Of a stretch of 64,000 nucleotides of DNA, positions 1 through 64,000 are shown piece by piece. The DNA is from Spirochaetae bacterium HGW-Spirochaetae-3. Its GTDB lineage: Bacteria > Spirochaetota > Spirochaetia > Treponematales > UBA12059. Under the pieces are notes generated by a model. That model was not told the DNA's origin and did no database searches. It was given only the letters and a program-made list of their open reading frames with translations. Every line of letters begins with the position of its first letter. Position 1 is the first letter of the stretch. The stretch spans positions 124,001 through 188,000 of the forward strand of contig PGXV01000003.1 in the NCBI GenBank assembly GCA_002839315.1. The letters run 5' to 3'. A program made the position numbers and the translations under genes.

Positions 1-55
1 CCTTGAACGCGGCCCCGAACCAGGGCGAGTATCGCTTTTCCGCGTTCTTCGTCAC
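1..55 (-). CDS. Start of an unidentified protein (partial)
   Basis: A GTG codon at 55-53 overlaps the TGA stop of the upstream receiver-domain gene in a GTGA arrangement. The frame stays open for 18 codons to the window edge, reading MTKNAEKRYSPWFGAAFK. The overlap is the same translational coupling used throughout the window, so I infer that another gene of the two-component cluster begins here. A sensor kinase would fit the context, but 18 residues cannot show it. Confidence 0.35.
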   Translation of the reverse strand, partial: MTKNAEKRYSPWFGAAFK

Positions 56-432
56 GTTCCTGCATTTTCCGGCTTTTTTCGGAGGATGGCGCGAACCCGC
101 TGCTCCAGTTCGGAGTAGTCGAAGGGCTTGTAGATGACCTCGTACGGAATGTCGAACTCTGGGCGGAGGAAGCCGGACGTGATGATAACGTCCATTTCCG
201 GGCAATATTTCTTAAGGAATTTGATCCAATAGTCGCCGCCGAGGATATCCATGCGGTAATCGGTAAGGATGATATCCACGTTGTAATCGAGTAGTAGCTT
301 GATGGCGCCGACGCCATCGGAGGCGACGAATACATCGTAGCCCTTCTTGCGAAGATAATCCCGTAGCGTGAGGCGAATCGCGTCCTCGTCCTCGACTATC
401 AGGATTATTCCATCGGTTTTTTTAATTTCCAT
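52..432 (-). CDS. Single-domain response regulator (CheY-like receiver)
   Basis: The 126-residue protein is essentially one receiver domain. It has the acidic cluster VEDEDA near residues 13-18, the phospho-acceptor Asp in IILTDYRMD, the conserved Thr/Ser in IITSG and the Lys in KPF. No output domain follows, so it probably relays phosphate or acts by protein-protein contact like CheY or Spo0F. It starts three bases after the stop of the HTH-receiver gene at 436-1044 and is presumably co-transcribed with it. The cognate kinase is not visible in the window. Confidence 0.85.
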   Translation of the reverse strand: MEIKKTDGIILIVEDEDAIRLTLRDYLRKKGYDVFVASDGVGAIKLLLDYNVDIILTDYRMDILGGDYWIKFLKKYCPEMDVIITSGFLRPEFDIPYEVIYKPFDYSELEQRVRAILRKKPENAGT

Positions 433-435
433 TGT

Positions 436-1044
436 TTAGCGAACCTTTCCGGCGAAATCCGCCAATATCGAGCCGAGCAGGTCGAAATCGAGCGGCTTCG
501 GCAGGAACGCGTCGGATCCCGCCTCGAGAGCGCGGTCCTTTATCTCGTCAGTATCCAGTCCCGTGATAGTTATTACGAACGGTTTTCCGAAAGCGGGTTC
601 GTTTTTTATCTTGTGACAGATCTGGTTGCCGTCCAGTCCGGGAAGGTCTATATCCAGGATGACGAATCCGGGCCGCTTATCGGTAAGGAGCGCGCCCGCT
701 TCGAAGCCGTCGAACGCCTGCAGTATCGTAAAGGCCAGAGGACCTTTTTCTATGAATTTTTTGACTATATCGTTAAGCTCGGCATCGTCGTCGATTATTA
801 CGAGGCGAGACCAATCGACGTCGGAATGAGTCGCAGTCACGAGCTCGGCTGGAACGCGCATTTTCCTTTGTTCTAGGAAAGCGACGAGATCCTCCAGGTA
901 GATCCGGTACTGGCCGCCAGGCGTCATGAAGGCCTTGAGATAGCCGTTCCTGATCCAGTTTATAGCGGTTTGGTTTACGACGCCGCAGAGGTTCGCTACT
1001 TCGAGCGCCGAGAAAATTCTAATTTTTCGTGGTGCCTTGGCCAT
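436..1044 (-). CDS. MerR/excisionase-type HTH fused to a receiver domain
   Basis: The 202-residue protein has an N-terminal helix-turn-helix of the MerR/BldC/excisionase type (about residues 10-60; SALEVANLCGV then NWIRNGYLKAFMTPGGQYRIY with its wing). A C-terminal CheY-like receiver covers about 79-200: IDDDAE acidic pocket, phospho-Asp in FVILDIDLPG, Thr in ITITG, Lys in LPKPL. The domain order is reversed from typical response regulators, where the receiver is N-terminal. A good ribosome site (AAGGTGA) lies 4 bases before the ATG. It diverges from rpmH, and repeats in the shared intergenic region at 1099-1148 could be its operator. The function is inferred: a phosphorylation-controlled DNA-binding protein. 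Confidence 0.85.
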   Translation of the reverse strand: MAKAPRKIRIFSALEVANLCGVVNQTAINWIRNGYLKAFMTPGGQYRIYLEDLVAFLEQRKMRVPAELVTATHSDVDWSRLVIIDDDAELNDIVKKFIEKGPLAFTILQAFDGFEAGALLTDKRPGFVILDIDLPGLDGNQICHKIKNEPAFGKPFVITITGLDTDEIKDRALEAGSDAFLPKPLDFDLLGSILADFAGKVR

Positions 1045-1098
1045 CGCTTCACCTTTTCGCTAAAAAATTCGGGCATGCAGGGTATTATTGATTCTACT

Positions 1099-1148
1099 AT
1101 AGCCAGAGTGTAGTTAAAATATCCAGAATGTCAATAAAATATTAGGAA
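1099..1148. repeat. Direct repeats with 20-bp period, candidate operator
   Basis: ATAGCCAGAG (1099-1108) and ATATCCAGAA (1119-1128) are direct copies spaced exactly 20 bp. A weaker third copy, ATATTAGGAA (1139-1148), sits in phase. They lie between the divergent HTH-receiver gene and rpmH, where an autoregulatory site would be expected. Confidence 0.4.
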
Positions 1149-1186
1149 TAGAAGCGGTCCTTCCTATACCTGTACTTTCTGACGCG

Positions 1187-1215
1187 TTGACCAAACGAGG
1201 CATACCGTCTATAAT
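1187..1215 (+). promoter_or_regulatory. Sigma-70-type promoter for the rpmH operon
   Basis: TTGACC (1187-1192) and TATAAT (1210-1215) are separated by 17 bp, close to the sigma-70 consensus. Transcription would start near 1222, giving a leader of about 70 nt before rpmH. Confidence 0.8.
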
Positions 1216-1292
1216 CCGGCGGCTATGGTAATGAGAAACGCTCTCGGACGGTGTTTACCGTTCGTGGGGATATATTCCGAGGAGACATCGTC

Positions 1293-1448
1293 ATGAAGCG
1301 AACGTATCAGCCCAGCAGGACCCGCCGCGTCAGGAAATTCGGATTCAGGGCTCGCATGAAGACCAATGGCGGCAAGGCCATCCTGAAGAGGCGCCGCGCC
1401 AAGGGCCGCATCAAGCTCAGCACTTCCGACGAGAAGAAGAAGTACTGA
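1293..1448 (+). CDS. rpmH: 50S ribosomal protein L34
   Basis: The 51-residue, very basic protein begins MKRTYQPS and has the family pattern through GFRARM and the RRRAKGR stretch. L34 sits in the large ribosomal subunit. An upstream in-frame ATG at 1251 was not used because the family starts at MKRT and AGGAGA lies 7 bases before 1293. It is followed five bases later by rnpA, the arrangement conserved across bacteria. It ends in a short charged tail (SDEKKKY), a little longer than in many L34 proteins. Confidence 0.97.
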
Positions 1449-1453
1449 TCACC

Positions 1454-1819
1454 GTGTCCGACGACGAACGGGTCGCTCGAGGTTTCCGCTTCAGGAAGTC
1501 AGAGCGTATCCGTACGCGGCGCGACATTTCGAGGGTATTCGACGAGGGGGTGCGGTGGTCCGGCAAGGGGCTGCGCCTCAACGTCAGGCCAAACGGCGGC
1601 GCGGAAACCCGCGCCGTTTTCGTTACGGTGCGCAAGTACGGTAACGCCGTCGCGAGGAATCGCGCTCGAAGGGTCCTGTCCGAATGCTGGCGCCTCGCGA
1701 AACCCGGGATCGTTCCCGGTATGGACGTCGTCGTCGTCATTTTCCCGGGAGAAGACCGCTTCGATCTTCGCGCCGGACAGCTCGACGCGGTTCTGCGTAG
1801 ATCGTCCCTGGCGGTCTAG
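1454..1819 (+). CDS. rnpA: Ribonuclease P protein component
   Basis: The 121-residue basic protein binds the RNase P RNA and helps remove tRNA 5' leaders. The hallmark RNR helix is present as [10 protein letters not shown] (about residues 64-73), and the N-terminal segment [17 protein letters not shown] matches the family. It starts with GTG at 1454, five bases after the rpmH stop, and ends four bases before yidD. Length and order are normal for the rpmH-rnpA-yidD-yidC operon. Confidence 0.95.
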
Positions 1820-1823
1820 GCCG

Positions 1824-2045
1824 ATGAACCGCGTCTTTTCGTTTATCCTTAACGCGATCATCCGATTCTATCGCGTAGCTCTGTCCCCGTTGAAGCCGCG
1901 GTCATGCAGGTATTATCCGACTTGTTCGGCCTATGCCCTCGACGCGATAGGCCGATACGGGGCCGGCCGCGGCTCTCTGATGGCGTTGAAAAGAATTTTG
2001 CGTTGCAATCCATTACATCCGGGAGGTTTCGATCCGGTCCTATGA
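1824..2045 (+). CDS. yidD: Membrane protein insertion efficiency factor YidD
   Basis: The 73-residue protein has the YidD core with its three conserved cysteines: [10 protein letters not shown], then [15 protein letters not shown], then [13 protein letters not shown]. The family assists YidC-dependent membrane insertion at the inner face of the cytoplasmic membrane. The stop codon overlaps the yidC start (ATGA at 2042-2045), so the two are translationally coupled. Confidence 0.95.
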
Positions 2046-3886
2046 GCATCAACGAAGACGATAACAATAAGGCGTTCGACGCCAAGACGATGATTGCCAT
2101 CGTATTGATGGTGGTCGTCATAACGGTCGGTATGGCCGTACAGAACCACTTCTTCCCCAAGCAGCCACTGCCGGTAGCGCCCCAGGCGACGACGGCTCCG
2201 GCCGCTCAGGCGCCCATCCAGGCGGAAGCCCCGAGCCTGGCGCCGGCCGCCGGCGCGACCGTGGCCGTCGTCGAGACGCCCGACGCCCCCGACAGGGAGA
2301 CGACGCACGCGCTGTCCACGGACTTCTTCGACGCGCTGTTCTCCAACAAGGGCGGAGAGATCGTCTCCCTGAAGCTCAAGCAGCATAAGGAAGACGGGGT
2401 CCCGGTCGAGCTGCTCCTGCCGAGGAACGGCAAGACGGACGGATTCTCCATAGCGCTCGGCGGGGCCGAAGCCCTGCCGATCGAAGCGCTGATGACCGCG
2501 TCCCGCCCGGGTCCCGGACTAATAGAGTTCTCCCGTACGTTCTTCGCCGCCGACGCTTCGGGCGAGCTTGTACCGTTCACGCTCAAGAAGCGCTATGAGT
2601 TCCACGACGGCGACTACATGATAAAGCTGTCGGTGACCATAGAGGGCTCGAACGGAACGGTACCGCGTATAGGCGACGGCGAATTCGCGTACTCGCTCAA
2701 GATAGGCCCCCAGATCGGGCCGACCTACGAGCAGCTCCCCAAGAACGCCGATTGGCGCAAGATCGTTACCTACGAGAACGCCAAGCGCAAGGTGATGAAG
2801 GGCGGCACGCAGGTCTCGCCGTCCAGCAAGGCGTCTTGGTCCGCTATCGCCGGGAAGTACTTCGCGATCATCGTCCTGCCCGACGCGACGCCGTATACCG
2901 CGACCTATACGAACATCTCGGCCGACGGGAAGCCCGTGACGACGTCCATGGCGTTCAGTAGGCCCGCCCTAGGCGCGAGCGTCCAGACCGACGTCTTCCA
3001 TATCTACGCCGGCCCCAAGAGCTCCCGCGAGCTGGCGCGGTACGACGACCCGACAGCCAACGCCTACAAGCGGTCGAGCGACGACCTCGAGGGCGTGATG
3101 GAAGGCGGCAACATCCTCGGATGGCTGGAGACCGCCCTCAAGTGGAGCCTGAACCTGTTCTACGGCATGGTCGGGAACTACGGAATCGCGATCATCCTCG
3201 TGACGATCCTGGTCCGACTTATCATGTTCCCCCTGACGTTCAAGGGTAGCCAGTCGACGGCCAGGATGCAGGAGCTACAGCCAAGGATCCAGGAGCTACA
3301 GGCAAAGTACAAGAGCAACCCGCAGAAGCTCAATCAGGAGATGGCGGAATTCTATAAGAAGGAAGGCTACAATCCGATGTCCGGATGCCTTCCCATGCTC
3401 ATTCAGTTCCCGATCTTCATAGCGATGTACGCCCTGTTCAATAACCATTTCGACCTCAGGGGCGCATCGTTCATAGCCGGCTGGATCAACGACCTGTCGC
3501 TACCCGAAGCCGTCTACACGTTCCCGACGATCAACCTCATCGTCTGGCGCGTATCGGCCATACGCATACTGCCGATCATCTACGTCCTAAGCCAGCTTAT
3601 GTACGGTCGGCTCATGCAGCAGCAGCCGACTACGGGACAGAACGCCGGGCAGATGAAATTCATGATGTACGGCATGCCGGTCATGTTCTTCTTCATCCTG
3701 TACGACGTACCGTCCGGACTGCTCGTATACTGGATATCCTCCAATATCCTGACCGCCATGCAGCAGCTGGTTATCAACAAGGTTATCCACAAGAAACGCC
3801 TGGCAGCGGCGGCGGCCGCTCCTGCTCCCCAACTCAAGCTCGTCCCCAAGAAGGGCGGAAGCGGAAGCAAGAAAGGGCGCAAATAA
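2042..3886 (+). CDS. yidC: Membrane protein insertase YidC (canonical)
   Basis: The 614-residue inner-membrane insertase starts at the ATG overlapping the yidD stop; upstream in-frame starts lie inside yidD. It has an N-terminal membrane anchor (about residues 14-32), a large periplasmic domain (about 60-350) and the five-helix insertase core from about residue 370. The groove arginine is present in [14 protein letters not shown]. The cytoplasmic coiled segment and [11 protein letters not shown] follow, and the tail is basic ([10 protein letters not shown]). This is the normal copy; a YidC-like domain recurs in the fusion protein at 14251-17184, where the arginine is missing. Confidence 0.97.
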
Positions 3887-3918
3887 ACCGAGAAAACCTC
3901 TCTTTATAGGAGTCCTAT

Positions 3919-4641
3919 ATGGAATACGAGTTCGAAGGCCGTACCGAGGAAGAGGCCATCGAGATCGCCGCCCGAGAATTGGGCATCGCCCGCGATGAGT
4001 TCGACGTGGAAATCATGGAGTCGCAGCGCGGCGGCTTCCTCAAGAAGGGCAAGACGCGGATCAGGATTCAGGTACGGAGCTCGGCGCCCGTAGCCCCCGC
4101 GCCCCGCAGGCGTTCCGAGAATCGCGCCGAAGGCGTCGTAACGGAACGCAAGCGGACCTTGCCGACAGGCGACGCGGCGGAAGGCGAATTCGAGGAGAAG
4201 CTTCTCGAATTCGTCAGGTCGACCGTGGAGAAGATGGGCTATTCGTGCAAGGCCAGCGTCCTGTTCCGCGAGGAATTGAAGCTGGGCATCAGGTTGGAGA
4301 GCGAGAGCGCGGCCATCCTGATAGGAAAGAAGGGCAAGAACCTGGACGCGCTCCAGCTCTTGGCCAACGTATACGCCGGCAGGCTGGGTCGGGAGGACCT
4401 TAGGATAATCCTGGATTCCGAGAATTACCGGATTCGGCGCGAGGAAGCCATCGTGAAGATGGCGTACGAAGTGGCCGAGCGCGTCCGTAGTACGCGTAAT
4501 TCCGTGCTGCTGGAGCCGATGAACCCGTTCGAGCGCCGTATCGTTCATACGACGCTCAACGATATCGTCGATATCGAGACGAAGAGCGAGGGAGACGGCC
4601 TGTACAAGCAGGTGCGCGTCACGTTCCGAGGGCGTCGGTAG
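3919..4641 (+). CDS. khpB: RNA-binding protein KhpB (Jag)
   Basis: The 240-residue protein has a Jag-N domain (residues 1-52, with the GFLKKGKTRIRI motif), a linker, a KH domain with the GKKGKNLDALQ loop (about residues 135-146) and an R3H domain whose motif is the RRIVH near residues 205-210. Such proteins bind RNA and influence cell wall and division functions in Gram-positive bacteria. It follows yidC by 32 bases with AGGAG upstream of the ATG and is the last gene of the operon, directly before a terminator. Confidence 0.93.
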   Translation: MEYEFEGRTEEEAIEIAARELGIARDEFDVEIMESQRGGFLKKGKTRIRIQVRSSAPVAPAPRRRSENRAEGVVTERKRTLPTGDAAEGEFEEKLLEFVRSTVEKMGYSCKASVLFREELKLGIRLESESAAILIGKKGKNLDALQLLANVYAGRLGREDLRIILDSENYRIRREEAIVKMAYEVAERVRSTRNSVLLEPMNPFERRIVHTTLNDIVDIETKSEGDGLYKQVRVTFRGRR

Positions 4642-4660
4642 TAGTTAGCGTACTAAAGAA

Positions 4661-4685
4661 CCGTCCCGTATGGGGCGGTTTTTTT
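4661..4685 (+). terminator. Rho-independent terminator after khpB
   Basis: CCGTCCC (4661-4667) pairs with GGGGCGG (4672-4678; one G-U pair), followed by seven T residues. It ends the rpmH-khpB operon. Confidence 0.85.
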
Positions 4686-4976
4686 AACGGCGGAGCGGTA
4701 GGCAGGAGGCAGAGGGATCGATTCCGGTCATGGATCCGATACGGATATTGCATTTCCGCGATCGCCGTGATACCATTGTTCGAAGAATGAACAAGACGCG
4801 ACGCTTCATCAGGGCGTCGTTCTTACAGACTTTCCTGGTCGATAGGGAGCGCGTTACGGCCGCCCCGGGAAGCCGGGAGACGACAGCGTGCCGATAATAA
4901 TTCGTCTGTCCGGGCGAATTGAATTCCCGTGCGCCAGTACTAATCCTCCCGGCGAGCATTTGGAACACTACCCATC
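4686..4976. other. Non-coding region with an inverted repeat
   Basis: I see no convincing gene in these 290 bases. A minus-strand open frame here has no recognisable features. An inverted repeat, TTGTTC (4776-4781) and GAACAA (4789-4794) around a 7-base spacer, could bind a dimeric regulator such as the MarR-like protein encoded next. A weak promoter candidate is TTGAAT (4919-4924) with TAATCC 16 bases further on. Confidence 0.35.
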
Positions 4977-5588
4977 ATGAATAACCCTAGCCTCGACCGA
5001 CAGGCGTCGTCGTCCGACGACTCCGAGCTGGTCATCCTTGAAAACATCTATTCGTCACAGAAGAGATCCAGGAGCGTTACCCAACGCGACCTGGCGGAGG
5101 CGGCGGGCCTGTCCCTGGGCATGACGAACGCGCTCCTGAAGCGCTTCTCCGACAAGGGCTGGGTGCTGCTCAAGCGACTGAACGCGCGAAATATCCAATA
5201 CGCGCTGACGCCCGACGGCGTCAACGAGATAGCCCACAGGACCTACCGATACTTCAGGCGCACGGCGAAGTCGGCGGGGCTGTACCGGGACATGATCGAG
5301 GCGTTCGTGATGGAGAAGAAGCGGGCGGGAGCCTCCAGGCTCGTGCTGGCCGGAGTCTCCGACCTAGACTTCCTTATCGAATACGCCTGCGAGCGGCACG
5401 GCCTCCTCTTCGTGAAGACGGCCGATCCCGCCAAGGCGGTCCGGTTGGGGGGCTCGGCGGGAACGGTCATCGTATACGCCGAGGGGGAGACGATACCGGA
5501 ACCCGACGAGCCGCGCGGCGAATTCCCCGATGAGTGCCTTTCCCGCGTCCTCGTGGGCGTAGGCCCGCACGGAACGGAAAACCGATGA
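4977..5588 (+). CDS. MarR-like winged-helix regulator at the head of the glycan locus
   Basis: This is a 203-residue protein. The first half is a winged helix: RSVTQRDLAEAAGLSLGMTNALLKRF recognition region at about residues 22-50, then LKRLNARNIQYALTPDG as the wing. This resembles the MarR-type regulators that often precede exopolysaccharide operons. The C-terminal half (about 100-200) is a small alpha/beta domain of unknown role, with a Rossmann-like strand RLVLAGVSDLDFLI. The manC start lies 13 bases downstream, so it is probably co-transcribed with the polysaccharide genes and controls them. No strong ribosome site is visible before the ATG. Confidence 0.7.
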   Translation: MNNPSLDRQASSSDDSELVILENIYSSQKRSRSVTQRDLAEAAGLSLGMTNALLKRFSDKGWVLLKRLNARNIQYALTPDGVNEIAHRTYRYFRRTAKSAGLYRDMIEAFVMEKKRAGASRLVLAGVSDLDFLIEYACERHGLLFVKTADPAKAVRLGGSAGTVIVYAEGETIPEPDEPRGEFPDECLSRVLVGVGPHGTENR

Positions 5589-5601
5589 CGAGAGGACGCC
5601 G

Positions 5602-6642
5602 ATGACGACCATAATCCTGTGCGGCGGTTCCGGTACGAGGCTCTGGCCCCTGTCCCGCGCCGCTAGACCAAAGCAGTTCGCGAACATCGTACCGGGCGGA
5701 TCCCTGTTCGAGGCCGCCGTCAGGCGCAACCTGGAGCTGGGCTCCGGCTTCGTCGTAGCGGCCAACGAGGGACAGAGCTCGCTGGCGGCGGCCCAGCTGG
5801 ACGGGCTCGGCGTTACCGGCTACGGCTCGATGATAGAGCCCGTCGGCCGCAATACCGCGCCGGCGATAGCGCTGGCCTGCATGATGCTGCCTCCCGACGA
5901 AGTGGTATTCGTGGCGCCGAGCGATCATCTGATACGCGGCTTGCCCGAGTACCGAGCCGCGATAGCCCGGGGGACAGAGCTTGCCCGGACCGGCCGCCTG
6001 GTTACCTTCGGCATCGCGCCTACCTACGCCGAGACCGGCTACGGCTATATCGAATCCGACGGCGAGACGGTACGGTCGTTCAAGGAGAAGCCCGACGCGG
6101 CGACCGCGGAGCGATACCTGGCCTCGGGCAAGTATTCGTGGAATTCCGGTATGTTCTGCTTCATGGCGGGCGCGTTCCTGTCCGAGCTGAAGGCGCATTC
6201 CCCCGACGTGCACGCGGCGTGCCTCGCCGCCTACGAGCGTGCCCCGAGCAAGGCTCCGCTCCGTCCGGCGAAGGCCGACATGGAGGCCGTCCCGTCGATA
6301 AGCGTGGACTTCGCCGTTATGGAGAAGAGCGGCCGCGTATCGTGCGTGCTCTGTCCCCCGGCGATGGGCTGGAGCGACCTGGGCAGTTACGACGCGATGT
6401 ACGACGAATTATCAAGCTCTGTCCCCGGTGAGTCCGCATCGATAGGATCGCCGGAACCGGTATCGATAGGCTCGAGCGGCAACCTCGTTATTTCCTCGGG
6501 GAAGCGTATCGTGCTGGTCGACGTAGAGGACCTGGTCGTCGTGGATACGCCGGACGCGCTGCTCGTCGCAAGGCGCGGCTCAACGCAACGGGTGAAGGAC
6601 GCCGTGGACGCGCTGAAGGCCGCGGATCCGGGGCTGCTGTAG
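5602..6642 (+). CDS. manC: Mannose-1-phosphate guanylyltransferase
   Basis: The 346-residue cytoplasmic enzyme makes GDP-mannose from mannose-1-phosphate and GTP. The nucleotide-binding loop GGSGTRLWPLSR and the PKQF motif are at the N-terminus, EPVGRNTAPAIALA follows near residue 95, and EKPD near 160. It lacks the C-terminal phosphomannose isomerase domain of longer bifunctional ManC proteins. GDP-mannose would serve as a glycosyl donor for the glycosyltransferases of the locus. The assignment to the sugar is by family; related enzymes use other hexose-1-phosphates. Confidence 0.88.
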   Translation: MTTIILCGGSGTRLWPLSRAARPKQFANIVPGGSLFEAAVRRNLELGSGFVVAANEGQSSLAAAQLDGLGVTGYGSMIEPVGRNTAPAIALACMMLPPDEVVFVAPSDHLIRGLPEYRAAIARGTELARTGRLVTFGIAPTYAETGYGYIESDGETVRSFKEKPDAATAERYLASGKYSWNSGMFCFMAGAFLSELKAHSPDVHAACLAAYERAPSKAPLRPAKADMEAVPSISVDFAVMEKSGRVSCVLCPPAMGWSDLGSYDAMYDELSSSVPGESASIGSPEPVSIGSSGNLVISSGKRIVLVDVEDLVVVDTPDALLVARRGSTQRVKDAVDALKAADPGLL

Positions 6643-6768
6643 GGAGTAGCCTCGTACAAGCAGGCAAGGCTACATAGCTATGATAGTCTTTTCTCTGACG
6701 ACTAGACTCGGCGCATGGCGGGATTGTTCATCTAGGTTGCTTAAGTGCGTTCAAAAAGGAGAAACATC

Positions 6769-7659
6769 ATGAAAGGCATTATCCTTGCCGGTGGCGCGGG
6801 AACGCGCCTGTTCCCGGTGACCCAAGTCGTCTGCAAACAGCTGTTACCGGTATACGACAAGCCGATGATCTATTATCCGCTGTCGACGCTTATGCTCGCC
6901 GGAATAAAGGACATCCTGATCGTATCGACGCCGCAGGACCTGCCGCGTTTCGAGGCCCTGCTCGGCGACGGTAAGAGGTTAGGCATCCGGTTATCGTACA
7001 AGGTGCAGGAGGTGCCTAACGGCCTTGCGCAGGCCTTCGTGCTGGGTAAGGATTTTATCGGCAAGGATTCGGTCTGCCTGGTCCTAGGCGACAATATCTT
7101 CTACGGCCATGGGTTCTCTAAGACACTGCAGGCCAGCGCGAAGCTTGCAAGCGGCGCGAGGGTGTTCGGGTATTACGTTAACGATCCCGAGCGCTACGGC
7201 GTGGCTGAGTTCGACCTCGAGCACCGCGTCCTGTCCATCGAGGAAAAGCCGAAGGCGCCGAAATCAAACTATGCCGTCGTGGGGCTGTATTTCTACGACA
7301 ACGAGGTGATACGCATTGCGGAGGAACTGAAGCCCTCGCCGCGAGGTGAATACGAGATCACCGACGTCAACAAGGAGTACCTGCGGCGCGGGCGTCTGAC
7401 CGTGGAGCTCTTAGGCCGCGGATTCGCCTGGCTGGACACGGGGACGCACGCGTCGCTCGCCGACGCAGGTAATTTCGTCAAGACCGTCGAGGACAGGCAG
7501 GGACTGAAGATTGCGTGCCTGGAAGAGATATCGTACCGGATGGGATATATCGACCTAGCCGGCCTGGACGCACTTGCCGAATCCCTTAAAAAATCGACCT
7601 ATGGTGAATACCTGGTCAAGATTGTAGCTGAAGAGAAGGCGGTTTCAGACCGGATCTGA
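6769..7659 (+). CDS. rfbA: Glucose-1-phosphate thymidylyltransferase
   Basis: The 296-residue enzyme catalyses the first step of dTDP-L-rhamnose synthesis. It begins [18 protein letters not shown], with the signature [44 protein letters not shown] and LDTGTHASL. The ATG at 6769 is preceded by AAAGGAG at 6756-6762, better than an in-frame codon 24 bases upstream. The 126-base gap from manC may hold a separate promoter. It is the first gene of rfbACDB. Confidence 0.96.
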
Positions 7660-7684
7660 ACACAAGCAGAAAAGGACTTATTAT

Positions 7685-8236
7685 ATGCCTTTCATTTTCG
7701 AGAAAACCTTCATAGACGGACTCCTGATAATCACTCCGCGGCTTTTCACGGACGAGCGCGGTTTTTTCCTTGAAAGCTATAAATCGAGCGAGTTCGCCGC
7801 CGCGGGCATACGCGAGGCCTTCGTACAGGACAACCATTCCCGTAGCATCCGCGGCGTGCTGCGCGGGCTCCATTTCCAGAAGGCGCCGTATGCCCAAGCC
7901 AAGCTCGTACGAGTGACACGCGGCCTGGTATGGGACGTGGCGGTCGACTTGCGGCACGGCTCTCCGACCTTCGGCAGGTGGCTGGGCGTAGAACTCGGGG
8001 AAGAAAACCGCAAGATGTTGTTCCTCCCCCGGGGCTTCGCCCACGGCTTCGTCGCGCTGTCGGAAGGCGCTGAGCTCATATACAAGTGCAGTGCCGAATA
8101 CGACAAGGATAGCGACGGCGGCGTGCGCTGGGACGATCCCGACCTAGGTATCGAGTGGCCCCTTTCAGCGGTTAAGCTTTCCGAAAAGGACGCGGCCTTG
8201 CCTTTTCTCAGAGATATCGCCGGGGAGCTTTCATGA
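7685..8236 (+). CDS. rfbC: dTDP-4-dehydrorhamnose 3,5-epimerase
   Basis: The 183-residue cupin-fold enzyme epimerises C3 and C5 of dTDP-4-keto-6-deoxyglucose. Family motifs are DERGFFLESY, QDNHSRSIRGVLRGLHFQ (catalytic His region), DVAVDLR and LPRGFAHGFVALSE. Its length is typical. AGAAAAGGA precedes the ATG, and the last codons overlap the rfbD start (ATGA). Confidence 0.96.
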   Translation: MPFIFEKTFIDGLLIITPRLFTDERGFFLESYKSSEFAAAGIREAFVQDNHSRSIRGVLRGLHFQKAPYAQAKLVRVTRGLVWDVAVDLRHGSPTFGRWLGVELGEENRKMLFLPRGFAHGFVALSEGAELIYKCSAEYDKDSDGGVRWDDPDLGIEWPLSAVKLSEKDAALPFLRDIAGELS

Positions 8237-9126
8237 TCTGGCTGATCGGGTACAAGGGTATGCTCGGCGCCGAGCTGTCGGAGGTCTTGACCGCGGCCGG
8301 TCTCGAGTGGTCAGGTAGCGACCGTGAGGTGGATATTCGCGACCTTGATGCCTTGCGCTCTTGGTTGGTCGCGCCCGGAGGCGGGAACGGACGGAAGCTG
8401 GACTGGATAGTCAACTGTTCGGCGTACACCGCCGTCGACCGAGCCGAGGACGAGGAAGCCTTGGCCCGTAGCATAAACGCGACAGGCGCAGGCAACATTG
8501 CCATGGTGGCCAACGAGTCGGGCGCAAGGCTCATCCACCTGTCCACGGACTACGTGTTCCGCGGAGATGGAACGCGGCCGTACGTGGAGACGGACCCGGT
8601 CGACCCTGCCGGAGCATATGGCCGAACCAAGGCCGAGGGCGAGAATCTGGTATCGAACTACTGCTCGCGGAGTCTTATCCTCCGGACGGCTTGGCTCTAC
8701 GGCCGACACGGGCCCAATTTCGTCAGGACGATGCTTAAGCTAATGAGGGAAAGGGAGTCAATATCGGTCGTCGCCGACCAGTACGGCTCGCCAACCTGGG
8801 CCTTCGACCTAGCTCAGACGATCCTGACCATTATCAAGGCTGAACAGATCGAATACGGCATCTATCACTACACCGACGCCGGGCAGACCTCGTGGTTTGG
8901 GTTTGCCGTAGCGATACAGGCATTGGGAAGAGAACTCGGGCTCCTGTACCGCGAGTGCGAAGTAAAGGCGATCTCCAGCGAACAGTATCCCGCTAGGGTG
9001 AAGCGACCGCTATGGTCGGTGCTGTCCAAGGACAAGATCGACGCGGCGTTCGGCATCAAGCCTCCCGAGTGGAAAGAAAGCCTTCGAAAATATCTTGAAT
9101 CTGAAAACGGGATGGTGCAATCATGA
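8233..9126 (+). CDS. rfbD: dTDP-4-dehydrorhamnose reductase
   Basis: The 297-residue SDR-family enzyme catalyses the last step to dTDP-L-rhamnose. The N-terminal nucleotide-binding segment is WLIGYKGMLGAEL; HLSTDYVFRGDG and YGRTKAEGE (YxxxK catalytic pair) follow. The ATG overlaps the rfbC stop, and its own stop overlaps the rfbB start, so the cluster is translationally coupled. Confidence 0.95.
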   Translation: MIWLIGYKGMLGAELSEVLTAAGLEWSGSDREVDIRDLDALRSWLVAPGGGNGRKLDWIVNCSAYTAVDRAEDEEALARSINATGAGNIAMVANESGARLIHLSTDYVFRGDGTRPYVETDPVDPAGAYGRTKAEGENLVSNYCSRSLILRTAWLYGRHGPNFVRTMLKLMRERESISVVADQYGSPTWAFDLAQTILTIIKAEQIEYGIYHYTDAGQTSWFGFAVAIQALGRELGLLYRECEVKAISSEQYPARVKRPLWSVLSKDKIDAAFGIKPPEWKESLRKYLESENGMVQS

Positions 9127-10211
9127 GCAGAACATTCAAGAACCTCCTCGTCACCGGCGGCGCCGGATTCATCGGCTCGAACATGATACGCTACCTGTTC
9201 GAGCGCTCCGGTTTCGAGGGCCGGGTCATAAACCTAGACGCGCTGACCTACGCGGGCAACCTGGAAAGCCTGGCCGAGATCGAGGATCGTTTCGGAGCCG
9301 GTGCCGGTTCGGGACGTCGCTATTTCTTCGAGAAAGCTGACATATGCGACCGGGCCGCAGTCGAGCGGGTGTTTGCGGAGTACGCGATCGACGCGGTCTG
9401 CCACCTCGCCGCCGAGAGCCACGTCGATCGCTCGATACACGGGCCCGAGGCCTTCATACGGACCAACGTGATGGGCACCTTCACCCTGCTGGACGTGGCC
9501 CGTAACGCATGGAGGGGCAGGGACGATGTGCTGTTCCACCATGTTAGTACCGACGAGGTATTTGGCTCGCTCGGCGACACCGGGTACTTCACCGAGACGA
9601 CGCCGTACGACCCCCGGAGCCCATATTCCGCGAGCAAGGCATCGAGCGATCACCTAGTAATGGCGTACCACCATACTTACGGCTTGCCCGTGACGCTGTC
9701 CAATTGCTCCAACAACTACGGGCCGTACCAGTTCCCCGAGAAGCTGATTCCGCTTATGGTCCTGAATATGCTTGAAGGCAAGAGCCTCCCGGTCTACGGC
9801 GACGGCAAGAACATCCGCGACTGGGTATACGTCGAGGACCACAACGCGGCGGTCTGGTCCGTCATGCGGAACGGTCGTAGCGGGCAGACATACAACATCG
9901 GCGGCGAGAACGAGTGGGAGAACATCAAGCTACTGTCGGTGCTTATCGAGAAGGTCGCGGAGGCCACCGGAAAGCCAGCGAGCGATTACGAGAAGCTGAT
10001 CCACTACGTTGCCGATCGACCGGGGCACGACAGGCGCTACGCGATCGACTGCTCCAAGATAAAGACAGAGCTCGGCTGGAAGCAGGATCATGACTTTGCG
10101 TCGGGACTGGAGAAGACCGTCGCGTGGAACCTTGAGCACAAGGACTGGATCGACCATATCAGGAGCGGCGATTATAAACAGTGGGTCGAGAAGAACTACG
10201 CGAAACGATAG
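9123..10211 (+). CDS. rfbB: dTDP-glucose 4,6-dehydratase
   Basis: The 362-residue extended SDR enzyme has TGGAGFIGSNM (NAD-binding), LAAESHVDRSI, HVSTDEVFGSLG (Thr-Asp-Glu catalytic triad) and YSASKASSD (YxxxK). It makes dTDP-4-keto-6-deoxyglucose, the precursor for RfbC/RfbD. It completes the four-gene rhamnose set in the order A-C-D-B. Confidence 0.96.
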   Translation: MSRTFKNLLVTGGAGFIGSNMIRYLFERSGFEGRVINLDALTYAGNLESLAEIEDRFGAGAGSGRRYFFEKADICDRAAVERVFAEYAIDAVCHLAAESHVDRSIHGPEAFIRTNVMGTFTLLDVARNAWRGRDDVLFHHVSTDEVFGSLGDTGYFTETTPYDPRSPYSASKASSDHLVMAYHHTYGLPVTLSNCSNNYGPYQFPEKLIPLMVLNMLEGKSLPVYGDGKNIRDWVYVEDHNAAVWSVMRNGRSGQTYNIGGENEWENIKLLSVLIEKVAEATGKPASDYEKLIHYVADRPGHDRRYAIDCSKIKTELGWKQDHDFASGLEKTVAWNLEHKDWIDHIRSGDYKQWVEKNYAKR

Positions 10212-10238
10212 GAGATTGCCCAAGTAGGGAGCAAATCT

Positions 10239-10268
10239 ATGCGCAGAATGGAAAAGCAGTGCGAATAA
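10239..10268 (+). other. Nine-codon open frame overlapping the next start
   Basis: ATG at 10239 follows AGGGAG (10226-10231) at good spacing and encodes MRRMEKQCE. Its TAA overlaps the region just after the GTG start (10259) of the sugar transferase. It could couple translation into that gene or be an accident; nothing else supports it. Confidence 0.2.
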
Positions 10269-11623
10269 CCAGGAAGACAAAACAGTTCGCTATATTTATC
10301 GTCGATATCGTGTTGCTGTACGCGGCGCTGTGGATATCGCTGTCGTTGCGGTCGCTGTCCGCGCCAAGCATGGCCCGGTATTGGACGCACGTACTCGCTT
10401 TTTCTCCGATGATGCCCGTTTGGGTCGTCGTATTCTATACGATGGGCCTGTACGTGCTCGAGACGCCGTTCGACGGGGTACGCTTCCCCGGGAAGCTGGC
10501 GGCGGCCGTCGGCATCGCCACGCTCATCACGGCGCTGTACTTCTACCTCGTCGCCTCGGCGGCCATGGCTCCCAAGACGATTCTCCTGTTGCACGCGGCG
10601 GTGTCGTACCTGCTGCTACTCGGATGGCGCTACCTGTTGGGAAAGGCGTTCCGGAGCGCCTTATACCGGAAGTCCGTCGTGTTCCTCGGGCTGAACGACG
10701 AGGCCGTCTCCCTGATCGAGGCTATCCGGTCGAAGCCGTTCCTCGGGTACGAGGTCGCGTTCGCCTACGACGAGACGGCGGGCGCCGCGCCGGAAGGCGT
10801 CCCGTTGATAACGAGCCTCGCCGCGCTGGGACCCGAGCTCATGCGACGCGATATCGATATGATCGTGATATCTGACAAGAAGGATCTCTTCGAACCGACT
10901 CTGGCGTCGCTGTTCAGCCTGCTTGGCCGGAGCGTTCGCTACGAGCCCCTGTCGTCCTTCTACGAGACGGTTTTCCGGCGGGTGCCCATAGATACCATCA
11001 ACGAGACCTGGTTCCTCGACAATATAAACCTCCACGATAAGCATCCGTACGAGGTGGTCAAGCGTGGGCTGGATATCGTTATATCCGCAGCTATTCTCAT
11101 CGTGTCCTTGCCGTTCTGGCCGTTCATCGCGATAGGGATCGGGGTCAGCTCGCCGGGATCGGTGTTCTTCTCGCAAACGAGGCTGGGGCGGGGCGGCAAG
11201 CTGTTCACGATACTCAAGTTCAGGACGATGCGCGTGGACGGTAACGATTTCTCTCCTACCGGCGACAAAGACCCGCGCGTCGTAGGCTTCGGTACGTTCC
11301 TTCGGAAGACGAGGCTGGACGAGCTGCCGCAGGCGCTCAATATCCTCAAGGGCGAGATGAGCTTCGTCGGCCCGAGGCCGGAGCGGCCCGAGCTGGCCGT
11401 GGAGCTGGAGCGCGCGGTGCCGTTCTACCGGCAGCGCCTGCTCGCGAAGCCGGGCCTGACCGGATGGGACCAGGTCTCCGGCGAGTACCACTCGCCGTCG
11501 GTCGAGGATACCTACAAGAAGCTGCAATACGATCTGTACTATATCAAGAACATGTCGCCGAGCCTCGACGCGTCGATCTTCTTCAAGACGATCATGACGG
11601 TCCTGGGCCGTATCGGGCGATAG
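10259..11623 (+). CDS. Polyprenyl-phosphate sugar-1-phosphate transferase (WbaP/WcaJ family)
   Basis: The protein is about 454 residues if it starts at GTG 10259. It has four or five N-terminal membrane helices, a CoA-binding-like Rossmann segment (VVFLGLNDEAVSLIEAI), another helix at KRGLDIVISAAILIVSLPF and the C-terminal catalytic domain. That domain has the signatures FFSQTRLGRGG, KFRTMRVDG, LRKTRLDELPQ, VGPRPERPE and KPGLTGWDQV. The family moves a sugar-1-phosphate onto undecaprenyl phosphate, starting lipid-linked glycan synthesis at the inner membrane. The sugar is unknown. An upstream ATG at 10181 would overlap rfbB by 30 bases and adds residues with no family resemblance. Confidence 0.9.
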   Translation: MRITRKTKQFAIFIVDIVLLYAALWISLSLRSLSAPSMARYWTHVLAFSPMMPVWVVVFYTMGLYVLETPFDGVRFPGKLAAAVGIATLITALYFYLVASAAMAPKTILLLHAAVSYLLLLGWRYLLGKAFRSALYRKSVVFLGLNDEAVSLIEAIRSKPFLGYEVAFAYDETAGAAPEGVPLITSLAALGPELMRRDIDMIVISDKKDLFEPTLASLFSLLGRSVRYEPLSSFYETVFRRVPIDTINETWFLDNINLHDKHPYEVVKRGLDIVISAAILIVSLPFWPFIAIGIGVSSPGSVFFSQTRLGRGGKLFTILKFRTMRVDGNDFSPTGDKDPRVVGFGTFLRKTRLDELPQALNILKGEMSFVGPRPERPELAVELERAVPFYRQRLLAKPGLTGWDQVSGEYHSPSVEDTYKKLQYDLYYIKNMSPSLDASIFFKTIMTVLGRIGR

Positions 11624-11640
11624 ACGGCAGGAGAAAAAGT

Positions 11641-12972
11641 ATGAGCAGGATAGCGGTAGCGGGCACGGGGTACGTAGGACTGGTCAGCGGGGCGTGCCTC
11701 GCGGATTTCGGCAACAGGGTCGTCTGCGTCGATACGAACGTAGAGAAGATAGAGGCGCTGCGGAACGGGAAGATCCCGATATTCGAGCCGGGACTGGACG
11801 ACGTGGTCGCCCGCAACGTAGCGGCGGGACGGCTGTCCTTCGAGACCGGGCTGGCGGGAGCCGTCCGCTCCAGCGAGGTCGTATTCGTCGCCGTCGGCAC
11901 CCCTCCCGCCGACGACGGGAGCGCCGACCTGCAGTACGTCGAGGCGGTGGCCAGGGAGATAGGGCGGGCGATGGACGGCTACAAGGTCGTCGTCGACAAG
12001 AGCACCGTGCCCGTAGGCACCGCGCGCAAGGTTCGGGACTGGATAGCCGAGGAGCTGGCCGCGCGCGGCGTCGACATCGAGTTCGACGTGGTGTCCAATC
12101 CCGAATTCCTCCGCGAAGGCTCCGCCGTGCAGGACTTCACCCACCCGGACCGGGTCGTCATAGGCGCCGAGGGCGAGCGGGCCAGGGGCCTGATGAAAGA
12201 GGTCTACCGCGCGCTGTACCTGAACGAGACGCCCTATATCGAGACGGGCCTGGAGACGGCGGAGATGATCAAGTACGCGGCAAACGCGTTCCTCGCCGTA
12301 AAGATCACGTTCATCAACGAGGTCGCCAACCTCTGCGAGAAGGTAGGCGCCGACGTCCAGGACGTGGCCAAGGCGATGGGCCGAGACGGCCGCATCGGCT
12401 CCAAGTTCCTGCACGCGGGCCCTGGCTACGGCGGCTCGTGCTTCCCCAAGGACACCCACGCGATGGCGATGATCGGCCGCGACTACGGCGAGCCGATGAG
12501 CATCGTGGAGACGACGATAGAGGCCAACGACCGCCAGAAGGCGCGGATGGTCGAGAAGATAGAGGCCGGCATGGGCGGCGCCGGCTCCCTGAGGGGCAAG
12601 ACCGTAGCGGTGCTCGGACTGGCGTTCAAGCCCAATACCGACGACATGCGCGAGGCGCCAGCGATAGCCATATGCGAGGGCCTCGCGGCCCGCGGCGCGA
12701 AGATCAGGGCGTGGGACCCGGAGGCGATGAAGGAGGCGGCCTGGCGCCTCGAGGGCGTCAAGGCGAGCCTCGAGTTCGCCGCCGACGAGTACGACGCGCT
12801 CGACGGCGCGGATGCCCTCGTGCTCGTCACCGAGTGGAACCAGCTGCGCACCCTGGACCTGGACAGGGTCAAGGCACTGATGCGGACCCCGGCCTTCTTC
12901 GACCTGCGCAACGTATACAAGCGCGCCGAGGTCGAGGGTAAGGGCTTCAGCTACTTCGGGGTGGGGCGATAA
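11641..12972 (+). CDS. ugd: UDP-glucose 6-dehydrogenase
   Basis: The 443-residue cytoplasmic enzyme oxidises UDP-glucose to UDP-glucuronate with 2 NAD+. It shows the N-terminal dinucleotide fold AVAGTGYVGLVSG, VAVGTPPADDG, DKSTVPVGT, NPEFLREGSAV and the catalytic Cys in GPGYGGSCFPKD. GLAFKPNTDDMREAPA follows in the UDP-binding part. The ATG follows CAGGAGA. The UDP-glucuronate 4-epimerase encoded at 38955-40034 could convert its product to UDP-galacturonate. Confidence 0.96.
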   Translation: MSRIAVAGTGYVGLVSGACLADFGNRVVCVDTNVEKIEALRNGKIPIFEPGLDDVVARNVAAGRLSFETGLAGAVRSSEVVFVAVGTPPADDGSADLQYVEAVAREIGRAMDGYKVVVDKSTVPVGTARKVRDWIAEELAARGVDIEFDVVSNPEFLREGSAVQDFTHPDRVVIGAEGERARGLMKEVYRALYLNETPYIETGLETAEMIKYAANAFLAVKITFINEVANLCEKVGADVQDVAKAMGRDGRIGSKFLHAGPGYGGSCFPKDTHAMAMIGRDYGEPMSIVETTIEANDRQKARMVEKIEAGMGGAGSLRGKTVAVLGLAFKPNTDDMREAPAIAICEGLAARGAKIRAWDPEAMKEAAWRLEGVKASLEFAADEYDALDGADALVLVTEWNQLRTLDLDRVKALMRTPAFFDLRNVYKRAEVEGKGFSYFGVGR

Positions 12973-12982
12973 GAACACCGGT

Positions 12983-14254
12983 ATGCGGACGTTTTATATT
13001 CTGTTGTTCCTTTTCGCCGCCGCTCCGGCGTTCTCCTACCTCGATCCCGGTACCGGGAGCCTTCTCCTGTACGCTCTTTCCGGCATCGCGACGAGCATGC
13101 TGTTCGGCTTACGGAACGTCTGGTACTGGCTTCGCGGAAAGTCGTTGTTCCGAGGGGGCCCTGCGGTTTCATCCCGGCTACCCGATGTCGTCTTCCATTC
13201 GGAGGGAGGAAAGTACTGGCAGGTATTCGAACCTGTCATCGAAGCCCTGACGGCGGAGGGAGTCGCGTGCGCGTACGTGACGCCGGACGCAAAGGATCCT
13301 GGGCTCTCGTCCAGCATCAAGGGTCTAAATAGCCTCCGCCCGGGCGGAGAGATGGCTACAATCTCCTTCATGAATGCGGCTAGCGCGGCGCTTGTTGTTT
13401 CAACGACCCCGCATCTCGATGTCTACATGCTACGACGCTCCAAAGGCGTGAAGCGATATGCGCACCTGTTTCATTCCCCCACCGATATCGTGTTTTATGA
13501 GAAGTACGCATTCGACTGGTACGATGCGCTGATGACTGTGGGACCGTTCCAGGAACAAAGCGTTCGTGCGCTCGAGTCATGTCGCGGGACGCCACGGAAG
13601 GAGCTTCTGCCCACGGGGAACACCTACTTCGACTATATGCTCGAAGAGACGACTAGGCTCCCCACCAGATCTGACGGTAAGAAGATCGCCTTGTATGCGC
13701 CTACCTGGGGTATTCGAAGTTCTGTACTTAAATACGGAGCAGGCATACTGGAAAGCCTCGCCGAGGCCGGTTTCCAGGTTATATTCCGGCCGCATCCTCA
13801 GTTCTATGTCTCCCACAAGGAGCTCATCGAGGACATCGAGAAGCTGTCAGGAAGGCTCGGAAGCCGAATCGAGATCGACCGGAAGCGAACCGGGATTGAA
13901 TCGATGGCTCGATCCGACCTGATGGTCACTGACCTGTCCGGCGTTCTCTTCGACTACGCCTGCCTGTTCGGAAAACCGGTGCTCCTCGCCATGGCGGACG
14001 CGGAACCCGGCGGCCAGGAGGGAGAGGATCTGGCCAAGCCATATTGGGACGTCGAGGCTAGCCACGAGCTCTCGTTCGGACTGGTCGGAGACGACCTCGA
14101 AGGATTGCCCGCGCTCGCGGAATCGGCTATGGCTTCTACCGAGTCGAACGCCGACCGTATCCGGGATTTCCGGGACCGCAACTTCTACAATTTCGGGCAC
14201 GCCGGCAAAGCCGCGGCCGATAACATAGTCGAGATAATCCGGGGCTCCTATTGA
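12983..14254 (+). CDS. Membrane-anchored TagF-like CDP-alcohol (glycero)phosphotransferase
   Basis: The 423-residue protein has two N-terminal hydrophobic segments (about 2-18 and 26-50, including the motif YLDPGTGSLLLY). A GT-B-like domain of the CDP-glycerol glycerophosphotransferase family (TagB/TagF) follows. Family motifs are HLFHSP (161-166), YAPTWG (238-243), RPHP (269-272) and SDLMVTDLSGVLFDYA (311-326). TagF enzymes move an alcohol phosphate from a CDP-alcohol to an acceptor at the cytoplasmic face. The CDP donor and acceptor here are unknown. It lies 10 bases after ugd, and its TGA overlaps the TTG start of the next gene, tying it to the YidC-sulfatase fusion and the cytidylyltransferase fusion. 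Confidence 0.8.
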   Translation: MRTFYILLFLFAAAPAFSYLDPGTGSLLLYALSGIATSMLFGLRNVWYWLRGKSLFRGGPAVSSRLPDVVFHSEGGKYWQVFEPVIEALTAEGVACAYVTPDAKDPGLSSSIKGLNSLRPGGEMATISFMNAASAALVVSTTPHLDVYMLRRSKGVKRYAHLFHSPTDIVFYEKYAFDWYDALMTVGPFQEQSVRALESCRGTPRKELLPTGNTYFDYMLEETTRLPTRSDGKKIALYAPTWGIRSSVLKYGAGILESLAEAGFQVIFRPHPQFYVSHKELIEDIEKLSGRLGSRIEIDRKRTGIESMARSDLMVTDLSGVLFDYACLFGKPVLLAMADAEPGGQEGEDLAKPYWDVEASHELSFGLVGDDLEGLPALAESAMASTESNADRIRDFRDRNFYNFGHAGKAAADNIVEIIRGSY

Positions 14255-17184
14255 ACTACATCTACCTCGTCGCTGTAAAGCCGGTCGAGCTGTTGCTCGG
14301 CTTTCTGTTCGGCTTGTGGCAACGCATGACCGGGGATCCAGGTACATCTCTCCTCCTGATGAGCCTGTCGGTCACGTTGCTCACAGCGCCGCTATATTAC
14401 CTCTCGGAACGGTGGAAAGCGGCCGATGACGCGCTGAAAGCCCGTATGGCGAAGGAGATCACGAGCGTCAAGCGGCATTACGAAGGGCAGAAGCGATTCT
14501 ACCTGCTGCGCAACGTGCACCGTCTCCACGATTATTCCACGGCCTACACCCTTCGCGCTTCCTTCGGGCTATTCGTCCAGATTCCGTTCTTCTTCGCGGC
14601 GTACGAACTGCTGAGCCGGCATCCGGGATTTGCCGGTGTGCCATTCCTGTTCATCCGCGATCTCGGTATGCCCGATGGACTCCTCGGCGGAGTGAACCTG
14701 CTACCCTGCGCGATGACGGCCATCAACCTCTGCTCATCGGTTGCCTACAACAGAAGCCTTTCGCTCAAAAAGAATTCGACGATGGTCGGCATGGCCATCC
14801 TGTTCCTGGTCCTGCTCTACCGGAGCCCCGCGGCGCTCCTTGTCTATTGGACGATGAATAACGTGCTGTCGCTGGCCAAGAACGTGTTCTTCCCCGCCGC
14901 GAGGCAGGAGCAGGTCGAGGATACAGGGGACGGGACGGTCGCTCTGGCGGTGCACGGACTCCGGGAACTGTACGGCGGCAGCCTGTACCGTCCGATCCTG
15001 CTCGCGGCTCTGTACGCGATCATGGCCGGCCAGTCCTGGTGGCTCATTTCCGCCGCGGCTTCGTTCGAGTATTGCATCGCCGGTACGGCGATTGCCGCAG
15101 CCGGGCTTTCGCTGGCCGCCGCCGCGCACGGATTGCGCAGGCAGGGCCCTAAACGGACGCTGGTGTCGCTGGCGCCGCTCGCCGCGACCTGGCTCTTTTT
15201 TGCCGCGAGCGCCTATGTGCTCGTGTTCGAGCGCAGGCAGAATGCGCTCATCTCGAACAGAAACATCAAGCTCCTGTCCACCATCCTGCTCGACGCGGCG
15301 GGTTGGCTGGCCGCGTCCAGGCTGGGTCCGGCGTCGCCCGAAAAACCTTCCAGGCCGATCCCCGCTGAACGAGCCGGCCCGGGCGTCTACGTGACGGGCC
15401 TGGTGTTCATCGCGCTGTTCGTCTGGGTGGTATCGCCGCTACGGATCTATTTTTCGTCACCGCTCGATGTCGGCATGGGGCCGCTCGAGCTTGTCGCCAG
15501 GAACGTCCCGCCGATGGCGGCCTTTTTCGCCTTGGGTTCCCTTCCGCTGCTCGCGGTCTTGTCAAAAGCGGGGAAGGCATCCTTGCGGACGCCCGAGGCC
15601 GTTGTGCTCGCGGTTATCATCGCGGGTTTCGTCTTCTCCGCGCTCACGGGAGCCCGGTACGGCATACTCGACGAGTTCGCGCTGGAACGGGCCTTCCTGC
15701 TGAACCGCCCTTCACCCTGGCTGTTCCTGCTCGACGTCATGGTGCTTTCCGGTTCTGTCTTCGCGGCGCTGTATTTCTGTGCGCACAGGAGGTCGGCGAT
15801 CATCCCCGCGCTGGCGGTGATGATCGTGGCCGGATCGGCGCAGGTAGCCGCGGCCGCGCTGAAGGCAGAACCAGGAGCGATCGCCCTGGCGACGGAAACC
15901 CGTGACGGCGGAGGTGAACTGCCCGCCGGCGGCGGCAATATCCACAGCTTCAACAAGGGCGGGCGCAATGTCGTCTTCGTGATCGCCGACATGTTCAACG
16001 GCAACTACCTTGGCAGGATGCTCGAGGAAAGGCCGGAACTGGCCGATACGCTCGACGGTTTCACCTGGTACCCCAACGTGGTGGCAACCGCCTCCCATAC
16101 GGCCACGTCGCTTCCTTCGCTGTACGGAGGGTGGGAGTTCGAGCCATCCAAGCTGGATACCATGCCGGGCACCGGCAAGGAGAAGCTCGGCCTGGCCGCC
16201 AGGAAATTCTTCGGCGGCATGATGGAACTGGGCTTCAACGTTGGCGCGGTCGATCCGCTCTACGCCGACTATCCGGCCATTTCGTCCGCCGGAGGCCGCA
16301 TTGTCCGGTCGGAATCATCGTCGTATGTCGGGTACTGGAGGAAGGTCCGCGGGCAGGAGCGGGGCGCGGAGGACGACAATCCAAAGAACGCCCTCCTGTC
16401 GATGCTCACGGTATTCGTCGCGGCTCCGACGATGCTCAAGGCCCGCATCTATGACGAAGGCAGCTGGATCGTCTTCCGGAAGTCGTACCAGTTCAAGTAC
16501 ATCGCCAGGAAGACCCTGTCCAACTATGCGTATCTCGACGTGCTGCCCGAGTTGTCGAGCGCGAGCGTCGAGGCCAAGCCGCTCTTCCTCTTCATTCACA
16601 CGCAGTTCACCCACGAGCCCTTCGGCATTTCGGAGGATGGACGGATCATAGGCAACGGATATCCCAATTCCCGCACCAAAAGCTTCATAGACTCCACGAG
16701 CGCCTTCTACACCGCGCGGGCCTTCGTCGACGCGATGGTCAGGTGGATGGACTGGATGAAGCGCGAGGGAGTCTACGACGAAACCCTCATCATCATGGTG
16801 TCCGACCACGGCAACAATTCCGGCGACCAGGGATTCAGGATAGAGGGATCCTTGGACAACCCCCTGGACCGGCACGAACTCTCGCGAGCGCGCTCCTTGC
16901 TGATGGTTAAGCCGTTCGGCGCAAGAGGACCCGTCAAGCTGGATCGGCGTCTCCTTGGAACCGCCGATACGCCCGCGATACTCTTCAACAAGCTTGGCAG
17001 GGCGGACGGGTACGGGCCAAATCCGGTAGTAGGCGAGGCTACCATGGGAAGCCGCGTACTTTCATTTGCGAGGGTACATGGAGACTGGGCTGATTTCCTC
17101 GACGAGGAAGGCGCAAGGTTCACCTACTATACGGTCCGGGGAGACATTGACGACCCCGCGGCCTGGAGCAAGGACAAACAATGA
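14251..17184 (+). CDS. YidC-like domain fused to a sulfatase/phosphoethanolamine-transferase-like domain
   Basis: This 977-residue membrane protein starts at TTG, overlapping the previous stop. Residues 1-215 match the YidC/Oxa1 core: GTSLLLMSLSVTLLTAPLYYL, the cytoplasmic loop, FGLFVQIPFFFAAYELL, FLFIRDLGMPD and ALLVYWTMNNVLSLAKN. The groove Arg of YidC is replaced by Thr45. About eight further helices (245-535) lead to an extracytoplasmic alkaline-phosphatase-superfamily domain (570-960). That domain has metal Asp in VFVIADMF (D580), a possible nucleophile in SHTATSLPS (615-623), His in FTHEP (788) and Asp-His in VSDHGN (851-852). The layout recalls LtaS/EptA, which transfer phospho-headgroups from lipids. 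I infer a phospho-headgroup transferase. What the YidC part contributes is unknown. Confidence 0.8.
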   Translation: MNYIYLVAVKPVELLLGFLFGLWQRMTGDPGTSLLLMSLSVTLLTAPLYYLSERWKAADDALKARMAKEITSVKRHYEGQKRFYLLRNVHRLHDYSTAYTLRASFGLFVQIPFFFAAYELLSRHPGFAGVPFLFIRDLGMPDGLLGGVNLLPCAMTAINLCSSVAYNRSLSLKKNSTMVGMAILFLVLLYRSPAALLVYWTMNNVLSLAKNVFFPAARQEQVEDTGDGTVALAVHGLRELYGGSLYRPILLAALYAIMAGQSWWLISAAASFEYCIAGTAIAAAGLSLAAAAHGLRRQGPKRTLVSLAPLAATWLFFAASAYVLVFERRQNALISNRNIKLLSTILLDAAGWLAASRLGPASPEKPSRPIPAERAGPGVYVTGLVFIALFVWVVSPLRIYFSSPLDVGMGPLELVARNVPPMAAFFALGSLPLLAVLSKAGKASLRTPEAVVLAVIIAGFVFSALTGARYGILDEFALERAFLLNRPSPWLFLLDVMVLSGSVFAALYFCAHRRSAIIPALAVMIVAGSAQVAAAALKAEPGAIALATETRDGGGELPAGGGNIHSFNKGGRNVVFVIADMFNGNYLGRMLEERPELADTLDGFTWYPNVVATASHTATSLPSLYGGWEFEPSKLDTMPGTGKEKLGLAARKFFGGMMELGFNVGAVDPLYADYPAISSAGGRIVRSESSSYVGYWRKVRGQERGAEDDNPKNALLSMLTVFVAAPTMLKARIYDEGSWIVFRKSYQFKYIARKTLSNYAYLDVLPELSSASVEAKPLFLFIHTQFTHEPFGISEDGRIIGNGYPNSRTKSFIDSTSAFYTARAFVDAMVRWMDWMKREGVYDETLIIMVSDHGNNSGDQGFRIEGSLDNPLDRHELSRARSLLMVKPFGARGPVKLDRRLLGTADTPAILFNKLGRADGYGPNPVVGEATMGSRVLSFARVHGDWADFLDEEGARFTYYTVRGDIDDPAAWSKDKQ

Positions 17185-19007
17185 TCAAACAGGCTATCAT
17201 ACTAGCCGCCGGCATGGGCAAGAGGCTTGGAAAATACACGCAGGACGGCACCAAGTGCATGGTGCGAGTGAACGACCGGTCCCTTATCGAGCGGAGCCTC
17301 TCCGCTCTCGAGGCCGCCGGCATCCACCGCGTCGTGCTCGTCGTCGGTTACCGCGCGGAAAGGTTGATCGCCTACCTCGACGGCAAGTTCCCCGACCTCG
17401 AGCTGATCTACGTGACCAACGAGATCTACGACAAGACTAACAATATCTATTCGCTGTGGCTGGCGCGGGAGTACCTCGCGGCTGAAGATAGCCTGCTCCT
17501 AGAGAGCGACCTGGTCTTCGAGCCGGAGCTGATCGCGGACCTCGTCGCCGATCCCGAGCCCAACCTCGCCATGGTGTCGAAGTTCGAGGCATGGATGGAC
17601 GGCACGGTGACACTCGTCGGAGAGGACCGCGACATCGTCGCCGTGGTCGACAAGCGGGACTTCAAGTGGCGCAACGTGGGCGACTACTACAAGACCGTGA
17701 ACATCTACAAGTTCTCGGCGGAGTTCTCCCGCACCTATTACTTGCCGTTCCTTGACGCGTATCTCGCGGCCTTCGGAGATAACGTCTACTACGAGCAGGT
17801 GCTTAAGGTATTGGCGTTTCTAGATAATGCGAAGCTCAAGGCCCATCCGGTCAGCGGCCGTCACTGGTACGAGATCGACGATCCGCACGACCTCGCGGTA
17901 GCCGAGACCATCTTCGCCCCGCCGGCGCAACGCCTGGCTAATATGCAGGCGCGGTACGGCGGATACTGGCGTTTTCCGGGCATGCTGGACTACTGCTATC
18001 TCGTCAATCCGTACTTTCCTCCGGAGCGGATGCTCGACGAGATCAAGTCAAGCTTCGCGGAGCTGGTGACGCAGTACCCGTCGGGAGCCCGCGTCCAGAG
18101 CGTGCTGGCCGGCAAGGTCTTCGGCGTCGATCCGGATCGCGTGGCCGTAGGCAACGGGGCCGCCGAGCTGATAGACGCGCTGGCGGGGCTGTGGCAGGGC
18201 AGGATGGCTATCCCGTCCCCTTCGTTCAACGAGTACCCCGCGCGGTTCGGACCCGGGCGTACCAAGGTCATCCCCACCGGGGAACGGCTCTCGTATACCG
18301 CCGTCGGGCTCGAGGCCGCGATGACCGACGCCGACATCCTGATCCTGGTCAATCCGGACAACCCGAGCGGCCACTTCATGAATGAGGCGGAGACCAAGGG
18401 CCTGGTAGACCGCCTGCTTGCGGCGGGCAAGCGGGTCGTCGTCGACGAGTCCTTCGCCGACTTCGCCGAGCCTGCGATCAGGTTCAGCCTGCTGGACGAC
18501 GCCTTCCTTGTGGGCCGGCCGGGCCTGGCGGTAATCAAGAGCATATCGAAAAGCTACGGCGTGCCGGGATTCCGGCTCGGCGTGCTTGCCAGCGGAGACG
18601 CCGACCTCGTCGACGCCGTACGCAAGGCTGTCCCCGTCTGGAACATCAACTCGATGGGCGAGTTCTTCCTGCAGATCGTCGACAAGTACAAGGCCGACTA
18701 CCGCCACGCCTGCGACTCGCTCGCCGCGGAACGCGCGTGGCTCGCAGGCAAGCTTTCCGGAACCGGCAGGCTGGAAGTATTCCCTTCTCAGGCGAACTAC
18801 CTGCTGTGCCGCCTGACGGACGGAACGCTGTCGCGTGACCTGGCCGAGTCGCTACTCGCGGAGCACCGCATCCTGATAAAGGACCTGGGCGGCAAGCCGG
18901 GCTTCCCCACCGGGCAGTTCATACGGCTCGCGGTGCGCGGGCGAGAGGACAACGAGAAGTTGGTCGGGGCGCTCGAGGAAGCGCATGGCGGCAAAAGCCG
19001 CCCATGA
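17181..19007 (+). CDS. Cytidylyltransferase fused to an HisC/CobD-like PLP enzyme
   Basis: The protein has 608 residues. Residues 1-245 form a LicC/PntC-type nucleotidyltransferase: LAAGMGKRLG (9-17 region), TKCMV with Lys25, NNIYSL (87-92), ESDLVF (Asp110), EIDDPHDL (231-238). Residues 260-600 are a fold-type I PLP enzyme close to histidinol-phosphate aminotransferase/threonine-phosphate decarboxylase: NPDNPSG (391-397), Asp422 in VDESFADF, Schiff-base Lys457 in SISKSYG, Arg465 in FRLG. Fusions of the phosphonate cytidylyltransferase PntC with an aminotransferase are known in treponemes. Alternatively the PLP half could decarboxylate a serine-phosphate derivative, giving CDP-ethanolamine. 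ATGA overlap with the upstream gene makes co-function likely. Confidence 0.82.
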   Translation: MIKQAIILAAGMGKRLGKYTQDGTKCMVRVNDRSLIERSLSALEAAGIHRVVLVVGYRAERLIAYLDGKFPDLELIYVTNEIYDKTNNIYSLWLAREYLAAEDSLLLESDLVFEPELIADLVADPEPNLAMVSKFEAWMDGTVTLVGEDRDIVAVVDKRDFKWRNVGDYYKTVNIYKFSAEFSRTYYLPFLDAYLAAFGDNVYYEQVLKVLAFLDNAKLKAHPVSGRHWYEIDDPHDLAVAETIFAPPAQRLANMQARYGGYWRFPGMLDYCYLVNPYFPPERMLDEIKSSFAELVTQYPSGARVQSVLAGKVFGVDPDRVAVGNGAAELIDALAGLWQGRMAIPSPSFNEYPARFGPGRTKVIPTGERLSYTAVGLEAAMTDADILILVNPDNPSGHFMNEAETKGLVDRLLAAGKRVVVDESFADFAEPAIRFSLLDDAFLVGRPGLAVIKSISKSYGVPGFRLGVLASGDADLVDAVRKAVPVWNINSMGEFFLQIVDKYKADYRHACDSLAAERAWLAGKLSGTGRLEVFPSQANYLLCRLTDGTLSRDLAESLLAEHRILIKDLGGKPGFPTGQFIRLAVRGREDNEKLVGALEEAHGGKSRP

Positions 19008-19184
19008 TCAATGCTGATCGATGTTCGAAATAGAATACAAACACGGTAGCGAAGCTATGCCGAAGCGGGTGCCGGATAGGCGCTGAAGTGACCGCAGGAC
19101 AGGAGCTGGTGTGGAAACCGGTTAGCCGCTGTCCGGTACCGACAGCAGGCGCTGAACCGATTTGATATGGTCAGGAAACAAGGA

Positions 19185-19225
19185 GGCGCCCGCCGGATCG
19201 GGGCGGACGCCAGATTGTTTTTTTA
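19185..19225 (+). terminator. Terminator closing the rfb-ugd-headgroup block
   Basis: GGCGCCCGCC (19185-19194) pairs with GGCGGACGCC (19202-19211; one mismatch) and is followed by ATTG and seven T residues. Between the stop at 19007 and this hairpin I see no gene. Confidence 0.75.
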
Positions 19226-19230
19226 GATCG

Positions 19231-19893
19231 TTATACTATGGATACTGGCGCAGGGCGGCGCGTCTCCTTGATGTTCTTGTCATAGGGAGACGTGCGTACG
19301 ATCAGCGAATACTGACCGAGCTCGATGCCGGGAGGGACCTGGGCAATTACCGTTCCGGGGACGATTGAGGCGTAGAGGGAAGCCCGGTGTTCCTGTCTAT
19401 TCTTGAACCAGATGCTGAGTTCCGGCCTGGCCTTGTCGAACTTGAGGTGGCTGCCGTGGATGCGCATGAAGTCGCCCCGACCGGCGACGAGGTCTTCCTC
19501 GGTCGCTATGGAGCGGGCCGAGAAGACGATGGGAGCCGATTTTTCGGTATAGGACTCGCGTTGGATCCTGGCGTCCTGGGCCATACTGATCTCTTCGGTC
19601 CTGTTGGCCCTGAAGTGCAGCCGCAGGTCGTGGTTCGACTCTTCCTGCCCGTAGACGAACGGCTGGTCTGGCTGGTCGAAGGTACCCGATGAGGAAAGGT
19701 AGAACGAGCCGAAGGGCAGCTTGACGACGTAGCCCTCGGAAACCGCCTTGTGCAGTTCTTCGGTCAGGAGCTGGAAGGCTCCAGCCAGATCGGTCTTGGT
19801 TATGGTGGTGCGGCCGGTGGCCATGCGGTCGACGAGACCGTCGAAACCGATGGTTTCCTTGTAAGTGGTATGTACCATGTACGGCTTGTGCAT
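19231..19893 (-). CDS. HU-like DNA-binding domain with Ig-like DUF4469 domain
   Basis: The 220-residue protein (ATG 19893; TTG 19902 and ATG 19878 are alternatives) starts with an HU/IHF-related domain. Its pattern is TYKETIGFDGLVDRM, TTITKTDLAGAFQLL and VKLPFGSFYLS, about residues 7-70. The rest resembles the Ig-fold DUF4469 region that follows HU-like domains in Bacteroides and spirochaete proteins (SELSIWFKN, VPGTVIAQVPPGIELGQYSLIVRT). The role is unknown; HU-like domains bind DNA. It is the only minus-strand gene between 4977 and 34783 and separates the two parts of the glycan locus. No clear Shine-Dalgarno is visible. Confidence 0.75.
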   Translation of the reverse strand: MHKPYMVHTTYKETIGFDGLVDRMATGRTTITKTDLAGAFQLLTEELHKAVSEGYVVKLPFGSFYLSSSGTFDQPDQPFVYGQEESNHDLRLHFRANRTEEISMAQDARIQRESYTEKSAPIVFSARSIATEEDLVAGRGDFMRIHGSHLKFDKARPELSIWFKNRQEHRASLYASIVPGTVIAQVPPGIELGQYSLIVRTSPYDKNIKETRRPAPVSIV

Positions 19894-20195
19894 GGCCGGC
19901 AAATAGTTCTATATAGCTGATACGTTTAACATCTGTGTCCCCTGAAGCGAGGAACCACGATACCTTTTTGCGTATAAGAACGTTTGTGAAATCCGTATCG
20001 AGTTTCCGCACTTCGTACTAGAGTTGTGCGCCGGAAAATCCGGTGTTTTCGCGCTCCTTGGCGGGGCTTGTGCTTGACACGTATCTCTATAGGGACCGTA
20101 CTCTCTATATCGACGAAACAGAATTTTATATAAATAATACTTTACAACGATAAAGAAATGGATTTTACCGATACCTCGATGCAAAAGGAACAATA
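19894..20195. other. Intergenic region upstream of the ABC exporter
   Basis: There is no gene here that I can support. It turns AT-rich from about 20100. A perfect -35 box TTGACA (20074-20079) has only a weak -10 (TACTCT, 19 bases further on), so the exporter promoter is uncertain. A short palindrome CCGGA-AAA-TCCGG lies near 20031-20043. Confidence 0.35.
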
Positions 20196-21047
20196 ATGGA
20201 CAAGCCGAGCGATGAATGGGATCTGATCCTGCAGCCGAAGCGGCGGCTGTTTGACCTCCACCTGCGGGAGGTCATCCGTTACCGTGACCTTATATGGCTT
20301 TTTGTAAAACGGGATTTCGTCACTCAGTACAAGCAGACCATCCTGGGGCCGCTATGGTTTATTATCAACCCGCTCTTCTCCACTGTGATGTACAGCTTTG
20401 TCTTTGGAAACCTGGCGAAGATAGGGACGGACGGCATCCCCTTCCTGCTCTTCTACTACGCGGGCACGATGCTCTGGACATTCTTTACCGGTTGTTTCAA
20501 CGATGCGAGCAACATCTTTCTTAATAATGCAGGGCTCTTCGGCAAGGTGTACTTCCCGCGGCTCACGGTACCCATCAGCAATGTGTTCAGCAATCTCACC
20601 AAGGTGGCCATACAGTTTGTTACTCTGATGGTTTTCTATATCTATTACCTTGTTATAAAGGCGCCCGTGCGGCCATCCTGGTGGAGCTTGGCCTTTCCGC
20701 TGATTTTTGTGTGGCTGGCCGTGCTGGCCAACGGCATGGGCATGATAATATCGTCCTTGACTACCAAATACCGGGACCTCAAGCACCTGATAGGTTTTGC
20801 CTTGCATCTGGCCATGTACGCCACGCCCGTGGTCTATCCGCTGTCGCAGATTCCTGAAAAATTTGCCTGGGTAAATTATGTGAATCCGGTGAGCGCGCCT
20901 ATAGAGTTGTTCCGGATCTGGTTCTATGGTGCCGGAACCGTGCCGCCTGAAATGATCGCGACCAGCCTTGGCATGACGGCGGGCTTTACGGTGCTTGGGC
21001 TGGTGATGTTCAACCAGAACGAGCGAAACTACATCGACGTGGTATGA
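20196..21047 (+). CDS. wzm: ABC-2 type polysaccharide exporter permease (Wzm-like)
   Basis: The 283-residue inner-membrane protein has six predicted helices. It shows the ABC-2 polysaccharide pattern RDLIWLFVKRDFVTQYKQTILGPLWFI, FYYAGTMLWTFF, FGKVYFPRLTVPI, KYRDLKHLIGFAL and YATPVVYPLSQIP. With the Wzt ATPase it moves an undecaprenyl-linked polysaccharide across the inner membrane. AAAGGAACAATA precedes the ATG. The ATPase gene starts 13 bases after the stop. Confidence 0.92.
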   Translation: MDKPSDEWDLILQPKRRLFDLHLREVIRYRDLIWLFVKRDFVTQYKQTILGPLWFIINPLFSTVMYSFVFGNLAKIGTDGIPFLLFYYAGTMLWTFFTGCFNDASNIFLNNAGLFGKVYFPRLTVPISNVFSNLTKVAIQFVTLMVFYIYYLVIKAPVRPSWWSLAFPLIFVWLAVLANGMGMIISSLTTKYRDLKHLIGFALHLAMYATPVVYPLSQIPEKFAWVNYVNPVSAPIELFRIWFYGAGTVPPEMIATSLGMTAGFTVLGLVMFNQNERNYIDVV

Positions 21048-21060
21048 GGTGACAGAGAAT

Positions 21061-22362
21061 ATGAGCGACATAGTAATCAGAGCCGAGCACCTCTCCAAGA
21101 TGTACCGCCTTGGCGTCATCAACAATGGCACGCTCTGGAAAGACTTACAGACCTGGGTAGCATTGAAGACCGGCAAGGAAGACCCGCATTCGAAAATAGG
21201 CGAGGACAAATATTCTGGGGATGAGGACCATTTCTGGGCACTCAAGGATCTTAACTTCGAGATCAAGCAGGGCGACCGCGTCGGCATCATCGGGAAGAAC
21301 GGCGCGGGAAAGAGCACCCTCCTCAAGATCCTCTCGCGCATCACCGCGCCTACGGAGGGTACGGTAAAGATCCGCGGCAAGATCGCGAGTCTCCTGGAAG
21401 TAGGCACGGGCTTCCACGGCGAGCTTACTGGGCGTGAGAATATTTACCTGAACGGTGCTATCCTGGGGATGAAGAAGAGGCAGATCGACCGCAAACTCGA
21501 TGAGATCATCGACTTCAGCGGGATAGAGCACCACATCGACACGCCCGTTAAGCGGTATTCCAGTGGCATGTATGTGCGTCTGGCCTTCGCCGTAGCGGCG
21601 CATCTGGATAGTCATATCTTGATTGCGGACGAGGTGCTCGCGGTGGGGGATGCTGAGTTCCAGAAGAAAGCGCTCGGGAAGATGCAGGATTTGAGCACGG
21701 GGCAAGGGCGGACAGTATTGTTTGTTAGCCATAATATGGGAGCGGTAAGGAGTCTATGTAATTCTGGTATATTGCTCGAAAATGGGAAACTAGTCTTCAA
21801 AGCAAAAAACGTTAACGAATTGTACCAAAAATATATCGAAGATGATTTTTCAAGTGTTGAAAGAAGCAAGTTGATTATAAGTAATACAGACATTAAACTA
21901 TTGGAGAATAGCACATTTAAGTTTGAATGTATGTATATACAAGACAGTAGTAACAATATATGTAATTACACTGTCTCTGGTGATAAAGAGATATATCTAA
22001 CGATTGAATTTTCTGTTGCATCTATTGATAGCCGGCTTGCTGTCTATTATAGATTGTACTCCCAAGAAGGTATTGATTTGTATTATTCCCAACAGAATGA
22101 TACGGATCCTGAGAAGTGGCCAGTAATAAAAAACGGGAAAAACATATTGAAAACTAAGATTCCCATCGATTTGTTGAACGAAGGTAGATATTTTATTGAA
22201 CTTTTGTGCTCAATTCGTGGAATAGTTTCTATAATCCCACAAAATACTGTAATACTTGGATTCGTGGTTTCTCATAATTCCAGAAAATCTCTTTTTATTA
22301 AAGAAGAACGACCAGGAGTTCTTAAACCAATTATTATATGGGAAAACGTATATAGGTCGTAA
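21061..22362 (+). CDS. wzt: ABC exporter ATPase with C-terminal glycan-binding domain (Wzt-like)
   Basis: This 433-residue protein was started at ATG 21061 because TGAGGTGA lies 8 bases before it; a GTG at 21049 is the alternative. The ATPase domain (about 1-245) has Walker A GKNGAGKST (78-86), the YSSGM signature, Walker B ILIADEVLAVGD and the H-loop FVSHNM. Residues about 285-433 form a beta-rich Wzt_C-type domain, which in ABC-dependent O-antigen systems binds the terminal sugar. Base composition drops sharply from GC-rich to AT-rich at about 21740-21770, just after the H-loop, so the carboxy-terminal domain appears to have been exchanged together with the downstream AT-rich genes. Confidence 0.92.
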   Translation: MSDIVIRAEHLSKMYRLGVINNGTLWKDLQTWVALKTGKEDPHSKIGEDKYSGDEDHFWALKDLNFEIKQGDRVGIIGKNGAGKSTLLKILSRITAPTEGTVKIRGKIASLLEVGTGFHGELTGRENIYLNGAILGMKKRQIDRKLDEIIDFSGIEHHIDTPVKRYSSGMYVRLAFAVAAHLDSHILIADEVLAVGDAEFQKKALGKMQDLSTGQGRTVLFVSHNMGAVRSLCNSGILLENGKLVFKAKNVNELYQKYIEDDFSSVERSKLIISNTDIKLLENSTFKFECMYIQDSSNNICNYTVSGDKEIYLTIEFSVASIDSRLAVYYRLYSQEGIDLYYSQQNDTDPEKWPVIKNGKNILKTKIPIDLLNEGRYFIELLCSIRGIVSIIPQNTVILGFVVSHNSRKSLFIKEERPGVLKPIIIWENVYRS

Positions 22363-22429
22363 TTTGATGAGGAATAGCATGCACATTTAGTGGAACTAAT
22401 AATTTAAATAGCTTTTCAGCACTTTTAAT

Positions 22430-22740
22430 GGGACATCCTGAGCAACGAATAAGAATTTATATTATAAGGAATTGATTGCTATAATGGACCGTAAGAGTGC
22501 ACTGAAATTGAGAGAATATACGAAAAATGCGTGCACTTCGTAACTACCAATTTCACCCCGTCTTCCCAGGATTGAATTCTGGTGAGACACTCTCCGGTAA
22601 GGAGACTTGCCGTAACACTATCAAAAGACAAGTGGATATTCCTCAAGACCGGACTGACCGACATGAGGAAGCAGATCAACGGACTCTCATATAATGTTGG
22701 TCCTGGCGATGTGGAGCTAGGAGTTCTCATCAATTCATAG
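22430..22740 (+). mobile_element. IS66-family remnant: tnpA start and N-terminal half of tnpB
   Basis: ATG 22484 begins a 19-residue frame MDRKSALKLREYTKNACTS, like the start of IS66 TnpA proteins. About 22600-22740 reads LAVTLSKDKWIFLKTGLTDM then RKQINGLSYNV, the N-terminal half of IS66 TnpB (KxFLxTGxTDMRKxxxGLS). The frame ends in TAG at 22738. The first 80 bases (22430-22510) recur at 25937-26016 with 53 of 74 aligned positions equal. The next gene's ribosome site AGGAGGT abuts the end of the remnant. Confidence 0.7.
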
Positions 22741-22752
22741 GAGGTAATCAGT

Positions 22753-24852
22753 ATGAAATTATCGATTAGCTTCAATTTTTTTAATGCAGAGGAACACCTA
22801 TATTCATCGGTCCATAATATCCGTGCTGCCGCCGAGCACATTTCGATCGTATATCAGACAGTATCGAACCATGGTTTGCCAATGAGTCCATTGGCTCATG
22901 AGGTACTACGCAGTTTAATAGATGAAGGCTTAATTGACGAATATTATCAATATAGAACGGATTTCCGAATTTCCGCTGCGGAAAATGAATTTCAAAAGAG
23001 ACGTATCGGCTTAGATCTAGCAATTAAATCAGGAGCGACACATTTTCTATTGATGGATGCTGATGAGTTCTATAAGATTGACGAATTTACAAGAGCGAAG
23101 GAACTCATTGAAAAGGAAGACATAGGCTATTCGTGTGTTGATTCCTATTTCTACATCAGACAGCCGGAGTATAGGTCTAAATATATAGACACGACGAAGG
23201 TGTGTTTCATCTCCAAAATATGTAAACAAATGGTCTTTGATCTTAATGGAAGCTTTCCCGAGGATTGTGTAGATCCGACAAGAAGAATCACGATTAAAAA
23301 TGGGAAATATTTTAAATTCTCCACATCAGAAATTGCTATGCATCATTATGCCTTCATCAGAGTCAACATGAATTCAAAATTGGCTAATAGCAGTAACAGA
23401 GGAAACTTAGAGTTCATGGAAAAGGCAAGCATTGCACTTCGGAATTGGAGATTTCCCGCCGTTTTATCGTTTCCAAATAAACCGACGATGCCAATAATCC
23501 TTGTAAAGGATGAATTCAATCAGACTGCATCAACTCATGTGCAAAGATCGAACCTGCGCAATGTTCATGCCAACCCCATAGAAAAGAGAATTGCTCTCAT
23601 CTGCACCTTGCGGTTAACTATGCTTGCTGGGAGCGAGCTAGTTTGTTATGAACTTTCTGAATATTTAGTGCGTAACAATTTTAGAGTATTGATATATACG
23701 AATTTGATAGAACCAAAAATTGAAGAAATGTTCTCGAATCTTGGCAAAGACATAACAATTATCACAAATCCAAATGACTTGGGTTTAGTGGAATCTTATT
23801 CACATTTATCTATGTGCTGGATACAGCATCAACAGATACCTTCTTCCTTGGTTGAGTATATTATTAATGGCAAGAGAAAACCTTTATTTATTTTTAATCA
23901 TATGTCTTTCTTTGAGTCCTTCGAGTGGCCCATTGCATACCAGGCCGAAGCAATACTTGCAGATTTGGTACTTTTTAACTCGTCTGAAACCTTCGATTTT
24001 CAACGTAATTATTTTCCTGTAAAATATGATCGCTTTATGCTTTTTCAAAATCCTGCTCCAAAACGATACTATGATGCGTATGATCAATATGAGGTGGTGA
24101 GGATTGATAGTGGAATCAAAATAAGGAATATCGCTATTATCTCGAATCATGTTCCAGAAGAGCTATTGAGCGTCGCTGACGAACTACTACGATATGGAAT
24201 CACAACCAACTATATCGGTAAAAATAGGCAGCTCAATGTTCTAATAACACCAGAGTTGTTAATGAATTACGATGTTGTGGTGACTATCGGAAAAACAGTC
24301 CAGTATTGTATCTGCATGGCCAAATCGGTATATATTTATGATTATATGGGCGGAGATGGATACCTGACACCTGAAAATTTTGCTGATAATGAATATCACA
24401 ATTTCTCTGGTAGGCCATATAGTAAAAAGAAAGCAAAAGCGATTGTTTTAGAGTTATTGAAGGGGTACGAAGCAAATATTGAATTTATGAAAGTGCTGCG
24501 CCGTGATCATGAGATCAAGTTCAACTTAGATCATGTAATGGACAGGATCCTGAATTCTGATGTTAAGATTATCGAAGTAGATATGTCTATTGAAACGCGC
24601 TTCTCACTTTTGGCTCTCCAAGGTTATTCTCAGAATTTGCATAATACGGTCGTCTGGATTGAGAGCGATTACAATAGCAAGTTAAAGGAACTCGTGAAAA
24701 AGAAAACCGCACCTCCCAATGGAACACCATCGATTGATTTTCCAGTATATGCTAGGCGATTAGACATAGTGAAAATAATGAAGAAGATCAAAGCGAAAAT
24801 TTCGCGATATCTAAAGAAGTGGATGAGAAATATAGAGAAGAGTACTGGATGA
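22753..24852 (+). CDS. Two-domain glycosyltransferase, AT-rich
   Basis: The protein has 699 residues, with a strong AGGAGGTAA site before the ATG. Residues 1-260 look like a GT-A fold transferase: SISFNFFNAEEHLYSSV, FLLMDADEFY with the DxD-type metal site near 102-105. Residues about 280-600 resemble a GT-B domain, starting RIALICTLRLTMLAGSELVCYELSEYL, with IFNHMSFFESFEWP and a late VVTIGKTVQYC segment. A basic tail ends it. Base composition is about one-third GC, unlike the flanks, indicating acquisition by transfer. The sugars transferred are unknown. IS66 remnants lie on both sides. Confidence 0.75.
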   Translation: MKLSISFNFFNAEEHLYSSVHNIRAAAEHISIVYQTVSNHGLPMSPLAHEVLRSLIDEGLIDEYYQYRTDFRISAAENEFQKRRIGLDLAIKSGATHFLLMDADEFYKIDEFTRAKELIEKEDIGYSCVDSYFYIRQPEYRSKYIDTTKVCFISKICKQMVFDLNGSFPEDCVDPTRRITIKNGKYFKFSTSEIAMHHYAFIRVNMNSKLANSSNRGNLEFMEKASIALRNWRFPAVLSFPNKPTMPIILVKDEFNQTASTHVQRSNLRNVHANPIEKRIALICTLRLTMLAGSELVCYELSEYLVRNNFRVLIYTNLIEPKIEEMFSNLGKDITIITNPNDLGLVESYSHLSMCWIQHQQIPSSLVEYIINGKRKPLFIFNHMSFFESFEWPIAYQAEAILADLVLFNSSETFDFQRNYFPVKYDRFMLFQNPAPKRYYDAYDQYEVVRIDSGIKIRNIAIISNHVPEELLSVADELLRYGITTNYIGKNRQLNVLITPELLMNYDVVVTIGKTVQYCICMAKSVYIYDYMGGDGYLTPENFADNEYHNFSGRPYSKKKAKAIVLELLKGYEANIEFMKVLRRDHEIKFNLDHVMDRILNSDVKIIEVDMSIETRFSLLALQGYSQNLHNTVVWIESDYNSKLKELVKKKTAPPNGTPSIDFPVYARRLDIVKIMKKIKAKISRYLKKWMRNIEKSTG

Positions 24853-24918
24853 TACAAAATATTTAATATCTATCAATTAATAGGATCGCAATATTTTCAC
24901 ATTATGACAAAGTAAGTG

Positions 24919-25273
24919 CTACAGCTTCTCAGCGGCACTTAGGTCGTACACGGGTTCGATGGTCGCATCAGGATTCGAGTGCTTCTTCCGTCCTGCATTC
25001 CTGTAGACGTGTTCCTTGACTACCGTCGTAATGGCATGTGCTTGCGATGCCTTGTCACTCTAGATTTCGGCCTCTTTGAAGAGGCGATACTGCAATTCCT
25101 CGACAGGAACAAGCTTTTCGCTCGATACGCCGAAGAGCGCGCGTTCGCGGGTATAGAGCTTTTTGTTAACCAGCATTTCTCGCTTGAGCGCCGCATTTTC
25201 CTCGACCAGCGCGTTGACGCGTTTTTTTGAGTTCGTCGAGGTTGTACGGTTCGTGTTCTGCTACATCAGCCAT
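24919..25273 (-). pseudogene. IS66-family transposase TnpC remnant
   Basis: Reading the minus strand from ATG 25273, the sequence encodes an IS66 TnpC N-terminus: MADVAEHEPYNLDELKK, a frameshift at a run of seven A residues near 25220, then LVEENAALKREM, RERALFGVSSEKLVPVEEL and RLFKEAEI. A stop (TAG near 25061) follows, then KEHVYRNAGRKKHSNP and PVYDLSAAEKL before another stop at 24919. The catalytic part is missing. It follows the tnpB fragment in the normal IS66 order. It is distinctly more GC-rich than the genes around it. Confidence 0.8.
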
Positions 25274-25314
25274 GAATGAATGATAACATGATGGATGTCT
25301 ATAAACAGCGTTAT

Positions 25315-25632
25315 TTACGTTACTCGGGTATAGACAATCTGCTTGTGTACGGTAAAGATGTCGATGCCTCGTAGTAGCATCATGAGCTGCGCCTGGGTGA
25401 CCTCGCCTGGGACTTCATCTGCGACGGGCCACGGAAATGTGTCCGCCTCAAGTCGCTTCTGCCAGAGGCAGAAGCCGGTGGTATCCAAATAAGTATCTTG
25501 ATGACCCGCCTGGTTTCCCCGCAGAACGCGAAATAAGCCACCGACAACGATCGAGGTTATATGCCTTTTGTTGACAAGAAGTGTTGGCAAAGAAATCGTT
25601 TTTTCTTCAAATATATCTGCAAATGCCTGCAC
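25315..25632 (-). pseudogene. IS66-family TnpB remnant, C-terminal half
   Basis: The 105-codon frame contains, from about codon 31, the C-terminal half of IS66 TnpB: GGLFRVLRGNQ, DTTGFCLWQKRLEADTFPWP, then VTQAQLMMLLRGIDIFTVHK. The preceding 30 residues do not match. The N-terminal half of a TnpB is found on the opposite strand at 22600-22740, suggesting one element was split, perhaps by inversion. Confidence 0.75.
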
Positions 25633-26181
25633 CCAACATGGTCAAGTTATTTTCTTTGGAACTTGTGATCCACAAATAAAATTTAACTATATTTGTATAG
25701 ACAACGCAGATATTAAGCGCCTTATGGCTAGAATACGCTTTGTGAAAATTTGAAAAGATGCAATTAGAATGTGTCTAGATCATATATTGATTTAAAAAGA
25801 TCATATCCATGATCTTCAGGAATATTAGCTATTTCGAATGCTCACATGTTTTAGCTGGAAAATATAAAACATTTACATACGCTTAAACATATATTACTGA
25901 ACTGAATGAATAAATTATAAAGATATGATATAAGTAGGGCATTCTGAATAACGAATAAGAAACTGCACTACAAGAAAATACATGCTACAATGAACCGTAC
26001 GAGTGCATGTTAATTGGAAAAGCTCTAACTTCTTTTCCTGCATTCATGCCATAGTTATATAAATTTGTTATAACGTTAAATCCTGGCTTCGGATATGCTT
26101 CGTTCATATGAACGGGTTGATTAGGAAGCCCACATTAAATCACTTTAAACGCGATTTCGCACCTAAAATGGAGAATGACCA
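25633..26181. other. AT-rich non-coding stretch
   Basis: I see no gene here. Composition is strongly AT-rich. It contains the second copy of the IS66-end-like repeat (25937-26016). The last bases carry the ribosome site TGGAGAATGACC for the gene at 26182. Confidence 0.5.
25937..26016 (+). repeat. Second copy of the 80-bp IS66-end-like repeat
   Basis: These 80 bases match 22430-22510 at 53 of 74 aligned positions, including ACGAATAAGAA, TGCTANAATG and GAGTGCA. Both copies contain an ATG followed by codons for M-(D/N)-R-(K/T)-S-A, so they are probably the tnpA-proximal ends of two related IS66 elements. Here the frame stops after seven codons. Both copies lie 160-250 bases upstream of an acquired glycosyltransferase gene, so a shared promoter role is an alternative. 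Confidence 0.6.
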
Positions 26182-29100
26182 ATGAAAGAAATAATTAGAC
26201 ATGCAGACCATATGCAGCATAATATCAAAAAAAGTAGTGATTGGAACGTCATTATAAAACATAAGTCTTCAAAGATCAGAAAGTATTTTGTGATTATTAA
26301 ATATTTAAAAAATCATTCATATCTTGTAGTAAGATTTATCAAAGAAGTAAGATGGAATGGCTTCAAACAGGCTTTCAAATTAGCCAGAGCAAAAGTAAAT
26401 GGAGTAAATGGACGTGAAGCTCAATCTCAACTATCAAAATTAGAATATGAAGTGGCACCAGTAGAATTTGTGCCACGGCTACCACTAGACCAAGCGGTTG
26501 AAAACAAGACTGTCAGAGTAATCTGTTTTTACCTTCCTCAATTCCATTCTATTTTAGAAAACGATGATTGGTGGGGCAAAGGCTTTACCGAATGGACTAA
26601 CGTAAGACAAGGATTGCCTCAATTTGAAGGACACTATCAACCACACATACCACATGACGATATTGGTTATTACAATCTGTTAGACCGAAACGTACAAGCA
26701 AAACAGATTGAACTAGCCAAACAATATGGTATAGAAGGGTTTTGTTATTACCTTTACTGGTTCTCTGGTCAGCGGTTATTAGAAAAACCACTAGATAATA
26801 TGTTGGCAGATCAAACACTTGATCTGCCATTCTGCATTTGCTGGGCGAATGAAAACTGGTCGAAACGTTGGGATGGTAAAGACCTAGACTTGCTCATGGT
26901 GCAGAATTATTCCGATGAAGACGACTTGGCTTTTATCGCTCATGTGTCAAAATATTTTAGAGACTCGCGCTACATTAAAGTCGATAATAAACCTATGTTA
27001 ATTGTATATCGCCCAGATCTTTTTCCGAATATGAAAATGACATCCGAGCGTTGGCGCAATTGGTGTCGTAGGAATGGAATTGGCGAAATTTATCTTGCTT
27101 ACACACAATTATTTAGGTATAAACCGCCTAAATTTTATGGTTTTGATGCGGCGATTGAATTTCCGCCAAATAATAGCAATTTTCCACAAATAATGGATCA
27201 AGTAAAAGATTTAAAAGATGATTTTGGTGGTAAGATTTATGATTGGCGCGCTTTTTTGAAGTTAAGTGAAGTCTATGAAGATAAACCCTATACTTTGTTC
27301 CGTAGTGTCACACCTTCGTGGGATAATACCGCAAGAAGGAAAAATAACGGAACTATCTTCAATAATAGTTGCCCTAAACTCTTTACCAAAAGCTTGGTGA
27401 ATGCCTTTAAGTATACAATCCAAAAATTCGATCAACTTGATAAGCGGATTGTATTTATTAACGCATGGAACGAATGGGGAGAGGGAGCCCATTTAGAGCC
27501 TGACCAACGCTATGGTTACGCTTGGCTACAATCAGTTTATGATGCACACGACACGACAAGTCAAAACAGAAAAAGAATTTTACTCGTTAGCCATGACGCA
27601 CACAGACATGGCGCACAGGTGTTGAGCTTTTGGTTTGCGAAAGAATTTAGCCAAAAGTTACATTTTGACGTAGAGATGATTGTACTCGATGGTGGGTCAA
27701 TGCTGTCAAAATTTAAGCAATACGCAAATGTCAAACAGTTGAATTTTAAAGCGATTGAAAAGAGAAAACTTATAAAGTATCTCATAGCATTACGTAATAA
27801 TTCAATTGGTGCTGCAATCGTGAACACAACAGTTTCGGGGAAAATTATACCATATCTAAAACAAGCTGGGTTTTCGGTGGTATCGCTTATACATGAACTT
27901 CCTGGCGTGTTAAACAGCATGCACTTAAAAGATCATGCGATGGTAATAGCAGACGAAGCAGATTGCATCATTTTCCCGACTAAACAAGTTCAGGAAGGAT
28001 TTGAGGTATTTGTAAATAAAAAATTAACGCAAGCGAGGATAAGACCGCAAGGAATATTTCGTCCGAGCATTTTACGGCTGGGAAGTGATAAAGTAGAAAT
28101 TTCAAAAAAAGTGAGAAGAGATTTAAGCTTGCCATCTGATGCACAACTAATTTTAAACATAGCTTATGCTGACCACAGAAAGGGCTTTGATTATTTTATA
28201 CAAGCTTGCTGTCAAGTTATGAAGATCAATCCCAAAGCCTATGGCTTGTGGGTAGGTCATAAGGACCAGGCCTTTGTTGAGAAAGTAATGGATTATGTTA
28301 AACAGCAGGGTTTAGAAAATAGATTCATTTTTACAGGTTTTGTTGATGATCCACGAGAGTACTATGTTGCAGCGGATGTATTTGCGCTCACATCACGCGA
28401 AGATCCATTCCCCTCGGTAGTCATGGAGGCTTTGGATGCGCTTACGCCAGTGGTGGCGTTTAAAGAGTGTGGCGGCTTTGAAACCCTTCTATCACGTGGT
28501 TGCGGATTGCTAGTTGAAAAAGGTAATGTAGCCGAATTTACCCGAGCGGTTAGAATTCTTCTACAAGACAAGAAGTTTGCGCGAAAATTAGCCGAAAAAG
28601 GTCAACAAATCGTTCAAACTGAACTTAGCTTCTATCACTATTTATATGATATATTAGAGTTTGCTGGGAAGCCGCTTCTTAAAATATCCGTTGCCGTGCC
28701 AAACTATAATTATGCTAAATATATCGAAAGTCGATTGGACTCTATTATTAAGCAAACCTATCCCATTTATGAGTTAATCGTTCTAGATGACGCTTCAACA
28801 GATAATAGTGTCGAAGTCATACAAAATTGTTTAAAAAAAGTAAATATTCCAAATCGGTTTGTTATAAATGAAAAGAATTCTGGCTCTGTGTTTAAACAAT
28901 GGCAAAAAGCAGTGGAGTTGGCACAAGGTGACTATCTATGGGTTGCTGAAGCAGATGATCTTACAGATCCAAATTTCCTAGAGAAGCTCGTGTATTTTTT
29001 TGAAAACAGAGATGTAGTACTCGCCTTTAGTCAATCTAAGCAGATGGATCAAGATGCAAAAGAGTTGGCGAATGATTATCTAGACTATACCAAAGACGTC

Positions 29101-29490
29101 GGTGATTATTGGAGGGAAGATTATATCATCGATGGCATAGAAGAAATAAAACGTGCCTTATGTATAAAAAACACCATACCGAATGTAAGTGGCGTGCTAT
29201 TTAATAAGTCTATATTAGACGAAGTGATGAAACAACTTGAAAAGGAACTGCCCAATTATAAGGTGGCAGGTGATTGGTTGGTTTATGTTAATGTGCTGGA
29301 GCATGGTAAAATAGGATTTTGTAAAGACTCCTTGAATTTTCATCGGCGCCATGTTTCCAGCGCGACAAAAGTAAACAATCATTTTGGTGAAATAGTGTGT
29401 ATTCAAGATGAAGTACTATCAAAATATTCTATTCCAAATTCAATGAAAGAAAAAATATTGGCTTATAGAAAATGTTTTGGAAAAAAATAA
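26182..29490 (+). CDS. Triple-domain glycosyltransferase (WbsX-like, GT4, GT2)
   Basis: The protein has 1102 residues. After a basic N-terminal stretch, residues about 110-460 match the WbsX-type domain: CFYLPQFHSILENDDWWGKG, TEWTNVRQG, HYQPHIPHD, FCICWANENWSKRWDG, NAWNEWGEGAHLEPD. Residues about 468-835 are a GT4 domain: RILLVSHDAHRHGAQVLSF, then HRKGFDYFIQA and REDPFPSVVMEAL. Residues about 840-1100 are a GT2 domain: SVAVPNYNYAKYIESRLDSI, LDDASTDNS, VAEADD. Such fusions probably add several residues of a repeat unit in sequence. The gene is AT-rich and was probably acquired with 22753-24852 and the 3' end of wzt. Confidence 0.87.
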   Translation: MKEIIRHADHMQHNIKKSSDWNVIIKHKSSKIRKYFVIIKYLKNHSYLVVRFIKEVRWNGFKQAFKLARAKVNGVNGREAQSQLSKLEYEVAPVEFVPRLPLDQAVENKTVRVICFYLPQFHSILENDDWWGKGFTEWTNVRQGLPQFEGHYQPHIPHDDIGYYNLLDRNVQAKQIELAKQYGIEGFCYYLYWFSGQRLLEKPLDNMLADQTLDLPFCICWANENWSKRWDGKDLDLLMVQNYSDEDDLAFIAHVSKYFRDSRYIKVDNKPMLIVYRPDLFPNMKMTSERWRNWCRRNGIGEIYLAYTQLFRYKPPKFYGFDAAIEFPPNNSNFPQIMDQVKDLKDDFGGKIYDWRAFLKLSEVYEDKPYTLFRSVTPSWDNTARRKNNGTIFNNSCPKLFTKSLVNAFKYTIQKFDQLDKRIVFINAWNEWGEGAHLEPDQRYGYAWLQSVYDAHDTTSQNRKRILLVSHDAHRHGAQVLSFWFAKEFSQKLHFDVEMIVLDGGSMLSKFKQYANVKQLNFKAIEKRKLIKYLIALRNNSIGAAIVNTTVSGKIIPYLKQAGFSVVSLIHELPGVLNSMHLKDHAMVIADEADCIIFPTKQVQEGFEVFVNKKLTQARIRPQGIFRPSILRLGSDKVEISKKVRRDLSLPSDAQLILNIAYADHRKGFDYFIQACCQVMKINPKAYGLWVGHKDQAFVEKVMDYVKQQGLENRFIFTGFVDDPREYYVAADVFALTSREDPFPSVVMEALDALTPVVAFKECGGFETLLSRGCGLLVEKGNVAEFTRAVRILLQDKKFARKLAEKGQQIVQTELSFYHYLYDILEFAGKPLLKISVAVPNYNYAKYIESRLDSIIKQTYPIYELIVLDDASTDNSVEVIQNCLKKVNIPNRFVINEKNSGSVFKQWQKAVELAQGDYLWVAEADDLTDPNFLEKLVYFFENRDVVLAFSQSKQMDQDAKELANDYLDYTKDVGDYWREDYIIDGIEEIKRALCIKNTIPNVSGVLFNKSILDEVMKQLEKELPNYKVAGDWLVYVNVLEHGKIGFCKDSLNFHRRHVSSATKVNNHFGEIVCIQDEVLSKYSIPNSMKEKILAYRKCFGKK

Positions 29491-29584
29491 AAATTCTTTC
29501 TATAAAGCGTATCGAGGCAACAGTAGAAGAAAAATTCTTCTTAAGAAGCCCAAAATAGGTTTCAATAGTAGTCAGGATAATTTC

Positions 29585-30529
29585 ATGCGTATGTCCTTGG
29601 CGATCCCCACCTACAACAACATCTCAACCCTGCCGGAAGCGCTTGCGAGCGTAGTCGCGCTTAAGGACCGGAAAAACGTCGAGCTTATCCTGAGCGATGA
29701 CGCCTCGAAAGACGGCACACGGGAATATCTTGTCGCCTGGGCGAAAAACCACTCGGACGAGTTTTATCGATGCACCCTTCTATTGAACGAAGAGAACCTC
29801 GGAATTTCAGGGAACCATGCGCGCGCATTCGCGGCGGCGACGAGCGAGTACGGTTTGTACATAGGCGGCGACGATATCGTCTACAATCCCGATTTCATCG
29901 GCGAGCTTGCCCGGTCGATAGCCGACAGTCCCGGCCTGCGGATCGCCAAGATCGATCTCGAGGCGTTGCACCGGCCGGGTAATGCCATAGAAAAGATATA
30001 CGAGCATAAAAAGCACTTCTTCACTCTTTCTGCCCGCAAGCAGTTTGCCGCCCTCGCGCTCCTGGGTAATTTCCTCTACGCCGGTCCCGGTACCGTAATC
30101 CACCTGCCGACGTTCAGGAAGGTCGGGGGTTTCGACCCGCGGTTCAGGACCTATGAGGACATGCCGCTTTTCAACCATTTCCTGGCCAACGGATACCGTA
30201 TGCGATTCCTTGATGTCCGCGGCATCTACTGGGTCAGGGCTTCGTCTTCGCTCTCCCTTGCCGGCTTCTCCGGAAAGCGGGAGATGTTCGAATCGGAGAA
30301 CAAGATCCGTCGGGAATATGTCAGGCTGCATAGTGATGGATTCACCTGGTATGAGCGATTCCTGTTCGGGCGTCTCGATTGGTCCAGGTGGCGAAAGTAT
30401 CCATTCCTTGCCGTGTATCCGTCCTGGGTCAGGTTCCGGTTCGTGCCGTCCTTGTTAAAAAAAATCAGTCGCATTAGAGCATATAAAAAAGTTAAAACAT
30501 TGCTTGATCCCCCTGCGGAGCTTGTATGA
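29585..30529 (+). CDS. Family 2 glycosyltransferase
   Basis: The 314-residue GT-A enzyme has MSLAIPTYNNISTLPEAL, LILSDDASKDGTREYL and IGGDDIVYNPDF (metal-binding DD). I start it at ATG 29585, preceded by AGGA at suitable spacing. The frame is open upstream to a TTG at 29477 inside the previous gene, but that part is AT-rich and unlike the family. GC content rises abruptly within a few bases of this start, marking the right edge of the acquired island. Its stop overlaps the next ATG. Confidence 0.85.
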   Translation: MRMSLAIPTYNNISTLPEALASVVALKDRKNVELILSDDASKDGTREYLVAWAKNHSDEFYRCTLLLNEENLGISGNHARAFAAATSEYGLYIGGDDIVYNPDFIGELARSIADSPGLRIAKIDLEALHRPGNAIEKIYEHKKHFFTLSARKQFAALALLGNFLYAGPGTVIHLPTFRKVGGFDPRFRTYEDMPLFNHFLANGYRMRFLDVRGIYWVRASSSLSLAGFSGKREMFESENKIRREYVRLHSDGFTWYERFLFGRLDWSRWRKYPFLAVYPSWVRFRFVPSLLKKISRIRAYKKVKTLLDPPAELV

Positions 30530-31686
30530 CCATACTCGGCATATTCCTCAATAACGAGATCAGGACCGGCGGACATATCCGATGCCTGGAACTCATGGAG
30601 GGTCTCGCGCGCCGCGGGAATCGTGTCTCCGTGCTACTCAACGCGGATCTGGCGTACGAACCAAAAAGGTTTGCCGCGATCCGGATTCAGGCGCCGTACA
30701 GGAGAAAACAACTGCCGCCGGCCTCGTTCGTCTTCAGGAAGGCGGTGGAAGAGTGGCTGCGCACGAATGCATTGCCTGAAAAACCCGACTTGCTCGTGGT
30801 CTTCAGCGAAACACACTTCAAGGCCGCGGTCTCGGTAAAAAAACGTCTGGGCATACCGATCGTCTTTGGCATCCAGAGCAACGCGGTGCGCGAGTCCATC
30901 ACCTCGCTCAGGGAGAACACGCTGCGTCCCCGGGCGTTCGTCCGCGCGGTGTATGAGTATTTCCACTATGTCGCCTATGAGCGGCGCATAGCAAGGAACT
31001 GCGATGCCATCGTGCTGCAGAGCGCCAGTGACAGGGATGACTTCTTGTCCCGCGTTCCTGGGGCCAGGGATAAGCTCCATATCATCGGAGGCAATATCGG
31101 CGAGCCTCGATGCACTGACGGTACACGAGGCATCAATATGGCCGGATCGCTCCGGAAGGTACTTTTCATGGGTACATTGGGGGAGCGCAAAGGGCTCAGG
31201 TACCTGATGGAGGCCATCGCGATCCTTCACCGCGAAGGGCACGCGGAACTTGAACTGCACGTGGCCGGTCCCGGCAGCGACGAGCAGAAACGTCGGTTCG
31301 AGCATCATGCCATGGCCGGAGGCTTTGCCCGAGCGGTTAGATTCTATGGCAGGGTTCCGAGCACCTTTCCCCTGATGGCTGAATGCGACCTCATGGTCGC
31401 GCCTTCCCTGTTCGACAGCTACCCTGACGTGATCCTTCTAGCCTTGCATGCGGGTATTCCAGTCATCGGCAGCAGGGTCGGGGGCATACCGGAGATGCTG
31501 GCGGACGACGAGCTCCTGTTCCCCGTTCGGGACAGCTCGGCGATAGCATCAATCCTGCGCCGGTGCCTCGAGGAACACGGCCACTACGCCAGGCTCCGAT
31601 CGCTCTGCGAGGCAAGACGTACGCATTTTAGTTTTGATTGGCCAGAGACCTGGGAAAGGTTGGCCAAGGAGATGATTGAACGATGA
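30526..31686 (+). CDS. Family 4 glycosyltransferase
   Basis: The 386-residue GT-B enzyme has the N-terminal LGIFLNNEIRTGGHIRCLELM loop. Its donor-site half contains KVLFMGTLGERKGLRYLMEAI, LHVAGPGSDEQ, VAPSLFDSYPDVILLALHAG and PVIGSRVGGIPEML, the usual E/D-x7-E type region of GT4. It is coupled to the genes on both sides by 4-base overlaps. Donor and acceptor are not deducible. Confidence 0.88.
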   Translation: MTILGIFLNNEIRTGGHIRCLELMEGLARRGNRVSVLLNADLAYEPKRFAAIRIQAPYRRKQLPPASFVFRKAVEEWLRTNALPEKPDLLVVFSETHFKAAVSVKKRLGIPIVFGIQSNAVRESITSLRENTLRPRAFVRAVYEYFHYVAYERRIARNCDAIVLQSASDRDDFLSRVPGARDKLHIIGGNIGEPRCTDGTRGINMAGSLRKVLFMGTLGERKGLRYLMEAIAILHREGHAELELHVAGPGSDEQKRRFEHHAMAGGFARAVRFYGRVPSTFPLMAECDLMVAPSLFDSYPDVILLALHAGIPVIGSRVGGIPEMLADDELLFPVRDSSAIASILRRCLEEHGHYARLRSLCEARRTHFSFDWPETWERLAKEMIER

Positions 31687-32642
31687 AAATTGTAGCGTTT
31701 GGCGGCGGTGGCTTCATTGGTTCCGCGATTGTCGACCGGCTACTCCTGGCCGGGCACGAGGTGCGCATCTTCGAGCGTACGCGCGTTCTTCCCTATCGAA
31801 CGTTCGGAGAATCAGAGCCCGTCGAATGGAGCACGGGCGACATGCAGAGTCCGCATGATGTCGCCACGGCGCTTGAGGGCATGGACGCGGTCCTGCACCT
31901 CGTCTCCACCACCTTTCCCAAGAATTCGAACGAAGACACCGTATTCGACGTCCAGAGCAACCTGGTGTCCACGCTGCACCTGCTCGATGCGATGGTGGTG
32001 CTCCAAATAAAACGGATCGTATTCATATCCTCAGGCGGAACCGTCTATGGCGAGCCGAGGTATCTGCCGATCGACGAGGAGCATCCGACAAATCCGCTCG
32101 TTTCATACGGCATCACCAAACTCGCCATCGAGAAATATCTGTTGCTGTACCAGCGCATGCACGGACTCAAGCCGACGATACTCCGTGTGGCGAATCCCTA
32201 TGGCGAGCGGCAGCGCGCGGAGACTGCCCAGGGGGCGGTCGGGGTGTTCCTGCACCGAGCGTTGCGCGGCCAGATGATCGACATCTGGGGCGATGGTAGC
32301 GCGGTCCGAGACTACATCTACATCGGTGATGTCGCCGATGCCTTCGTCCGGGCCTTCGCCTATGACGGCAATTCGACCACATTCAACATCAGCTCGTGCG
32401 AAGGCGTCAGCTTGAATGACCTGCTATCGAGACTCGAACGCCATCTTGGCCATGCGGTCGACAGGCGCTATTTGCCGGGCAGGCCCTTCGACGTGCCTGC
32501 GAGCATATTGGATAATACCCTCGCTCGGACGGAACTTGGATGGAAGCCGGAGACCTCGATGAACGATGGCGTTGCGTGGACCGCAGCCTGGATCAAGAGG
32601 TCGATGAATGACGGTCACTCGACAAGCGACAGGTTGTCATGA
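31683..32642 (+). CDS. NAD-dependent sugar epimerase/dehydratase
   Basis: The 319-residue extended SDR protein has IVAFGGGGFIGSAIVDRLL (NAD-binding), VFISSGGTVYGEP and YGITKLAIEKYL (YxxxK), with the C-terminal half typical of UDP-glucose 4-epimerase relatives. It probably interconverts a nucleotide sugar for this operon, perhaps UDP-glucose/UDP-galactose. The exact substrate is not shown. Overlaps the preceding stop by ATGA. Confidence 0.85.
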   Translation: MKIVAFGGGGFIGSAIVDRLLLAGHEVRIFERTRVLPYRTFGESEPVEWSTGDMQSPHDVATALEGMDAVLHLVSTTFPKNSNEDTVFDVQSNLVSTLHLLDAMVVLQIKRIVFISSGGTVYGEPRYLPIDEEHPTNPLVSYGITKLAIEKYLLLYQRMHGLKPTILRVANPYGERQRAETAQGAVGVFLHRALRGQMIDIWGDGSAVRDYIYIGDVADAFVRAFAYDGNSTTFNISSCEGVSLNDLLSRLERHLGHAVDRRYLPGRPFDVPASILDNTLARTELGWKPETSMNDGVAWTAAWIKRSMNDGHSTSDRLS

Positions 32643-32678
32643 TGGTCACCATGCGTCCACGAAGAAACGAGTCACGAA

Positions 32679-33671
32679 ATGCCTGAATTCCGTCCCGGTG
32701 TCGTGTCAATAATGATTCCGACCTACAATCAAGCCGCCTATATCGCGGACACGATACGGAGCGCCCTTGCCCAGACGTATGCCGAATTCGAGATACTCGT
32801 GGCGGATGACGCGTCAACGGATGAAACCCGAGATGTCGTCGGAGGATTCGACGATCCCCGCATCAAGTACTTCCGCAATGAGCGCAATGTAGGTCGTGTT
32901 CAAAACTATCACAAGGCGCTGTATGAGCATGCCACCGGCGCTTGGGCGGTCAATCTGGATGGAGACGATTACTATATCTACCCGCGGTTCCTGGAGGATA
33001 GCCTGACCGCGTTGTCTGAGCATCCGGGGGCCATCCTGGCGTTTTCCGAGTACGCGCGCCTGGACGATGGTGTTCTGGCGACCGAGGCCCTCTCCGATCT
33101 TGGGTCTGGTCGTGTCACGGTGCTTGATGGCAACGAGTTCTTCTTTTCCATGCCCGGGAATCCCATGCGCCTGCGACATATGACGACCGTCTATGATAGA
33201 CGGGAAGCCCTGAAAACAGGTTTCTACACCAAGGACATTATCAGCTCCGACTATGAATCACTGTTCAGGCTCATGTTGAATAAAAAGGTGGTTCATCTGG
33301 ATCGAGTCATCGGCGTCTGGCGGAGACATGATGAAAACCTGTCCACGAACCTGGATGTGGCCGCCTGGATCGACAATCTCGAGCTCTTTTCTAGCGTCCG
33401 GGATTATGCGAAGAGGGTGCTCCCTGATTCAGATAAGAAAAGGGTGGGAAGATGGTTCAGGCGGAATTCAGTTAACTATGCCCGTCGCATGGTGATGCGC
33501 GCCATGGGAAGGCTTGACATGAAATTGCTGTTATCCGTCCTTGGGCGCATCTGGAAACGGGATGCCATCATACTTCTGCAGACCATCCTTTCGCCCTTGA
33601 CCCTGCTTGTCATGGCCAGGAAGGTCCTGACAAGGATTTCCCTTCGGCTTGCACCTGGTAGTAGAACGTGA
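32679..33671 (+). CDS. Family 2 glycosyltransferase
   Basis: The 330-residue protein has SIMIPTYNQAAYIADTIRSA, LVADDASTDETRDV and VNLDGDDYYIYPRF (metal-binding DGDD), then a C-terminal region with a basic helical segment. It follows the epimerase by 36 bases with no obvious ribosome site, and its stop overlaps the next gene's GTG. It is likely a cytoplasmic transferase adding one residue of the glycan repeat. Confidence 0.87.
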   Translation: MPEFRPGVVSIMIPTYNQAAYIADTIRSALAQTYAEFEILVADDASTDETRDVVGGFDDPRIKYFRNERNVGRVQNYHKALYEHATGAWAVNLDGDDYYIYPRFLEDSLTALSEHPGAILAFSEYARLDDGVLATEALSDLGSGRVTVLDGNEFFFSMPGNPMRLRHMTTVYDRREALKTGFYTKDIISSDYESLFRLMLNKKVVHLDRVIGVWRRHDENLSTNLDVAAWIDNLELFSSVRDYAKRVLPDSDKKRVGRWFRRNSVNYARRMVMRAMGRLDMKLLLSVLGRIWKRDAIILLQTILSPLTLLVMARKVLTRISLRLAPGSRT

Positions 33672-34786
33672 GAGCACCCCCCGGCGCGGAGATACCCGAA
33701 GGAGCGTGGGTCCTCATTGAAAGCAGTGACGAGAAATCGTCCAACTGGTCGGCCGAGCTCCAGAAACTCGGGATTGCCTCATGGGCAATCCATGATTCCC
33801 CCGCCCTTACGCCCTTTGTCTTGATGAAGACCGTGGTGCTCGGGAAACGGCCGTCGGCGGTCTTCTTCCGCTACCTGAACGATTACCGATCGCTTCCCAA
33901 GACCGTGGCGAGGACGCTCTCGGAGATTGGTGGATTGCTGATATGCGGTTTCTTCAGCGTGCGTGTTTTCTGGATCTGCCATAACGTAGACCGCGAAACC
34001 AAACGTTACCATCCCGCGCTCAGCGAGTTCCGGAGACAGATGTTCGCGAAGGCCGCCGAACGGATCTTTGTCATGGACGAAGGGCTTGTTCCCTTCGCCA
34101 AGAGCGTTTTTCCAGCCCATGCCGCAAAGATCGACTTCCTCTGCTTTGGTCCTCCGTCAATGCAAAGGGTTTCTAGCGTCACCGAGACCTTCTTGAAGGA
34201 AGTGCTTGATTTCATCGACCAGCGTCGATGCCTGGCGCTAGCCAACGGGCAACGATTTCTGTCATTCAGCTGCATCGGTCGTCCGGGCGACAAGTACGAC
34301 CATTTCCGGCGGGCCCGGGATCTGGTCAGGGAAGCCGGCCGCTTGGGGTTCTCCGTAGCGGGCATAGTCGTCGGGCCTTTTATCGCGGGCAAGTACGATG
34401 ACGGAGGAGAGCCCTTCTTTGGCTTGGACAGGGAGCCAGCGATATTGTTCCGCGGCGATTATATTCCGCTCGATGAAGTCGACTTCCTCGACAGCTTTGA
34501 TTTCATGTGGCGGGGCTATCGAGACTGGTCGATGTCCTATACGCTCTATAAGGCTGCCGCCATGCGCAAACCCGTGCTAGCCATCGATACGGGTTTCGTT
34601 GGTCCGGCTGTCCGGCTGTATGGGCTGGGTGCGGTCGTTCGCGAGGACTTCTCGGACCTGGGGCCTGCTCTTGCCTCGATAGAACGTTGGGACCCGAGCG
34701 CGGCCGATGAATTCCTAAAAAGCCACACTTGGGAACAAGCGGCATTGCGCATGGCATCTGCAATCCATAAATCTTCTGGCGATTAA
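33668..34786 (+). CDS. Divergent GT-B glycosyltransferase-like protein
   Basis: The 372-residue protein starts at GTG 33668 in a GTGA overlap. It has a GT-B-like layout: FWICHNVDRETKRYHP (the HN acceptor-side motif of GT4 relatives), FVMDEGLVPFAKSVFP, LSFSCIGRPGDKYDHFRRARDL, then YKAAAMRKPVLAIDTGF and GAVVREDFSDL near the end. The classic E-x7-E is not obvious. It is the last plus-strand gene of this operon and overlaps the convergent gene at 34783 by four bases. Confidence 0.65.
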   Translation: MRAPPGAEIPEGAWVLIESSDEKSSNWSAELQKLGIASWAIHDSPALTPFVLMKTVVLGKRPSAVFFRYLNDYRSLPKTVARTLSEIGGLLICGFFSVRVFWICHNVDRETKRYHPALSEFRRQMFAKAAERIFVMDEGLVPFAKSVFPAHAAKIDFLCFGPPSMQRVSSVTETFLKEVLDFIDQRRCLALANGQRFLSFSCIGRPGDKYDHFRRARDLVREAGRLGFSVAGIVVGPFIAGKYDDGGEPFFGLDREPAILFRGDYIPLDEVDFLDSFDFMWRGYRDWSMSYTLYKAAAMRKPVLAIDTGFVGPAVRLYGLGAVVREDFSDLGPALASIERWDPSAADEFLKSHTWEQAALRMASAIHKSSGD

Positions 34787-35913
34787 TGCGTCCCAAGCGA
34801 TAAGTTCCCGTACACCCCCAACAGCTTCCGGGCTGATTCTTCCCAGCTGAAGAGCGGCAGACGGGCCCGGGCCGCCGCCAGGAGACGTTCCCGGACTGCG
34901 CTGTCGTTGACCGCCGAGTCGAGGCCACGGGCCAAGCCTTCGGCGTCATGCGGGTCCTCCACCACGATGGCGGCGTCCCCGACTACCTCTCCTACGGCGA
35001 AGGCCCGCGTCGTGACGACGGGGCATCCGCAGGCCATCGCCTCGACGTTGGGCATACCGAAGCCCTCCGCGAGCGAAGGGAAGGCGAAAGCCGAGGCCGC
35101 GTTCATGAGGCGAACCACCTCGTCCTCGTTGACGAAACCTGGCGTGACAAGCCTGTCCGCTATACCGAGAGCCTTTGCGCGGATCCGTACCGTATCCGTT
35201 TCCCAGCCCTTGCCGGCGCAGACCAGCGCATGCTCCTTGTTCCCCGGCCTCAGGGTCTTGAAGCGCGCGAAGGCTTCGAGGAGGGTCCACGGATTCTTCC
35301 GTTCCGAGAAACGGCTGATATGGAAGACGAAGGGGCCCGTGACGCCTCTTGAAGCCAGGAAGGCTTCGTCCCGCCGCGGCTCGAGGATGCGGAACGCGGG
35401 TCCGACGCCGTTATAGCAGATGGTAACCCTGTCCGGCTTGACGCCGAAATGGTCGCTGAAGTAGCGGGCGCTGGTTTCGGAGACCGTGACGATGGCGTCC
35501 ATCGTCCTGGCGTAGACCGGCACGATGAAGCGCTCGTGGGCCATCTCCAGCGGACCGTGGAAGCCGGGCAGCAGGAGTTGTTCGACTCCGTGGATCGTGG
35601 CCATCTTGCGTGCGGGCAGGCCCCAGACGGGGGCGTAGACCGTCAGCGGCGAGTAGTGCAGCACGTCGAAGCCCTCGCGCCTGAGCCGGGCCGAGGCGGC
35701 GAAGGGGTTGCGCGGGATCAACAGTTCGTTGACGCGCGAGTATATCGGGTTGGCGCTTTTTACGTAGTGGATGAAGGTGAAATCGAAGCGTCCCTCCGCC
35801 AGGTCGAGCGCGTGCGATAGGATCTCGTTGAGGTGGTGGCCGGAACCGGAGTTCCAGTCGTCGAGGGGCTTCGTAAACACGCCGATTTTCGGGCGTCCGG
35901 TACTGACTTTCAT
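34783..35913 (-). CDS. Family 4 glycosyltransferase, minus strand
   Basis: The 376-residue GT-B enzyme has SGSGHHLNEIL, TIHGVEQLLLPGFH, VSETSARYFSDHFG and CYNGVGPAFRIL. The donor half contains FSERKNPWTLLEAFA, LVTPGFVNEDEVVRLMNAA, FPSLAEGFGMPNVEAMACG and PVVTTRAFAVGEVV. It is transcribed alone against the surrounding operons. There is no Shine-Dalgarno; instead a -10 box ends 6 bases before the ATG, suggesting a leaderless mRNA. Confidence 0.88.
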   Translation of the reverse strand: MKVSTGRPKIGVFTKPLDDWNSGSGHHLNEILSHALDLAEGRFDFTFIHYVKSANPIYSRVNELLIPRNPFAASARLRREGFDVLHYSPLTVYAPVWGLPARKMATIHGVEQLLLPGFHGPLEMAHERFIVPVYARTMDAIVTVSETSARYFSDHFGVKPDRVTICYNGVGPAFRILEPRRDEAFLASRGVTGPFVFHISRFSERKNPWTLLEAFARFKTLRPGNKEHALVCAGKGWETDTVRIRAKALGIADRLVTPGFVNEDEVVRLMNAASAFAFPSLAEGFGMPNVEAMACGCPVVTTRAFAVGEVVGDAAIVVEDPHDAEGLARGLDSAVNDSAVRERLLAAARARLPLFSWEESARKLLGVYGNLSLGTH

Positions 35914-35948
35914 CCGGCGATTCTATACAATCGCGGCGGCGATGGCAA
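35914..35948 (-). promoter_or_regulatory. Promoter giving a leaderless transcript of the GT4 gene
   Basis: On the minus strand TTGCCA (35948-35943), a 17-base spacer and TAGAAT (35925-35920) are followed by six bases and the ATG at 35913. The expected start site coincides with the ATG. Confidence 0.65.
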
Positions 35949-35994
35949 TTCGCCATGCCGTACATTTCGTTACAGAGAGACGACGAGAGGAACC

Positions 35995-37071
35995 ATGGGC
36001 GATATCTCCGTACTATCAATCCACGACCGCGTCGCGTGCTTTCATTCGCTCTATCCTTTCCTTAGAAACGAGCGACCCGGCCGGTTCGATTATTTCGACT
36101 CCGCCGAGGACTGCCTGAAACGTGACAGGAACCGAACGCTGGTCATGGTCAGAAGCTTCATCAAGCCGGATCGCGTAGACCTTCCGCTGATGCGAAAGCT
36201 AAGGGAAAAGTACGAACGCATCGCCTTCTTCCACGACGATGCGGGCGGGGGCATCCCCCGCCTTGAGGTGCTTCCTTTTGTGGATCTTTTCTATTCCAAG
36301 GCGCTATTCAGGGATCGTTCGCTCTACGGCAGGAGCCTATACGGAAAGGAACTGTATTCCGATTTCTTCCACGACCGCTACGGCGTTACCGACCCGGAGC
36401 CGCGCCAGCGCGCGGTCGAGACGAGGCCAGAGATGCTGGCCAAGCTCCGCCTCTCCTGGAACATAGGCGTCGGCGACTATCCGCGGGGCAAGCTCAGGCA
36501 GCGGGTCGGCGTGGCCGCCAGCATGGCGTTTAGCTTCAAGGTTACGCCGCTCTTCTATGGCCGCGGAAGGCTCCCCGCCGACCCGGTATCGCGTAATCCC
36601 GGGACCATTCCTGTCCACGCGCGCCTCGCCCCCGCTCCCCGTCCGTCGATCGCGTACCAACGGAAGCTGGTTATGGAGCGGATCGAGGGGAACCCCTTGT
36701 TCCTTACGGGTTCTGTATCGCAGAACCGATACAACAGCGAGCTGACGAGATCGCGCATTGTGCTGTCTCCTTTTGGCTGGGGCGAGCTCTGTCTCCGCGA
36801 TTTTGAGGCGGTTCTGTCGGGCGCCCTCCTGCTGAAGCCGGATATGTCGCACCTGGAAACCTGGCCGGACGTGTTCAGTCCGGGAGAGACCTACGCGCCG
36901 TTCTCCTGGGAGGCCGGCGACCTCGTCGAGACCGCTAAGCGCTACCTTGACGACGAGGCCGAACGCTCGCGCATCGTTCGCAACGCGTACGAGTCCTACC
37001 GAAGGCAACTGGCCGACCTGCCCTCTCGCTTCGAACGGACGATCGAGGAAATAGAGGCCCGCCGTGGCTAG
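35995..37071 (+). CDS. Putative glycosyltransferase, CgeB/exostosin-like C-terminus
   Basis: The protein has 358 residues. The start is ATG 35995, preceded by GAGAGGAACC; an upstream in-frame start lies in the divergent promoter region. I recognise only the C-terminal part. LSPFGWGELCLRDFEAVLSG then LLLKPDMSHLETWPDVF resembles the nucleotide-sugar side of exostosin/CgeB-type GT-B transferases. The N-terminal part (SLYPFLRNERPGRFDYFDSA, RIAFFHDDAGGGIPR) is unfamiliar. It overlaps the CDP-alcohol phosphatidyltransferase gene by 8 bases. Function is inferred from context. Confidence 0.6.
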   Translation: MGDISVLSIHDRVACFHSLYPFLRNERPGRFDYFDSAEDCLKRDRNRTLVMVRSFIKPDRVDLPLMRKLREKYERIAFFHDDAGGGIPRLEVLPFVDLFYSKALFRDRSLYGRSLYGKELYSDFFHDRYGVTDPEPRQRAVETRPEMLAKLRLSWNIGVGDYPRGKLRQRVGVAASMAFSFKVTPLFYGRGRLPADPVSRNPGTIPVHARLAPAPRPSIAYQRKLVMERIEGNPLFLTGSVSQNRYNSELTRSRIVLSPFGWGELCLRDFEAVLSGALLLKPDMSHLETWPDVFSPGETYAPFSWEAGDLVETAKRYLDDEAERSRIVRNAYESYRRQLADLPSRFERTIEEIEARRG

Positions 37072-37843
37072 AGAACCGAGAGGTACCGGAGCGATGCGAC
37101 GACGCCATACTCTCGCGGAAATACGTGCATCGCTTTCTCCGGAGAAACGCCAGTCCGATGGCCCTTGGACCAGGTTCGTACTCCGGCCGTTGTCATACCC
37201 GGGAGCCTGGCTCTTCCTGAGGCTTGGCTTCTCGCCCAACGCGGTTACCTATCTGTCCGCCGCGCTCTGCGTCGGAGGTTTTATATGCCTGGCGGCGGGC
37301 GGCGCCGTAGCCGCCTGGATCGGCTTCGCGCTTTTCTTCGTCTTCGGGATCCTGGACTGCGTGGACGGGAACATGGCTCGCGTTCTAGGTACCGCGAGCC
37401 CTTGGGGTGAATGGGTGGATGCGCTGGGCGGCTATACGGCCTATGCCGCGATACTCCTGGGGCTTGGGGTGGCGGCGGACGCTTCCGTAGGAGCGGCGCT
37501 GCCGGGTACCGGGCTGGCCCTTCCCTGGCCGGCGGGGGGATGGACCCTGGTAGGCGGCGCCGCTGCCGCGGCTAACCTGCTGATGCGGGCCGTCTTCCAG
37601 AACTTTCGCGCGGTAAAGGGCGGCCGGAACGAGCGGACTAGCATCGGCGGAGAGAAGCGATTCTCCGAGACCATAGGCATTACCGGCCTTCTAGTGCCGA
37701 TCTCGGCCTTGGCTTACGGTCTGGGGCTGTTGCCTTGGGTGCTCTGCGTATACGCCGTAGTCTACGGCGGCGGCTGCCTGGTCGTCATACTGAAACTTGT
37801 CCGGCGCGTGGAATCGGAGCTGCGAGGGAGCGGGCCGGCGTGA
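37064..37843 (+). CDS. CDP-alcohol phosphatidyltransferase family protein, variant active site
   Basis: The 259-residue membrane protein (GTG 37064; ATG 37094 after GGAG is an alternative start) belongs to the CDP-OH-P transferase family. This family swaps CMP of a CDP-alcohol or CDP-diacylglycerol for an alcohol acceptor in the membrane. The signature is seen as LDCVDGNMAR (Asp98, Asp101, Gly102, Ala105, Arg106) then GEWVDALGGY (Gly115, Asp119). The fourth signature Asp, the proposed catalytic base, is Gly123. About six helices are predicted. It sits among glycosyltransferases rather than lipid genes, so it may move a phospho-alcohol to or from a glycan intermediate. The substrate is unknown, and activity is uncertain because of Gly123. 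Confidence 0.82.
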   Translation: MAREPRGTGAMRRRHTLAEIRASLSPEKRQSDGPWTRFVLRPLSYPGAWLFLRLGFSPNAVTYLSAALCVGGFICLAAGGAVAAWIGFALFFVFGILDCVDGNMARVLGTASPWGEWVDALGGYTAYAAILLGLGVAADASVGAALPGTGLALPWPAGGWTLVGGAAAAANLLMRAVFQNFRAVKGGRNERTSIGGEKRFSETIGITGLLVPISALAYGLGLLPWVLCVYAVVYGGGCLVVILKLVRRVESELRGSGPA

Positions 37844-38958
37844 AACGGATCCTGATAGTCTATAATACCGCGTACTACGTCTATAATTTCAGGCGCCCTC
37901 TGATTCGAAGGCTTTCTTCCCTTGGCTATGAAGTACATGTAGCCGCTCCTCGCGACGATTACGCCCCGAGGCTTATAGCCGAGGAAGGCATAATCTTTCA
38001 TCATACGCCGCTCGACGGCAAGGGGCTGCGTCCGCTAAGGGACATCTCCTACTGCCTTGGGCTGATCAAGCTATACGGCCGCGTTCGACCCCAGGCCGTG
38101 CTTCAATATACGATCAAACCGAATATCTATGGTTCCATCGCCGCGAGTATCGTCGGAATCCCGGCTATCGACAACGTGACGGGCCTCGGCGCGGCGTTCG
38201 CCAAGGATTCGATATTGCAACGGTTCGTCCGCGTATTGTACAAACTTGCCTTCAGCCGCGTCGAGCGCGTATTCTTCCAGAATCCCGATGATCAGGCTCT
38301 CTTCCTCCGTCATAGACTAGTCAGCCAAGATGCCTGCGGGTTGCTTCCCGGCTCCGGCGTCGATACCGGGCGTTTCTCGCCGCGCCCGCGGAACGGGAGT
38401 CGAGAGGGCTTTACCTTTCTCCTTGCCGCCCGTCTACTCGCCGAGAAAGGCGTCGCCGATTACGCTAATGCAGCCCGTATCGTCAAGGCTCGCCGCCCAG
38501 AAGCGCATTTCCTGCTAGCCGGAGACCACGACCCTGTCGATACGCACATGATCCCGCGTTCTGACCTGGATGGATGGCTACGCGAAGGGTTGATAGAGTG
38601 GCTGGGCCGGGTTGAAGATATCCGCGATGCCATTGCCCGGGCGGATTGCATCGTGCTTCCGTCGCGATATCGGGAAGGCGTGCCTCGCTCGTTGCTCGAA
38701 GCGGCGAGTATGGCCAAGCCCCTGATCGCCAGCGATTCAGTGGGTACCCGAGAGCCGGTAGTCGAAGGCGTTAACGGCTTCCTGTGCCGCCCCGGGGATC
38801 CGGAAGATCTGGCGCGAGCTATGCTCGGAATGGCTGGGCTTGACGAGGACCGTCGCGCCGCCATGGGGGCCGCGTCAAGGAAAAAGATGCAGGATGAATT
38901 CGAAGAGACGCTCGTCCTGGACGCATACCAGACAGCGCTACGGGAGCTGGAATCATGA
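37840..38958 (+). CDS. Family 4 glycosyltransferase (PglA/WbpH-like)
   Basis: The protein has 372 residues from GTG 37840, in a GTGA overlap with the previous stop. N-terminal ILIVYNTAYYVYNFRRPLIR, then LQYTIKPNIYGSIAASIVGI and DNVTGLGAAF match GT4 enzymes that act on undecaprenyl-diphosphate-linked sugars, such as PglA. The donor half has FLLAARLLAEKGVADYANAA, VLPSRYREGVPRSLLEAASM and KPLIASDSVGTREPV. It probably extends a lipid-linked sugar on the cytoplasmic side. Confidence 0.88.
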   Translation: MKRILIVYNTAYYVYNFRRPLIRRLSSLGYEVHVAAPRDDYAPRLIAEEGIIFHHTPLDGKGLRPLRDISYCLGLIKLYGRVRPQAVLQYTIKPNIYGSIAASIVGIPAIDNVTGLGAAFAKDSILQRFVRVLYKLAFSRVERVFFQNPDDQALFLRHRLVSQDACGLLPGSGVDTGRFSPRPRNGSREGFTFLLAARLLAEKGVADYANAARIVKARRPEAHFLLAGDHDPVDTHMIPRSDLDGWLREGLIEWLGRVEDIRDAIARADCIVLPSRYREGVPRSLLEAASMAKPLIASDSVGTREPVVEGVNGFLCRPGDPEDLARAMLGMAGLDEDRRAAMGAASRKKMQDEFEETLVLDAYQTALRELES

Positions 38959-40034
38959 AGATACTCGTAACCGGCGTGGCCGGTTTCATCGGCTATCATC
39001 TCGCCAAGCGGCTTCTGGAACGCGGCGATACTGTCGTAGGCTTGGACTCAATCAATGACTACTATGATCCGTGCCTGAAGTACGGCCGGCTTGCCGAGCT
39101 TGGGGTCGACGAAGCCGCCGCCCGGGCAGGACTTGCCCGCAGCGCCCGCTATCCGGACTTCGAGCTCAGACGCGTATCGTTGGAGGATCGCATCGCGATG
39201 GAAGCGGTCTTCGCGGCTCACCGCTTTGATCGTGTCTGCAACCTCGCCGCCCAAGCGGGCGTACGGTACAGTATAGAGAATCCTCGGGCATACATCGACG
39301 CCAATATCGTGGGATTCGTCAACGTGCTCGAGTGTTGCCGTGAAGCCTCGGTACCTCATCTGATCTATGCGTCCTCGTCATCGGTCTACGGTCTGGGAAC
39401 TAGCCGTCCGTTCTCGGCCCATGCCGCGGTCAACCATCCGGCCAGCCTATACGCCGCCACCAAGCGCGCCGACGAGCTCTTGGCCCACACCTACAGCCAT
39501 CTTTTCGCGCTACCGACCACCGGACTTCGCTTCTTTACCGTCTATGGACCTTGGGGCCGGCCGGATATGGCATACTTCAAGTTCGCCGAAGCTATAATCC
39601 GGGGCCGAGAAATAGACGTCTACAACAACGGGGACATGCTTCGCGATTTTACCTATATCGACGATATCGTAGAAGGTACCTTGCGCGTGCTGGACGGGGT
39701 ACCGACCGGCGACCCTGGATGGATTCCCGCGGCGCCGGACCCGGCGAGCTCGAGCGCACCGTACCGCATCTACAACATCGGCAACAACAGACCCGTTCGC
39801 TTGCTTGACTTCATCGCTGAGCTTGAACGGGCGCTCGGAGCCAAGGCCAAGAAGCGATACTTGCCAATGCAGCCAGGGGACGTGTACGCGACGGAGGCCG
39901 ATGTCGATGACCTTGGTCGGGACTTCGGATGGAAGCCGCAAACAGGGATAAGGCAAGGACTTGAAGCCTTCGCCCGCTGGTATGGTACGTATGCCCATAC
40001 AGGCTCGATCGTCGGAGACCGGGTTAACGGATGA
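38955..40034 (+). CDS. UDP-glucuronate 4-epimerase
   Basis: The 359-residue extended SDR enzyme has TGVAGFIGYHLAKRLLERGD, GLDSINDYYDPCLKYGRL (typical of the glucuronate/CapI group), LAAQAGVRYSIENPRAYIDA, YASSSSVYGLG, YAATKRADEL (YxxxK) and FFTVYGPWGRPDMA. It would convert the UDP-glucuronate made by Ugd (11641-12972) to UDP-galacturonate. It is coupled to both neighbours by ATGA overlaps. Confidence 0.9.
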   Translation: MKILVTGVAGFIGYHLAKRLLERGDTVVGLDSINDYYDPCLKYGRLAELGVDEAAARAGLARSARYPDFELRRVSLEDRIAMEAVFAAHRFDRVCNLAAQAGVRYSIENPRAYIDANIVGFVNVLECCREASVPHLIYASSSSVYGLGTSRPFSAHAAVNHPASLYAATKRADELLAHTYSHLFALPTTGLRFFTVYGPWGRPDMAYFKFAEAIIRGREIDVYNNGDMLRDFTYIDDIVEGTLRVLDGVPTGDPGWIPAAPDPASSSAPYRIYNIGNNRPVRLLDFIAELERALGAKAKKRYLPMQPGDVYATEADVDDLGRDFGWKPQTGIRQGLEAFARWYGTYAHTGSIVGDRVNG

Positions 40035-40975
40035 ACAGAAAATCAACTGCCGTACGCATGCTCATCAACCTGGCTTTTACCGTAGCCGTCGTTGCCTTCT
40101 GCGCCGCGTATGCCTCGCGCCTCGATTGGGCAAAACTAGCCGGCCTGAAGATCAACCCGCTGTACATGAGCATTTCGCTGGCGGCGGGTGTATGCTATCT
40201 CTTCCTCTCAGCGCATATCTGGATACGGATGCTATTCAGGCTAAATCCCTCGGTGCGCGCAAGCTGGAACCTGCTCGCCGTCTACGCTAAGTCGTGGATG
40301 GGACGATACATTCCCGGAAAGGTGGTCTGGATAGCGGGCAAGATTCATTTCGCCTCTAGCTATGGCATACCCGTATCGCAACTTGGCGTGACCTCGTTCC
40401 TGGAAGCCGGCGTCCAGATGGCGACCCAGCTGATAATAAGCCTGGCGATCGTTCTAGTGGATGGCCATTTTAGCGTGCTTCCCGGAAGCATACGCATACT
40501 GATTCTCGTGGCTATCGTCGGTCTTGTCGTGGCGCTAACCCCCCCGGTCTTCAACCTGCTGACGACGCTCTTCTTCAGGCTGGCAAGGCGTAAAGTGGAG
40601 CACAATCTTCGCGTTACCTGGCGGGCCATCGGCGAAATGACGGGCCTCTATTCCCTGGGCTATGTTCTACTAGGAGTAACGTACTTTTTTTCATTGAAAT
40701 CGTTCATACCGGACTTGTCGTCATCGTTGTTCGCCTTTACCACCGCCGGTATCAGCATAGCCGGGACCATGGGCATCCTGGCTCTCTTTGCCCCGAGCGG
40801 CCTTGGCGTCAGGGAAGGATTCATTGTACTCTTCCTGTCCCTGGCAATTCCGGTAGAACACGCGGTTGTTTCGGCTATCGTGCTCCGCATCACGGCGTTG
40901 CTGATGGACGTGGCTTTTTGGGGATTGTGCGTAGGCGGACGCAAGCTATTCTTAGGGCGCGGCAGGGCGGTATGA
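40031..40975 (+). CDS. Flippase-like integral membrane protein (YbhN/LPG-synthase TM family)
   Basis: The 314-residue protein has about eight helices. It resembles the membrane half of lysylphosphatidylglycerol synthase and the UPF0104/YbhN family: YAKSWMGRYIPGKVVWIAG near residue 80 and FAPSGLGVREGFIVLFLSLA near 255. The synthetase half is absent, as in the stand-alone members found in glycan loci, where a lipid-flipping or accessory role is suspected. It overlaps genes on both sides. Confidence 0.8.
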   Translation: MNRKSTAVRMLINLAFTVAVVAFCAAYASRLDWAKLAGLKINPLYMSISLAAGVCYLFLSAHIWIRMLFRLNPSVRASWNLLAVYAKSWMGRYIPGKVVWIAGKIHFASSYGIPVSQLGVTSFLEAGVQMATQLIISLAIVLVDGHFSVLPGSIRILILVAIVGLVVALTPPVFNLLTTLFFRLARRKVEHNLRVTWRAIGEMTGLYSLGYVLLGVTYFFSLKSFIPDLSSSLFAFTTAGISIAGTMGILALFAPSGLGVREGFIVLFLSLAIPVEHAVVSAIVLRITALLMDVAFWGLCVGGRKLFLGRGRAV

Positions 40976-42042
40976 ATATACTATTCATAACCAGGAAATA
41001 CCCTCCGATCGCCGGAGGGATGGAAAAATATTCGAAGGATCTTTACGAATCGATTTCCGGGCTGGCCCGGGTCGATCTGTTCGCGAACCGACTGGGCAAC
41101 AAATTCCTGCCTATCTTCCTTGCCGCCGCCGCCGTCAGGATTATCGTCACCGGGAGACGGTATGACATCATCCATTTCGGCGACGGGCTACTCGCCGTTC
41201 TCATACCTTTGGTACATGCCCTCGGAAAGGCCACGGTAACGATCACGGTGCACGGGCTCGACGTGACATACGATAACCCAGTATATCAGCGGCTTGTGCT
41301 TCCGCGATTGTATGCAGCCGATCGCATCGTGGCCATTAGCCGGAATACACGCGCCCTGTGTTTGGCACGGGGAATCCCCGAAGATAAAATCGTGGTAATT
41401 CCGAACGGCGTTTCGCTCAAGGTTCCGGAGGGGATCGAACCGGCTCGGCCAACTGGGTTGCCCTCTGTATCGGAGCATAGCAAGATCCTTTGTACACTAG
41501 GGCGGCTCGTCAAGCGCAAGGGCCATGAGTGGTTCGTACGTGAAGTAATGCCACTTCTCGATAGATCGTACATCTATCTCATCGCAGGCGATGGTCCAGA
41601 AAAACAGAGCATCGAACACGCCATAACCGAATCCGGACTTGGGAACCGGGTGATCCTTCTTGGTCGGATCGACGAAACCGAGAAGGAATGGCTGTTCCGG
41701 AACGCATCGCTCTTCATCATGCCGAATATCCCGATAGCTGGCGACGTGGAAGGTTTCGGCTTGGTGCTGACGGAAGCCGCGAGCCGCGGCCTCATGTCGG
41801 TTGCCTCCGAAATCGACGGGATTCCCGATGCGGTGATTCCAGGCGAGACCGGAGTACTTGCACGGCCTCAGGATGCAAGGTCGTTCATTAGAGCCATCGA
41901 GTCCGCCAGGCCCGACCGCGATCGCGTCGCGAGCGCCGTTGCATGGTTTGACTGGAAACGTATCGCCCGCCTCTATCTCGATGAAATGAAAAAGGCCTAT
42001 GACGGGATTCCTGCCCGAGGGCTTGAAAGGCGGCGGAGATGA
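40972..42042 (+). CDS. Family 4 glycosyltransferase
   Basis: The protein has 356 residues. The start is ATG 40972 in an ATGA overlap; a more upstream in-frame start lies inside the preceding gene. It has ILFITRKYPPIAGGMEKYSK (GG-rich acceptor loop), TVHGLDVTYDNPVYQ, VVIPNGVSL, LCTLGRLVKRKGHEWFV, IAGDGPEKQSIEHA, then GDVEGFGLVLTEAASRG and PDAVIPGETGVLA. This is a clear GT4 enzyme with all usual motifs. The sugar is unknown. Confidence 0.9.
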   Translation: MNILFITRKYPPIAGGMEKYSKDLYESISGLARVDLFANRLGNKFLPIFLAAAAVRIIVTGRRYDIIHFGDGLLAVLIPLVHALGKATVTITVHGLDVTYDNPVYQRLVLPRLYAADRIVAISRNTRALCLARGIPEDKIVVIPNGVSLKVPEGIEPARPTGLPSVSEHSKILCTLGRLVKRKGHEWFVREVMPLLDRSYIYLIAGDGPEKQSIEHAITESGLGNRVILLGRIDETEKEWLFRNASLFIMPNIPIAGDVEGFGLVLTEAASRGLMSVASEIDGIPDAVIPGETGVLARPQDARSFIRAIESARPDRDRVASAVAWFDWKRIARLYLDEMKKAYDGIPARGLERRRR

Positions 42043-43565
42043 CCAGGTTGTCGGTGACGCGCGGAGATCGCTGGGTGCTTTTCTCGCTCGTCCTGTTCAC
42101 GCTTGCTTTCAGGCTTGCAACAATAATGACGGTCAATACAGGAGTAGACGAACGCGATTACTGGGAGTCCGCCCGGGCGCTGTCACATGGATTACCGTAT
42201 CCGGAACTATCACATAGGACCACTCGCTACGGAGTGATCCTCCCGGTCGCAGCGGTACAGTTAGTCCTCGGGTTGCATCCAAACGTGTATCACGTCATGC
42301 CGGTCCTGAACTGCATGATACAAGCCGCCCTCGTTTACCTGCTCGGATTGCGTCTTCGAGGGCGGCTGACAGGATTCCTCGCGGCTTTGGCCATGGTCCT
42401 TTTCCCGTATATGATCCGCGCGGGAAGCCAGGTCAGGCCCGAGATATTCTCGATCACTTATATGCTGTTGTCGGTGTTTTATTTCGTTGAGTATCTCGAT
42501 AGGGAAAACGAGCGATTCAAACCGTTGCTCTGGGCCGCTTTATGGATGTTCGTTTCCTATGAGACCAAGATAACCAACCTATTCATGGTACCGGGGATGC
42601 TACTTGCTATCATATTGTACAAGCGGCGCCCTCGTGACGTACTTGTTTTCGCAGGTATCCTGTTCGGATTATACTTGGTCGAGACTGCGTTGTACGCGAC
42701 TTTTACACGATTTAAGTATGGTGAACTGGAAATCATCACCCAGAAGCACTTCCACGCGGATTCGTTCACCGTTCCTCGGGTGATCGATCTACTCCAGCGG
42801 TATGCACCTGAGAATCTGCAGTGGTACTGGAGTCTACCTTTCGCGGCCTTCGGGCTAGGATCGATCTTCTATCTGCGAAAAGGGCGAGATATCAGGATCA
42901 AGGGTTTGCTTCTGGCTTCAGCCAGTTTTTTCTTTTTCATTACTATAGCTGTGAAGAGCCTGAATCCGATCACTCCCGCCGAAAGCTTCATCAACCGGTA
43001 CTTCAGCGTCGTCCTCGTTCCGGTATTCCTGACGCTTGCCTACTGGATCGAAGGTGCGGTGCGCCGCTTCATGGCATCGGGGCGATCGCGGATGCGGGTT
43101 GATTCGCCGCGACTATTCATCGTGGTATTATTAACTGGGCTCGTGGTCTCCTTGGGAATATTCTCGTTGCCTTCATTCCCAGAGCGCCTACGCCTGTACG
43201 CGCATTCGCCCTTTGATCCCGGGAGCCATCCCTTTGCGTTAAACGAGCGTTACCGGCGCCTAGTGAATGAAGCGTATACCGGCGGTACGCCGATTGTAGC
43301 CGGCAACGGTCTCGCCGGTTTAAGCGCGATCTCGACCGCCGCATCGTTCTATCTTGATCTCGAAACCTTCATTGACGGCAGGCCTCCTCGGCCAACGGAG
43401 GCAGAAGTCGAAGGCGAGACCTTCTGGCTTATTTCGCGAACAGGGCTTCTAGGCGGAGGGGAACCGATTCTCGTAGCCCGCCGGTTCCCGTTCAATGTAG
43501 AATATATGCGCCTGTCAGATGCCTCTGCGACTTCTGGCCAGGCAGGCGCGGATCGTGATGATTAG
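42039..43565 (+). CDS. GT-C glycosyltransferase (PMT_2/ArnT-like)
   Basis: The 508-residue protein has about eleven helices and the PMT_2/ArnT layout. The first extracytoplasmic loop carries the catalytic Asp-Glu in NTGVDERDYWESA (about residues 30-42); SQVRPEIFSITYMLLSVFYF follows. GT-C enzymes use polyprenyl-phosphate sugars on the periplasmic side to modify lipid A, glycans or proteins. The gene 28 bases downstream encodes a plausible Und-P-sugar synthase, so the two likely form one branch. The acceptor is unknown. Confidence 0.85.
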   Translation: MTRLSVTRGDRWVLFSLVLFTLAFRLATIMTVNTGVDERDYWESARALSHGLPYPELSHRTTRYGVILPVAAVQLVLGLHPNVYHVMPVLNCMIQAALVYLLGLRLRGRLTGFLAALAMVLFPYMIRAGSQVRPEIFSITYMLLSVFYFVEYLDRENERFKPLLWAALWMFVSYETKITNLFMVPGMLLAIILYKRRPRDVLVFAGILFGLYLVETALYATFTRFKYGELEIITQKHFHADSFTVPRVIDLLQRYAPENLQWYWSLPFAAFGLGSIFYLRKGRDIRIKGLLLASASFFFFITIAVKSLNPITPAESFINRYFSVVLVPVFLTLAYWIEGAVRRFMASGRSRMRVDSPRLFIVVLLTGLVVSLGIFSLPSFPERLRLYAHSPFDPGSHPFALNERYRRLVNEAYTGGTPIVAGNGLAGLSAISTAASFYLDLETFIDGRPPRPTEAEVEGETFWLISRTGLLGGGEPILVARRFPFNVEYMRLSDASATSGQAGADRDD

Positions 43566-43592
43566 GAACCGTCGATCGACAGAAGGAATGCT

Positions 43593-44534
43593 ATGAAGCT
43601 CATAATCCAGATACCATGTTACAACGAGGCCGAGACGCTGGAAATAGCCCTGAGGGAGTTGCCCCGGGACGTACCCGGGTTCGACAGCGTGGAGTGGCTT
43701 ATCATCAACGATGGCAGTACGGACGATACCGTCGAGGTGGCCAGGCGTTGTGGCGTCGATCATATCGTGAACTTCAAGCGTAATCGGGGCCTGGCTAGGG
43801 GATATATGGCCGGCCTTCGTGCCGGAATAGACCTTGGCGCCGATATCATTGTCAATACCGACGCCGACAACCAATATTGCGCTGCCGATATCCCCTTGCT
43901 GACCACGCCTATCGTCGAAGGAAAAGCGGATATCGTCATAGGTGCCAGGCCGATCGCGGCGATCAAGCACTTTTCTCCGGTCAAGAAGCTCCTACAATGG
44001 CTGGGGAGTGCCGTCGTCAGGGCGGTGAGCAAGACCGACGTCGCGGACGCTCCCAGCGGCTTCCGCGCCGTTAGCCGGGATGCGGCCCTACGGTTCCATG
44101 TATTCAACGAGTACACCTATACACTTGAGACTATAATACAAGCTGGCATGAAGAACATGGTCGTACTAAACGTGCCTATTCGCGTTAATGCGGACCTCAG
44201 ACCATCGCGTCTGGTGAAGAGCATCCCAAGCTATATCAAGAAGTCAGTCATGACGATGCTTCGGATCTTCGTCGTTTATAAGCCGTTCCGGTTCTTCATG
44301 AAGATTGGGTTGTCCGTGTTTTCCATCGGCGTACTGCTCGGCATACGATACCTCGTCTTCGCGTTCAGCGGATCCGGCGGCGGCCATGTCCAGTCCCTGA
44401 TTCTTGCGTCGATCCTTCTCGGGATTGGTTTCCAGACGATGATCACGGCTTTTCTAGCCGATCTTCTTGCAGTGAACCGGAGTCTCCTCGAGGATATCGA
44501 ATACAGGAGCATGAAGACGGAGCGTCTTCGCTGA
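43593..44534 (+). CDS. Undecaprenyl-phosphate sugar synthase (GT2, DPM/ArnC-like)
   Basis: The protein has 313 residues. The GT-A domain is IIQIPCYNEAETLEIALREL, LIINDGSTDDTVEVA, NTDADNQYCAADIP (metal-binding DAD) and DAPSGFRAVSRDAALRF. Two C-terminal helices follow (FMKIGLSVFSIGVLLGIRYL and LILASILLGIGFQTMI). This layout is that of enzymes making polyprenyl-phosphate monosaccharides. The preceding GT-C gene would use its product. It is the last gene of this operon; no clear terminator follows. Confidence 0.87.
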   Translation: MKLIIQIPCYNEAETLEIALRELPRDVPGFDSVEWLIINDGSTDDTVEVARRCGVDHIVNFKRNRGLARGYMAGLRAGIDLGADIIVNTDADNQYCAADIPLLTTPIVEGKADIVIGARPIAAIKHFSPVKKLLQWLGSAVVRAVSKTDVADAPSGFRAVSRDAALRFHVFNEYTYTLETIIQAGMKNMVVLNVPIRVNADLRPSRLVKSIPSYIKKSVMTMLRIFVVYKPFRFFMKIGLSVFSIGVLLGIRYLVFAFSGSGGGHVQSLILASILLGIGFQTMITAFLADLLAVNRSLLEDIEYRSMKTERLR

Positions 44535-44726
44535 ATTCAACATTCGATTGTCTTGCCAGAAAATTGATGTTACAAAATGATAAGGATATAGATGGTCTTT
44601 AGAATGGAAGCCGACCAGCAAAGGGTTTCTCGGGCATTCAGGATCTAGAACGGTCGGATTAGCAGAATCAAGGATCCCAGTACCACGTCGTGCTCGTCTG
44701 TCTAGCCTCTACTACGTCGGCCTGCC

Positions 44727-44755
44727 TTGAATTACCGCCTCCTTTCATATAGATT
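44727..44755 (+). promoter_or_regulatory. Promoter of the Lol-like operon
   Basis: TTGAAT (44727-44732), 17 bases, TAGATT (44750-44755), then eight bases to the ATG. The transcript would be leaderless or nearly so, although GAGGA lies between the -10 and the ATG. The preceding 190 bases (44535-44726) show no gene. Confidence 0.65.
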
Positions 44756-44763
44756 GAGGAATC

Positions 44764-46212
44764 ATGCTGATACTGAAGCTCTCAATACGAAACCTAGCCA
44801 GGCACCTCAGGAAGAGCCTGACGATCGGCTCCCTTATCGCGATCGGCATCGCCGCCCTCTTCATCGCGAACGCCGTATTCGAGAGTACCAACCAGGGGCT
44901 TCATTCGTCGTTCGTCAGGAGCGTTACCGGAGACGTCGCCATCAGCGCCTGGACCGAGACGGCATACGGCCTGTTCGGTAGCGAGGTTCCCATCGTCAGC
45001 GATTACGAGTCTATACCTTCTATCGCGGGATTCTCCGATATGGCGGTCAGGTTCGGCGAGGTAGAAGGCCTGGAGGCGTGGACTCCGCTGGTCTCCGCGG
45101 CCGCCCAGATGCGCATCGGGGGCGTCAGCTACAACGTACCGGTCTTCGGCATCGATCCCGATACGTATTTCTCCGTATGCTCGGACGTCGTCGTGACGCG
45201 CGGAAGCATATCCGGGATAAAGACGGGCGGCGTATTCGTCAACGCGGCCCTCGCGGCCAAGATCGAGTCGAGGCTCGGCCGCCCGCTGGAGCTAGGCGAG
45301 GACGTAACGTTCAGCATGTATTCTAACGGTAGTTTCAAGGTACGCAGGGGAACACTATCCGGCGTCCATAAGTATCCGGGCGGCACCGAGATCATGGACA
45401 GGCTCGTGCTGGCGGATCCGACTATCGTACGCGGCCTGGCCGACTATACCATGGGGTACGTCTCCTCTTCGGCTAACGTCGTCGAGTCCGGGCCCGTCGG
45501 GGACCTCGACGACCTGTTCGCCTCGGCGGAGGACGTCGTGGACTCGGGCGACTCCGGCTTCTCCCTGGAGACGCTGGAGGGGGCACTGTCCGACAACGCG
45601 GACAGGGACCTGATGGTTAGCCCCGACGCGGCCGCGTGGAGCTTCGCGCTGTTCCGGTCCGAGGAAGGCCAGGAACGCAGGATGCGCGACTCGCTCGAGT
45701 CCGTCGCCGAGGATAACGGATGGAGCGTCCGCGTCCTCGACTGGAGGGGCGCGGCCGGGACAAGCGCCCAGGCGCTGTTCGCAGTGCAGGGCGCGTTCTA
45801 TCTCGGCATGGGCTTCATCGTCATCGGCGCCGTCCTCGTCATCATGAACGCGCTGGTCATCTCCGTGCTGGAGCGTACGGCCGAGATAGGGACCATGAGG
45901 GGGATCGGGGCCGGGGCCGGGTTCATACGCGGCATGTTCATCGCCGAATCGATGTCGCTGACGATCGTCTCGGCCGCGGTCGGGATCCTCGTCGGTAGCG
46001 CCGTATCGGCGTACGCGGCCCGCGTCGGAATCAGGGTATCCAATCCTCTGCTTATCTCGCTGTTCGGCGGAGAGCTGATCAGGCCCGTCGCCACGGTCGG
46101 GAGCGCGCTCATGCATCTGGGCATGGCGACGCTCGCGGGAGCCTTGGCGTGGATCTATCCGGTATCGCTGGCGATGCGCGTACAGCCCGTCACCGCGATG
46201 AACGGTAATTAA
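44764..46212 (+). CDS. LolC/E-like ABC transporter permease (FtsX/MacB fold)
   Basis: The protein has 482 residues. It has an N-terminal helix in KSLTIGSLIAIGIAALFIAN, a large periplasmic domain (about 45-330) and three C-terminal helices forming an FtsX domain (LGMGFIVIGAVLVIMNALVI, MRGIGAGAGFIRGMFIAES, final helix near 460). This is the topology of lipoprotein-releasing LolC/LolE permeases. The next gene encodes a second permease and then a LolA-like carrier. A LolD-type ATPase gene is not in the window, so it must be supplied from elsewhere if this is an ABC transporter. Confidence 0.85.
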   Translation: MLILKLSIRNLARHLRKSLTIGSLIAIGIAALFIANAVFESTNQGLHSSFVRSVTGDVAISAWTETAYGLFGSEVPIVSDYESIPSIAGFSDMAVRFGEVEGLEAWTPLVSAAAQMRIGGVSYNVPVFGIDPDTYFSVCSDVVVTRGSISGIKTGGVFVNAALAAKIESRLGRPLELGEDVTFSMYSNGSFKVRRGTLSGVHKYPGGTEIMDRLVLADPTIVRGLADYTMGYVSSSANVVESGPVGDLDDLFASAEDVVDSGDSGFSLETLEGALSDNADRDLMVSPDAAAWSFALFRSEEGQERRMRDSLESVAEDNGWSVRVLDWRGAAGTSAQALFAVQGAFYLGMGFIVIGAVLVIMNALVISVLERTAEIGTMRGIGAGAGFIRGMFIAESMSLTIVSAAVGILVGSAVSAYAARVGIRVSNPLLISLFGGELIRPVATVGSALMHLGMATLAGALAWIYPVSLAMRVQPVTAMNGN

Positions 46213-46276
46213 GAAGCGCCGTGATAGCCATCCCGGCGCGCTCCGTGGTATAGTCGCCGGACAGGATGCCGTATCT

Positions 46277-47569
46277 ATGACTTTCTTCTTGGCCTTCAGG
46301 AACCTCCTCCTCCAACGCAAGCGTTACTCCGTGATCGCCGCGGCCATCGTCGTCGGTTTCGCTCTGATAACGGTGATCAGCGGCGTTACCGACGGCGCCT
46401 TGACTACCGTGAAGGCGAAGGCGGCGAGGTATTTCGCGGGGCATATTAGCGTTACGGGGTATAGTCCCGACAAGCCGCAAGGAATAAGCGACCCCGATCT
46501 CCTTGTCGCCCTCCTCCGTGGTGATGTCCAGGAGGTCCGTACGGTCTCCAAGCGGACTGTGTACTATCGTCAGGACGCGAGCCTGTTCTTCGGTGGAGAG
46601 TCCGTAAGGCAGCGCAGGCTGGTCGGAATCGACTTCGACGGCGAGGCCGAGGAGCTCCGCGGCATGAAATTCGGATCCGGCGGCATCGACGCGATGCTGG
46701 GCGATGCCGGCAGGAACGGAATCCTCATCAGTAGTACCGCCGCCGGCCTGTTGCAGGCGAGGGTCGGGGACGACGTTCAACTGTTCCTGACGACCGATTC
46801 CGGGCAGTACAATACCGCTACCCTGGTCGTCAAGGGCGTATTCGAGGAAACGAGCCTGTTCGGATTCGTCGCCTATCTCAGGAACGCGGACCTAAATCCC
46901 CTACTCGGAAGGGACGAGACCGCGGCGACGGACATCGCCGTCTACGCCAAGAACGGAGCAAGCCTCGACAGGCTCGGCCTCGACGTCAGGGACGCCCTGG
47001 CCGCCTCGGTAGCGGTCATGCCGGTACTCGCGAGCAAGGAAGACCGTCGCGACGCGTTAGCGGGCGGCCTCGACGGCGAGACCCTCGCGGTGATGACGCT
47101 GAACGCCCACCTGGCCCAGATCACCGACATTCTCGACGCATTCTCCCTCGTCAGCTATTTCGTGCTGGTCGTCTTCGTGATCATCGTCATGGTCGGTATA
47201 CTGAATACCTATCGCGTCCTCGTATATGAGCGCACCAAGGAGATCGGTACGATGCGCGCCCTGGGCATGAGCAGGGCTTCGGTCGTAGGGCTCTTCGTCA
47301 TCGAGGCCGCGCTGCTCGCCGGTACGGCTTCGCTGGCGGGGCTAGCTTTCGGTACAATCGCGCTCAGGCTCATCGGCCTTATTGACTTCAGCGTGATAGC
47401 GGCCGCAGGCATGTTTACCGAAGGCGGGCGGCTCGGCTATTACCTCGGCTCGAGGTCGACTATCGTCAACCTGGCGGCTATGGTCGCGGCCGTCATGATC
47501 GCGGCATTCGGGCCGGCTCGCGGAGCGGGCCGTATCCGCCCCGTGGACGCGATGCGCTCCAACGGCTGA
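46277..47569 (+). CDS. Second LolC/E-like permease
   Basis: The 430-residue protein has the same architecture as its neighbour: first helix in YSVIAAAIVVGFALITVISG, a periplasmic domain (about 40-275), and an FtsX domain with SLVSYFVLVVFVIIVMVGIL, RTKEIGTMRALGMSRASVVG and two more helices. The TMRALGM coupling segment contacts the ATPase in this family. AGGA stands about ten bases before the ATG. The pair would form a LolCE-type heterodimer. Confidence 0.85.
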   Translation: MTFFLAFRNLLLQRKRYSVIAAAIVVGFALITVISGVTDGALTTVKAKAARYFAGHISVTGYSPDKPQGISDPDLLVALLRGDVQEVRTVSKRTVYYRQDASLFFGGESVRQRRLVGIDFDGEAEELRGMKFGSGGIDAMLGDAGRNGILISSTAAGLLQARVGDDVQLFLTTDSGQYNTATLVVKGVFEETSLFGFVAYLRNADLNPLLGRDETAATDIAVYAKNGASLDRLGLDVRDALAASVAVMPVLASKEDRRDALAGGLDGETLAVMTLNAHLAQITDILDAFSLVSYFVLVVFVIIVMVGILNTYRVLVYERTKEIGTMRALGMSRASVVGLFVIEAALLAGTASLAGLAFGTIALRLIGLIDFSVIAAAGMFTEGGRLGYYLGSRSTIVNLAAMVAAVMIAAFGPARGAGRIRPVDAMRSNG

Positions 47570-47642
47570 GGCGCGGTTACCTCGCAGACCCGCCATTGGT
47601 TGTTATGGTGCAATTAACCCGGTCTTAGAAGGAAATATACCT

Positions 47643-48419
47643 ATGAAGAGGATTTTTACGCTAATAGCCCTGTCGATTCTCGTCGGGGGCTCCAGCGCAC
47701 GGGCACAGGAGAGCGCCGCGAGCGCCGCTCTCCTCCGGAAGGTCGATTCGCTCGTAGCCTTCATGGACACCGACGTCTCCGCGGAATACCGTATCGAGAA
47801 GAGGGACCCGGGCGGCTCGACCTCCATCACCGTCGCGGCGATGTTCCGTCGCGACAGGACGAATCAATTCCTGATCCTGATACTGGAACCGGTTTCCGAC
47901 AAGGGCAAGGGCTATCTCAAGGAAGGCGACAACCTTTGGCTTTACGACCCCGTCGGCAAGAGCTTCACGTTCACGAGCGCCAAGGAGCGGTTCCAGAACT
48001 CTAGCTTCAGGAACTCGGATTTCAACCGTTTCAACTTCTCAGGAGACTATCGCGCCGTTGCGAACTCCCGCGAGCAACTGGGAAAATTCTCCTGCACCGT
48101 TCTTAACCTAGAAGCCAGGAACGACCGCGTGTCGTTTCCCAAGGTAAAGCTATGGATCTCCGACGACGGGCTGGTACGGAAGATGGAAGACTATAGCCTG
48201 TCGGGGCAGCTGATGCGCACGACCGCGATCCCCAGCTATCAGAAGGTAGGCTCCAGGTGGCTACCCCTGTCGATGGTCATCGTCGATCACCTGAAATTCC
48301 GTAGCATCGGGGGGAAGATGGAGTACGAGCGCACGACGGTGACGATATCGAACCCGTCGCTGAACAAGTTGCCCGATTCCACGTATACGAAGGAATACCT
48401 GGAAAAGGTCAGCCGATGA
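47643..48419 (+). CDS. LolA-like outer-membrane lipoprotein-sorting protein
   Basis: The 258-residue periplasmic protein has a signal peptide (residues 1-22, cleavage after ARA). The body matches the COG2834 outer-membrane lipoprotein-sorting family: FMDTDVSAEYRIEKRDPGGS, PVSDKGKGYLKEGDNLWLYD, SFTFTSAKERFQNSSFRNSD, LPLSMVIVDH. The half-barrel fold of this family carries lipid-anchored cargo between the membranes. It follows the two permeases with AGAAGGA upstream, and its stop overlaps the outer-membrane protein gene. Confidence 0.88.
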   Translation: MKRIFTLIALSILVGGSSARAQESAASAALLRKVDSLVAFMDTDVSAEYRIEKRDPGGSTSITVAAMFRRDRTNQFLILILEPVSDKGKGYLKEGDNLWLYDPVGKSFTFTSAKERFQNSSFRNSDFNRFNFSGDYRAVANSREQLGKFSCTVLNLEARNDRVSFPKVKLWISDDGLVRKMEDYSLSGQLMRTTAIPSYQKVGSRWLPLSMVIVDHLKFRSIGGKMEYERTTVTISNPSLNKLPDSTYTKEYLEKVSR

Positions 48420-49597
48420 GCAAAAGCCGATACGCCGCCGCGCTGGCTGCGATAACGTTCTCGGCCGCCATCGGCGCATTCGGCCAGGAAGAGGCCGCGC
48501 AGGGAGTCCTGGACGAGCTGTTCGACCAACCCGTATCGGACACCGTGGTCTCGGATACCGGAATAGACCATACGGATATATACGGACCGGACGAGCGGCT
48601 CGTGTTCGGCGGCTATTTCCGCGCCTTGGGCGGCGCGATAGCCGGTTACAGGGATTGGCCCTCGCTCGACGACCTTAGCGATAATTTCGACCTCGGCGCG
48701 GGCGTCGTAGCCGAGACCGTGGTGTCGATAGACGCAAGGCCCAGTTCCATAGCTTCCATTCATGGTTCGTTCGGTACGAAGTTCGACCCGGCCAGCGAGT
48801 TCAATTGGGGGAAATTTAATATTCTCGAGTTGTACGGCGACTATATCCTGGCCGACGCGATGTTCTTCCGCGTCGGGCAGTTCGAGTCGGTATGGGGCCA
48901 GGGCCGTATTTTCAACCCCGGCAACCTCATGGACGACAGCGACGACTCTTTTACCATCAGGGCTGCCTTCCCCGCCTTCTTGAAGGGCGTAACGACCTAC
49001 GCGTTCGGATCCGGCGACGTACAGTCGACGGAAGACCTGAGCTACGCCGCCAAGATGGACCTTCTCGTCCTCGATACGTACCTGAGCGGCGGCCTTCTTT
49101 ATAGGTATGCCGACGGCTATGCGGGCCTCTGGTCCATCAAGAAAGTGATACTCGGCGCCGATCTATTCTCGGACGTCGTCGTGCGCTACTCCGCCGCTGA
49201 CGAATTGTCCTGCGAGGGGATAGCCGGGTTCTTCAAGGAATGGGACAGGCTCAGGCTCTACGGAGAGTACTACGTGGCGGCTACCGAGTCTGGCCTGAGC
49301 GATCAGAAGCTAGGTTTGGCGCTCGGCGTTAAAGATATCTTCAAAACCAAGATAGACTTCGCGATGAAATGGGAGCAATCCCTCGACGACGGGTCCGGCA
49401 TATGGATAGGCGGGATAACTTGGAGCCCGCTCAAGTATATCACCGCCAATATAGGCTTGCCCGTCGTCTACGGAGACGTGGGGACCTACTACGTGGATAC
49501 GGGCTACGTCGATACGGAAGACGAGGATCTCGAGGTCGGGCTCGATGGGTATCGAGTCGGGCTGATCGTAACGCTCTTGATGAAGATATCCTTCTAG
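48416..49597 (+). CDS. Predicted outer-membrane beta-barrel protein
   Basis: The 393-residue protein has a signal peptide (about 1-23, AIGAFGQ), then alternating amphipathic strands and a terminal aromatic residue in LLMKISF, as barrel proteins have for BAM recognition. Segments such as FFRVGQFESVWGQGRIFNPG resemble spirochaetal barrels encoded next to the LolA-like gene. Coupled by ATGA to the LolA-like gene, it may be cargo or partner of this sorting system. No enzymatic motif is seen. Confidence 0.72.
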   Translation: MSKSRYAAALAAITFSAAIGAFGQEEAAQGVLDELFDQPVSDTVVSDTGIDHTDIYGPDERLVFGGYFRALGGAIAGYRDWPSLDDLSDNFDLGAGVVAETVVSIDARPSSIASIHGSFGTKFDPASEFNWGKFNILELYGDYILADAMFFRVGQFESVWGQGRIFNPGNLMDDSDDSFTIRAAFPAFLKGVTTYAFGSGDVQSTEDLSYAAKMDLLVLDTYLSGGLLYRYADGYAGLWSIKKVILGADLFSDVVVRYSAADELSCEGIAGFFKEWDRLRLYGEYYVAATESGLSDQKLGLALGVKDIFKTKIDFAMKWEQSLDDGSGIWIGGITWSPLKYITANIGLPVVYGDVGTYYVDTGYVDTEDEDLEVGLDGYRVGLIVTLLMKISF

Positions 49598-49618
49598 ACA
49601 AGGGTTTAGGGACGGTAG

Positions 49619-49738
49619 ATGGCTGAGACGTACTTCCTTTATTAGCTTGACGACGTGCCGGTAGGCGACATCGACGCTCTGGCCCTGTCCGTTCTAGTCT
49701 TCGAGTTGAAAAGCGGCTCGGAAGCCACCACGGGCTAG
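49619..49738 (+). other. Small broken frame with an internal stop
   Basis: From ATG 49619 the frame reads MAETYFLY, a TAG stop, then a coding-like stretch LDDVPVGDIDALALSVLVFE followed by LKSGSEATTG and TAG at 49736. It could be a decayed small gene or chance; I recognise no family. Confidence 0.2.
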
Positions 49739-49809
49739 TTTTCTCGTTGCTATTGAAGGTGCCGTCCTAGACTTCAAGATGATATTATCGACGATGGGGG
49801 AACTATCGA

Positions 49810-51183
49810 ATGGAAACTTGCGGGAAACGATTTGGCATTACATGTCTGGCATTGGCCGTAGCTTCCTTCTGCCTGGTTCTGGATGTAACCGCACAAGACT
49901 CACCGAACGCCGATGCGCAGATATCAATCGAGTCGGAACTCTTTTTAGCGTATACATATGCCGATCTGATACCACCTCTGGGCGGCATCGACTCCATGCG
50001 TTTATCACGACCCCTCAGCGATTTTACCGCTACGCTCGAGTCTTCTTCCGGAGTCGGCGTGACTATCACGACGCGGTTGGTGTCTGAATACAGAGCTCCT
50101 GGAGAGTTTAACGTACCGGTCGGCCAATCCGGTAATCCCGTGGCTATCGAGAACAACCTGTTAACGGCGGGTATACTCTATGCGCCGGCCTTGGGAGGGC
50201 TGTTGCGAATCGGCAGACAGAAGGTCGACCTGGGTCCGTCACGGCTAAGCGGGCTACAGATCGATACCCACGTTCCCTATCTGGACGCCTTGTACTACTC
50301 GTTACCCCTAGGCAAGCTGGAGATTACGCAGGTCATCGCGACCCTAGAGAATAGGCCCGGTGCTGCCGACGTAGGCGGGCTCCTCGATCCCGCAATAGAG
50401 GATTATGGTTTTAGTATCTCGCAGATCCTGCTATCATCGCGGCGTTTCGCGTTTAAGCTAGATAATGTCGAGCTGGGTCTTGGCGTCCAGTCTTTGTTCT
50501 CCCGCCCGAACAACGCATTCCAGTTCGGTGATATCCTGCCGATATTCAGCGTCCACAATGGATCGGTCGGTTCCAATAATATATCCTTTATTTTTGATGC
50601 TGAGTTCAACGCGACGCAAGACCACCGTCAGTATCTCGTGCTAGGTTTCGATGATTTTAACGCTAACCTTTTCGGGGTTAACGACAGCGGTATTCCGACG
50701 ATCTGGGCGTTCCAGGGCGGCTTGTCCGGAACTTTCCATTTCGGGTCGGTAAGTCTAGACTACGATACCGAGGTGCTCGCGACGCATTATCTGTGGGGTT
50801 CGTTTGACGACGACCTGGCCTTAAGCCGGGCTATCTACCGACTCAGGGCCGATGGTAAACCTCTGGTCCTTCCGTTGAGTTCGCCGTTCGGACCCGGGAG
50901 GCTGTCGTTCGAGACCGTCGCGACAGTGCGTATTCCCGAATGGCTTGACGTAGAATGCTCCGGGCTACTGCTGTACGGCGACCCTTCAATCAACCTGACC
51001 GACGTCTCATACGTCGCGCGGGATGTATCTTACGAATTTATGCTATTCCGGGTCGGTGTGACCCTGACGCGCGACATCGGTTCGGGCGTCAGCCTGTCTG
51101 CGGGAGGAGGAGGCGACCTCCTCCCCGACGGTTTCTCGCCACGCTTACAACTATCCGGAGCCTGGCGGTTCAATGGCAAGTAA
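49810..51183 (+). CDS. Predicted outer-membrane protein, Wzi-like in part
   Basis: The 457-residue protein has a signal peptide (about 1-30, ending VTAQ) and beta-strand periodicity throughout. The segment LLRIGRQKVDLGPSRLSGLQ then PYLDALYYSLPLGKLEITQV is reminiscent of the capsule-assembly protein Wzi, an outer-membrane barrel that anchors surface polysaccharide. That would suit the neighbouring glycan locus. The resemblance is weak and rests on one region. GGGGGAA lies about seven bases before the ATG. It converges on the barrel gene at 51201 with 17 bases between. Confidence 0.6.
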   Translation: METCGKRFGITCLALAVASFCLVLDVTAQDSPNADAQISIESELFLAYTYADLIPPLGGIDSMRLSRPLSDFTATLESSSGVGVTITTRLVSEYRAPGEFNVPVGQSGNPVAIENNLLTAGILYAPALGGLLRIGRQKVDLGPSRLSGLQIDTHVPYLDALYYSLPLGKLEITQVIATLENRPGAADVGGLLDPAIEDYGFSISQILLSSRRFAFKLDNVELGLGVQSLFSRPNNAFQFGDILPIFSVHNGSVGSNNISFIFDAEFNATQDHRQYLVLGFDDFNANLFGVNDSGIPTIWAFQGGLSGTFHFGSVSLDYDTEVLATHYLWGSFDDDLALSRAIYRLRADGKPLVLPLSSPFGPGRLSFETVATVRIPEWLDVECSGLLLYGDPSINLTDVSYVARDVSYEFMLFRVGVTLTRDIGSGVSLSAGGGGDLLPDGFSPRLQLSGAWRFNGK

Positions 51184-51200
51184 CACCGTATGGAATCCGG

Positions 51201-52685
51201 CTACTTCCTCAGGGTCTTCATGACGGGAATGTCGTAGCGGACGCCGAGCCCTAAGGACAGTGTGTAGTCGGTCTCGTCTCCGGGCCGCCAGATCCAAGCA
51301 GTGTCATTGACTGAATCTGTTGTAAGGCCTTCGGGCGATGCCGGATCCTGGAGTTCCAGGGCATTGAAGGCAATACCGGCACGGAGGTTGACGAAAGCCA
51401 GCCAGCCGCCAAAGCGGCGCGACGCCTGGGCTTCAAGCATCAGCTTCTTCTCAAGTTTCGAGTAGTCGAAGAGCTTGGTGCCAGGTTCGGGGTAGTGCGT
51501 ATATTCATGCCATGCGTTGGCGGGGGACTTGGGCCCTGAGAGTACGAACTCCAGGTTAGACACAATGTCGATGCCCGACCACGAGCCCTCATAGTCGAGC
51601 CTGAAGGCGATATTGTTCTCGCCGTTGTAGTAGCCGATCATCGTGTCTTCGATCGATATCGGCATGAGCGTCCCGTCCGCCAGCTTGAATCGTGTGTCTG
51701 GGTAGTAGGTATACGAGTACTCGTAATCGCTGTCGGAAGCGTCCCTGGTCCTGCTGAAGACGTACTTCGTCGCAAGCGCATGATGGAATCCGAAGATGCC
51801 GTAGTCCGTCTCTAGTTTCCCCCCAAATGAATAAGCCGCCTTCCACGGATTATCGGGCGAATCGAATAGTCCGAAGATGCTGACGTCATCAATGAAAACC
51901 TGGGCGTCCAAGTAGAGTTCGTCCGTCGGCTTCCAGTCCCAGAAAGCGCCCATCACGTCGTTCTCGTTCGCGCCGGTCGACCATGGCCTGCCGGCAGTTC
52001 CCTTGACATACTGGATCAGGTAATTCGGCATGGGGCTGACGAAGTATTCCAGGTCGAAGGACTTACCGGCATAGACCGCAGCGTCCTGGAAGCCGAAACG
52101 CATATTCCCTAGCTTGATGCCGTACGTCTTGATGTTGGCGCCTCGATCGGGGAAGCCAGAAGGAAACGCATCAGTACTTACCGCAGAATCGCTGTTCAGT
52201 TCTAACCACCGCGTCTCGTAGAACGCAAAATCGTTCTCGTAGCGGAAATTCGCCAGTATGGCCGGGTTGCGCTTCGATGAGATGAACAAGGTATATGGCG
52301 AGTCGATAACGTCATGGTGCTCCAGCCTACCTAGCTGTAGCTCCATGCCCGTGGCCTTGAAGACTAGGCCTCCTTGGTCCATGATGAAATAGCTGTTGAA
52401 AAGCGTCCCCCCGGGTAGATGGGCTAGGTCGGGCGAATACTCGTCGTCTTGATGGAGGGATGTGGCCGCGACGAAGCCGAAATGTTCCGAGGTAAAGCTG
52501 AAATCGATGAATTCCCACGAGGTGACCTCGCCAGACAGAACCAGCTCGAAACCGCCCGCTACTCCGAATTCGTCGGTCTTAGTCGCGATCGTGAAGTCCG
52601 GGGTAAACGAGTACTCCTGGGCGTAGGCGGTAACGCAAATACAGAGAAAAAGCATCGTCATCCGTAGTCTTCTAGTATGTAACAT
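51201..52685 (-). CDS. Predicted outer-membrane beta-barrel protein
   Basis: The 494-residue protein has a signal peptide (about 1-22, ending AYAQ), repeated aromatic amphipathic strands and no membrane helices, so I predict a barrel. MELQLGRLEHHDVIDSPYTL, then IKLGNMRFGFQDAAVY and YLDAQVFIDDVSIFGLFDSP, resemble treponemal hypothetical barrels and distantly Wzi-type proteins. It is transcribed alone from its own promoter at 52711-52739 with AAGGGAAT before the ATG. Confidence 0.65.
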   Translation of the reverse strand: MLHTRRLRMTMLFLCICVTAYAQEYSFTPDFTIATKTDEFGVAGGFELVLSGEVTSWEFIDFSFTSEHFGFVAATSLHQDDEYSPDLAHLPGGTLFNSYFIMDQGGLVFKATGMELQLGRLEHHDVIDSPYTLFISSKRNPAILANFRYENDFAFYETRWLELNSDSAVSTDAFPSGFPDRGANIKTYGIKLGNMRFGFQDAAVYAGKSFDLEYFVSPMPNYLIQYVKGTAGRPWSTGANENDVMGAFWDWKPTDELYLDAQVFIDDVSIFGLFDSPDNPWKAAYSFGGKLETDYGIFGFHHALATKYVFSRTRDASDSDYEYSYTYYPDTRFKLADGTLMPISIEDTMIGYYNGENNIAFRLDYEGSWSGIDIVSNLEFVLSGPKSPANAWHEYTHYPEPGTKLFDYSKLEKKLMLEAQASRRFGGWLAFVNLRAGIAFNALELQDPASPEGLTTDSVNDTAWIWRPGDETDYTLSLGLGVRYDIPVMKTLRK

Positions 52686-52710
52686 CGTTTATTCCCTTTC
52701 GCTTGACGGT

Positions 52711-52739
52711 ATTATTCTCGATAGCCGCGATCTAGGCAA
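52711..52739 (-). promoter_or_regulatory. Promoter of the minus-strand barrel gene
   Basis: On the minus strand TTGCCT (52739-52734), 17 bases, AATAAT (52716-52711). The leader would be about 20 nt with a ribosome site AAAGGGAA. Confidence 0.6.
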
Positions 52740-52803
52740 GGAGCGGGTACGTGGACGCGTACCCCCTTCCGGTAGTATCTTCTCCGCCTTATTGAGGGAC
52801 CCC

Positions 52804-53955
52804 ATGCAAGCTGACGCTTCACGAGAACGAGTGCTCTTCCTCTACCTGCCGACCGGCGGGGGCCACCTGGCGCCAGCGCGCGCGCTGGCCGGCCGGATCG
52901 CGGCGGAATACGGGGCCGATACGCGTATCGAGTGCCCCGTCAAGTCACGGGTCGGGCTGTTCTGCTACGAGGACGGGTACCGCATAGCCTCTCAGAAGCT
53001 GCCGGCGCTATGGCGGTTCATGTACGCGAATAACGTGACGCCGGCCGCGATGCGGCTGTCGCAGTTCATTACCGCCGTATTCTCCCTGCGCGCGATGACG
53101 CGCCTCCTGGACGAGTACCGGCCGACGAGGGTCGTGTGCGTGCACCATATGCTCGCGTGGTCGCTACGGCAGGCGCTCAGGGGTAGGCGCAGGATACCCA
53201 CCATCATGGTCGTCACGGATCCCTACGACCCGCACCCGATTTGGGCCTTCAATCATCGATGGCCGCTCGCGTGCTATACCGAGGAGGCGGCGAAGGTGCT
53301 CGTCGGCTACGGCGCCGACCCTCGCCGCGTGTACTCCCACTCGCTTATCGTCAACGAGCGGTTCGAGCGTCCCGTGTCGCCTTCCGAGATAGCCGATTAC
53401 AGGCGGTCGCTCGGCCTGCGCGAAGGCAAGCCGATGGTGCTCATAGCGGGAGGCGCCGACGGCATGAAGCGGGCCAGCCAGATGACGCGCGAACTGCTGT
53501 CGTCGAGACTGGCTTTCGACCTGGTCGTCGTGTGCGGGCGCGACGCGATGCTGAAGCTCGAGGTGGAGACCGTCGCGCTGGCGCACAGGATCAAGGCGAT
53601 CGACAAGAAGAAGGTCGTCGTGCTCGGATTTACCGACTCGATGCCGATGCTGATGCGGTCCGCCGACGCGATCGCGAGCAAGGCAGGCGCCAGCGTCGTG
53701 GCGGAGGTGCTCTGCGTAGGGAAGCCGAACATCATCGCTTACCGCATCCCCGGGCAGGAGGAAGGCAACGTCGATTTCGTCGTGAAGCACGGCGTCGGCC
53801 TGTACTGCCGGACGCCGCGCATGCTTAAGCGGGGGGTCGAAAGCATCCTGGGCGACGCCGGGCGACGCGAGTCTATAGAGCGGAATATTCGTGAAATGGG
53901 CTTCCGGAATGGCCTGTACGGCATCGCCGAGACGATTATGACCGTCGCGCCCTGA
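52804..53955 (+). CDS. Diacylglycerol glycosyltransferase (UgtP/MGDG synthase family, GT28)
   Basis: The protein is 383 residues from ATG 52804, which follows GAGGG at good spacing. The N-terminus FLYLPTGGGHLAPARALAGR is the MGDG-synthase/UgtP glycine-rich motif. VVCVHHMLAWSL and MVVTDPYDPHPIWAF follow. The donor half has VLIAGGADGMKRASQMTREL, VLGFTDSMPMLMRSADAIAS then KAGASVVAEVLC, and the glycine-rich GT28 loop. The family adds glucose or galactose to diacylglycerol at the cytoplasmic face, making membrane glycolipids, which are abundant in spirochaetes. The sugar is not deducible. Confidence 0.87.
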   Translation: MQADASRERVLFLYLPTGGGHLAPARALAGRIAAEYGADTRIECPVKSRVGLFCYEDGYRIASQKLPALWRFMYANNVTPAAMRLSQFITAVFSLRAMTRLLDEYRPTRVVCVHHMLAWSLRQALRGRRRIPTIMVVTDPYDPHPIWAFNHRWPLACYTEEAAKVLVGYGADPRRVYSHSLIVNERFERPVSPSEIADYRRSLGLREGKPMVLIAGGADGMKRASQMTRELLSSRLAFDLVVVCGRDAMLKLEVETVALAHRIKAIDKKKVVVLGFTDSMPMLMRSADAIASKAGASVVAEVLCVGKPNIIAYRIPGQEEGNVDFVVKHGVGLYCRTPRMLKRGVESILGDAGRRESIERNIREMGFRNGLYGIAETIMTVAP

Positions 53956-53965
53956 GCAAAATACT

Positions 53966-53994
53966 TTGACATTATTTAATCTTTCATATAGAAT
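53966..53994 (+). promoter_or_regulatory. Strong sigma-70-type promoter for the RRM protein gene
   Basis: TTGACA (53966-53971), 17 bases, TAGAAT (53989-53994). The start site would be near 54001, leaving a leader of about 190 nt before the ATG at 54191. Confidence 0.75.
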
Positions 53995-54000
53995 ACGTAC

Positions 54001-54190
54001 CGTTGGAAACGAATCGTGTTTTAGAGGACCGTGAATCTGTCAGATTTTAGCCGAATTAATAATGCGCATACATCCGCACTCCTTACGGCGAATCTCGCAT
54101 CCCTGCGTAGCCCAATTTCTGGCCTCCTTTCCCGTATCCGTTCCACGACTATCTCAATCCCCGGCACAGATCCGGGAAAAGGACCTTTTC
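54001..54190 (+). promoter_or_regulatory. Long 5' leader of the RRM protein gene
   Basis: About 190 transcribed bases precede the start codon. An open frame runs through much of it but has no ribosome site or family match. Long leaders are known for cold-shock and RRM genes, where they control translation; here that is inference. Confidence 0.4.
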
Positions 54191-54469
54191 ATGGCTAAGA
54201 AACTCTACGTCGGCAACCTCAGCTACGGTACCTCCGAGGACGGTCTCCGCACCGCCTTCGGCCAGTACGGCGAAGTCCAGTCCGTCAACATCGTCATCGA
54301 CCGCGATTCCGGCCGCTCCAAGGGCTTCGGATTCGTCGAGATGACCGGGGACGACGCCGCCATGGCGGCGATCAGCGGCATGAACGGCCGCGAACTCGAC
54401 GGCCGCTCGCTCCGCGTCAACGAGGCCAACGAGCGCCCCCCGCGCCGCGACTACGGCAATCGCTGGTAG
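54191..54469 (+). CDS. Small RNA-recognition-motif (RRM) protein
   Basis: The 92-residue protein is one RRM domain: RNP2 LYVGNLS (about 5-11), RNP1 KGFGFVEM (about 45-52) and a short basic tail ERPPRRDYGNRW. It begins MAKK at ATG 54191 after AAAAGGA; the longer frame upstream is leader. Bacterial single-RRM proteins are RNA chaperones, often cold-induced. A strong promoter and a perfect terminator make it a monocistronic, probably highly expressed gene. Confidence 0.95.
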   Translation: MAKKLYVGNLSYGTSEDGLRTAFGQYGEVQSVNIVIDRDSGRSKGFGFVEMTGDDAAMAAISGMNGRELDGRSLRVNEANERPPRRDYGNRW

Positions 54470-54514
54470 TTCCGGTCGGGACTAGCGACTAGCCCCTTTA
54501 TCCAGAAATCATGG

Positions 54515-54549
54515 CCCGCCGCGGATTAATTCCCGCGGCGGGTTTTTTT
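54515..54549 (+). terminator. Rho-independent terminator after the RRM gene
   Basis: CCCGCCGCGG (54515-54524) and CCGCGGCGGG (54533-54542) form a perfect 10-bp stem around an 8-base loop, followed by seven T residues. Confidence 0.93.
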
Positions 54550-54566
54550 ATGCCTAGCTGGCTTCC

Positions 54567-54596
54567 TTGACAATATTTGACCGCGCCGCCCATACT
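54567..54596 (+). promoter_or_regulatory. Promoter giving a leaderless TPR-protein mRNA
   Basis: TTGACA (54567-54572), 18 bases, CATACT (54591-54596), six bases, then ATG 54603. No Shine-Dalgarno is present, so the start site should coincide with the start codon. Confidence 0.65.
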
Positions 54597-54602
54597 TCTT
54601 TC

Positions 54603-55994
54603 ATGGATTTGTTGCCTGTCGTCATCGTCATCATCTTTCTTGCTCTCGTGATACTCATCGGGAACGCCGTGCTGTCCAGGGGCAAGGGCCCCGCCGGCAA
54701 GGGCGGGAAGAAGGGCAAGAGGATAAAGGCAAAGGATCACGCCCAGATCCTCAGGGAGGCCAATAGGCGCCTGGCGCAGAATCCCAAGGATCCCGAGGCG
54801 CTGGCCGCTCTCGGCGACGTGTATTACGCCGAGCAATCCTGGGACAAGTCCTTCAAGGCGTACGAGACGCTCCTGGAGGCGGCGGCCGGCAATCCCGACC
54901 TCGACGAATTCGAGGGCAACAAGCGCTACGGGCTGTCCGCGCTGAAGCTCGGGCGCCTGGACGAGGCGTACAAGGGCCTGGTGATAGCCCATGCCGTCAA
55001 GGCGGAAGACTTCGAGACGAACTACAACCTTGGCTATCTCGAGTTCCAGAAGCGGCAGTACGAGAAGGCCATCTTCCACCTGCGCCTCGCCAACAAGCAG
55101 AACGTCGAGCACGCGATGACGCTGCGCTACCTGGGGCATTCCCTGTTCAAGGTGAAGAACTACAAGGAGGCGCTCTCGTGCCTCAAGCGGGCCGTCGACC
55201 TGCAGCCGGACGACAAGGAAAGCCTGTTCGCGATGGGCGAGTGCTTTCACGAGATAGGGCAGGAGGAGCAGGCCATACGGCTCTTCACGCACCTGCGGAC
55301 GGATCCGGCGCTCGGCCCGTCGGCGGCGCTGTTCGCCGGGACCATCCACCTGAACCAGCGGCAGTTCCAGAAGGCCGTGATGGACTTCGAGCTGGGGCTC
55401 AGGCATCCAGATATCAAGGTAGAGGTACTGGTGGAGATAAAGTACCGGCTCGCGGCGGCGTACCTCAAGGAGCAGGAGATAGCCAAGGCCGTCGGGCTGC
55501 TCAACGAGATCCAGCAGATATTCCCTAATTACAAGGATACGCCGGCGCAGCTCGCCAAGTACAAGGAGCTTAACTCCAACCGCAACCTGCAGGTCTACCT
55601 GCTGTCGGCGACGAGCGACTTCATCACCCTGTGCCGCAAGATAACGCTGTCGTTCTTCCCCAAGGCCAAGGTAAAGATCACCGATATATCGGTCCAGAAG
55701 AACGACTGGGCCGATATACTGGCCGAGGTGGAGACGAGCCGTTGGTCCGACGTCGTGCTGTTCAGGATGATTCGATCCACCGGTACGATCGGGGAGCTGG
55801 TGCTACGCGACTTCCACGCGAGGATAAAGGACCTGAAGGCCGGCAAGGGCTATTGCATCACGGGCGGCGTCTTCTCCGACGAGGCAAAGAAATTCGTCGA
55901 GGCCAGGCTCATCGACCTGATGGAGAAGGACAAGCTGATGGGACTGCTCAACAACATCGATACCCGACAGAAGGGCCTGCTGATCGACGAGTGA
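54603..55994 (+). CDS. Membrane-anchored TPR protein with a degenerate Mrr-like C-terminal domain
   Basis: The protein has 463 residues from ATG 54603. One N-terminal helix (VVIVIIFLALVILIG, about 5-20) is followed by a basic linker and about six TPR units (40-320), for example PEALAALGDVYYAEQSWDKS and NYNLGYLEFQKRQYEKAIFH. The last 120 residues (about 345-463) resemble the Mrr/restriction-endonuclease-like fold: GTIGELVLRDFHARI, GKGYCITGGVFSDEAKKFVE, RLIDLMEKDKLMGLL. The Q-x-K catalytic strand is VLFRMIR, so nuclease activity is unlikely. It is probably a scaffold at the inner membrane. The role is unknown. Confidence 0.75.
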   Translation: MDLLPVVIVIIFLALVILIGNAVLSRGKGPAGKGGKKGKRIKAKDHAQILREANRRLAQNPKDPEALAALGDVYYAEQSWDKSFKAYETLLEAAAGNPDLDEFEGNKRYGLSALKLGRLDEAYKGLVIAHAVKAEDFETNYNLGYLEFQKRQYEKAIFHLRLANKQNVEHAMTLRYLGHSLFKVKNYKEALSCLKRAVDLQPDDKESLFAMGECFHEIGQEEQAIRLFTHLRTDPALGPSAALFAGTIHLNQRQFQKAVMDFELGLRHPDIKVEVLVEIKYRLAAAYLKEQEIAKAVGLLNEIQQIFPNYKDTPAQLAKYKELNSNRNLQVYLLSATSDFITLCRKITLSFFPKAKVKITDISVQKNDWADILAEVETSRWSDVVLFRMIRSTGTIGELVLRDFHARIKDLKAGKGYCITGGVFSDEAKKFVEARLIDLMEKDKLMGLLNNIDTRQKGLLIDE

Positions 55995-56005
55995 CGCGGT
56001 CTTTG

Positions 56006-56034
56006 TTGACGGCGGGGCCGTCACGCGTTAGCAT
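56006..56034 (+). promoter_or_regulatory. Promoter giving a leaderless aminopeptidase P mRNA
   Basis: TTGACG (56006-56011), 17 bases, TAGCAT (56029-56034), six bases, ATG 56041. No Shine-Dalgarno is visible. The geometry equals that of the TPR gene upstream. Confidence 0.62.
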
Positions 56035-56040
56035 GTCCCC

Positions 56041-57438
56041 ATGTTCGAACAATCCGTTTATGCGGGGCGCAGGCGCGCCCTCGTAGCATCGTTAACGCGG
56101 CTCGGGGTCGGCGACGGGCTCGTCGCGTTCGTCGGTAACGGCGAGAGTCCCAGGAATTACGCCGATAACGCGTACCGCTTCAGGCAGGATTCCTCCTTCC
56201 TCTACTATTTCGGGATCGCCGAGCCGGGGCTCGCCGCGACGCTGGACGTCGGTTCCGGCGTCGCCAGGCTCTATATCGACGAGGCGACCATCGACGACCT
56301 GGTATGGTCCGGCCCGAGGCCGGACGCCGAGGCGTATCGCGCCTTATGCGGCGCCGATTCCGCCGTACCGCGCGCCCGGTTCGCCGCCGACGCCGCGGCG
56401 GCGGGGGACGGCCTCCTCTTTACGCCTCCGTACCGCGCCGACGCGTCGATAGAGCTCGGCGCCGTCCGCCGCGTCGCTCCGGGGGCGGTCGCCGCGGCGG
56501 CGTCGATACCGCTGATACGGGCCATCGTCGCTCAGCGCGAGATAAAGGAAGCGCGCGAGATAGTCGAGATCGAGACGGCGGTCGATACCTCCATACGCAT
56601 GCACCGCGCGGTGATAGCGGCGGCCAGGCCCGGCGCCACGGAGTCGGAGATGATGGCCGAGGCGTACCGGGTGGCGTACGCGGGCGGGTGCCCGGCCTTT
56701 CCGGCCATCGCGACGACGAAGGGCGCCGTGCTCCACAACCACGGATACCCGGGACGCTTGGCCGACGGAGGCTTGTTCCTGCTCGACGCGGGAGCCGAGT
56801 CGGCCGAGGGCTACGCTGGCGACCTGACGAGCACGTTCCCTATAAGCGGGCGGTACGACGCTCGACAACGGGCAGTCTACGAGATCGTCCTGCGGGCCGG
56901 CGAGGCCGGCTCGTCGATGATGAGGCCGGGAACGTCGTTCCGCGAATGCCATTTCGCGGCCGCCCGTGCCATAGCATCCGGGCTCAAGGACCTTGGAATC
57001 ATGAAGGGCGACGTCGCCGAGGCCGTCGCGGCGGGGGCTCACGCGTGTTTCTTCCCTCACGGCCTCGGGCACCAGATGGGCCTTGACGTGCACGACATGG
57101 AGAACCTCGGCGAGGTATGGGTAGGGTACGACGGCGAACCGAAGAGCGCGGAGTTCGGGCTGAAGAGCCTGCGCATGGCCAAGCCCCTGAAGTGCGGCAT
57201 GGTCATGACGGTAGAGCCGGGCGTGTACTTCATCGAGGGCCTGATAGCGGCGTGGAAGGCCGAGGGTAAGCATTCGGCTTTCATAGACTACGCGGAGGCT
57301 GAGCGCTGGATATCCGTCGGCGGGGTGAGGAACGAGGAGGACTGGCTCGTGACCGACGAGGGCGCGAGGCGTCTGGGCGGACCCTTCGAAAAGTCCGCGG
57401 CCGCGATGGAATCCTATAAGGCCCGGGCGCGGCCCTAG
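56041..57438 (+). CDS. pepP: Xaa-Pro aminopeptidase (aminopeptidase P, M24B)
   Basis: The 465-residue cytoplasmic metallopeptidase removes N-terminal residues preceding proline. An N-terminal AMP_N domain (about 1-150, YRFRQDSSFLYYFGIAEPG) is followed by the pita-bread catalytic domain. Its metal ligands are LLDAGAESAEGYAGDLTSTF (two Asp), HGLGHQMGLDVHDM (His), MTVEPGVYF (Glu) and GGVRNEEDWLVT (Glu). Length is typical. Its 3' end overlaps the convergent hydrogenase gene by four bases. Confidence 0.93.
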   Translation: MFEQSVYAGRRRALVASLTRLGVGDGLVAFVGNGESPRNYADNAYRFRQDSSFLYYFGIAEPGLAATLDVGSGVARLYIDEATIDDLVWSGPRPDAEAYRALCGADSAVPRARFAADAAAAGDGLLFTPPYRADASIELGAVRRVAPGAVAAAASIPLIRAIVAQREIKEAREIVEIETAVDTSIRMHRAVIAAARPGATESEMMAEAYRVAYAGGCPAFPAIATTKGAVLHNHGYPGRLADGGLFLLDAGAESAEGYAGDLTSTFPISGRYDARQRAVYEIVLRAGEAGSSMMRPGTSFRECHFAAARAIASGLKDLGIMKGDVAEAVAAGAHACFFPHGLGHQMGLDVHDMENLGEVWVGYDGEPKSAEFGLKSLRMAKPLKCGMVMTVEPGVYFIEGLIAAWKAEGKHSAFIDYAEAERWISVGGVRNEEDWLVTDEGARRLGGPFEKSAAAMESYKARARP

Positions 57439-58898
57439 TCAGAGCCCGCCTCGGCGTACTTGCCCAGGGCGACGGTAGCCGCCCTGGGGTTGGCGATGGA
57501 GCAGGGCCCGTTCACGCAGCCGCCCTGGCAGGCCATCACCTCGATGAGGTCGGTCTGCGGAGGGGCGGCTTCCCATCGTCCCATTTCCTTGATGGCGGCC
57601 TTGTCCAGGCCGTTTATGGCGAGGGTCCGCGGCGCGGGCCTGCCCATGGCCACGAACCTTGCGCTTACCGCCGCCGCTACGCCTCCCGACGCCCCGAACG
57701 CGCGCGCGTCCCTGGTCGCGGGCCGCAGCGCCGGCGTTCCGTCGGGGGCGTCGAAGGGGCGTTCGGGCATAGACGCGATCTCGGTGCCAGCCGCTACGAA
57801 CCAGGCTCCCAGCTCCTCCGTAGACAGGGTGAGGTCGACGGCGCCCGTCTCCTCCGCTTCGCGGCGCTTGGCGAGGCACGGGCTGATGAAGACGAGCGCG
57901 GCGTCGGGCCTGGCGGCTTTGACGGCGCGGGCAGAGTACACCATAGGGCTCGGCGTCGACGATACCGTGGTGGCCGTCGACGACAGCGCCGTACGCGCCG
58001 TCTTGGTCCACGCGGGGCAGCAGCTGGTAGCGAGCGGCCCCTCGCCTCGCTCTATTCGCTCCAGGAGTTCGTGCGTCTCGGCCTCGATGGTGGCCTCGGC
58101 TCCCGCGGCGACCTCGACGATCGACGAGAAGCCGAGCGACGCGACGGCGGCGGAGAATTTGCCGGGGCCGCCGGGGAATTGGGCCACGGCGGCCGGGGCG
58201 ACGAGCGCCACGACCTTCGCGCCGGATCGTACGGTCGCGATAGCGTCGAAGAGCCTGCTCGGTTCCATGACCGCCCCGAAGGGGCATTCGCGTACGCAGC
58301 GGCCGCACTCGACGCAGCGTTCTTTATCTATGCGCCGCTCGCCGTTCTCGTCGCGCACGACGGCGCCTACGGGACAGGCCTCCTCGCAGGGCACGGGAAC
58401 CTTTATGATGGCCTTGTAGGGACAGGCCTGCGCGCATATGCCGCAGCCGACGCACAGCGTCGGGTCGATGCGGGAGCGGCCTTCGACGAAATGTACGGCC
58501 TTCTTCGGGCAATTGGACGCGCAGGGACGCGCGAGGCAGCCCTGACAGACGTCCGTGACGATATACGGGGACGATACGCAGTCGTTGCAGGCCTCCTCGA
58601 GGAAGAACAGCCCGACGGCCGACGGGGCCTTTCGTTCCAGGGCCTCCTTCGCGTAGTCGGCCAGCGGCTTCTCGATGTCGTCCTTGGCCCCTACGTCGAA
58701 GCCCAGGCGCGCCGCGACGCGTAGCCGAATGATGGCCCGGTCCTTGTGGACGCAGCAGCGCACCGTCTCCCATCCCGGGGCCGTTACCTGGTACGGCAGT
58801 CGCTCGATATCCTCGGTAAGCCGGTCTTCCAGCCTGAGCGTGGCGAGCCTCGCGAGTATCTCGCGCCGAAGGCGAGCGGCGCGGTTGTTGAAATGCAT
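57435..58898 (-). CDS. [FeFe]-hydrogenase, group B type
   Basis: The protein has 487 residues. The N-terminal domain is followed by ferredoxin-like clusters: CNDC and CQGCLARPCASNCP (104-130), CVGCGICAQACP (149-160), CVECGRCVRECP (195-206). The H-cluster domain has all motifs: TSCCPAW (291-297, with the proton-transfer Cys293), FISPCLAKRREA (Cys341), EVMACQGGCVNGP (Cys457, Cys461). Group B enzymes are monomeric [FeFe]-hydrogenases of anaerobes; they are presumed to exchange electrons with ferredoxin. It is the last gene of the minus-strand operon after a 2Fe-2S protein, with GGAGGGA before the ATG. HydEFG maturases are not in the window. Confidence 0.9.
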   Translation of the reverse strand: MHFNNRAARLRREILARLATLRLEDRLTEDIERLPYQVTAPGWETVRCCVHKDRAIIRLRVAARLGFDVGAKDDIEKPLADYAKEALERKAPSAVGLFFLEEACNDCVSSPYIVTDVCQGCLARPCASNCPKKAVHFVEGRSRIDPTLCVGCGICAQACPYKAIIKVPVPCEEACPVGAVVRDENGERRIDKERCVECGRCVRECPFGAVMEPSRLFDAIATVRSGAKVVALVAPAAVAQFPGGPGKFSAAVASLGFSSIVEVAAGAEATIEAETHELLERIERGEGPLATSCCPAWTKTARTALSSTATTVSSTPSPMVYSARAVKAARPDAALVFISPCLAKRREAEETGAVDLTLSTEELGAWFVAAGTEIASMPERPFDAPDGTPALRPATRDARAFGASGGVAAAVSARFVAMGRPAPRTLAINGLDKAAIKEMGRWEAAPPQTDLIEVMACQGGCVNGPCSIANPRAATVALGKYAEAGSD

Positions 58899-58901
58899 CG
58901 C

Positions 58902-59183
58902 TTATCCCTCCAGTTCGATCGCCCGGGCCGTTATCGCCGCCGCGAGGGAATCGAGGTCGGCCCGCTCGACCGGTACGCCGTCGACGAGCGCGTACGGCGC
59001 GCTACCGCCGGGGCGGCGATCGGGGGCGCTCCTGCGGCAGAGGTCGAGACAGGGTATGCCTTCTATGGACACGAGTCCGCGGATGGATTCGTCCAGGCGA
59101 TCCTTGACGAGGAAGAGCTCCGAGCCTCCCATGACGTGGCAGGCGGTTCCCGCGCAGATAACGACCTTGATCTCTGTTCTCAT
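58902..59183 (-). CDS. Thioredoxin-fold 2Fe-2S ferredoxin
   Basis: The 93-residue protein has the four-cysteine pattern of NuoE/HydC-like small ferredoxins: VVICAGTACHVMGG then GIPCLDLCRRSAP. It would pass electrons to or from the hydrogenase encoded three bases downstream. TAGGAGA precedes the ATG. A second protein of this kind starts the operon at 62426. Confidence 0.82.
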   Translation of the reverse strand: MRTEIKVVICAGTACHVMGGSELFLVKDRLDESIRGLVSIEGIPCLDLCRRSAPDRRPGGSAPYALVDGVPVERADLDSLAAAITARAIELEG

Positions 59184-59192
59184 GGATGTCTC

Positions 59193-60383
59193 CTAGATAT
59201 AGCTTACGCGGGTTTCTTTAAGGTGCTTCGCTTCGAGCGCCGCGGCGATGCGCTTGACGACGTTGCGGCGAATTTCCAGCTCTACGGGCATGGTGGGGTC
59301 CTGATGGGCCTCGTTGATACGCGTCCCGACGACGAACTGGATAACGTCGGAGTCAAGCATGAGCTCCAGGAGACGGTGCGCGGCGTTCCGCCTGGGCGAA
59401 GGGTCGTCCTGGTCCGATTCGAGCAGCGAGGCGACCCGCGCGAGGGTCAGTATGCCCTCGGTGACGAGATCCGCTCCGGGCAGGGACGACGACGGAGGTA
59501 TCTCGGGATCGAGGTCCTTGAGGTCGACGCTTATCTTGCCCCCGGTTTCCCGCGCGACGATGTTGGCCGTCGTGCCGCCCGCGATGACTCTGCGTCCGTC
59601 GAACGACGCGAAGACCCTGGTCATCTCCTTGTCTCGCTCGCGGGAGACGGGCGGCCCCGTAAGGACGAGGAGGCGCCTGGGGTGGCGCCAATAGGCTACC
59701 CCGCAGGTTATGTCGTCCTTGGGCGCCCATCCGTCCTTGGTCACCGCCTCGCGGACGAGGCTCTTGGCGAGCTCGCGGGCGGACAGGCCTTCGGTAGAGG
59801 ACGCGACCAGGTCGCGTACGTAGTCCTGTACGGCGACGTCGCCCCAGCCTAAGGGATAGCTCTTGGTGCCCATGCCCGATTGCGTGACGCCGTCGGAGTA
59901 CAGGACGATGCGGTCCCCGGGCTTCGCGACGAAGCTGGACAGCCTGAGTACCGCGTCGCCCTTGGCCCCGCCCTTGCCCCTGGGAAGTCGTAGCTCCGAC
60001 TTCAGGGGCTCCATCAGCGTGCCCGCGCGGAGCAGGACGTACGGCGGGTTGTCGTATTCCACGACGCGGACCCTGCCGCCCGGCGCGACGTCTATCAGGG
60101 AGAACGTCGCGTAGCTTATTTTCCGCTCCGAGCATACGGGCAGCGAGCGCATGACGAATTCGGCGACTCTCCGCAGCGGTATGTCGGCGGCCACGCAGCG
60201 GGCGGCCATGGTCGCGGTCAGCGTGGCGAGCACGCCCGCCTTGATGCCGGAGCCGAGGCCGTCCGAGAGCACCGATACGACGCGCCCGTCGTCGCACTTG
60301 ATGGACTGGAATACGTCGCCGGGGGCGCTTTGCCCGAGCTTGGAGGTCTGGTGGTGCGATATTTCCAGGAAGGTGTCTTTCAT
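59193..60383 (-). CDS. SpoIIE-family PP2C-type phosphatase
   Basis: The protein is 396 residues from ATG 60383, four bases after the sensory hydrogenase stop; an upstream in-frame start would overlap that gene. Residues 1-215 form the SpoIIE phosphatase domain: VVSVLSDGLGSGIKAGVLA (metal Asp-Gly), RVRVVEYDNPPYVLL, GDRIVLYSDGVTQSG and KDDITCGVAYW (metal Asp). The remaining 180 residues (from about RLLVLTGPPVSRERDKE) are an associated domain of unknown role. Serine phosphatases of this type accompany sensory hydrogenases, so it probably transmits the H2 or redox signal by dephosphorylating a partner. Confidence 0.87.
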   Translation of the reverse strand: MKDTFLEISHHQTSKLGQSAPGDVFQSIKCDDGRVVSVLSDGLGSGIKAGVLATLTATMAARCVAADIPLRRVAEFVMRSLPVCSERKISYATFSLIDVAPGGRVRVVEYDNPPYVLLRAGTLMEPLKSELRLPRGKGGAKGDAVLRLSSFVAKPGDRIVLYSDGVTQSGMGTKSYPLGWGDVAVQDYVRDLVASSTEGLSARELAKSLVREAVTKDGWAPKDDITCGVAYWRHPRRLLVLTGPPVSRERDKEMTRVFASFDGRRVIAGGTTANIVARETGGKISVDLKDLDPEIPPSSSLPGADLVTEGILTLARVASLLESDQDDPSPRRNAAHRLLELMLDSDVIQFVVGTRINEAHQDPTMPVELEIRRNVVKRIAAALEAKHLKETRVSYI

Positions 60384-60387
60384 GGGC

Positions 60388-62169
60388 CTATCCGCGATTT
60401 CCCGATTCCAGGGAGTCGAACGGGTCGTCGCCATTCTTGGCGCCCGGCGAGAAGGACTCGACGATCGACTGGAGTATCGCCTCGCTCTCCGCGGCGTTCT
60501 CTCCGAGCAGGTACGCGATCTTCTGGACGGTGGCCACGTTCTTGCGTATAACCGCGCGGGCCTGAGAGACGACGCGGTCCTTGCGTATCCACGGCACCGT
60601 GACGTCCTGGAAGATGCCGCCGATGACGAGGCCGGGCTCTACGCCGAATACCGATCCGGACAGCACCCTGCCGTCGAATTTCACGTCGTGCTCGACCGTA
60701 TCGGGCCGGCCGGCGGAGAAGGAACCCGCGGAGAAGGCGTCTTCGAAGATCCGCCAGAACGGCGCCAGCTTGCGCAGCTCGGCGCCCTCGAGGCCGGGCT
60801 TCGCGTCGAAGAGGCGTTCCGCGTCCTTGCCGAGGAGCCTGGCGAAGGCGCGGTTGCATTCAACGATCCTGAGGTCCGTATCGACGAGGACCACGCCGGA
60901 CGGCATGGCCTTGATGAGGGCGTTGGCCTTCTTCTGGGCCAGCTTGCGCATATAGGATACGCACATCGTACGCTCGGCCTTGCCCGACAGCATAGCGGCG
61001 GCGAAGGAGCGGCAGTTGTCGTAGCCGCACGACGAGCAGTTGAGCTCGTCCTCCGGGCTCGTCTTGCCGATGGACCGTAGCGTCTCGACGATCGCGTTGT
61101 CGGACGGGAGGTCCTGGGGTACCGGCGTCGCCTCGCGCCTCTGGGCCGGCGCCGGACCGGCGTCCCGCCTATCGTCGGACGAGCGGCCGTAGTCGAGCAC
61201 GGCGAGGCGCTTCCGTACGGAAGCCGACCGGTGCTCGGCCTCCGGCCCGTTGACGCAGCCGCCCTCGCAGGCGAGGAGCTCCAGGAAGATGGGCGATCGG
61301 CCGTCGTACGAATCGAGTCCGTCCAGCGCGCGCTCTATCTGGCCGAGCCCCGAGTACGATATGCACTGAGCGGCCAGGCCGGGGGCGTATTTCTTTACTC
61401 CGACGATCATGCCGCCGTCTATCGGGTACAGCGAGCCCTTGGCCGCCCGGTCAGGATAGAAGGCGTCCTTCTCCGTCGGCTTTATCCTGTAGGGGTCTAT
61501 GCCCGCCTGAGCGAACCACGCGCGCAGTTCCCTGAAGGTAACCGCCGCGTCGACGATGCCGCCGGAGCGGTCCGCCTCGCGCTTCTTGCCTATGCACGGC
61601 CCGATGAAGACGACGGCTCGCTCGGCCGCGCTCCCCGCCTTGAGCTCGGCGGCGTGGGCCCCGAGCGGCGAGGCGAGCGGCGAGAGGAACTCAGCCAGTT
61701 CCGGCCGATACAGAAGGATGTAGTCGTTGACGACGGGGCAGGCGCTCGACAGGATAACGCGCCCGGGACCCGAATCCTTGGCGCCGGATAGTTCGGCGGC
61801 CAGCGAGCGGGAGACGGCGTCGGCGCCCCATGCCGTCTCCGACACGTACGCGAAGCCGAGCGCGCGTAGCGCCGCCACGAGGCGGGCCGGCTCCAGCTCG
61901 GGGAACTCGGCCGCGAACGAAGGCGCCACGCTGGCTATGACCGTCGGCTTCATCGTCATCAGCGCCTTGGCGCGCTCTACGTCTGAACGGACCTTCTTGG
62001 CGCCCGCGGGACAGACCTCGACGCAGTGGCCGCACAGGACGCACAGCTCCGGCACGACGCTCGCCTTGCCTTCGGTGACGCGTATGGCCTTAACGGGGCA
62101 TTCCCTGACGCACTTGTAGCAATCCTGGCAGGCCGCGCTCTCGGTGCGTATCGGTTCGTAGCTTGGCAT
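60388..62169 (-). CDS. Sensory [FeFe]-hydrogenase with PAS domain (HydS-like)
   Basis: The protein has 593 residues; the ATG at 62169 follows GGAGGAAG. Order: two 4Fe-4S motifs (CQDCYKCVRECP 14-24, CVLCGHCVEVCP 43-53); H-cluster domain with SSACP (141-145), FIGPCIGKKREA (Cys192) and LLACEGGCVNGP (Cys301, Cys305); a further Fe-S motif CSSCGYDNC (378-386) plus Cys403; a PAS domain (about 415-545). Ala143 replaces the proton-transfer cysteine of catalytic enzymes, as in the sensory hydrogenase HydS. With a PAS domain and adjacent phosphatase, I infer an H2 or redox sensor rather than a turnover enzyme. Confidence 0.88.
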   Translation of the reverse strand: MPSYEPIRTESAACQDCYKCVRECPVKAIRVTEGKASVVPELCVLCGHCVEVCPAGAKKVRSDVERAKALMTMKPTVIASVAPSFAAEFPELEPARLVAALRALGFAYVSETAWGADAVSRSLAAELSGAKDSGPGRVILSSACPVVNDYILLYRPELAEFLSPLASPLGAHAAELKAGSAAERAVVFIGPCIGKKREADRSGGIVDAAVTFRELRAWFAQAGIDPYRIKPTEKDAFYPDRAAKGSLYPIDGGMIVGVKKYAPGLAAQCISYSGLGQIERALDGLDSYDGRSPIFLELLACEGGCVNGPEAEHRSASVRKRLAVLDYGRSSDDRRDAGPAPAQRREATPVPQDLPSDNAIVETLRSIGKTSPEDELNCSSCGYDNCRSFAAAMLSGKAERTMCVSYMRKLAQKKANALIKAMPSGVVLVDTDLRIVECNRAFARLLGKDAERLFDAKPGLEGAELRKLAPFWRIFEDAFSAGSFSAGRPDTVEHDVKFDGRVLSGSVFGVEPGLVIGGIFQDVTVPWIRKDRVVSQARAVIRKNVATVQKIAYLLGENAAESEAILQSIVESFSPGAKNGDDPFDSLESGNRG

Positions 62170-62171
62170 GG

Positions 62172-62426
62172 CTAGCTTCCTCCGCATTCGTATTCGAGTA
62201 TGTCCTCGATGGCGGCGGGGTCGACGCCGCGGTATGTCTTTTCTCCGATACGGAGATTCGGGCCTTCCTTGCAGAGGCCCTCGCAGAGCGTTCCGGTAAA
62301 TTCGACGCGAGCGTCGCGGCCTTCGCGCGCCAGCCAGCGCTGGATTATCTCCGCGTTGCGCGCGTTGCCGCGGGCGTAGCACGAAGAGCCCATGCAGATG
62401 GCGATCACGATCGGTTTCTCGTTCAT
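62172..62426 (-). CDS. Thioredoxin-fold 2Fe-2S ferredoxin, first gene of hydrogenase operon
   Basis: The 84-residue protein has cysteines in VIAICMGSSCYARGN and GTLCEGLCKEGPN, the NuoE/HydC-like 2Fe-2S pattern. It starts the minus-strand operon, two bases before the sensory hydrogenase start. There is no ribosome site: the promoter's -10 ends six bases before the ATG. Confidence 0.85.
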   Translation of the reverse strand: MNEKPIVIAICMGSSCYARGNARNAEIIQRWLAREGRDARVEFTGTLCEGLCKEGPNLRIGEKTYRGVDPAAIEDILEYECGGS

Positions 62427-62432
62427 GTCGAT

Positions 62433-62461
62433 AATATATATAAATATATCGATAAGGTCAA
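62433..62461 (-). promoter_or_regulatory. Promoter of the hydrogenase operon, leaderless geometry
   Basis: On the minus strand TTGACC (62461-62456), 17 bases, TATATT (62438-62433), six bases, ATG 62426. The spacer is very AT-rich and includes a near-palindrome with TCGATA and TATCGA arms, a possible regulator site. The -35 overlaps the stop of the upstream c-di-GMP gene. Confidence 0.7.
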
Positions 62462-64000
62462 TCGTTTGATACAGGGTCGGCGGAGCCTGCCGGCGTCGCT
62501 CCGCGTAGCCTCGCCAACAGCTCGGGGTCGTCGCCCCGGCGCGGCCGGCTGAAGAGGTAGCCCTGTCCCAGCTGGCACGGGAAGCGCCGTAGCCAGGCGA
62601 GCTGCTCCTCGGTCTCTATGCCCTCGGTGACGATGGTCAGGCCGAGCGACGTTCCCATGGCGATGATGGCCGTTACGATGGCCTTCTCCTGCTTGCCCGT
62701 CTCGAGGTTCTGGATGAAGGACTTGTCGATCTTGAGCGTGTCTACGGGCAGGCGTACGAGGTAGCTGAGCGACGAGTAGCCTATGCCGAAATCGTCGATG
62801 GATATGCGCATGCCCATGTCCCGTAGTTCCTGGAGCCGGGAGATGCTCTCCTCCACCCTCTCTATGACCGTCCGCTCGGTAATCTCGAGCTGGAGCAGGG
62901 AGGGTTCCACGCCATGGCGACGGAGCGCGGCGCGAATCGACTCGATGAAGTCCCCGGACTCGAATTCCTTCGCCGATATGTTGACGGAGACCGGCATTTC
63001 CGGGAGCCCCTGCGATCGCCATGCGCTTATCTGGGCGCATACGCCGTCGAGGATCCACGAGCCGACGGCGAGAATGACGCCGGTCTTCTCGGCCGCGGCT
63101 ATGAACAGCTCGGGCGATACGAGGCCCTCGTCGGGGTGGCGCCAGCGCACGAGCGCCTCGAGCTCCGCCGCGCGCCCGGTCGCGAGATCGATCATGGGCT
63201 GGTATTCGAGGTACAGCTCTCCCGCCTCCATGGCCCTCGGCAGCTGCTGCTCCAGGTCGCGGAGAGCCCGGTTGCGCTGGTGAAGGTCGGGTTCGTAGAG
63301 CCTGAACCTTGCGCCGCCCGATTCCTTGGCGTAATTCTCCGCGAAGGTCGCGTTCTGGAGGAGCTCGTTCGCCGAGTTCCCCCGCGGGCCGGCGCAGACC
63401 ATGCCCGCGCTGAAGGTCAGCCTGACGGATCGCCCGGATCCCTCGGGCCCAAGGGAATAGGGGGCGCATAGCCGCGCCACCACGCTCCGGGCCGATTCCT
63501 CCGCATCCGCGGGCGAGTGGGTCTCGTCGAAGACGAGGATGAACGCGTCGCCCTTGCCGCGATAGGCGCGGCAGCCGCGTGGCGCGTCGGCCCGGATGCG
63601 CAGGGCGGCCTCGACGAGGAGCGCGTCCCCGGCTGGGTATCCTTCTATCTCGTTGACGACGCGGAAGCGGTCGGCGGAGACGAGCGCGACGGAAAGAGGG
63701 GAGGTCGGGGGCTTGCCTTCGAGCCGTTCCGATACATCCGATAGGAAGACGCCGATATTGGGCAGCCCGGTCAGCGGGTCGTAGTAGCTGAGCTGCTTGA
63801 TGCTGTCCATCATGCGGTTGAGGCTCTCGGCCGCCCTTCCCAGCTCGTCATTGGACCGGGGGACGGCGCGAATGGTAAGGTCGCCGCCCGCGGCCCGGTC
63901 GAAGAGCCTCTCGAGCTCTATCACCGGCCCGCTGAAGCGATCGGCGATCGCGTACGCGGCGAGGCAGCTCAGGATCGCGACGATGAATGCTCCCAGCGAG
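62458..64000 (-). CDS. c-di-GMP phosphodiesterase (HAMP-GGDEF-EAL), 5' end outside window
   Basis: The visible part is about 513 residues and stays open to the window edge. From the edge: a membrane helix (FIVAILSCLAAYAIA), a HAMP-like segment (FSGPVIELERLFDRAAGGD), then a GGDEF domain (about 70-225) whose signature is degenerate (RGKGDAF). The EAL domain has an intact ELEALVRWRHP, SVNISAKEF, EITERTVIE, DDFGIGYSSLSYL, LKIDKSFI and VTEGIETEEQL. I infer a c-di-GMP hydrolase with an inactive or regulatory GGDEF, probably with a sensor part beyond the window. Confidence 0.87.
   Translation of the reverse strand, partial: SLGAFIVAILSCLAAYAIADRFSGPVIELERLFDRAAGGDLTIRAVPRSNDELGRAAESLNRMMDSIKQLSYYDPLTGLPNIGVFLSDVSERLEGKPPTSPLSVALVSADRFRVVNEIEGYPAGDALLVEAALRIRADAPRGCRAYRGKGDAFILVFDETHSPADAEESARSVVARLCAPYSLGPEGSGRSVRLTFSAGMVCAGPRGNSANELLQNATFAENYAKESGGARFRLYEPDLHQRNRALRDLEQQLPRAMEAGELYLEYQPMIDLATGRAAELEALVRWRHPDEGLVSPELFIAAAEKTGVILAVGSWILDGVCAQISAWRSQGLPEMPVSVNISAKEFESGDFIESIRAALRRHGVEPSLLQLEITERTVIERVEESISRLQELRDMGMRISIDDFGIGYSSLSYLVRLPVDTLKIDKSFIQNLETGKQEKAIVTAIIAMGTSLGLTIVTEGIETEEQLAWLRRFPCQLGQGYLFSRPRRGDDPELLARLRGATPAGSADPVSND

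Follow-up and report, generated by a model that had tools for sequence, protein, structure and literature searches.

The stretch of spirochaete DNA analysed here, 64,000 nucleotides at its full length and called the window below, carries three coupled genes (A, B and C) that combine a likely maker of a CDP-activated headgroup with two candidate transferases. They raise the question of which headgroup such a module could produce, and by which route that headgroup could be brought from the cytoplasm to a glycan at the cell surface.

The locus and its domains

An earlier note on this DNA had placed three coupled genes at 12983-19007 in an O-antigen-type locus, and the coordinates, domains and 4-bp overlaps are confirmed. 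The features to which the argument refers are the following.

10181..11623, + strand: WbaP-like initiating sugar-phosphate transferase (PF02397, 1e-58), a context gene.
11641..12972, + strand: Ugd (UDP-glucose dehydrogenase family), directly 5' of gene A.
12983..14254, + strand: gene A, 423 aa, hairpin/TM anchor and TagF-like GT-B domain; a candidate CDP-headgroup phosphotransferase.
Gene A, about aa 1-50: anchor, a signal-like segment and a YLDPGTGS hairpin/TM.
14251-17184, + strand: gene B, 977 aa, TTG start; 60KD_IMP/YidC at 32-213, Sulfatase at 572-866.
14251..14940, + strand: gene B, YidC/Oxa1-like membrane domain, aa 1-230 (PF02096, 6.6e-16), with the insertase Arg replaced by Thr.
14941..15930, + strand: gene B, multi-TM linker, aa 231-560, with hydropathy peaks at 274, 307, 379, 419, 450, 491 and 516.
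15931..17184, + strand: gene B, alkaline-phosphatase-superfamily domain of the sulfatase/LtaS/EptA fold (PF00884, 8.3e-10), with Thr617 as the predicted nucleophile.
17181-19007, + strand: gene C, 608 aa; NTP_transf_3 at 5-130, Aminotran_1_2 at 315-597.
17181..17930, + strand: gene C, LicC/PntC-type cytidylyltransferase domain, aa 1-250 (PF12804, 1e-13; 1jyk and 6pd1 matches), with the E108/E205 pocket.
17931..19007, + strand: gene C, CobD-like PLP domain, aa 251-608 (TIGR01140, 173 bits); a predicted phosphoserine decarboxylase.
20196..22362, + strand: Wzm/Wzt ABC exporter genes, context; in the genome G101 they adjoin A-B too.

The A/B and B/C overlaps consist of TTGA and ATGA, respectively, and only 10 bp separate ugd from gene A. 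Ugd is also found 5' of A in G012, and 5' of TagD-B-A in G283. The O-antigen-type character of the neighbourhood is apparent from NTP transferases, Rml, WbaP, Ugd, Wzm/Wzt, a WbsX-GT4-GT2 fusion and many glycosyltransferases. A search against Rfam gave no match. The proposed division of roles into one CDP-headgroup maker, one TagF-like user and one phosphotransferase fold of the periplasmic type is supported by the domains and folds described below.

Gene C as a candidate headgroup maker

The cytidylyltransferase half of C scores above its family cut-off (52.2 bits against 27). In PntC of Treponema denticola, Glu104 and Glu196 face the primary amine of aminoethylphosphonate (AEP), while LicC has Asp105 and Asp192 (Rice et al., PMC6697681). 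The corresponding residues of C are E108 and E205, and thus match the glutamates of PntC (E104/E196) and not the aspartates of LicC (D105/D192); both are invariant across 16 C homologues from Spirochaetota, Firmicutes and Actinobacteria. E108 was paired by HMM alignment, as was E205 with D192 of LicC, whereas the pairing of E205 with E196 of PntC follows the YE motif, the HMM alignment being one column off. Glutamate at both positions points to a pocket of the amine-binding PntC type, which would favour phosphoethanolamine or another small primary amine over choline.

The PLP half, a fold-type I enzyme, belongs to Aminotran_1_2 and is of the class I, CobD-like type. Its best-scoring NCBIfam model is TIGR01140 (CobD), at 173.1 bits and below the curated cut-off of 290.55, followed by hisC at 130 bits. 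By sequence, the nearest solved structure is PDB 6oux (135.6 bits), entitled 'threonine phosphate decarboxylase-like enzyme', which we take to be the L-serine-O-phosphate decarboxylase SMUL_1544 of Sulfurospirillum; CobD (1lc5) reaches 93.2 bits. The PLP lysine is shared with both, and the motifs WNIN..GE and CYLxNPY are common to C and 6oux and absent from CobD. K457, WNxNS and CYLVNP are kept in the 16 C homologues, which span several phyla. The best guess for the product of C is CDP-ethanolamine, formed via phosphoserine and phosphoethanolamine. It is from the pocket and the PLP half that we infer substrate and product, and these arguments fit phosphoserine or threonine phosphate, and a decarboxylase or an aminotransferase.

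In spite of its likeness to CobD, gene C differs from CobD and 6oux in its fusion to a cytidylyltransferase and is unlinked to cobamide synthesis. A role in vitamin B12 synthesis was rejected, since 22 of the 25 genomes with C lack CbiB and a separate CobD homologue adjoins CbiB on contig 4 of the window genome.

Two known pathways are closest to this half of the module. The pnt pathway, represented by the PntC-AEPT TDE1415 of T. denticola (6pd1/6pd2; PMC6697681), likewise uses a fusion of a LicC-type cytidylyltransferase and a PLP enzyme, which activates a small aminoalkyl phosphorus headgroup. The PLP domain of pnt AEPT is, however, of class V, and 6pd1 matches the NTP half of C only. The paper in question (Nature Communications, on nucleotidyl activation in phosphonate biosynthesis) characterises PntC, states that the steps beyond AEP activation are unknown, and makes no mention of TagF or sulfatase genes. 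The lic pathway, with the CTP:phosphocholine cytidylyltransferase LicC and with LicD, shares activation of a CDP-headgroup and its subsequent transfer to a surface glycan. It differs from the window in the Asp/Asp pocket, in the use of LicD instead of a TagF-like transferase, and in that the headgroup of the window would be made de novo. In several genomes LicD often lies near C where A-B is missing; the product of C is therefore probably a general CDP-headgroup, and C would be able to serve other transferases.

The A-B pair and its membrane parts

Gene A matches PF04464 (Glyphos_transf, the CDP-glycerol glycerophosphotransferase family) with 47.6 bits and an E-value of 1.5e-12 (cut-off 22.1), and H164 and RPHPQ (269-273) are invariant. 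Its structural model (pLDDT 79.5) has TagF as best fold match at Z 21.6, tied with UDP-GlcNAc 2-epimerases; the fold matches do not separate these two, but the Pfam match does. The GT-B fold is thus held in common with the TagF/TarL teichoic acid polymerases (PF04464). A is nevertheless far from an orthodox member, with 14.2 bits against the TarF equivalog NF041712 (curated cut-off 550), and it has a hairpin anchor and a partner, B. The YLDPGTGS hairpin-like segment precedes the enzyme domain in nearly all A relatives inspected, and the distribution of charges suggests that this enzyme domain lies on the cytoplasmic side.

Gene B combines a YidC-like membrane part with a sulfatase-like outer part. 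Its 60KD_IMP (YidC) match of 59.2 bits exceeds the cut-off of 35 and stays under that of the curated TIGR03592 (84.3). Where the housekeeping YidC has its groove arginine, B and its relatives have Thr or Asn and the Firmicute fusions discussed below have Lys, which makes an ordinary role as protein insertase unlikely. B was also rejected as the housekeeping YidC, the gene for which is found at 1904-3886. In the outer domain, D580, T617 and D852-H853-G854 are invariant among six homologues, and Thr617 occupies the position of the modified Cys/Ser of sulfatases. The C/S-x-P-x-R formylglycine motif of type I sulfatases is not present in B (SHTATSLPSLYGG), and B was rejected as a true sulfatase on this ground. 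What the domain does have is a Thr nucleophile of the EptA/LtaS type and D/H metal ligands on an alkaline-phosphatase-superfamily fold; its SHTATSLPSLY motif resembles the nucleophile region of EptA/MCR. Over 570-940 the fold matches lie at Z 17-19, with sulfatases, LtaS and EptA/MCR within about 2 Z units, and no curated EptA/LtaS family cut-off is reached by B. The AlphaFold model is weak (pLDDT 49.1, six sequences) and the fold search informative for 570-940 only, so that the membrane part was left uninterpreted structurally. With the phosphoethanolamine transferases EptA/MCR and with LtaS, B shares the fold, the position of the Thr nucleophile, the DHG metal motif and a membrane-anchored catalytic domain on the outside, while its own membrane part is a YidC-like domain with extra TM helices.

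A and B occur together with great regularity. Among 119 genomes of the order, A is found at 56 places in 49 genomes, with B no more than 300 bp away at 40 of these places and within 5 kb at 48. Where B lies on the same contig, it is on the same strand in all cases (50/50), and 48 of the 50 genomes having A or B have both. The close spacing and the common strand indicate that the arrangement is not due to chance. In a wider sample, B was present in 52 of 247 Spirochaetota genomes (E <= 1e-40), one genus having four to five copies.

The adjacency of all three families, which the earlier note had offered as a check, is borne out for A-B and not for an obligate trio: the exact A-B-C order occurs in one other genome, G012, on the same contig as L105 ('Spirochaetes bacterium LacPavin_0920_SED2_MAG_63_13'), the nearest named carrier of the trio. 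Full-length C has A or B within about 10 kb in 9 of 24 relatives (G012, G073, G124, G128, G035, G114, G084, G127 and G115, in addition to the window). In 13 of the 24 the fetched surrounding stretch holds neither, and in two more the distance is about 24 kb. Other makers take the place of C beside A-B. In four genomes this is the cytidylyltransferase half of C alone, in G094, G115 and G205 a PEP mutase-Ppd-PntC-AEPT set, and in G192 PEP mutase and Ppd; in G115, C and the AEP set share one cluster. Homologues of A and B also lie in a pnt-type cluster of the relatives L046 and L050. In G283 (L139), the order WbaP-Ugd-TagD-B-A follows the same plan as the window, with a TagD-like enzyme adjoining B-A. 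The suggestion that the pair is widely linked to CDP-headgroup synthesis is upheld by the counts, C or PntC being present in 34 of 49 genomes with A and in 9 of 70 without it (P = 3e-10, ignoring relatedness). The association is weaker inside single families (f5, P = 0.07), and 15 of the 49 A genomes have neither. In these neighbourhoods A-B is the core, and C one of at least three interchangeable headgroup suppliers (C, PntC-AEPT and the TagD-like enzyme).

That the membrane pieces share one machine is indicated most strongly by the re-dealing of their domains in Firmicutes. A Solobacterium genome (L113) has C, then a YidC-TagF fusion, then a protein with a YIDPS hairpin, TM segments and a sulfatase domain. 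A genome of the Lachnospiraceae (L114) has its YidC-TagF fusion 5' of C. One stretch of a Eubacterium genome (L155) contains a YidC-TagF fusion, a free YIDPS hairpin protein of 76 aa, a cytidylyltransferase-TagD-PEP mutase fusion, Ppd and a TM-sulfatase protein. In the window, by contrast, the hairpin is joined to TagF, and YidC to the TM-sulfatase part. Reciprocal fusions are a classic sign of cooperating parts, and since the same parts are dealt out here in reciprocal ways, it is probable that all four (YidC-like, TagF-like, hairpin and sulfatase-like) work as one machine.

A proposed route and its alternatives

On balance, the most likely reading is that the module makes CDP-ethanolamine in the cytoplasm and puts phosphoethanolamine on a surface polysaccharide or glycolipid; we give it a probability of roughly 0.55. 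The CobD-like half of C would convert O-phosphoserine to phosphoethanolamine, and the LicC/PntC-like half would join this to CTP, giving CDP-ethanolamine. A, anchored by its hairpin and with its active domain inside, would take CDP-ethanolamine as donor and place its phosphoethanolamine on an acceptor in the membrane; the YidC-like membrane domain of B, together with the hairpin, may take up, hold or pass the lipid-borne headgroup; and the outer domain of B would hand it via Thr617 to the exported glycan, in the manner of EptA and LtaS. The first step, the making of CDP-ethanolamine by C, is fairly well supported. Sequence and genome comparisons also support the identities given to the domains, a pocket of the amine type, the pairing of A with B, the exchange of headgroup makers and the re-dealing of domains. 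From them we infer what A uses as acceptor, which way the transfer runs, that there is a lipid intermediate and what the YidC-like domain does.

Two rivals weigh most: in one, A and B act independently of each other; in the other, C makes a different amino-alcohol. A might decorate the glycan directly in the cytoplasm while B, a periplasmic enzyme in its own right, trims phosphodiesters, hydrolyses them or takes phosphatidylethanolamine as its donor, without any hand-over. TagF-type enzymes use lipid-linked acceptors on the cytoplasmic side, and hydrolases match the fold of B equally; the near-obligate pairing and the reciprocal re-dealing of the YidC and hairpin parts, which suggest physical cooperation, make this the less probable course. 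It is also rather unlikely that the route is as in our main reading and C makes another CDP-aminoalcohol, for instance CDP-1-amino-2-propanol, with threonine phosphate as substrate, or a serinol-type compound by transamination. CobD acts on threonine phosphate, the hisC model also scores with C, and Campylobacter jejuni has related serine-phosphate decarboxylase and serinol-phosphate enzymes (Cj1436/Cj1437); against this stand the motifs that C has in common with 6oux, its nearest solved relative and taken to be a serine-phosphate decarboxylase, and not with CobD.

Other headgroups fare worse. That A polymerises glycerol phosphate from CDP-glycerol into a teichoic-acid-like chain, with B acting as an LtaS-like enzyme, seems improbable: membership of A in PF04464, LtaS among the matches of B and the TagD-like gene beside B-A in G283 would agree with it, but the maker in the window operon is of the amino-alcohol type and no TagD-like gene lies near the module, the PF01467 matches of the genome being located on different contigs and the two high-scoring ones having the size of CoaD/NadD. 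The earlier note had left the headgroup between phosphoethanolamine, aminoethylphosphonate or similar. The amino-alcohol type stands, given the Glu/Glu pocket and the CobD-like PLP half. 2-Aminoethylphosphonate is scarcely credible, even though A-B relatives are found within PEP mutase/Ppd/PntC-AEPT clusters, and for this genome it was all but ruled out: PEP mutase (PF13714) has no match in the assembled part of the window genome (G000) and was not found in G012, with the same A-B-C order, or in G073 (B-A-C), PntC-AEPT was not found in the window genome or G012, and the PLP half is not of class V.

Returning to the phosphoethanolamine route, a CDP-alcohol phosphatidyltransferase gene at 37064-37843 of the window could encode an alternative user of CDP-ethanolamine, which counts against it. 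The homology of this gene product with the CDP-alcohol phosphatidyltransferase of L109 is at family level only.

A more general scheme is possible, though we offer it tentatively: a transmembrane relay in which a TagF-like transferase, a YIDPGTGS hairpin, a membrane domain of YidC fold and a Thr-type transferase of sulfatase fold would accept any headgroup activated with CDP or CMP on the cytoplasmic side and deliver it to surface glycans, the YidC fold being repurposed from protein insertion to the passing of lipids or headgroups. CDP-headgroup tailoring (lic, pnt), TagF and EptA are already known. The earlier claim that no described system has this combination agrees with the open literature searched, in which no description was found of the A-B pair, the four-part combination or the cytidylyltransferase-CobD fusion, most subscription papers lying outside that scope. 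The module stands a fair chance of working by a new mechanism; the proposals include the de novo making of CDP-ethanolamine from phosphoserine in bacteria, and a YidC fold that serves for something other than protein insertion. Since A-B sits in the AEP clusters of treponeme relatives and beside other headgroup makers elsewhere, the two proteins are concrete, testable candidates for the final transfer that follows headgroup activation, and the relay, if true, would account for the final steps still missing from the tailoring pathway for phosphonates in treponemes. The taxonomic order of the window genome contains genomes whose PntC-AEPT matches the T. denticola enzyme at 906 bits.

Copies and distribution of the A and B genes

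In two genomes, the genes for B, the YidC-sulfatase-fold fusion, are arranged in tandem, with four to six per array and one or two genes for the TagF-like protein A (L042-L043 in genome G070, L045 in G034). These arrays suggest that the copies are paralogues serving different acceptors. A and B genes also occur in distant Spirochaetota (L141 in G205, L136 in G215); in L136, a nucleotidyltransferase gene and another gene lie between them.

Candidate genes for formation and use of the headgroup

In loci L106, L107, L109, L114 and L091, the gene for C, the cytidylyltransferase-PLP enzyme fusion, is adjoined by opine-dehydrogenase-like and ornithine-cyclodeaminase-like genes, as named by eye from sequence. 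N-carboxyalkyl ethanolamine phosphate headgroups are known from some O-antigens, and might be the product of these neighbours. The glycan locus that holds A, B and C also encodes a second protein that might use the CDP-headgroup:

Window 37064-37843, + strand: CDP-alcohol phosphatidyltransferase, with weak likeness to PIP synthases

Further genes and a free hairpin

Between the C gene and wzm, an HU-type gene is found on the opposite strand. A 699-aa frame beyond wzt has no match in Pfam or NCBIfam.

Window 19231-19902, - strand: DNA-binding protein of the HU type, carrying HU-HIG and DUF4469 Ig-like domains
Window 22753-24852, + strand: 699-aa open reading frame 3' of wzt
Window 26182-29490, + strand: fused WbsX, GT4 and GT2 glycosyltransferase domains, 1102 aa

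In the Eubacterium locus L155, a free hairpin is encoded between two fusion genes, one for YidC-TagF and the other, a triple fusion, for cytidylyltransferase-TagD-PEP mutase:

L155:3611-3841, + strand: YIDPS hairpin protein, 76 aa, consisting of the hairpin alone
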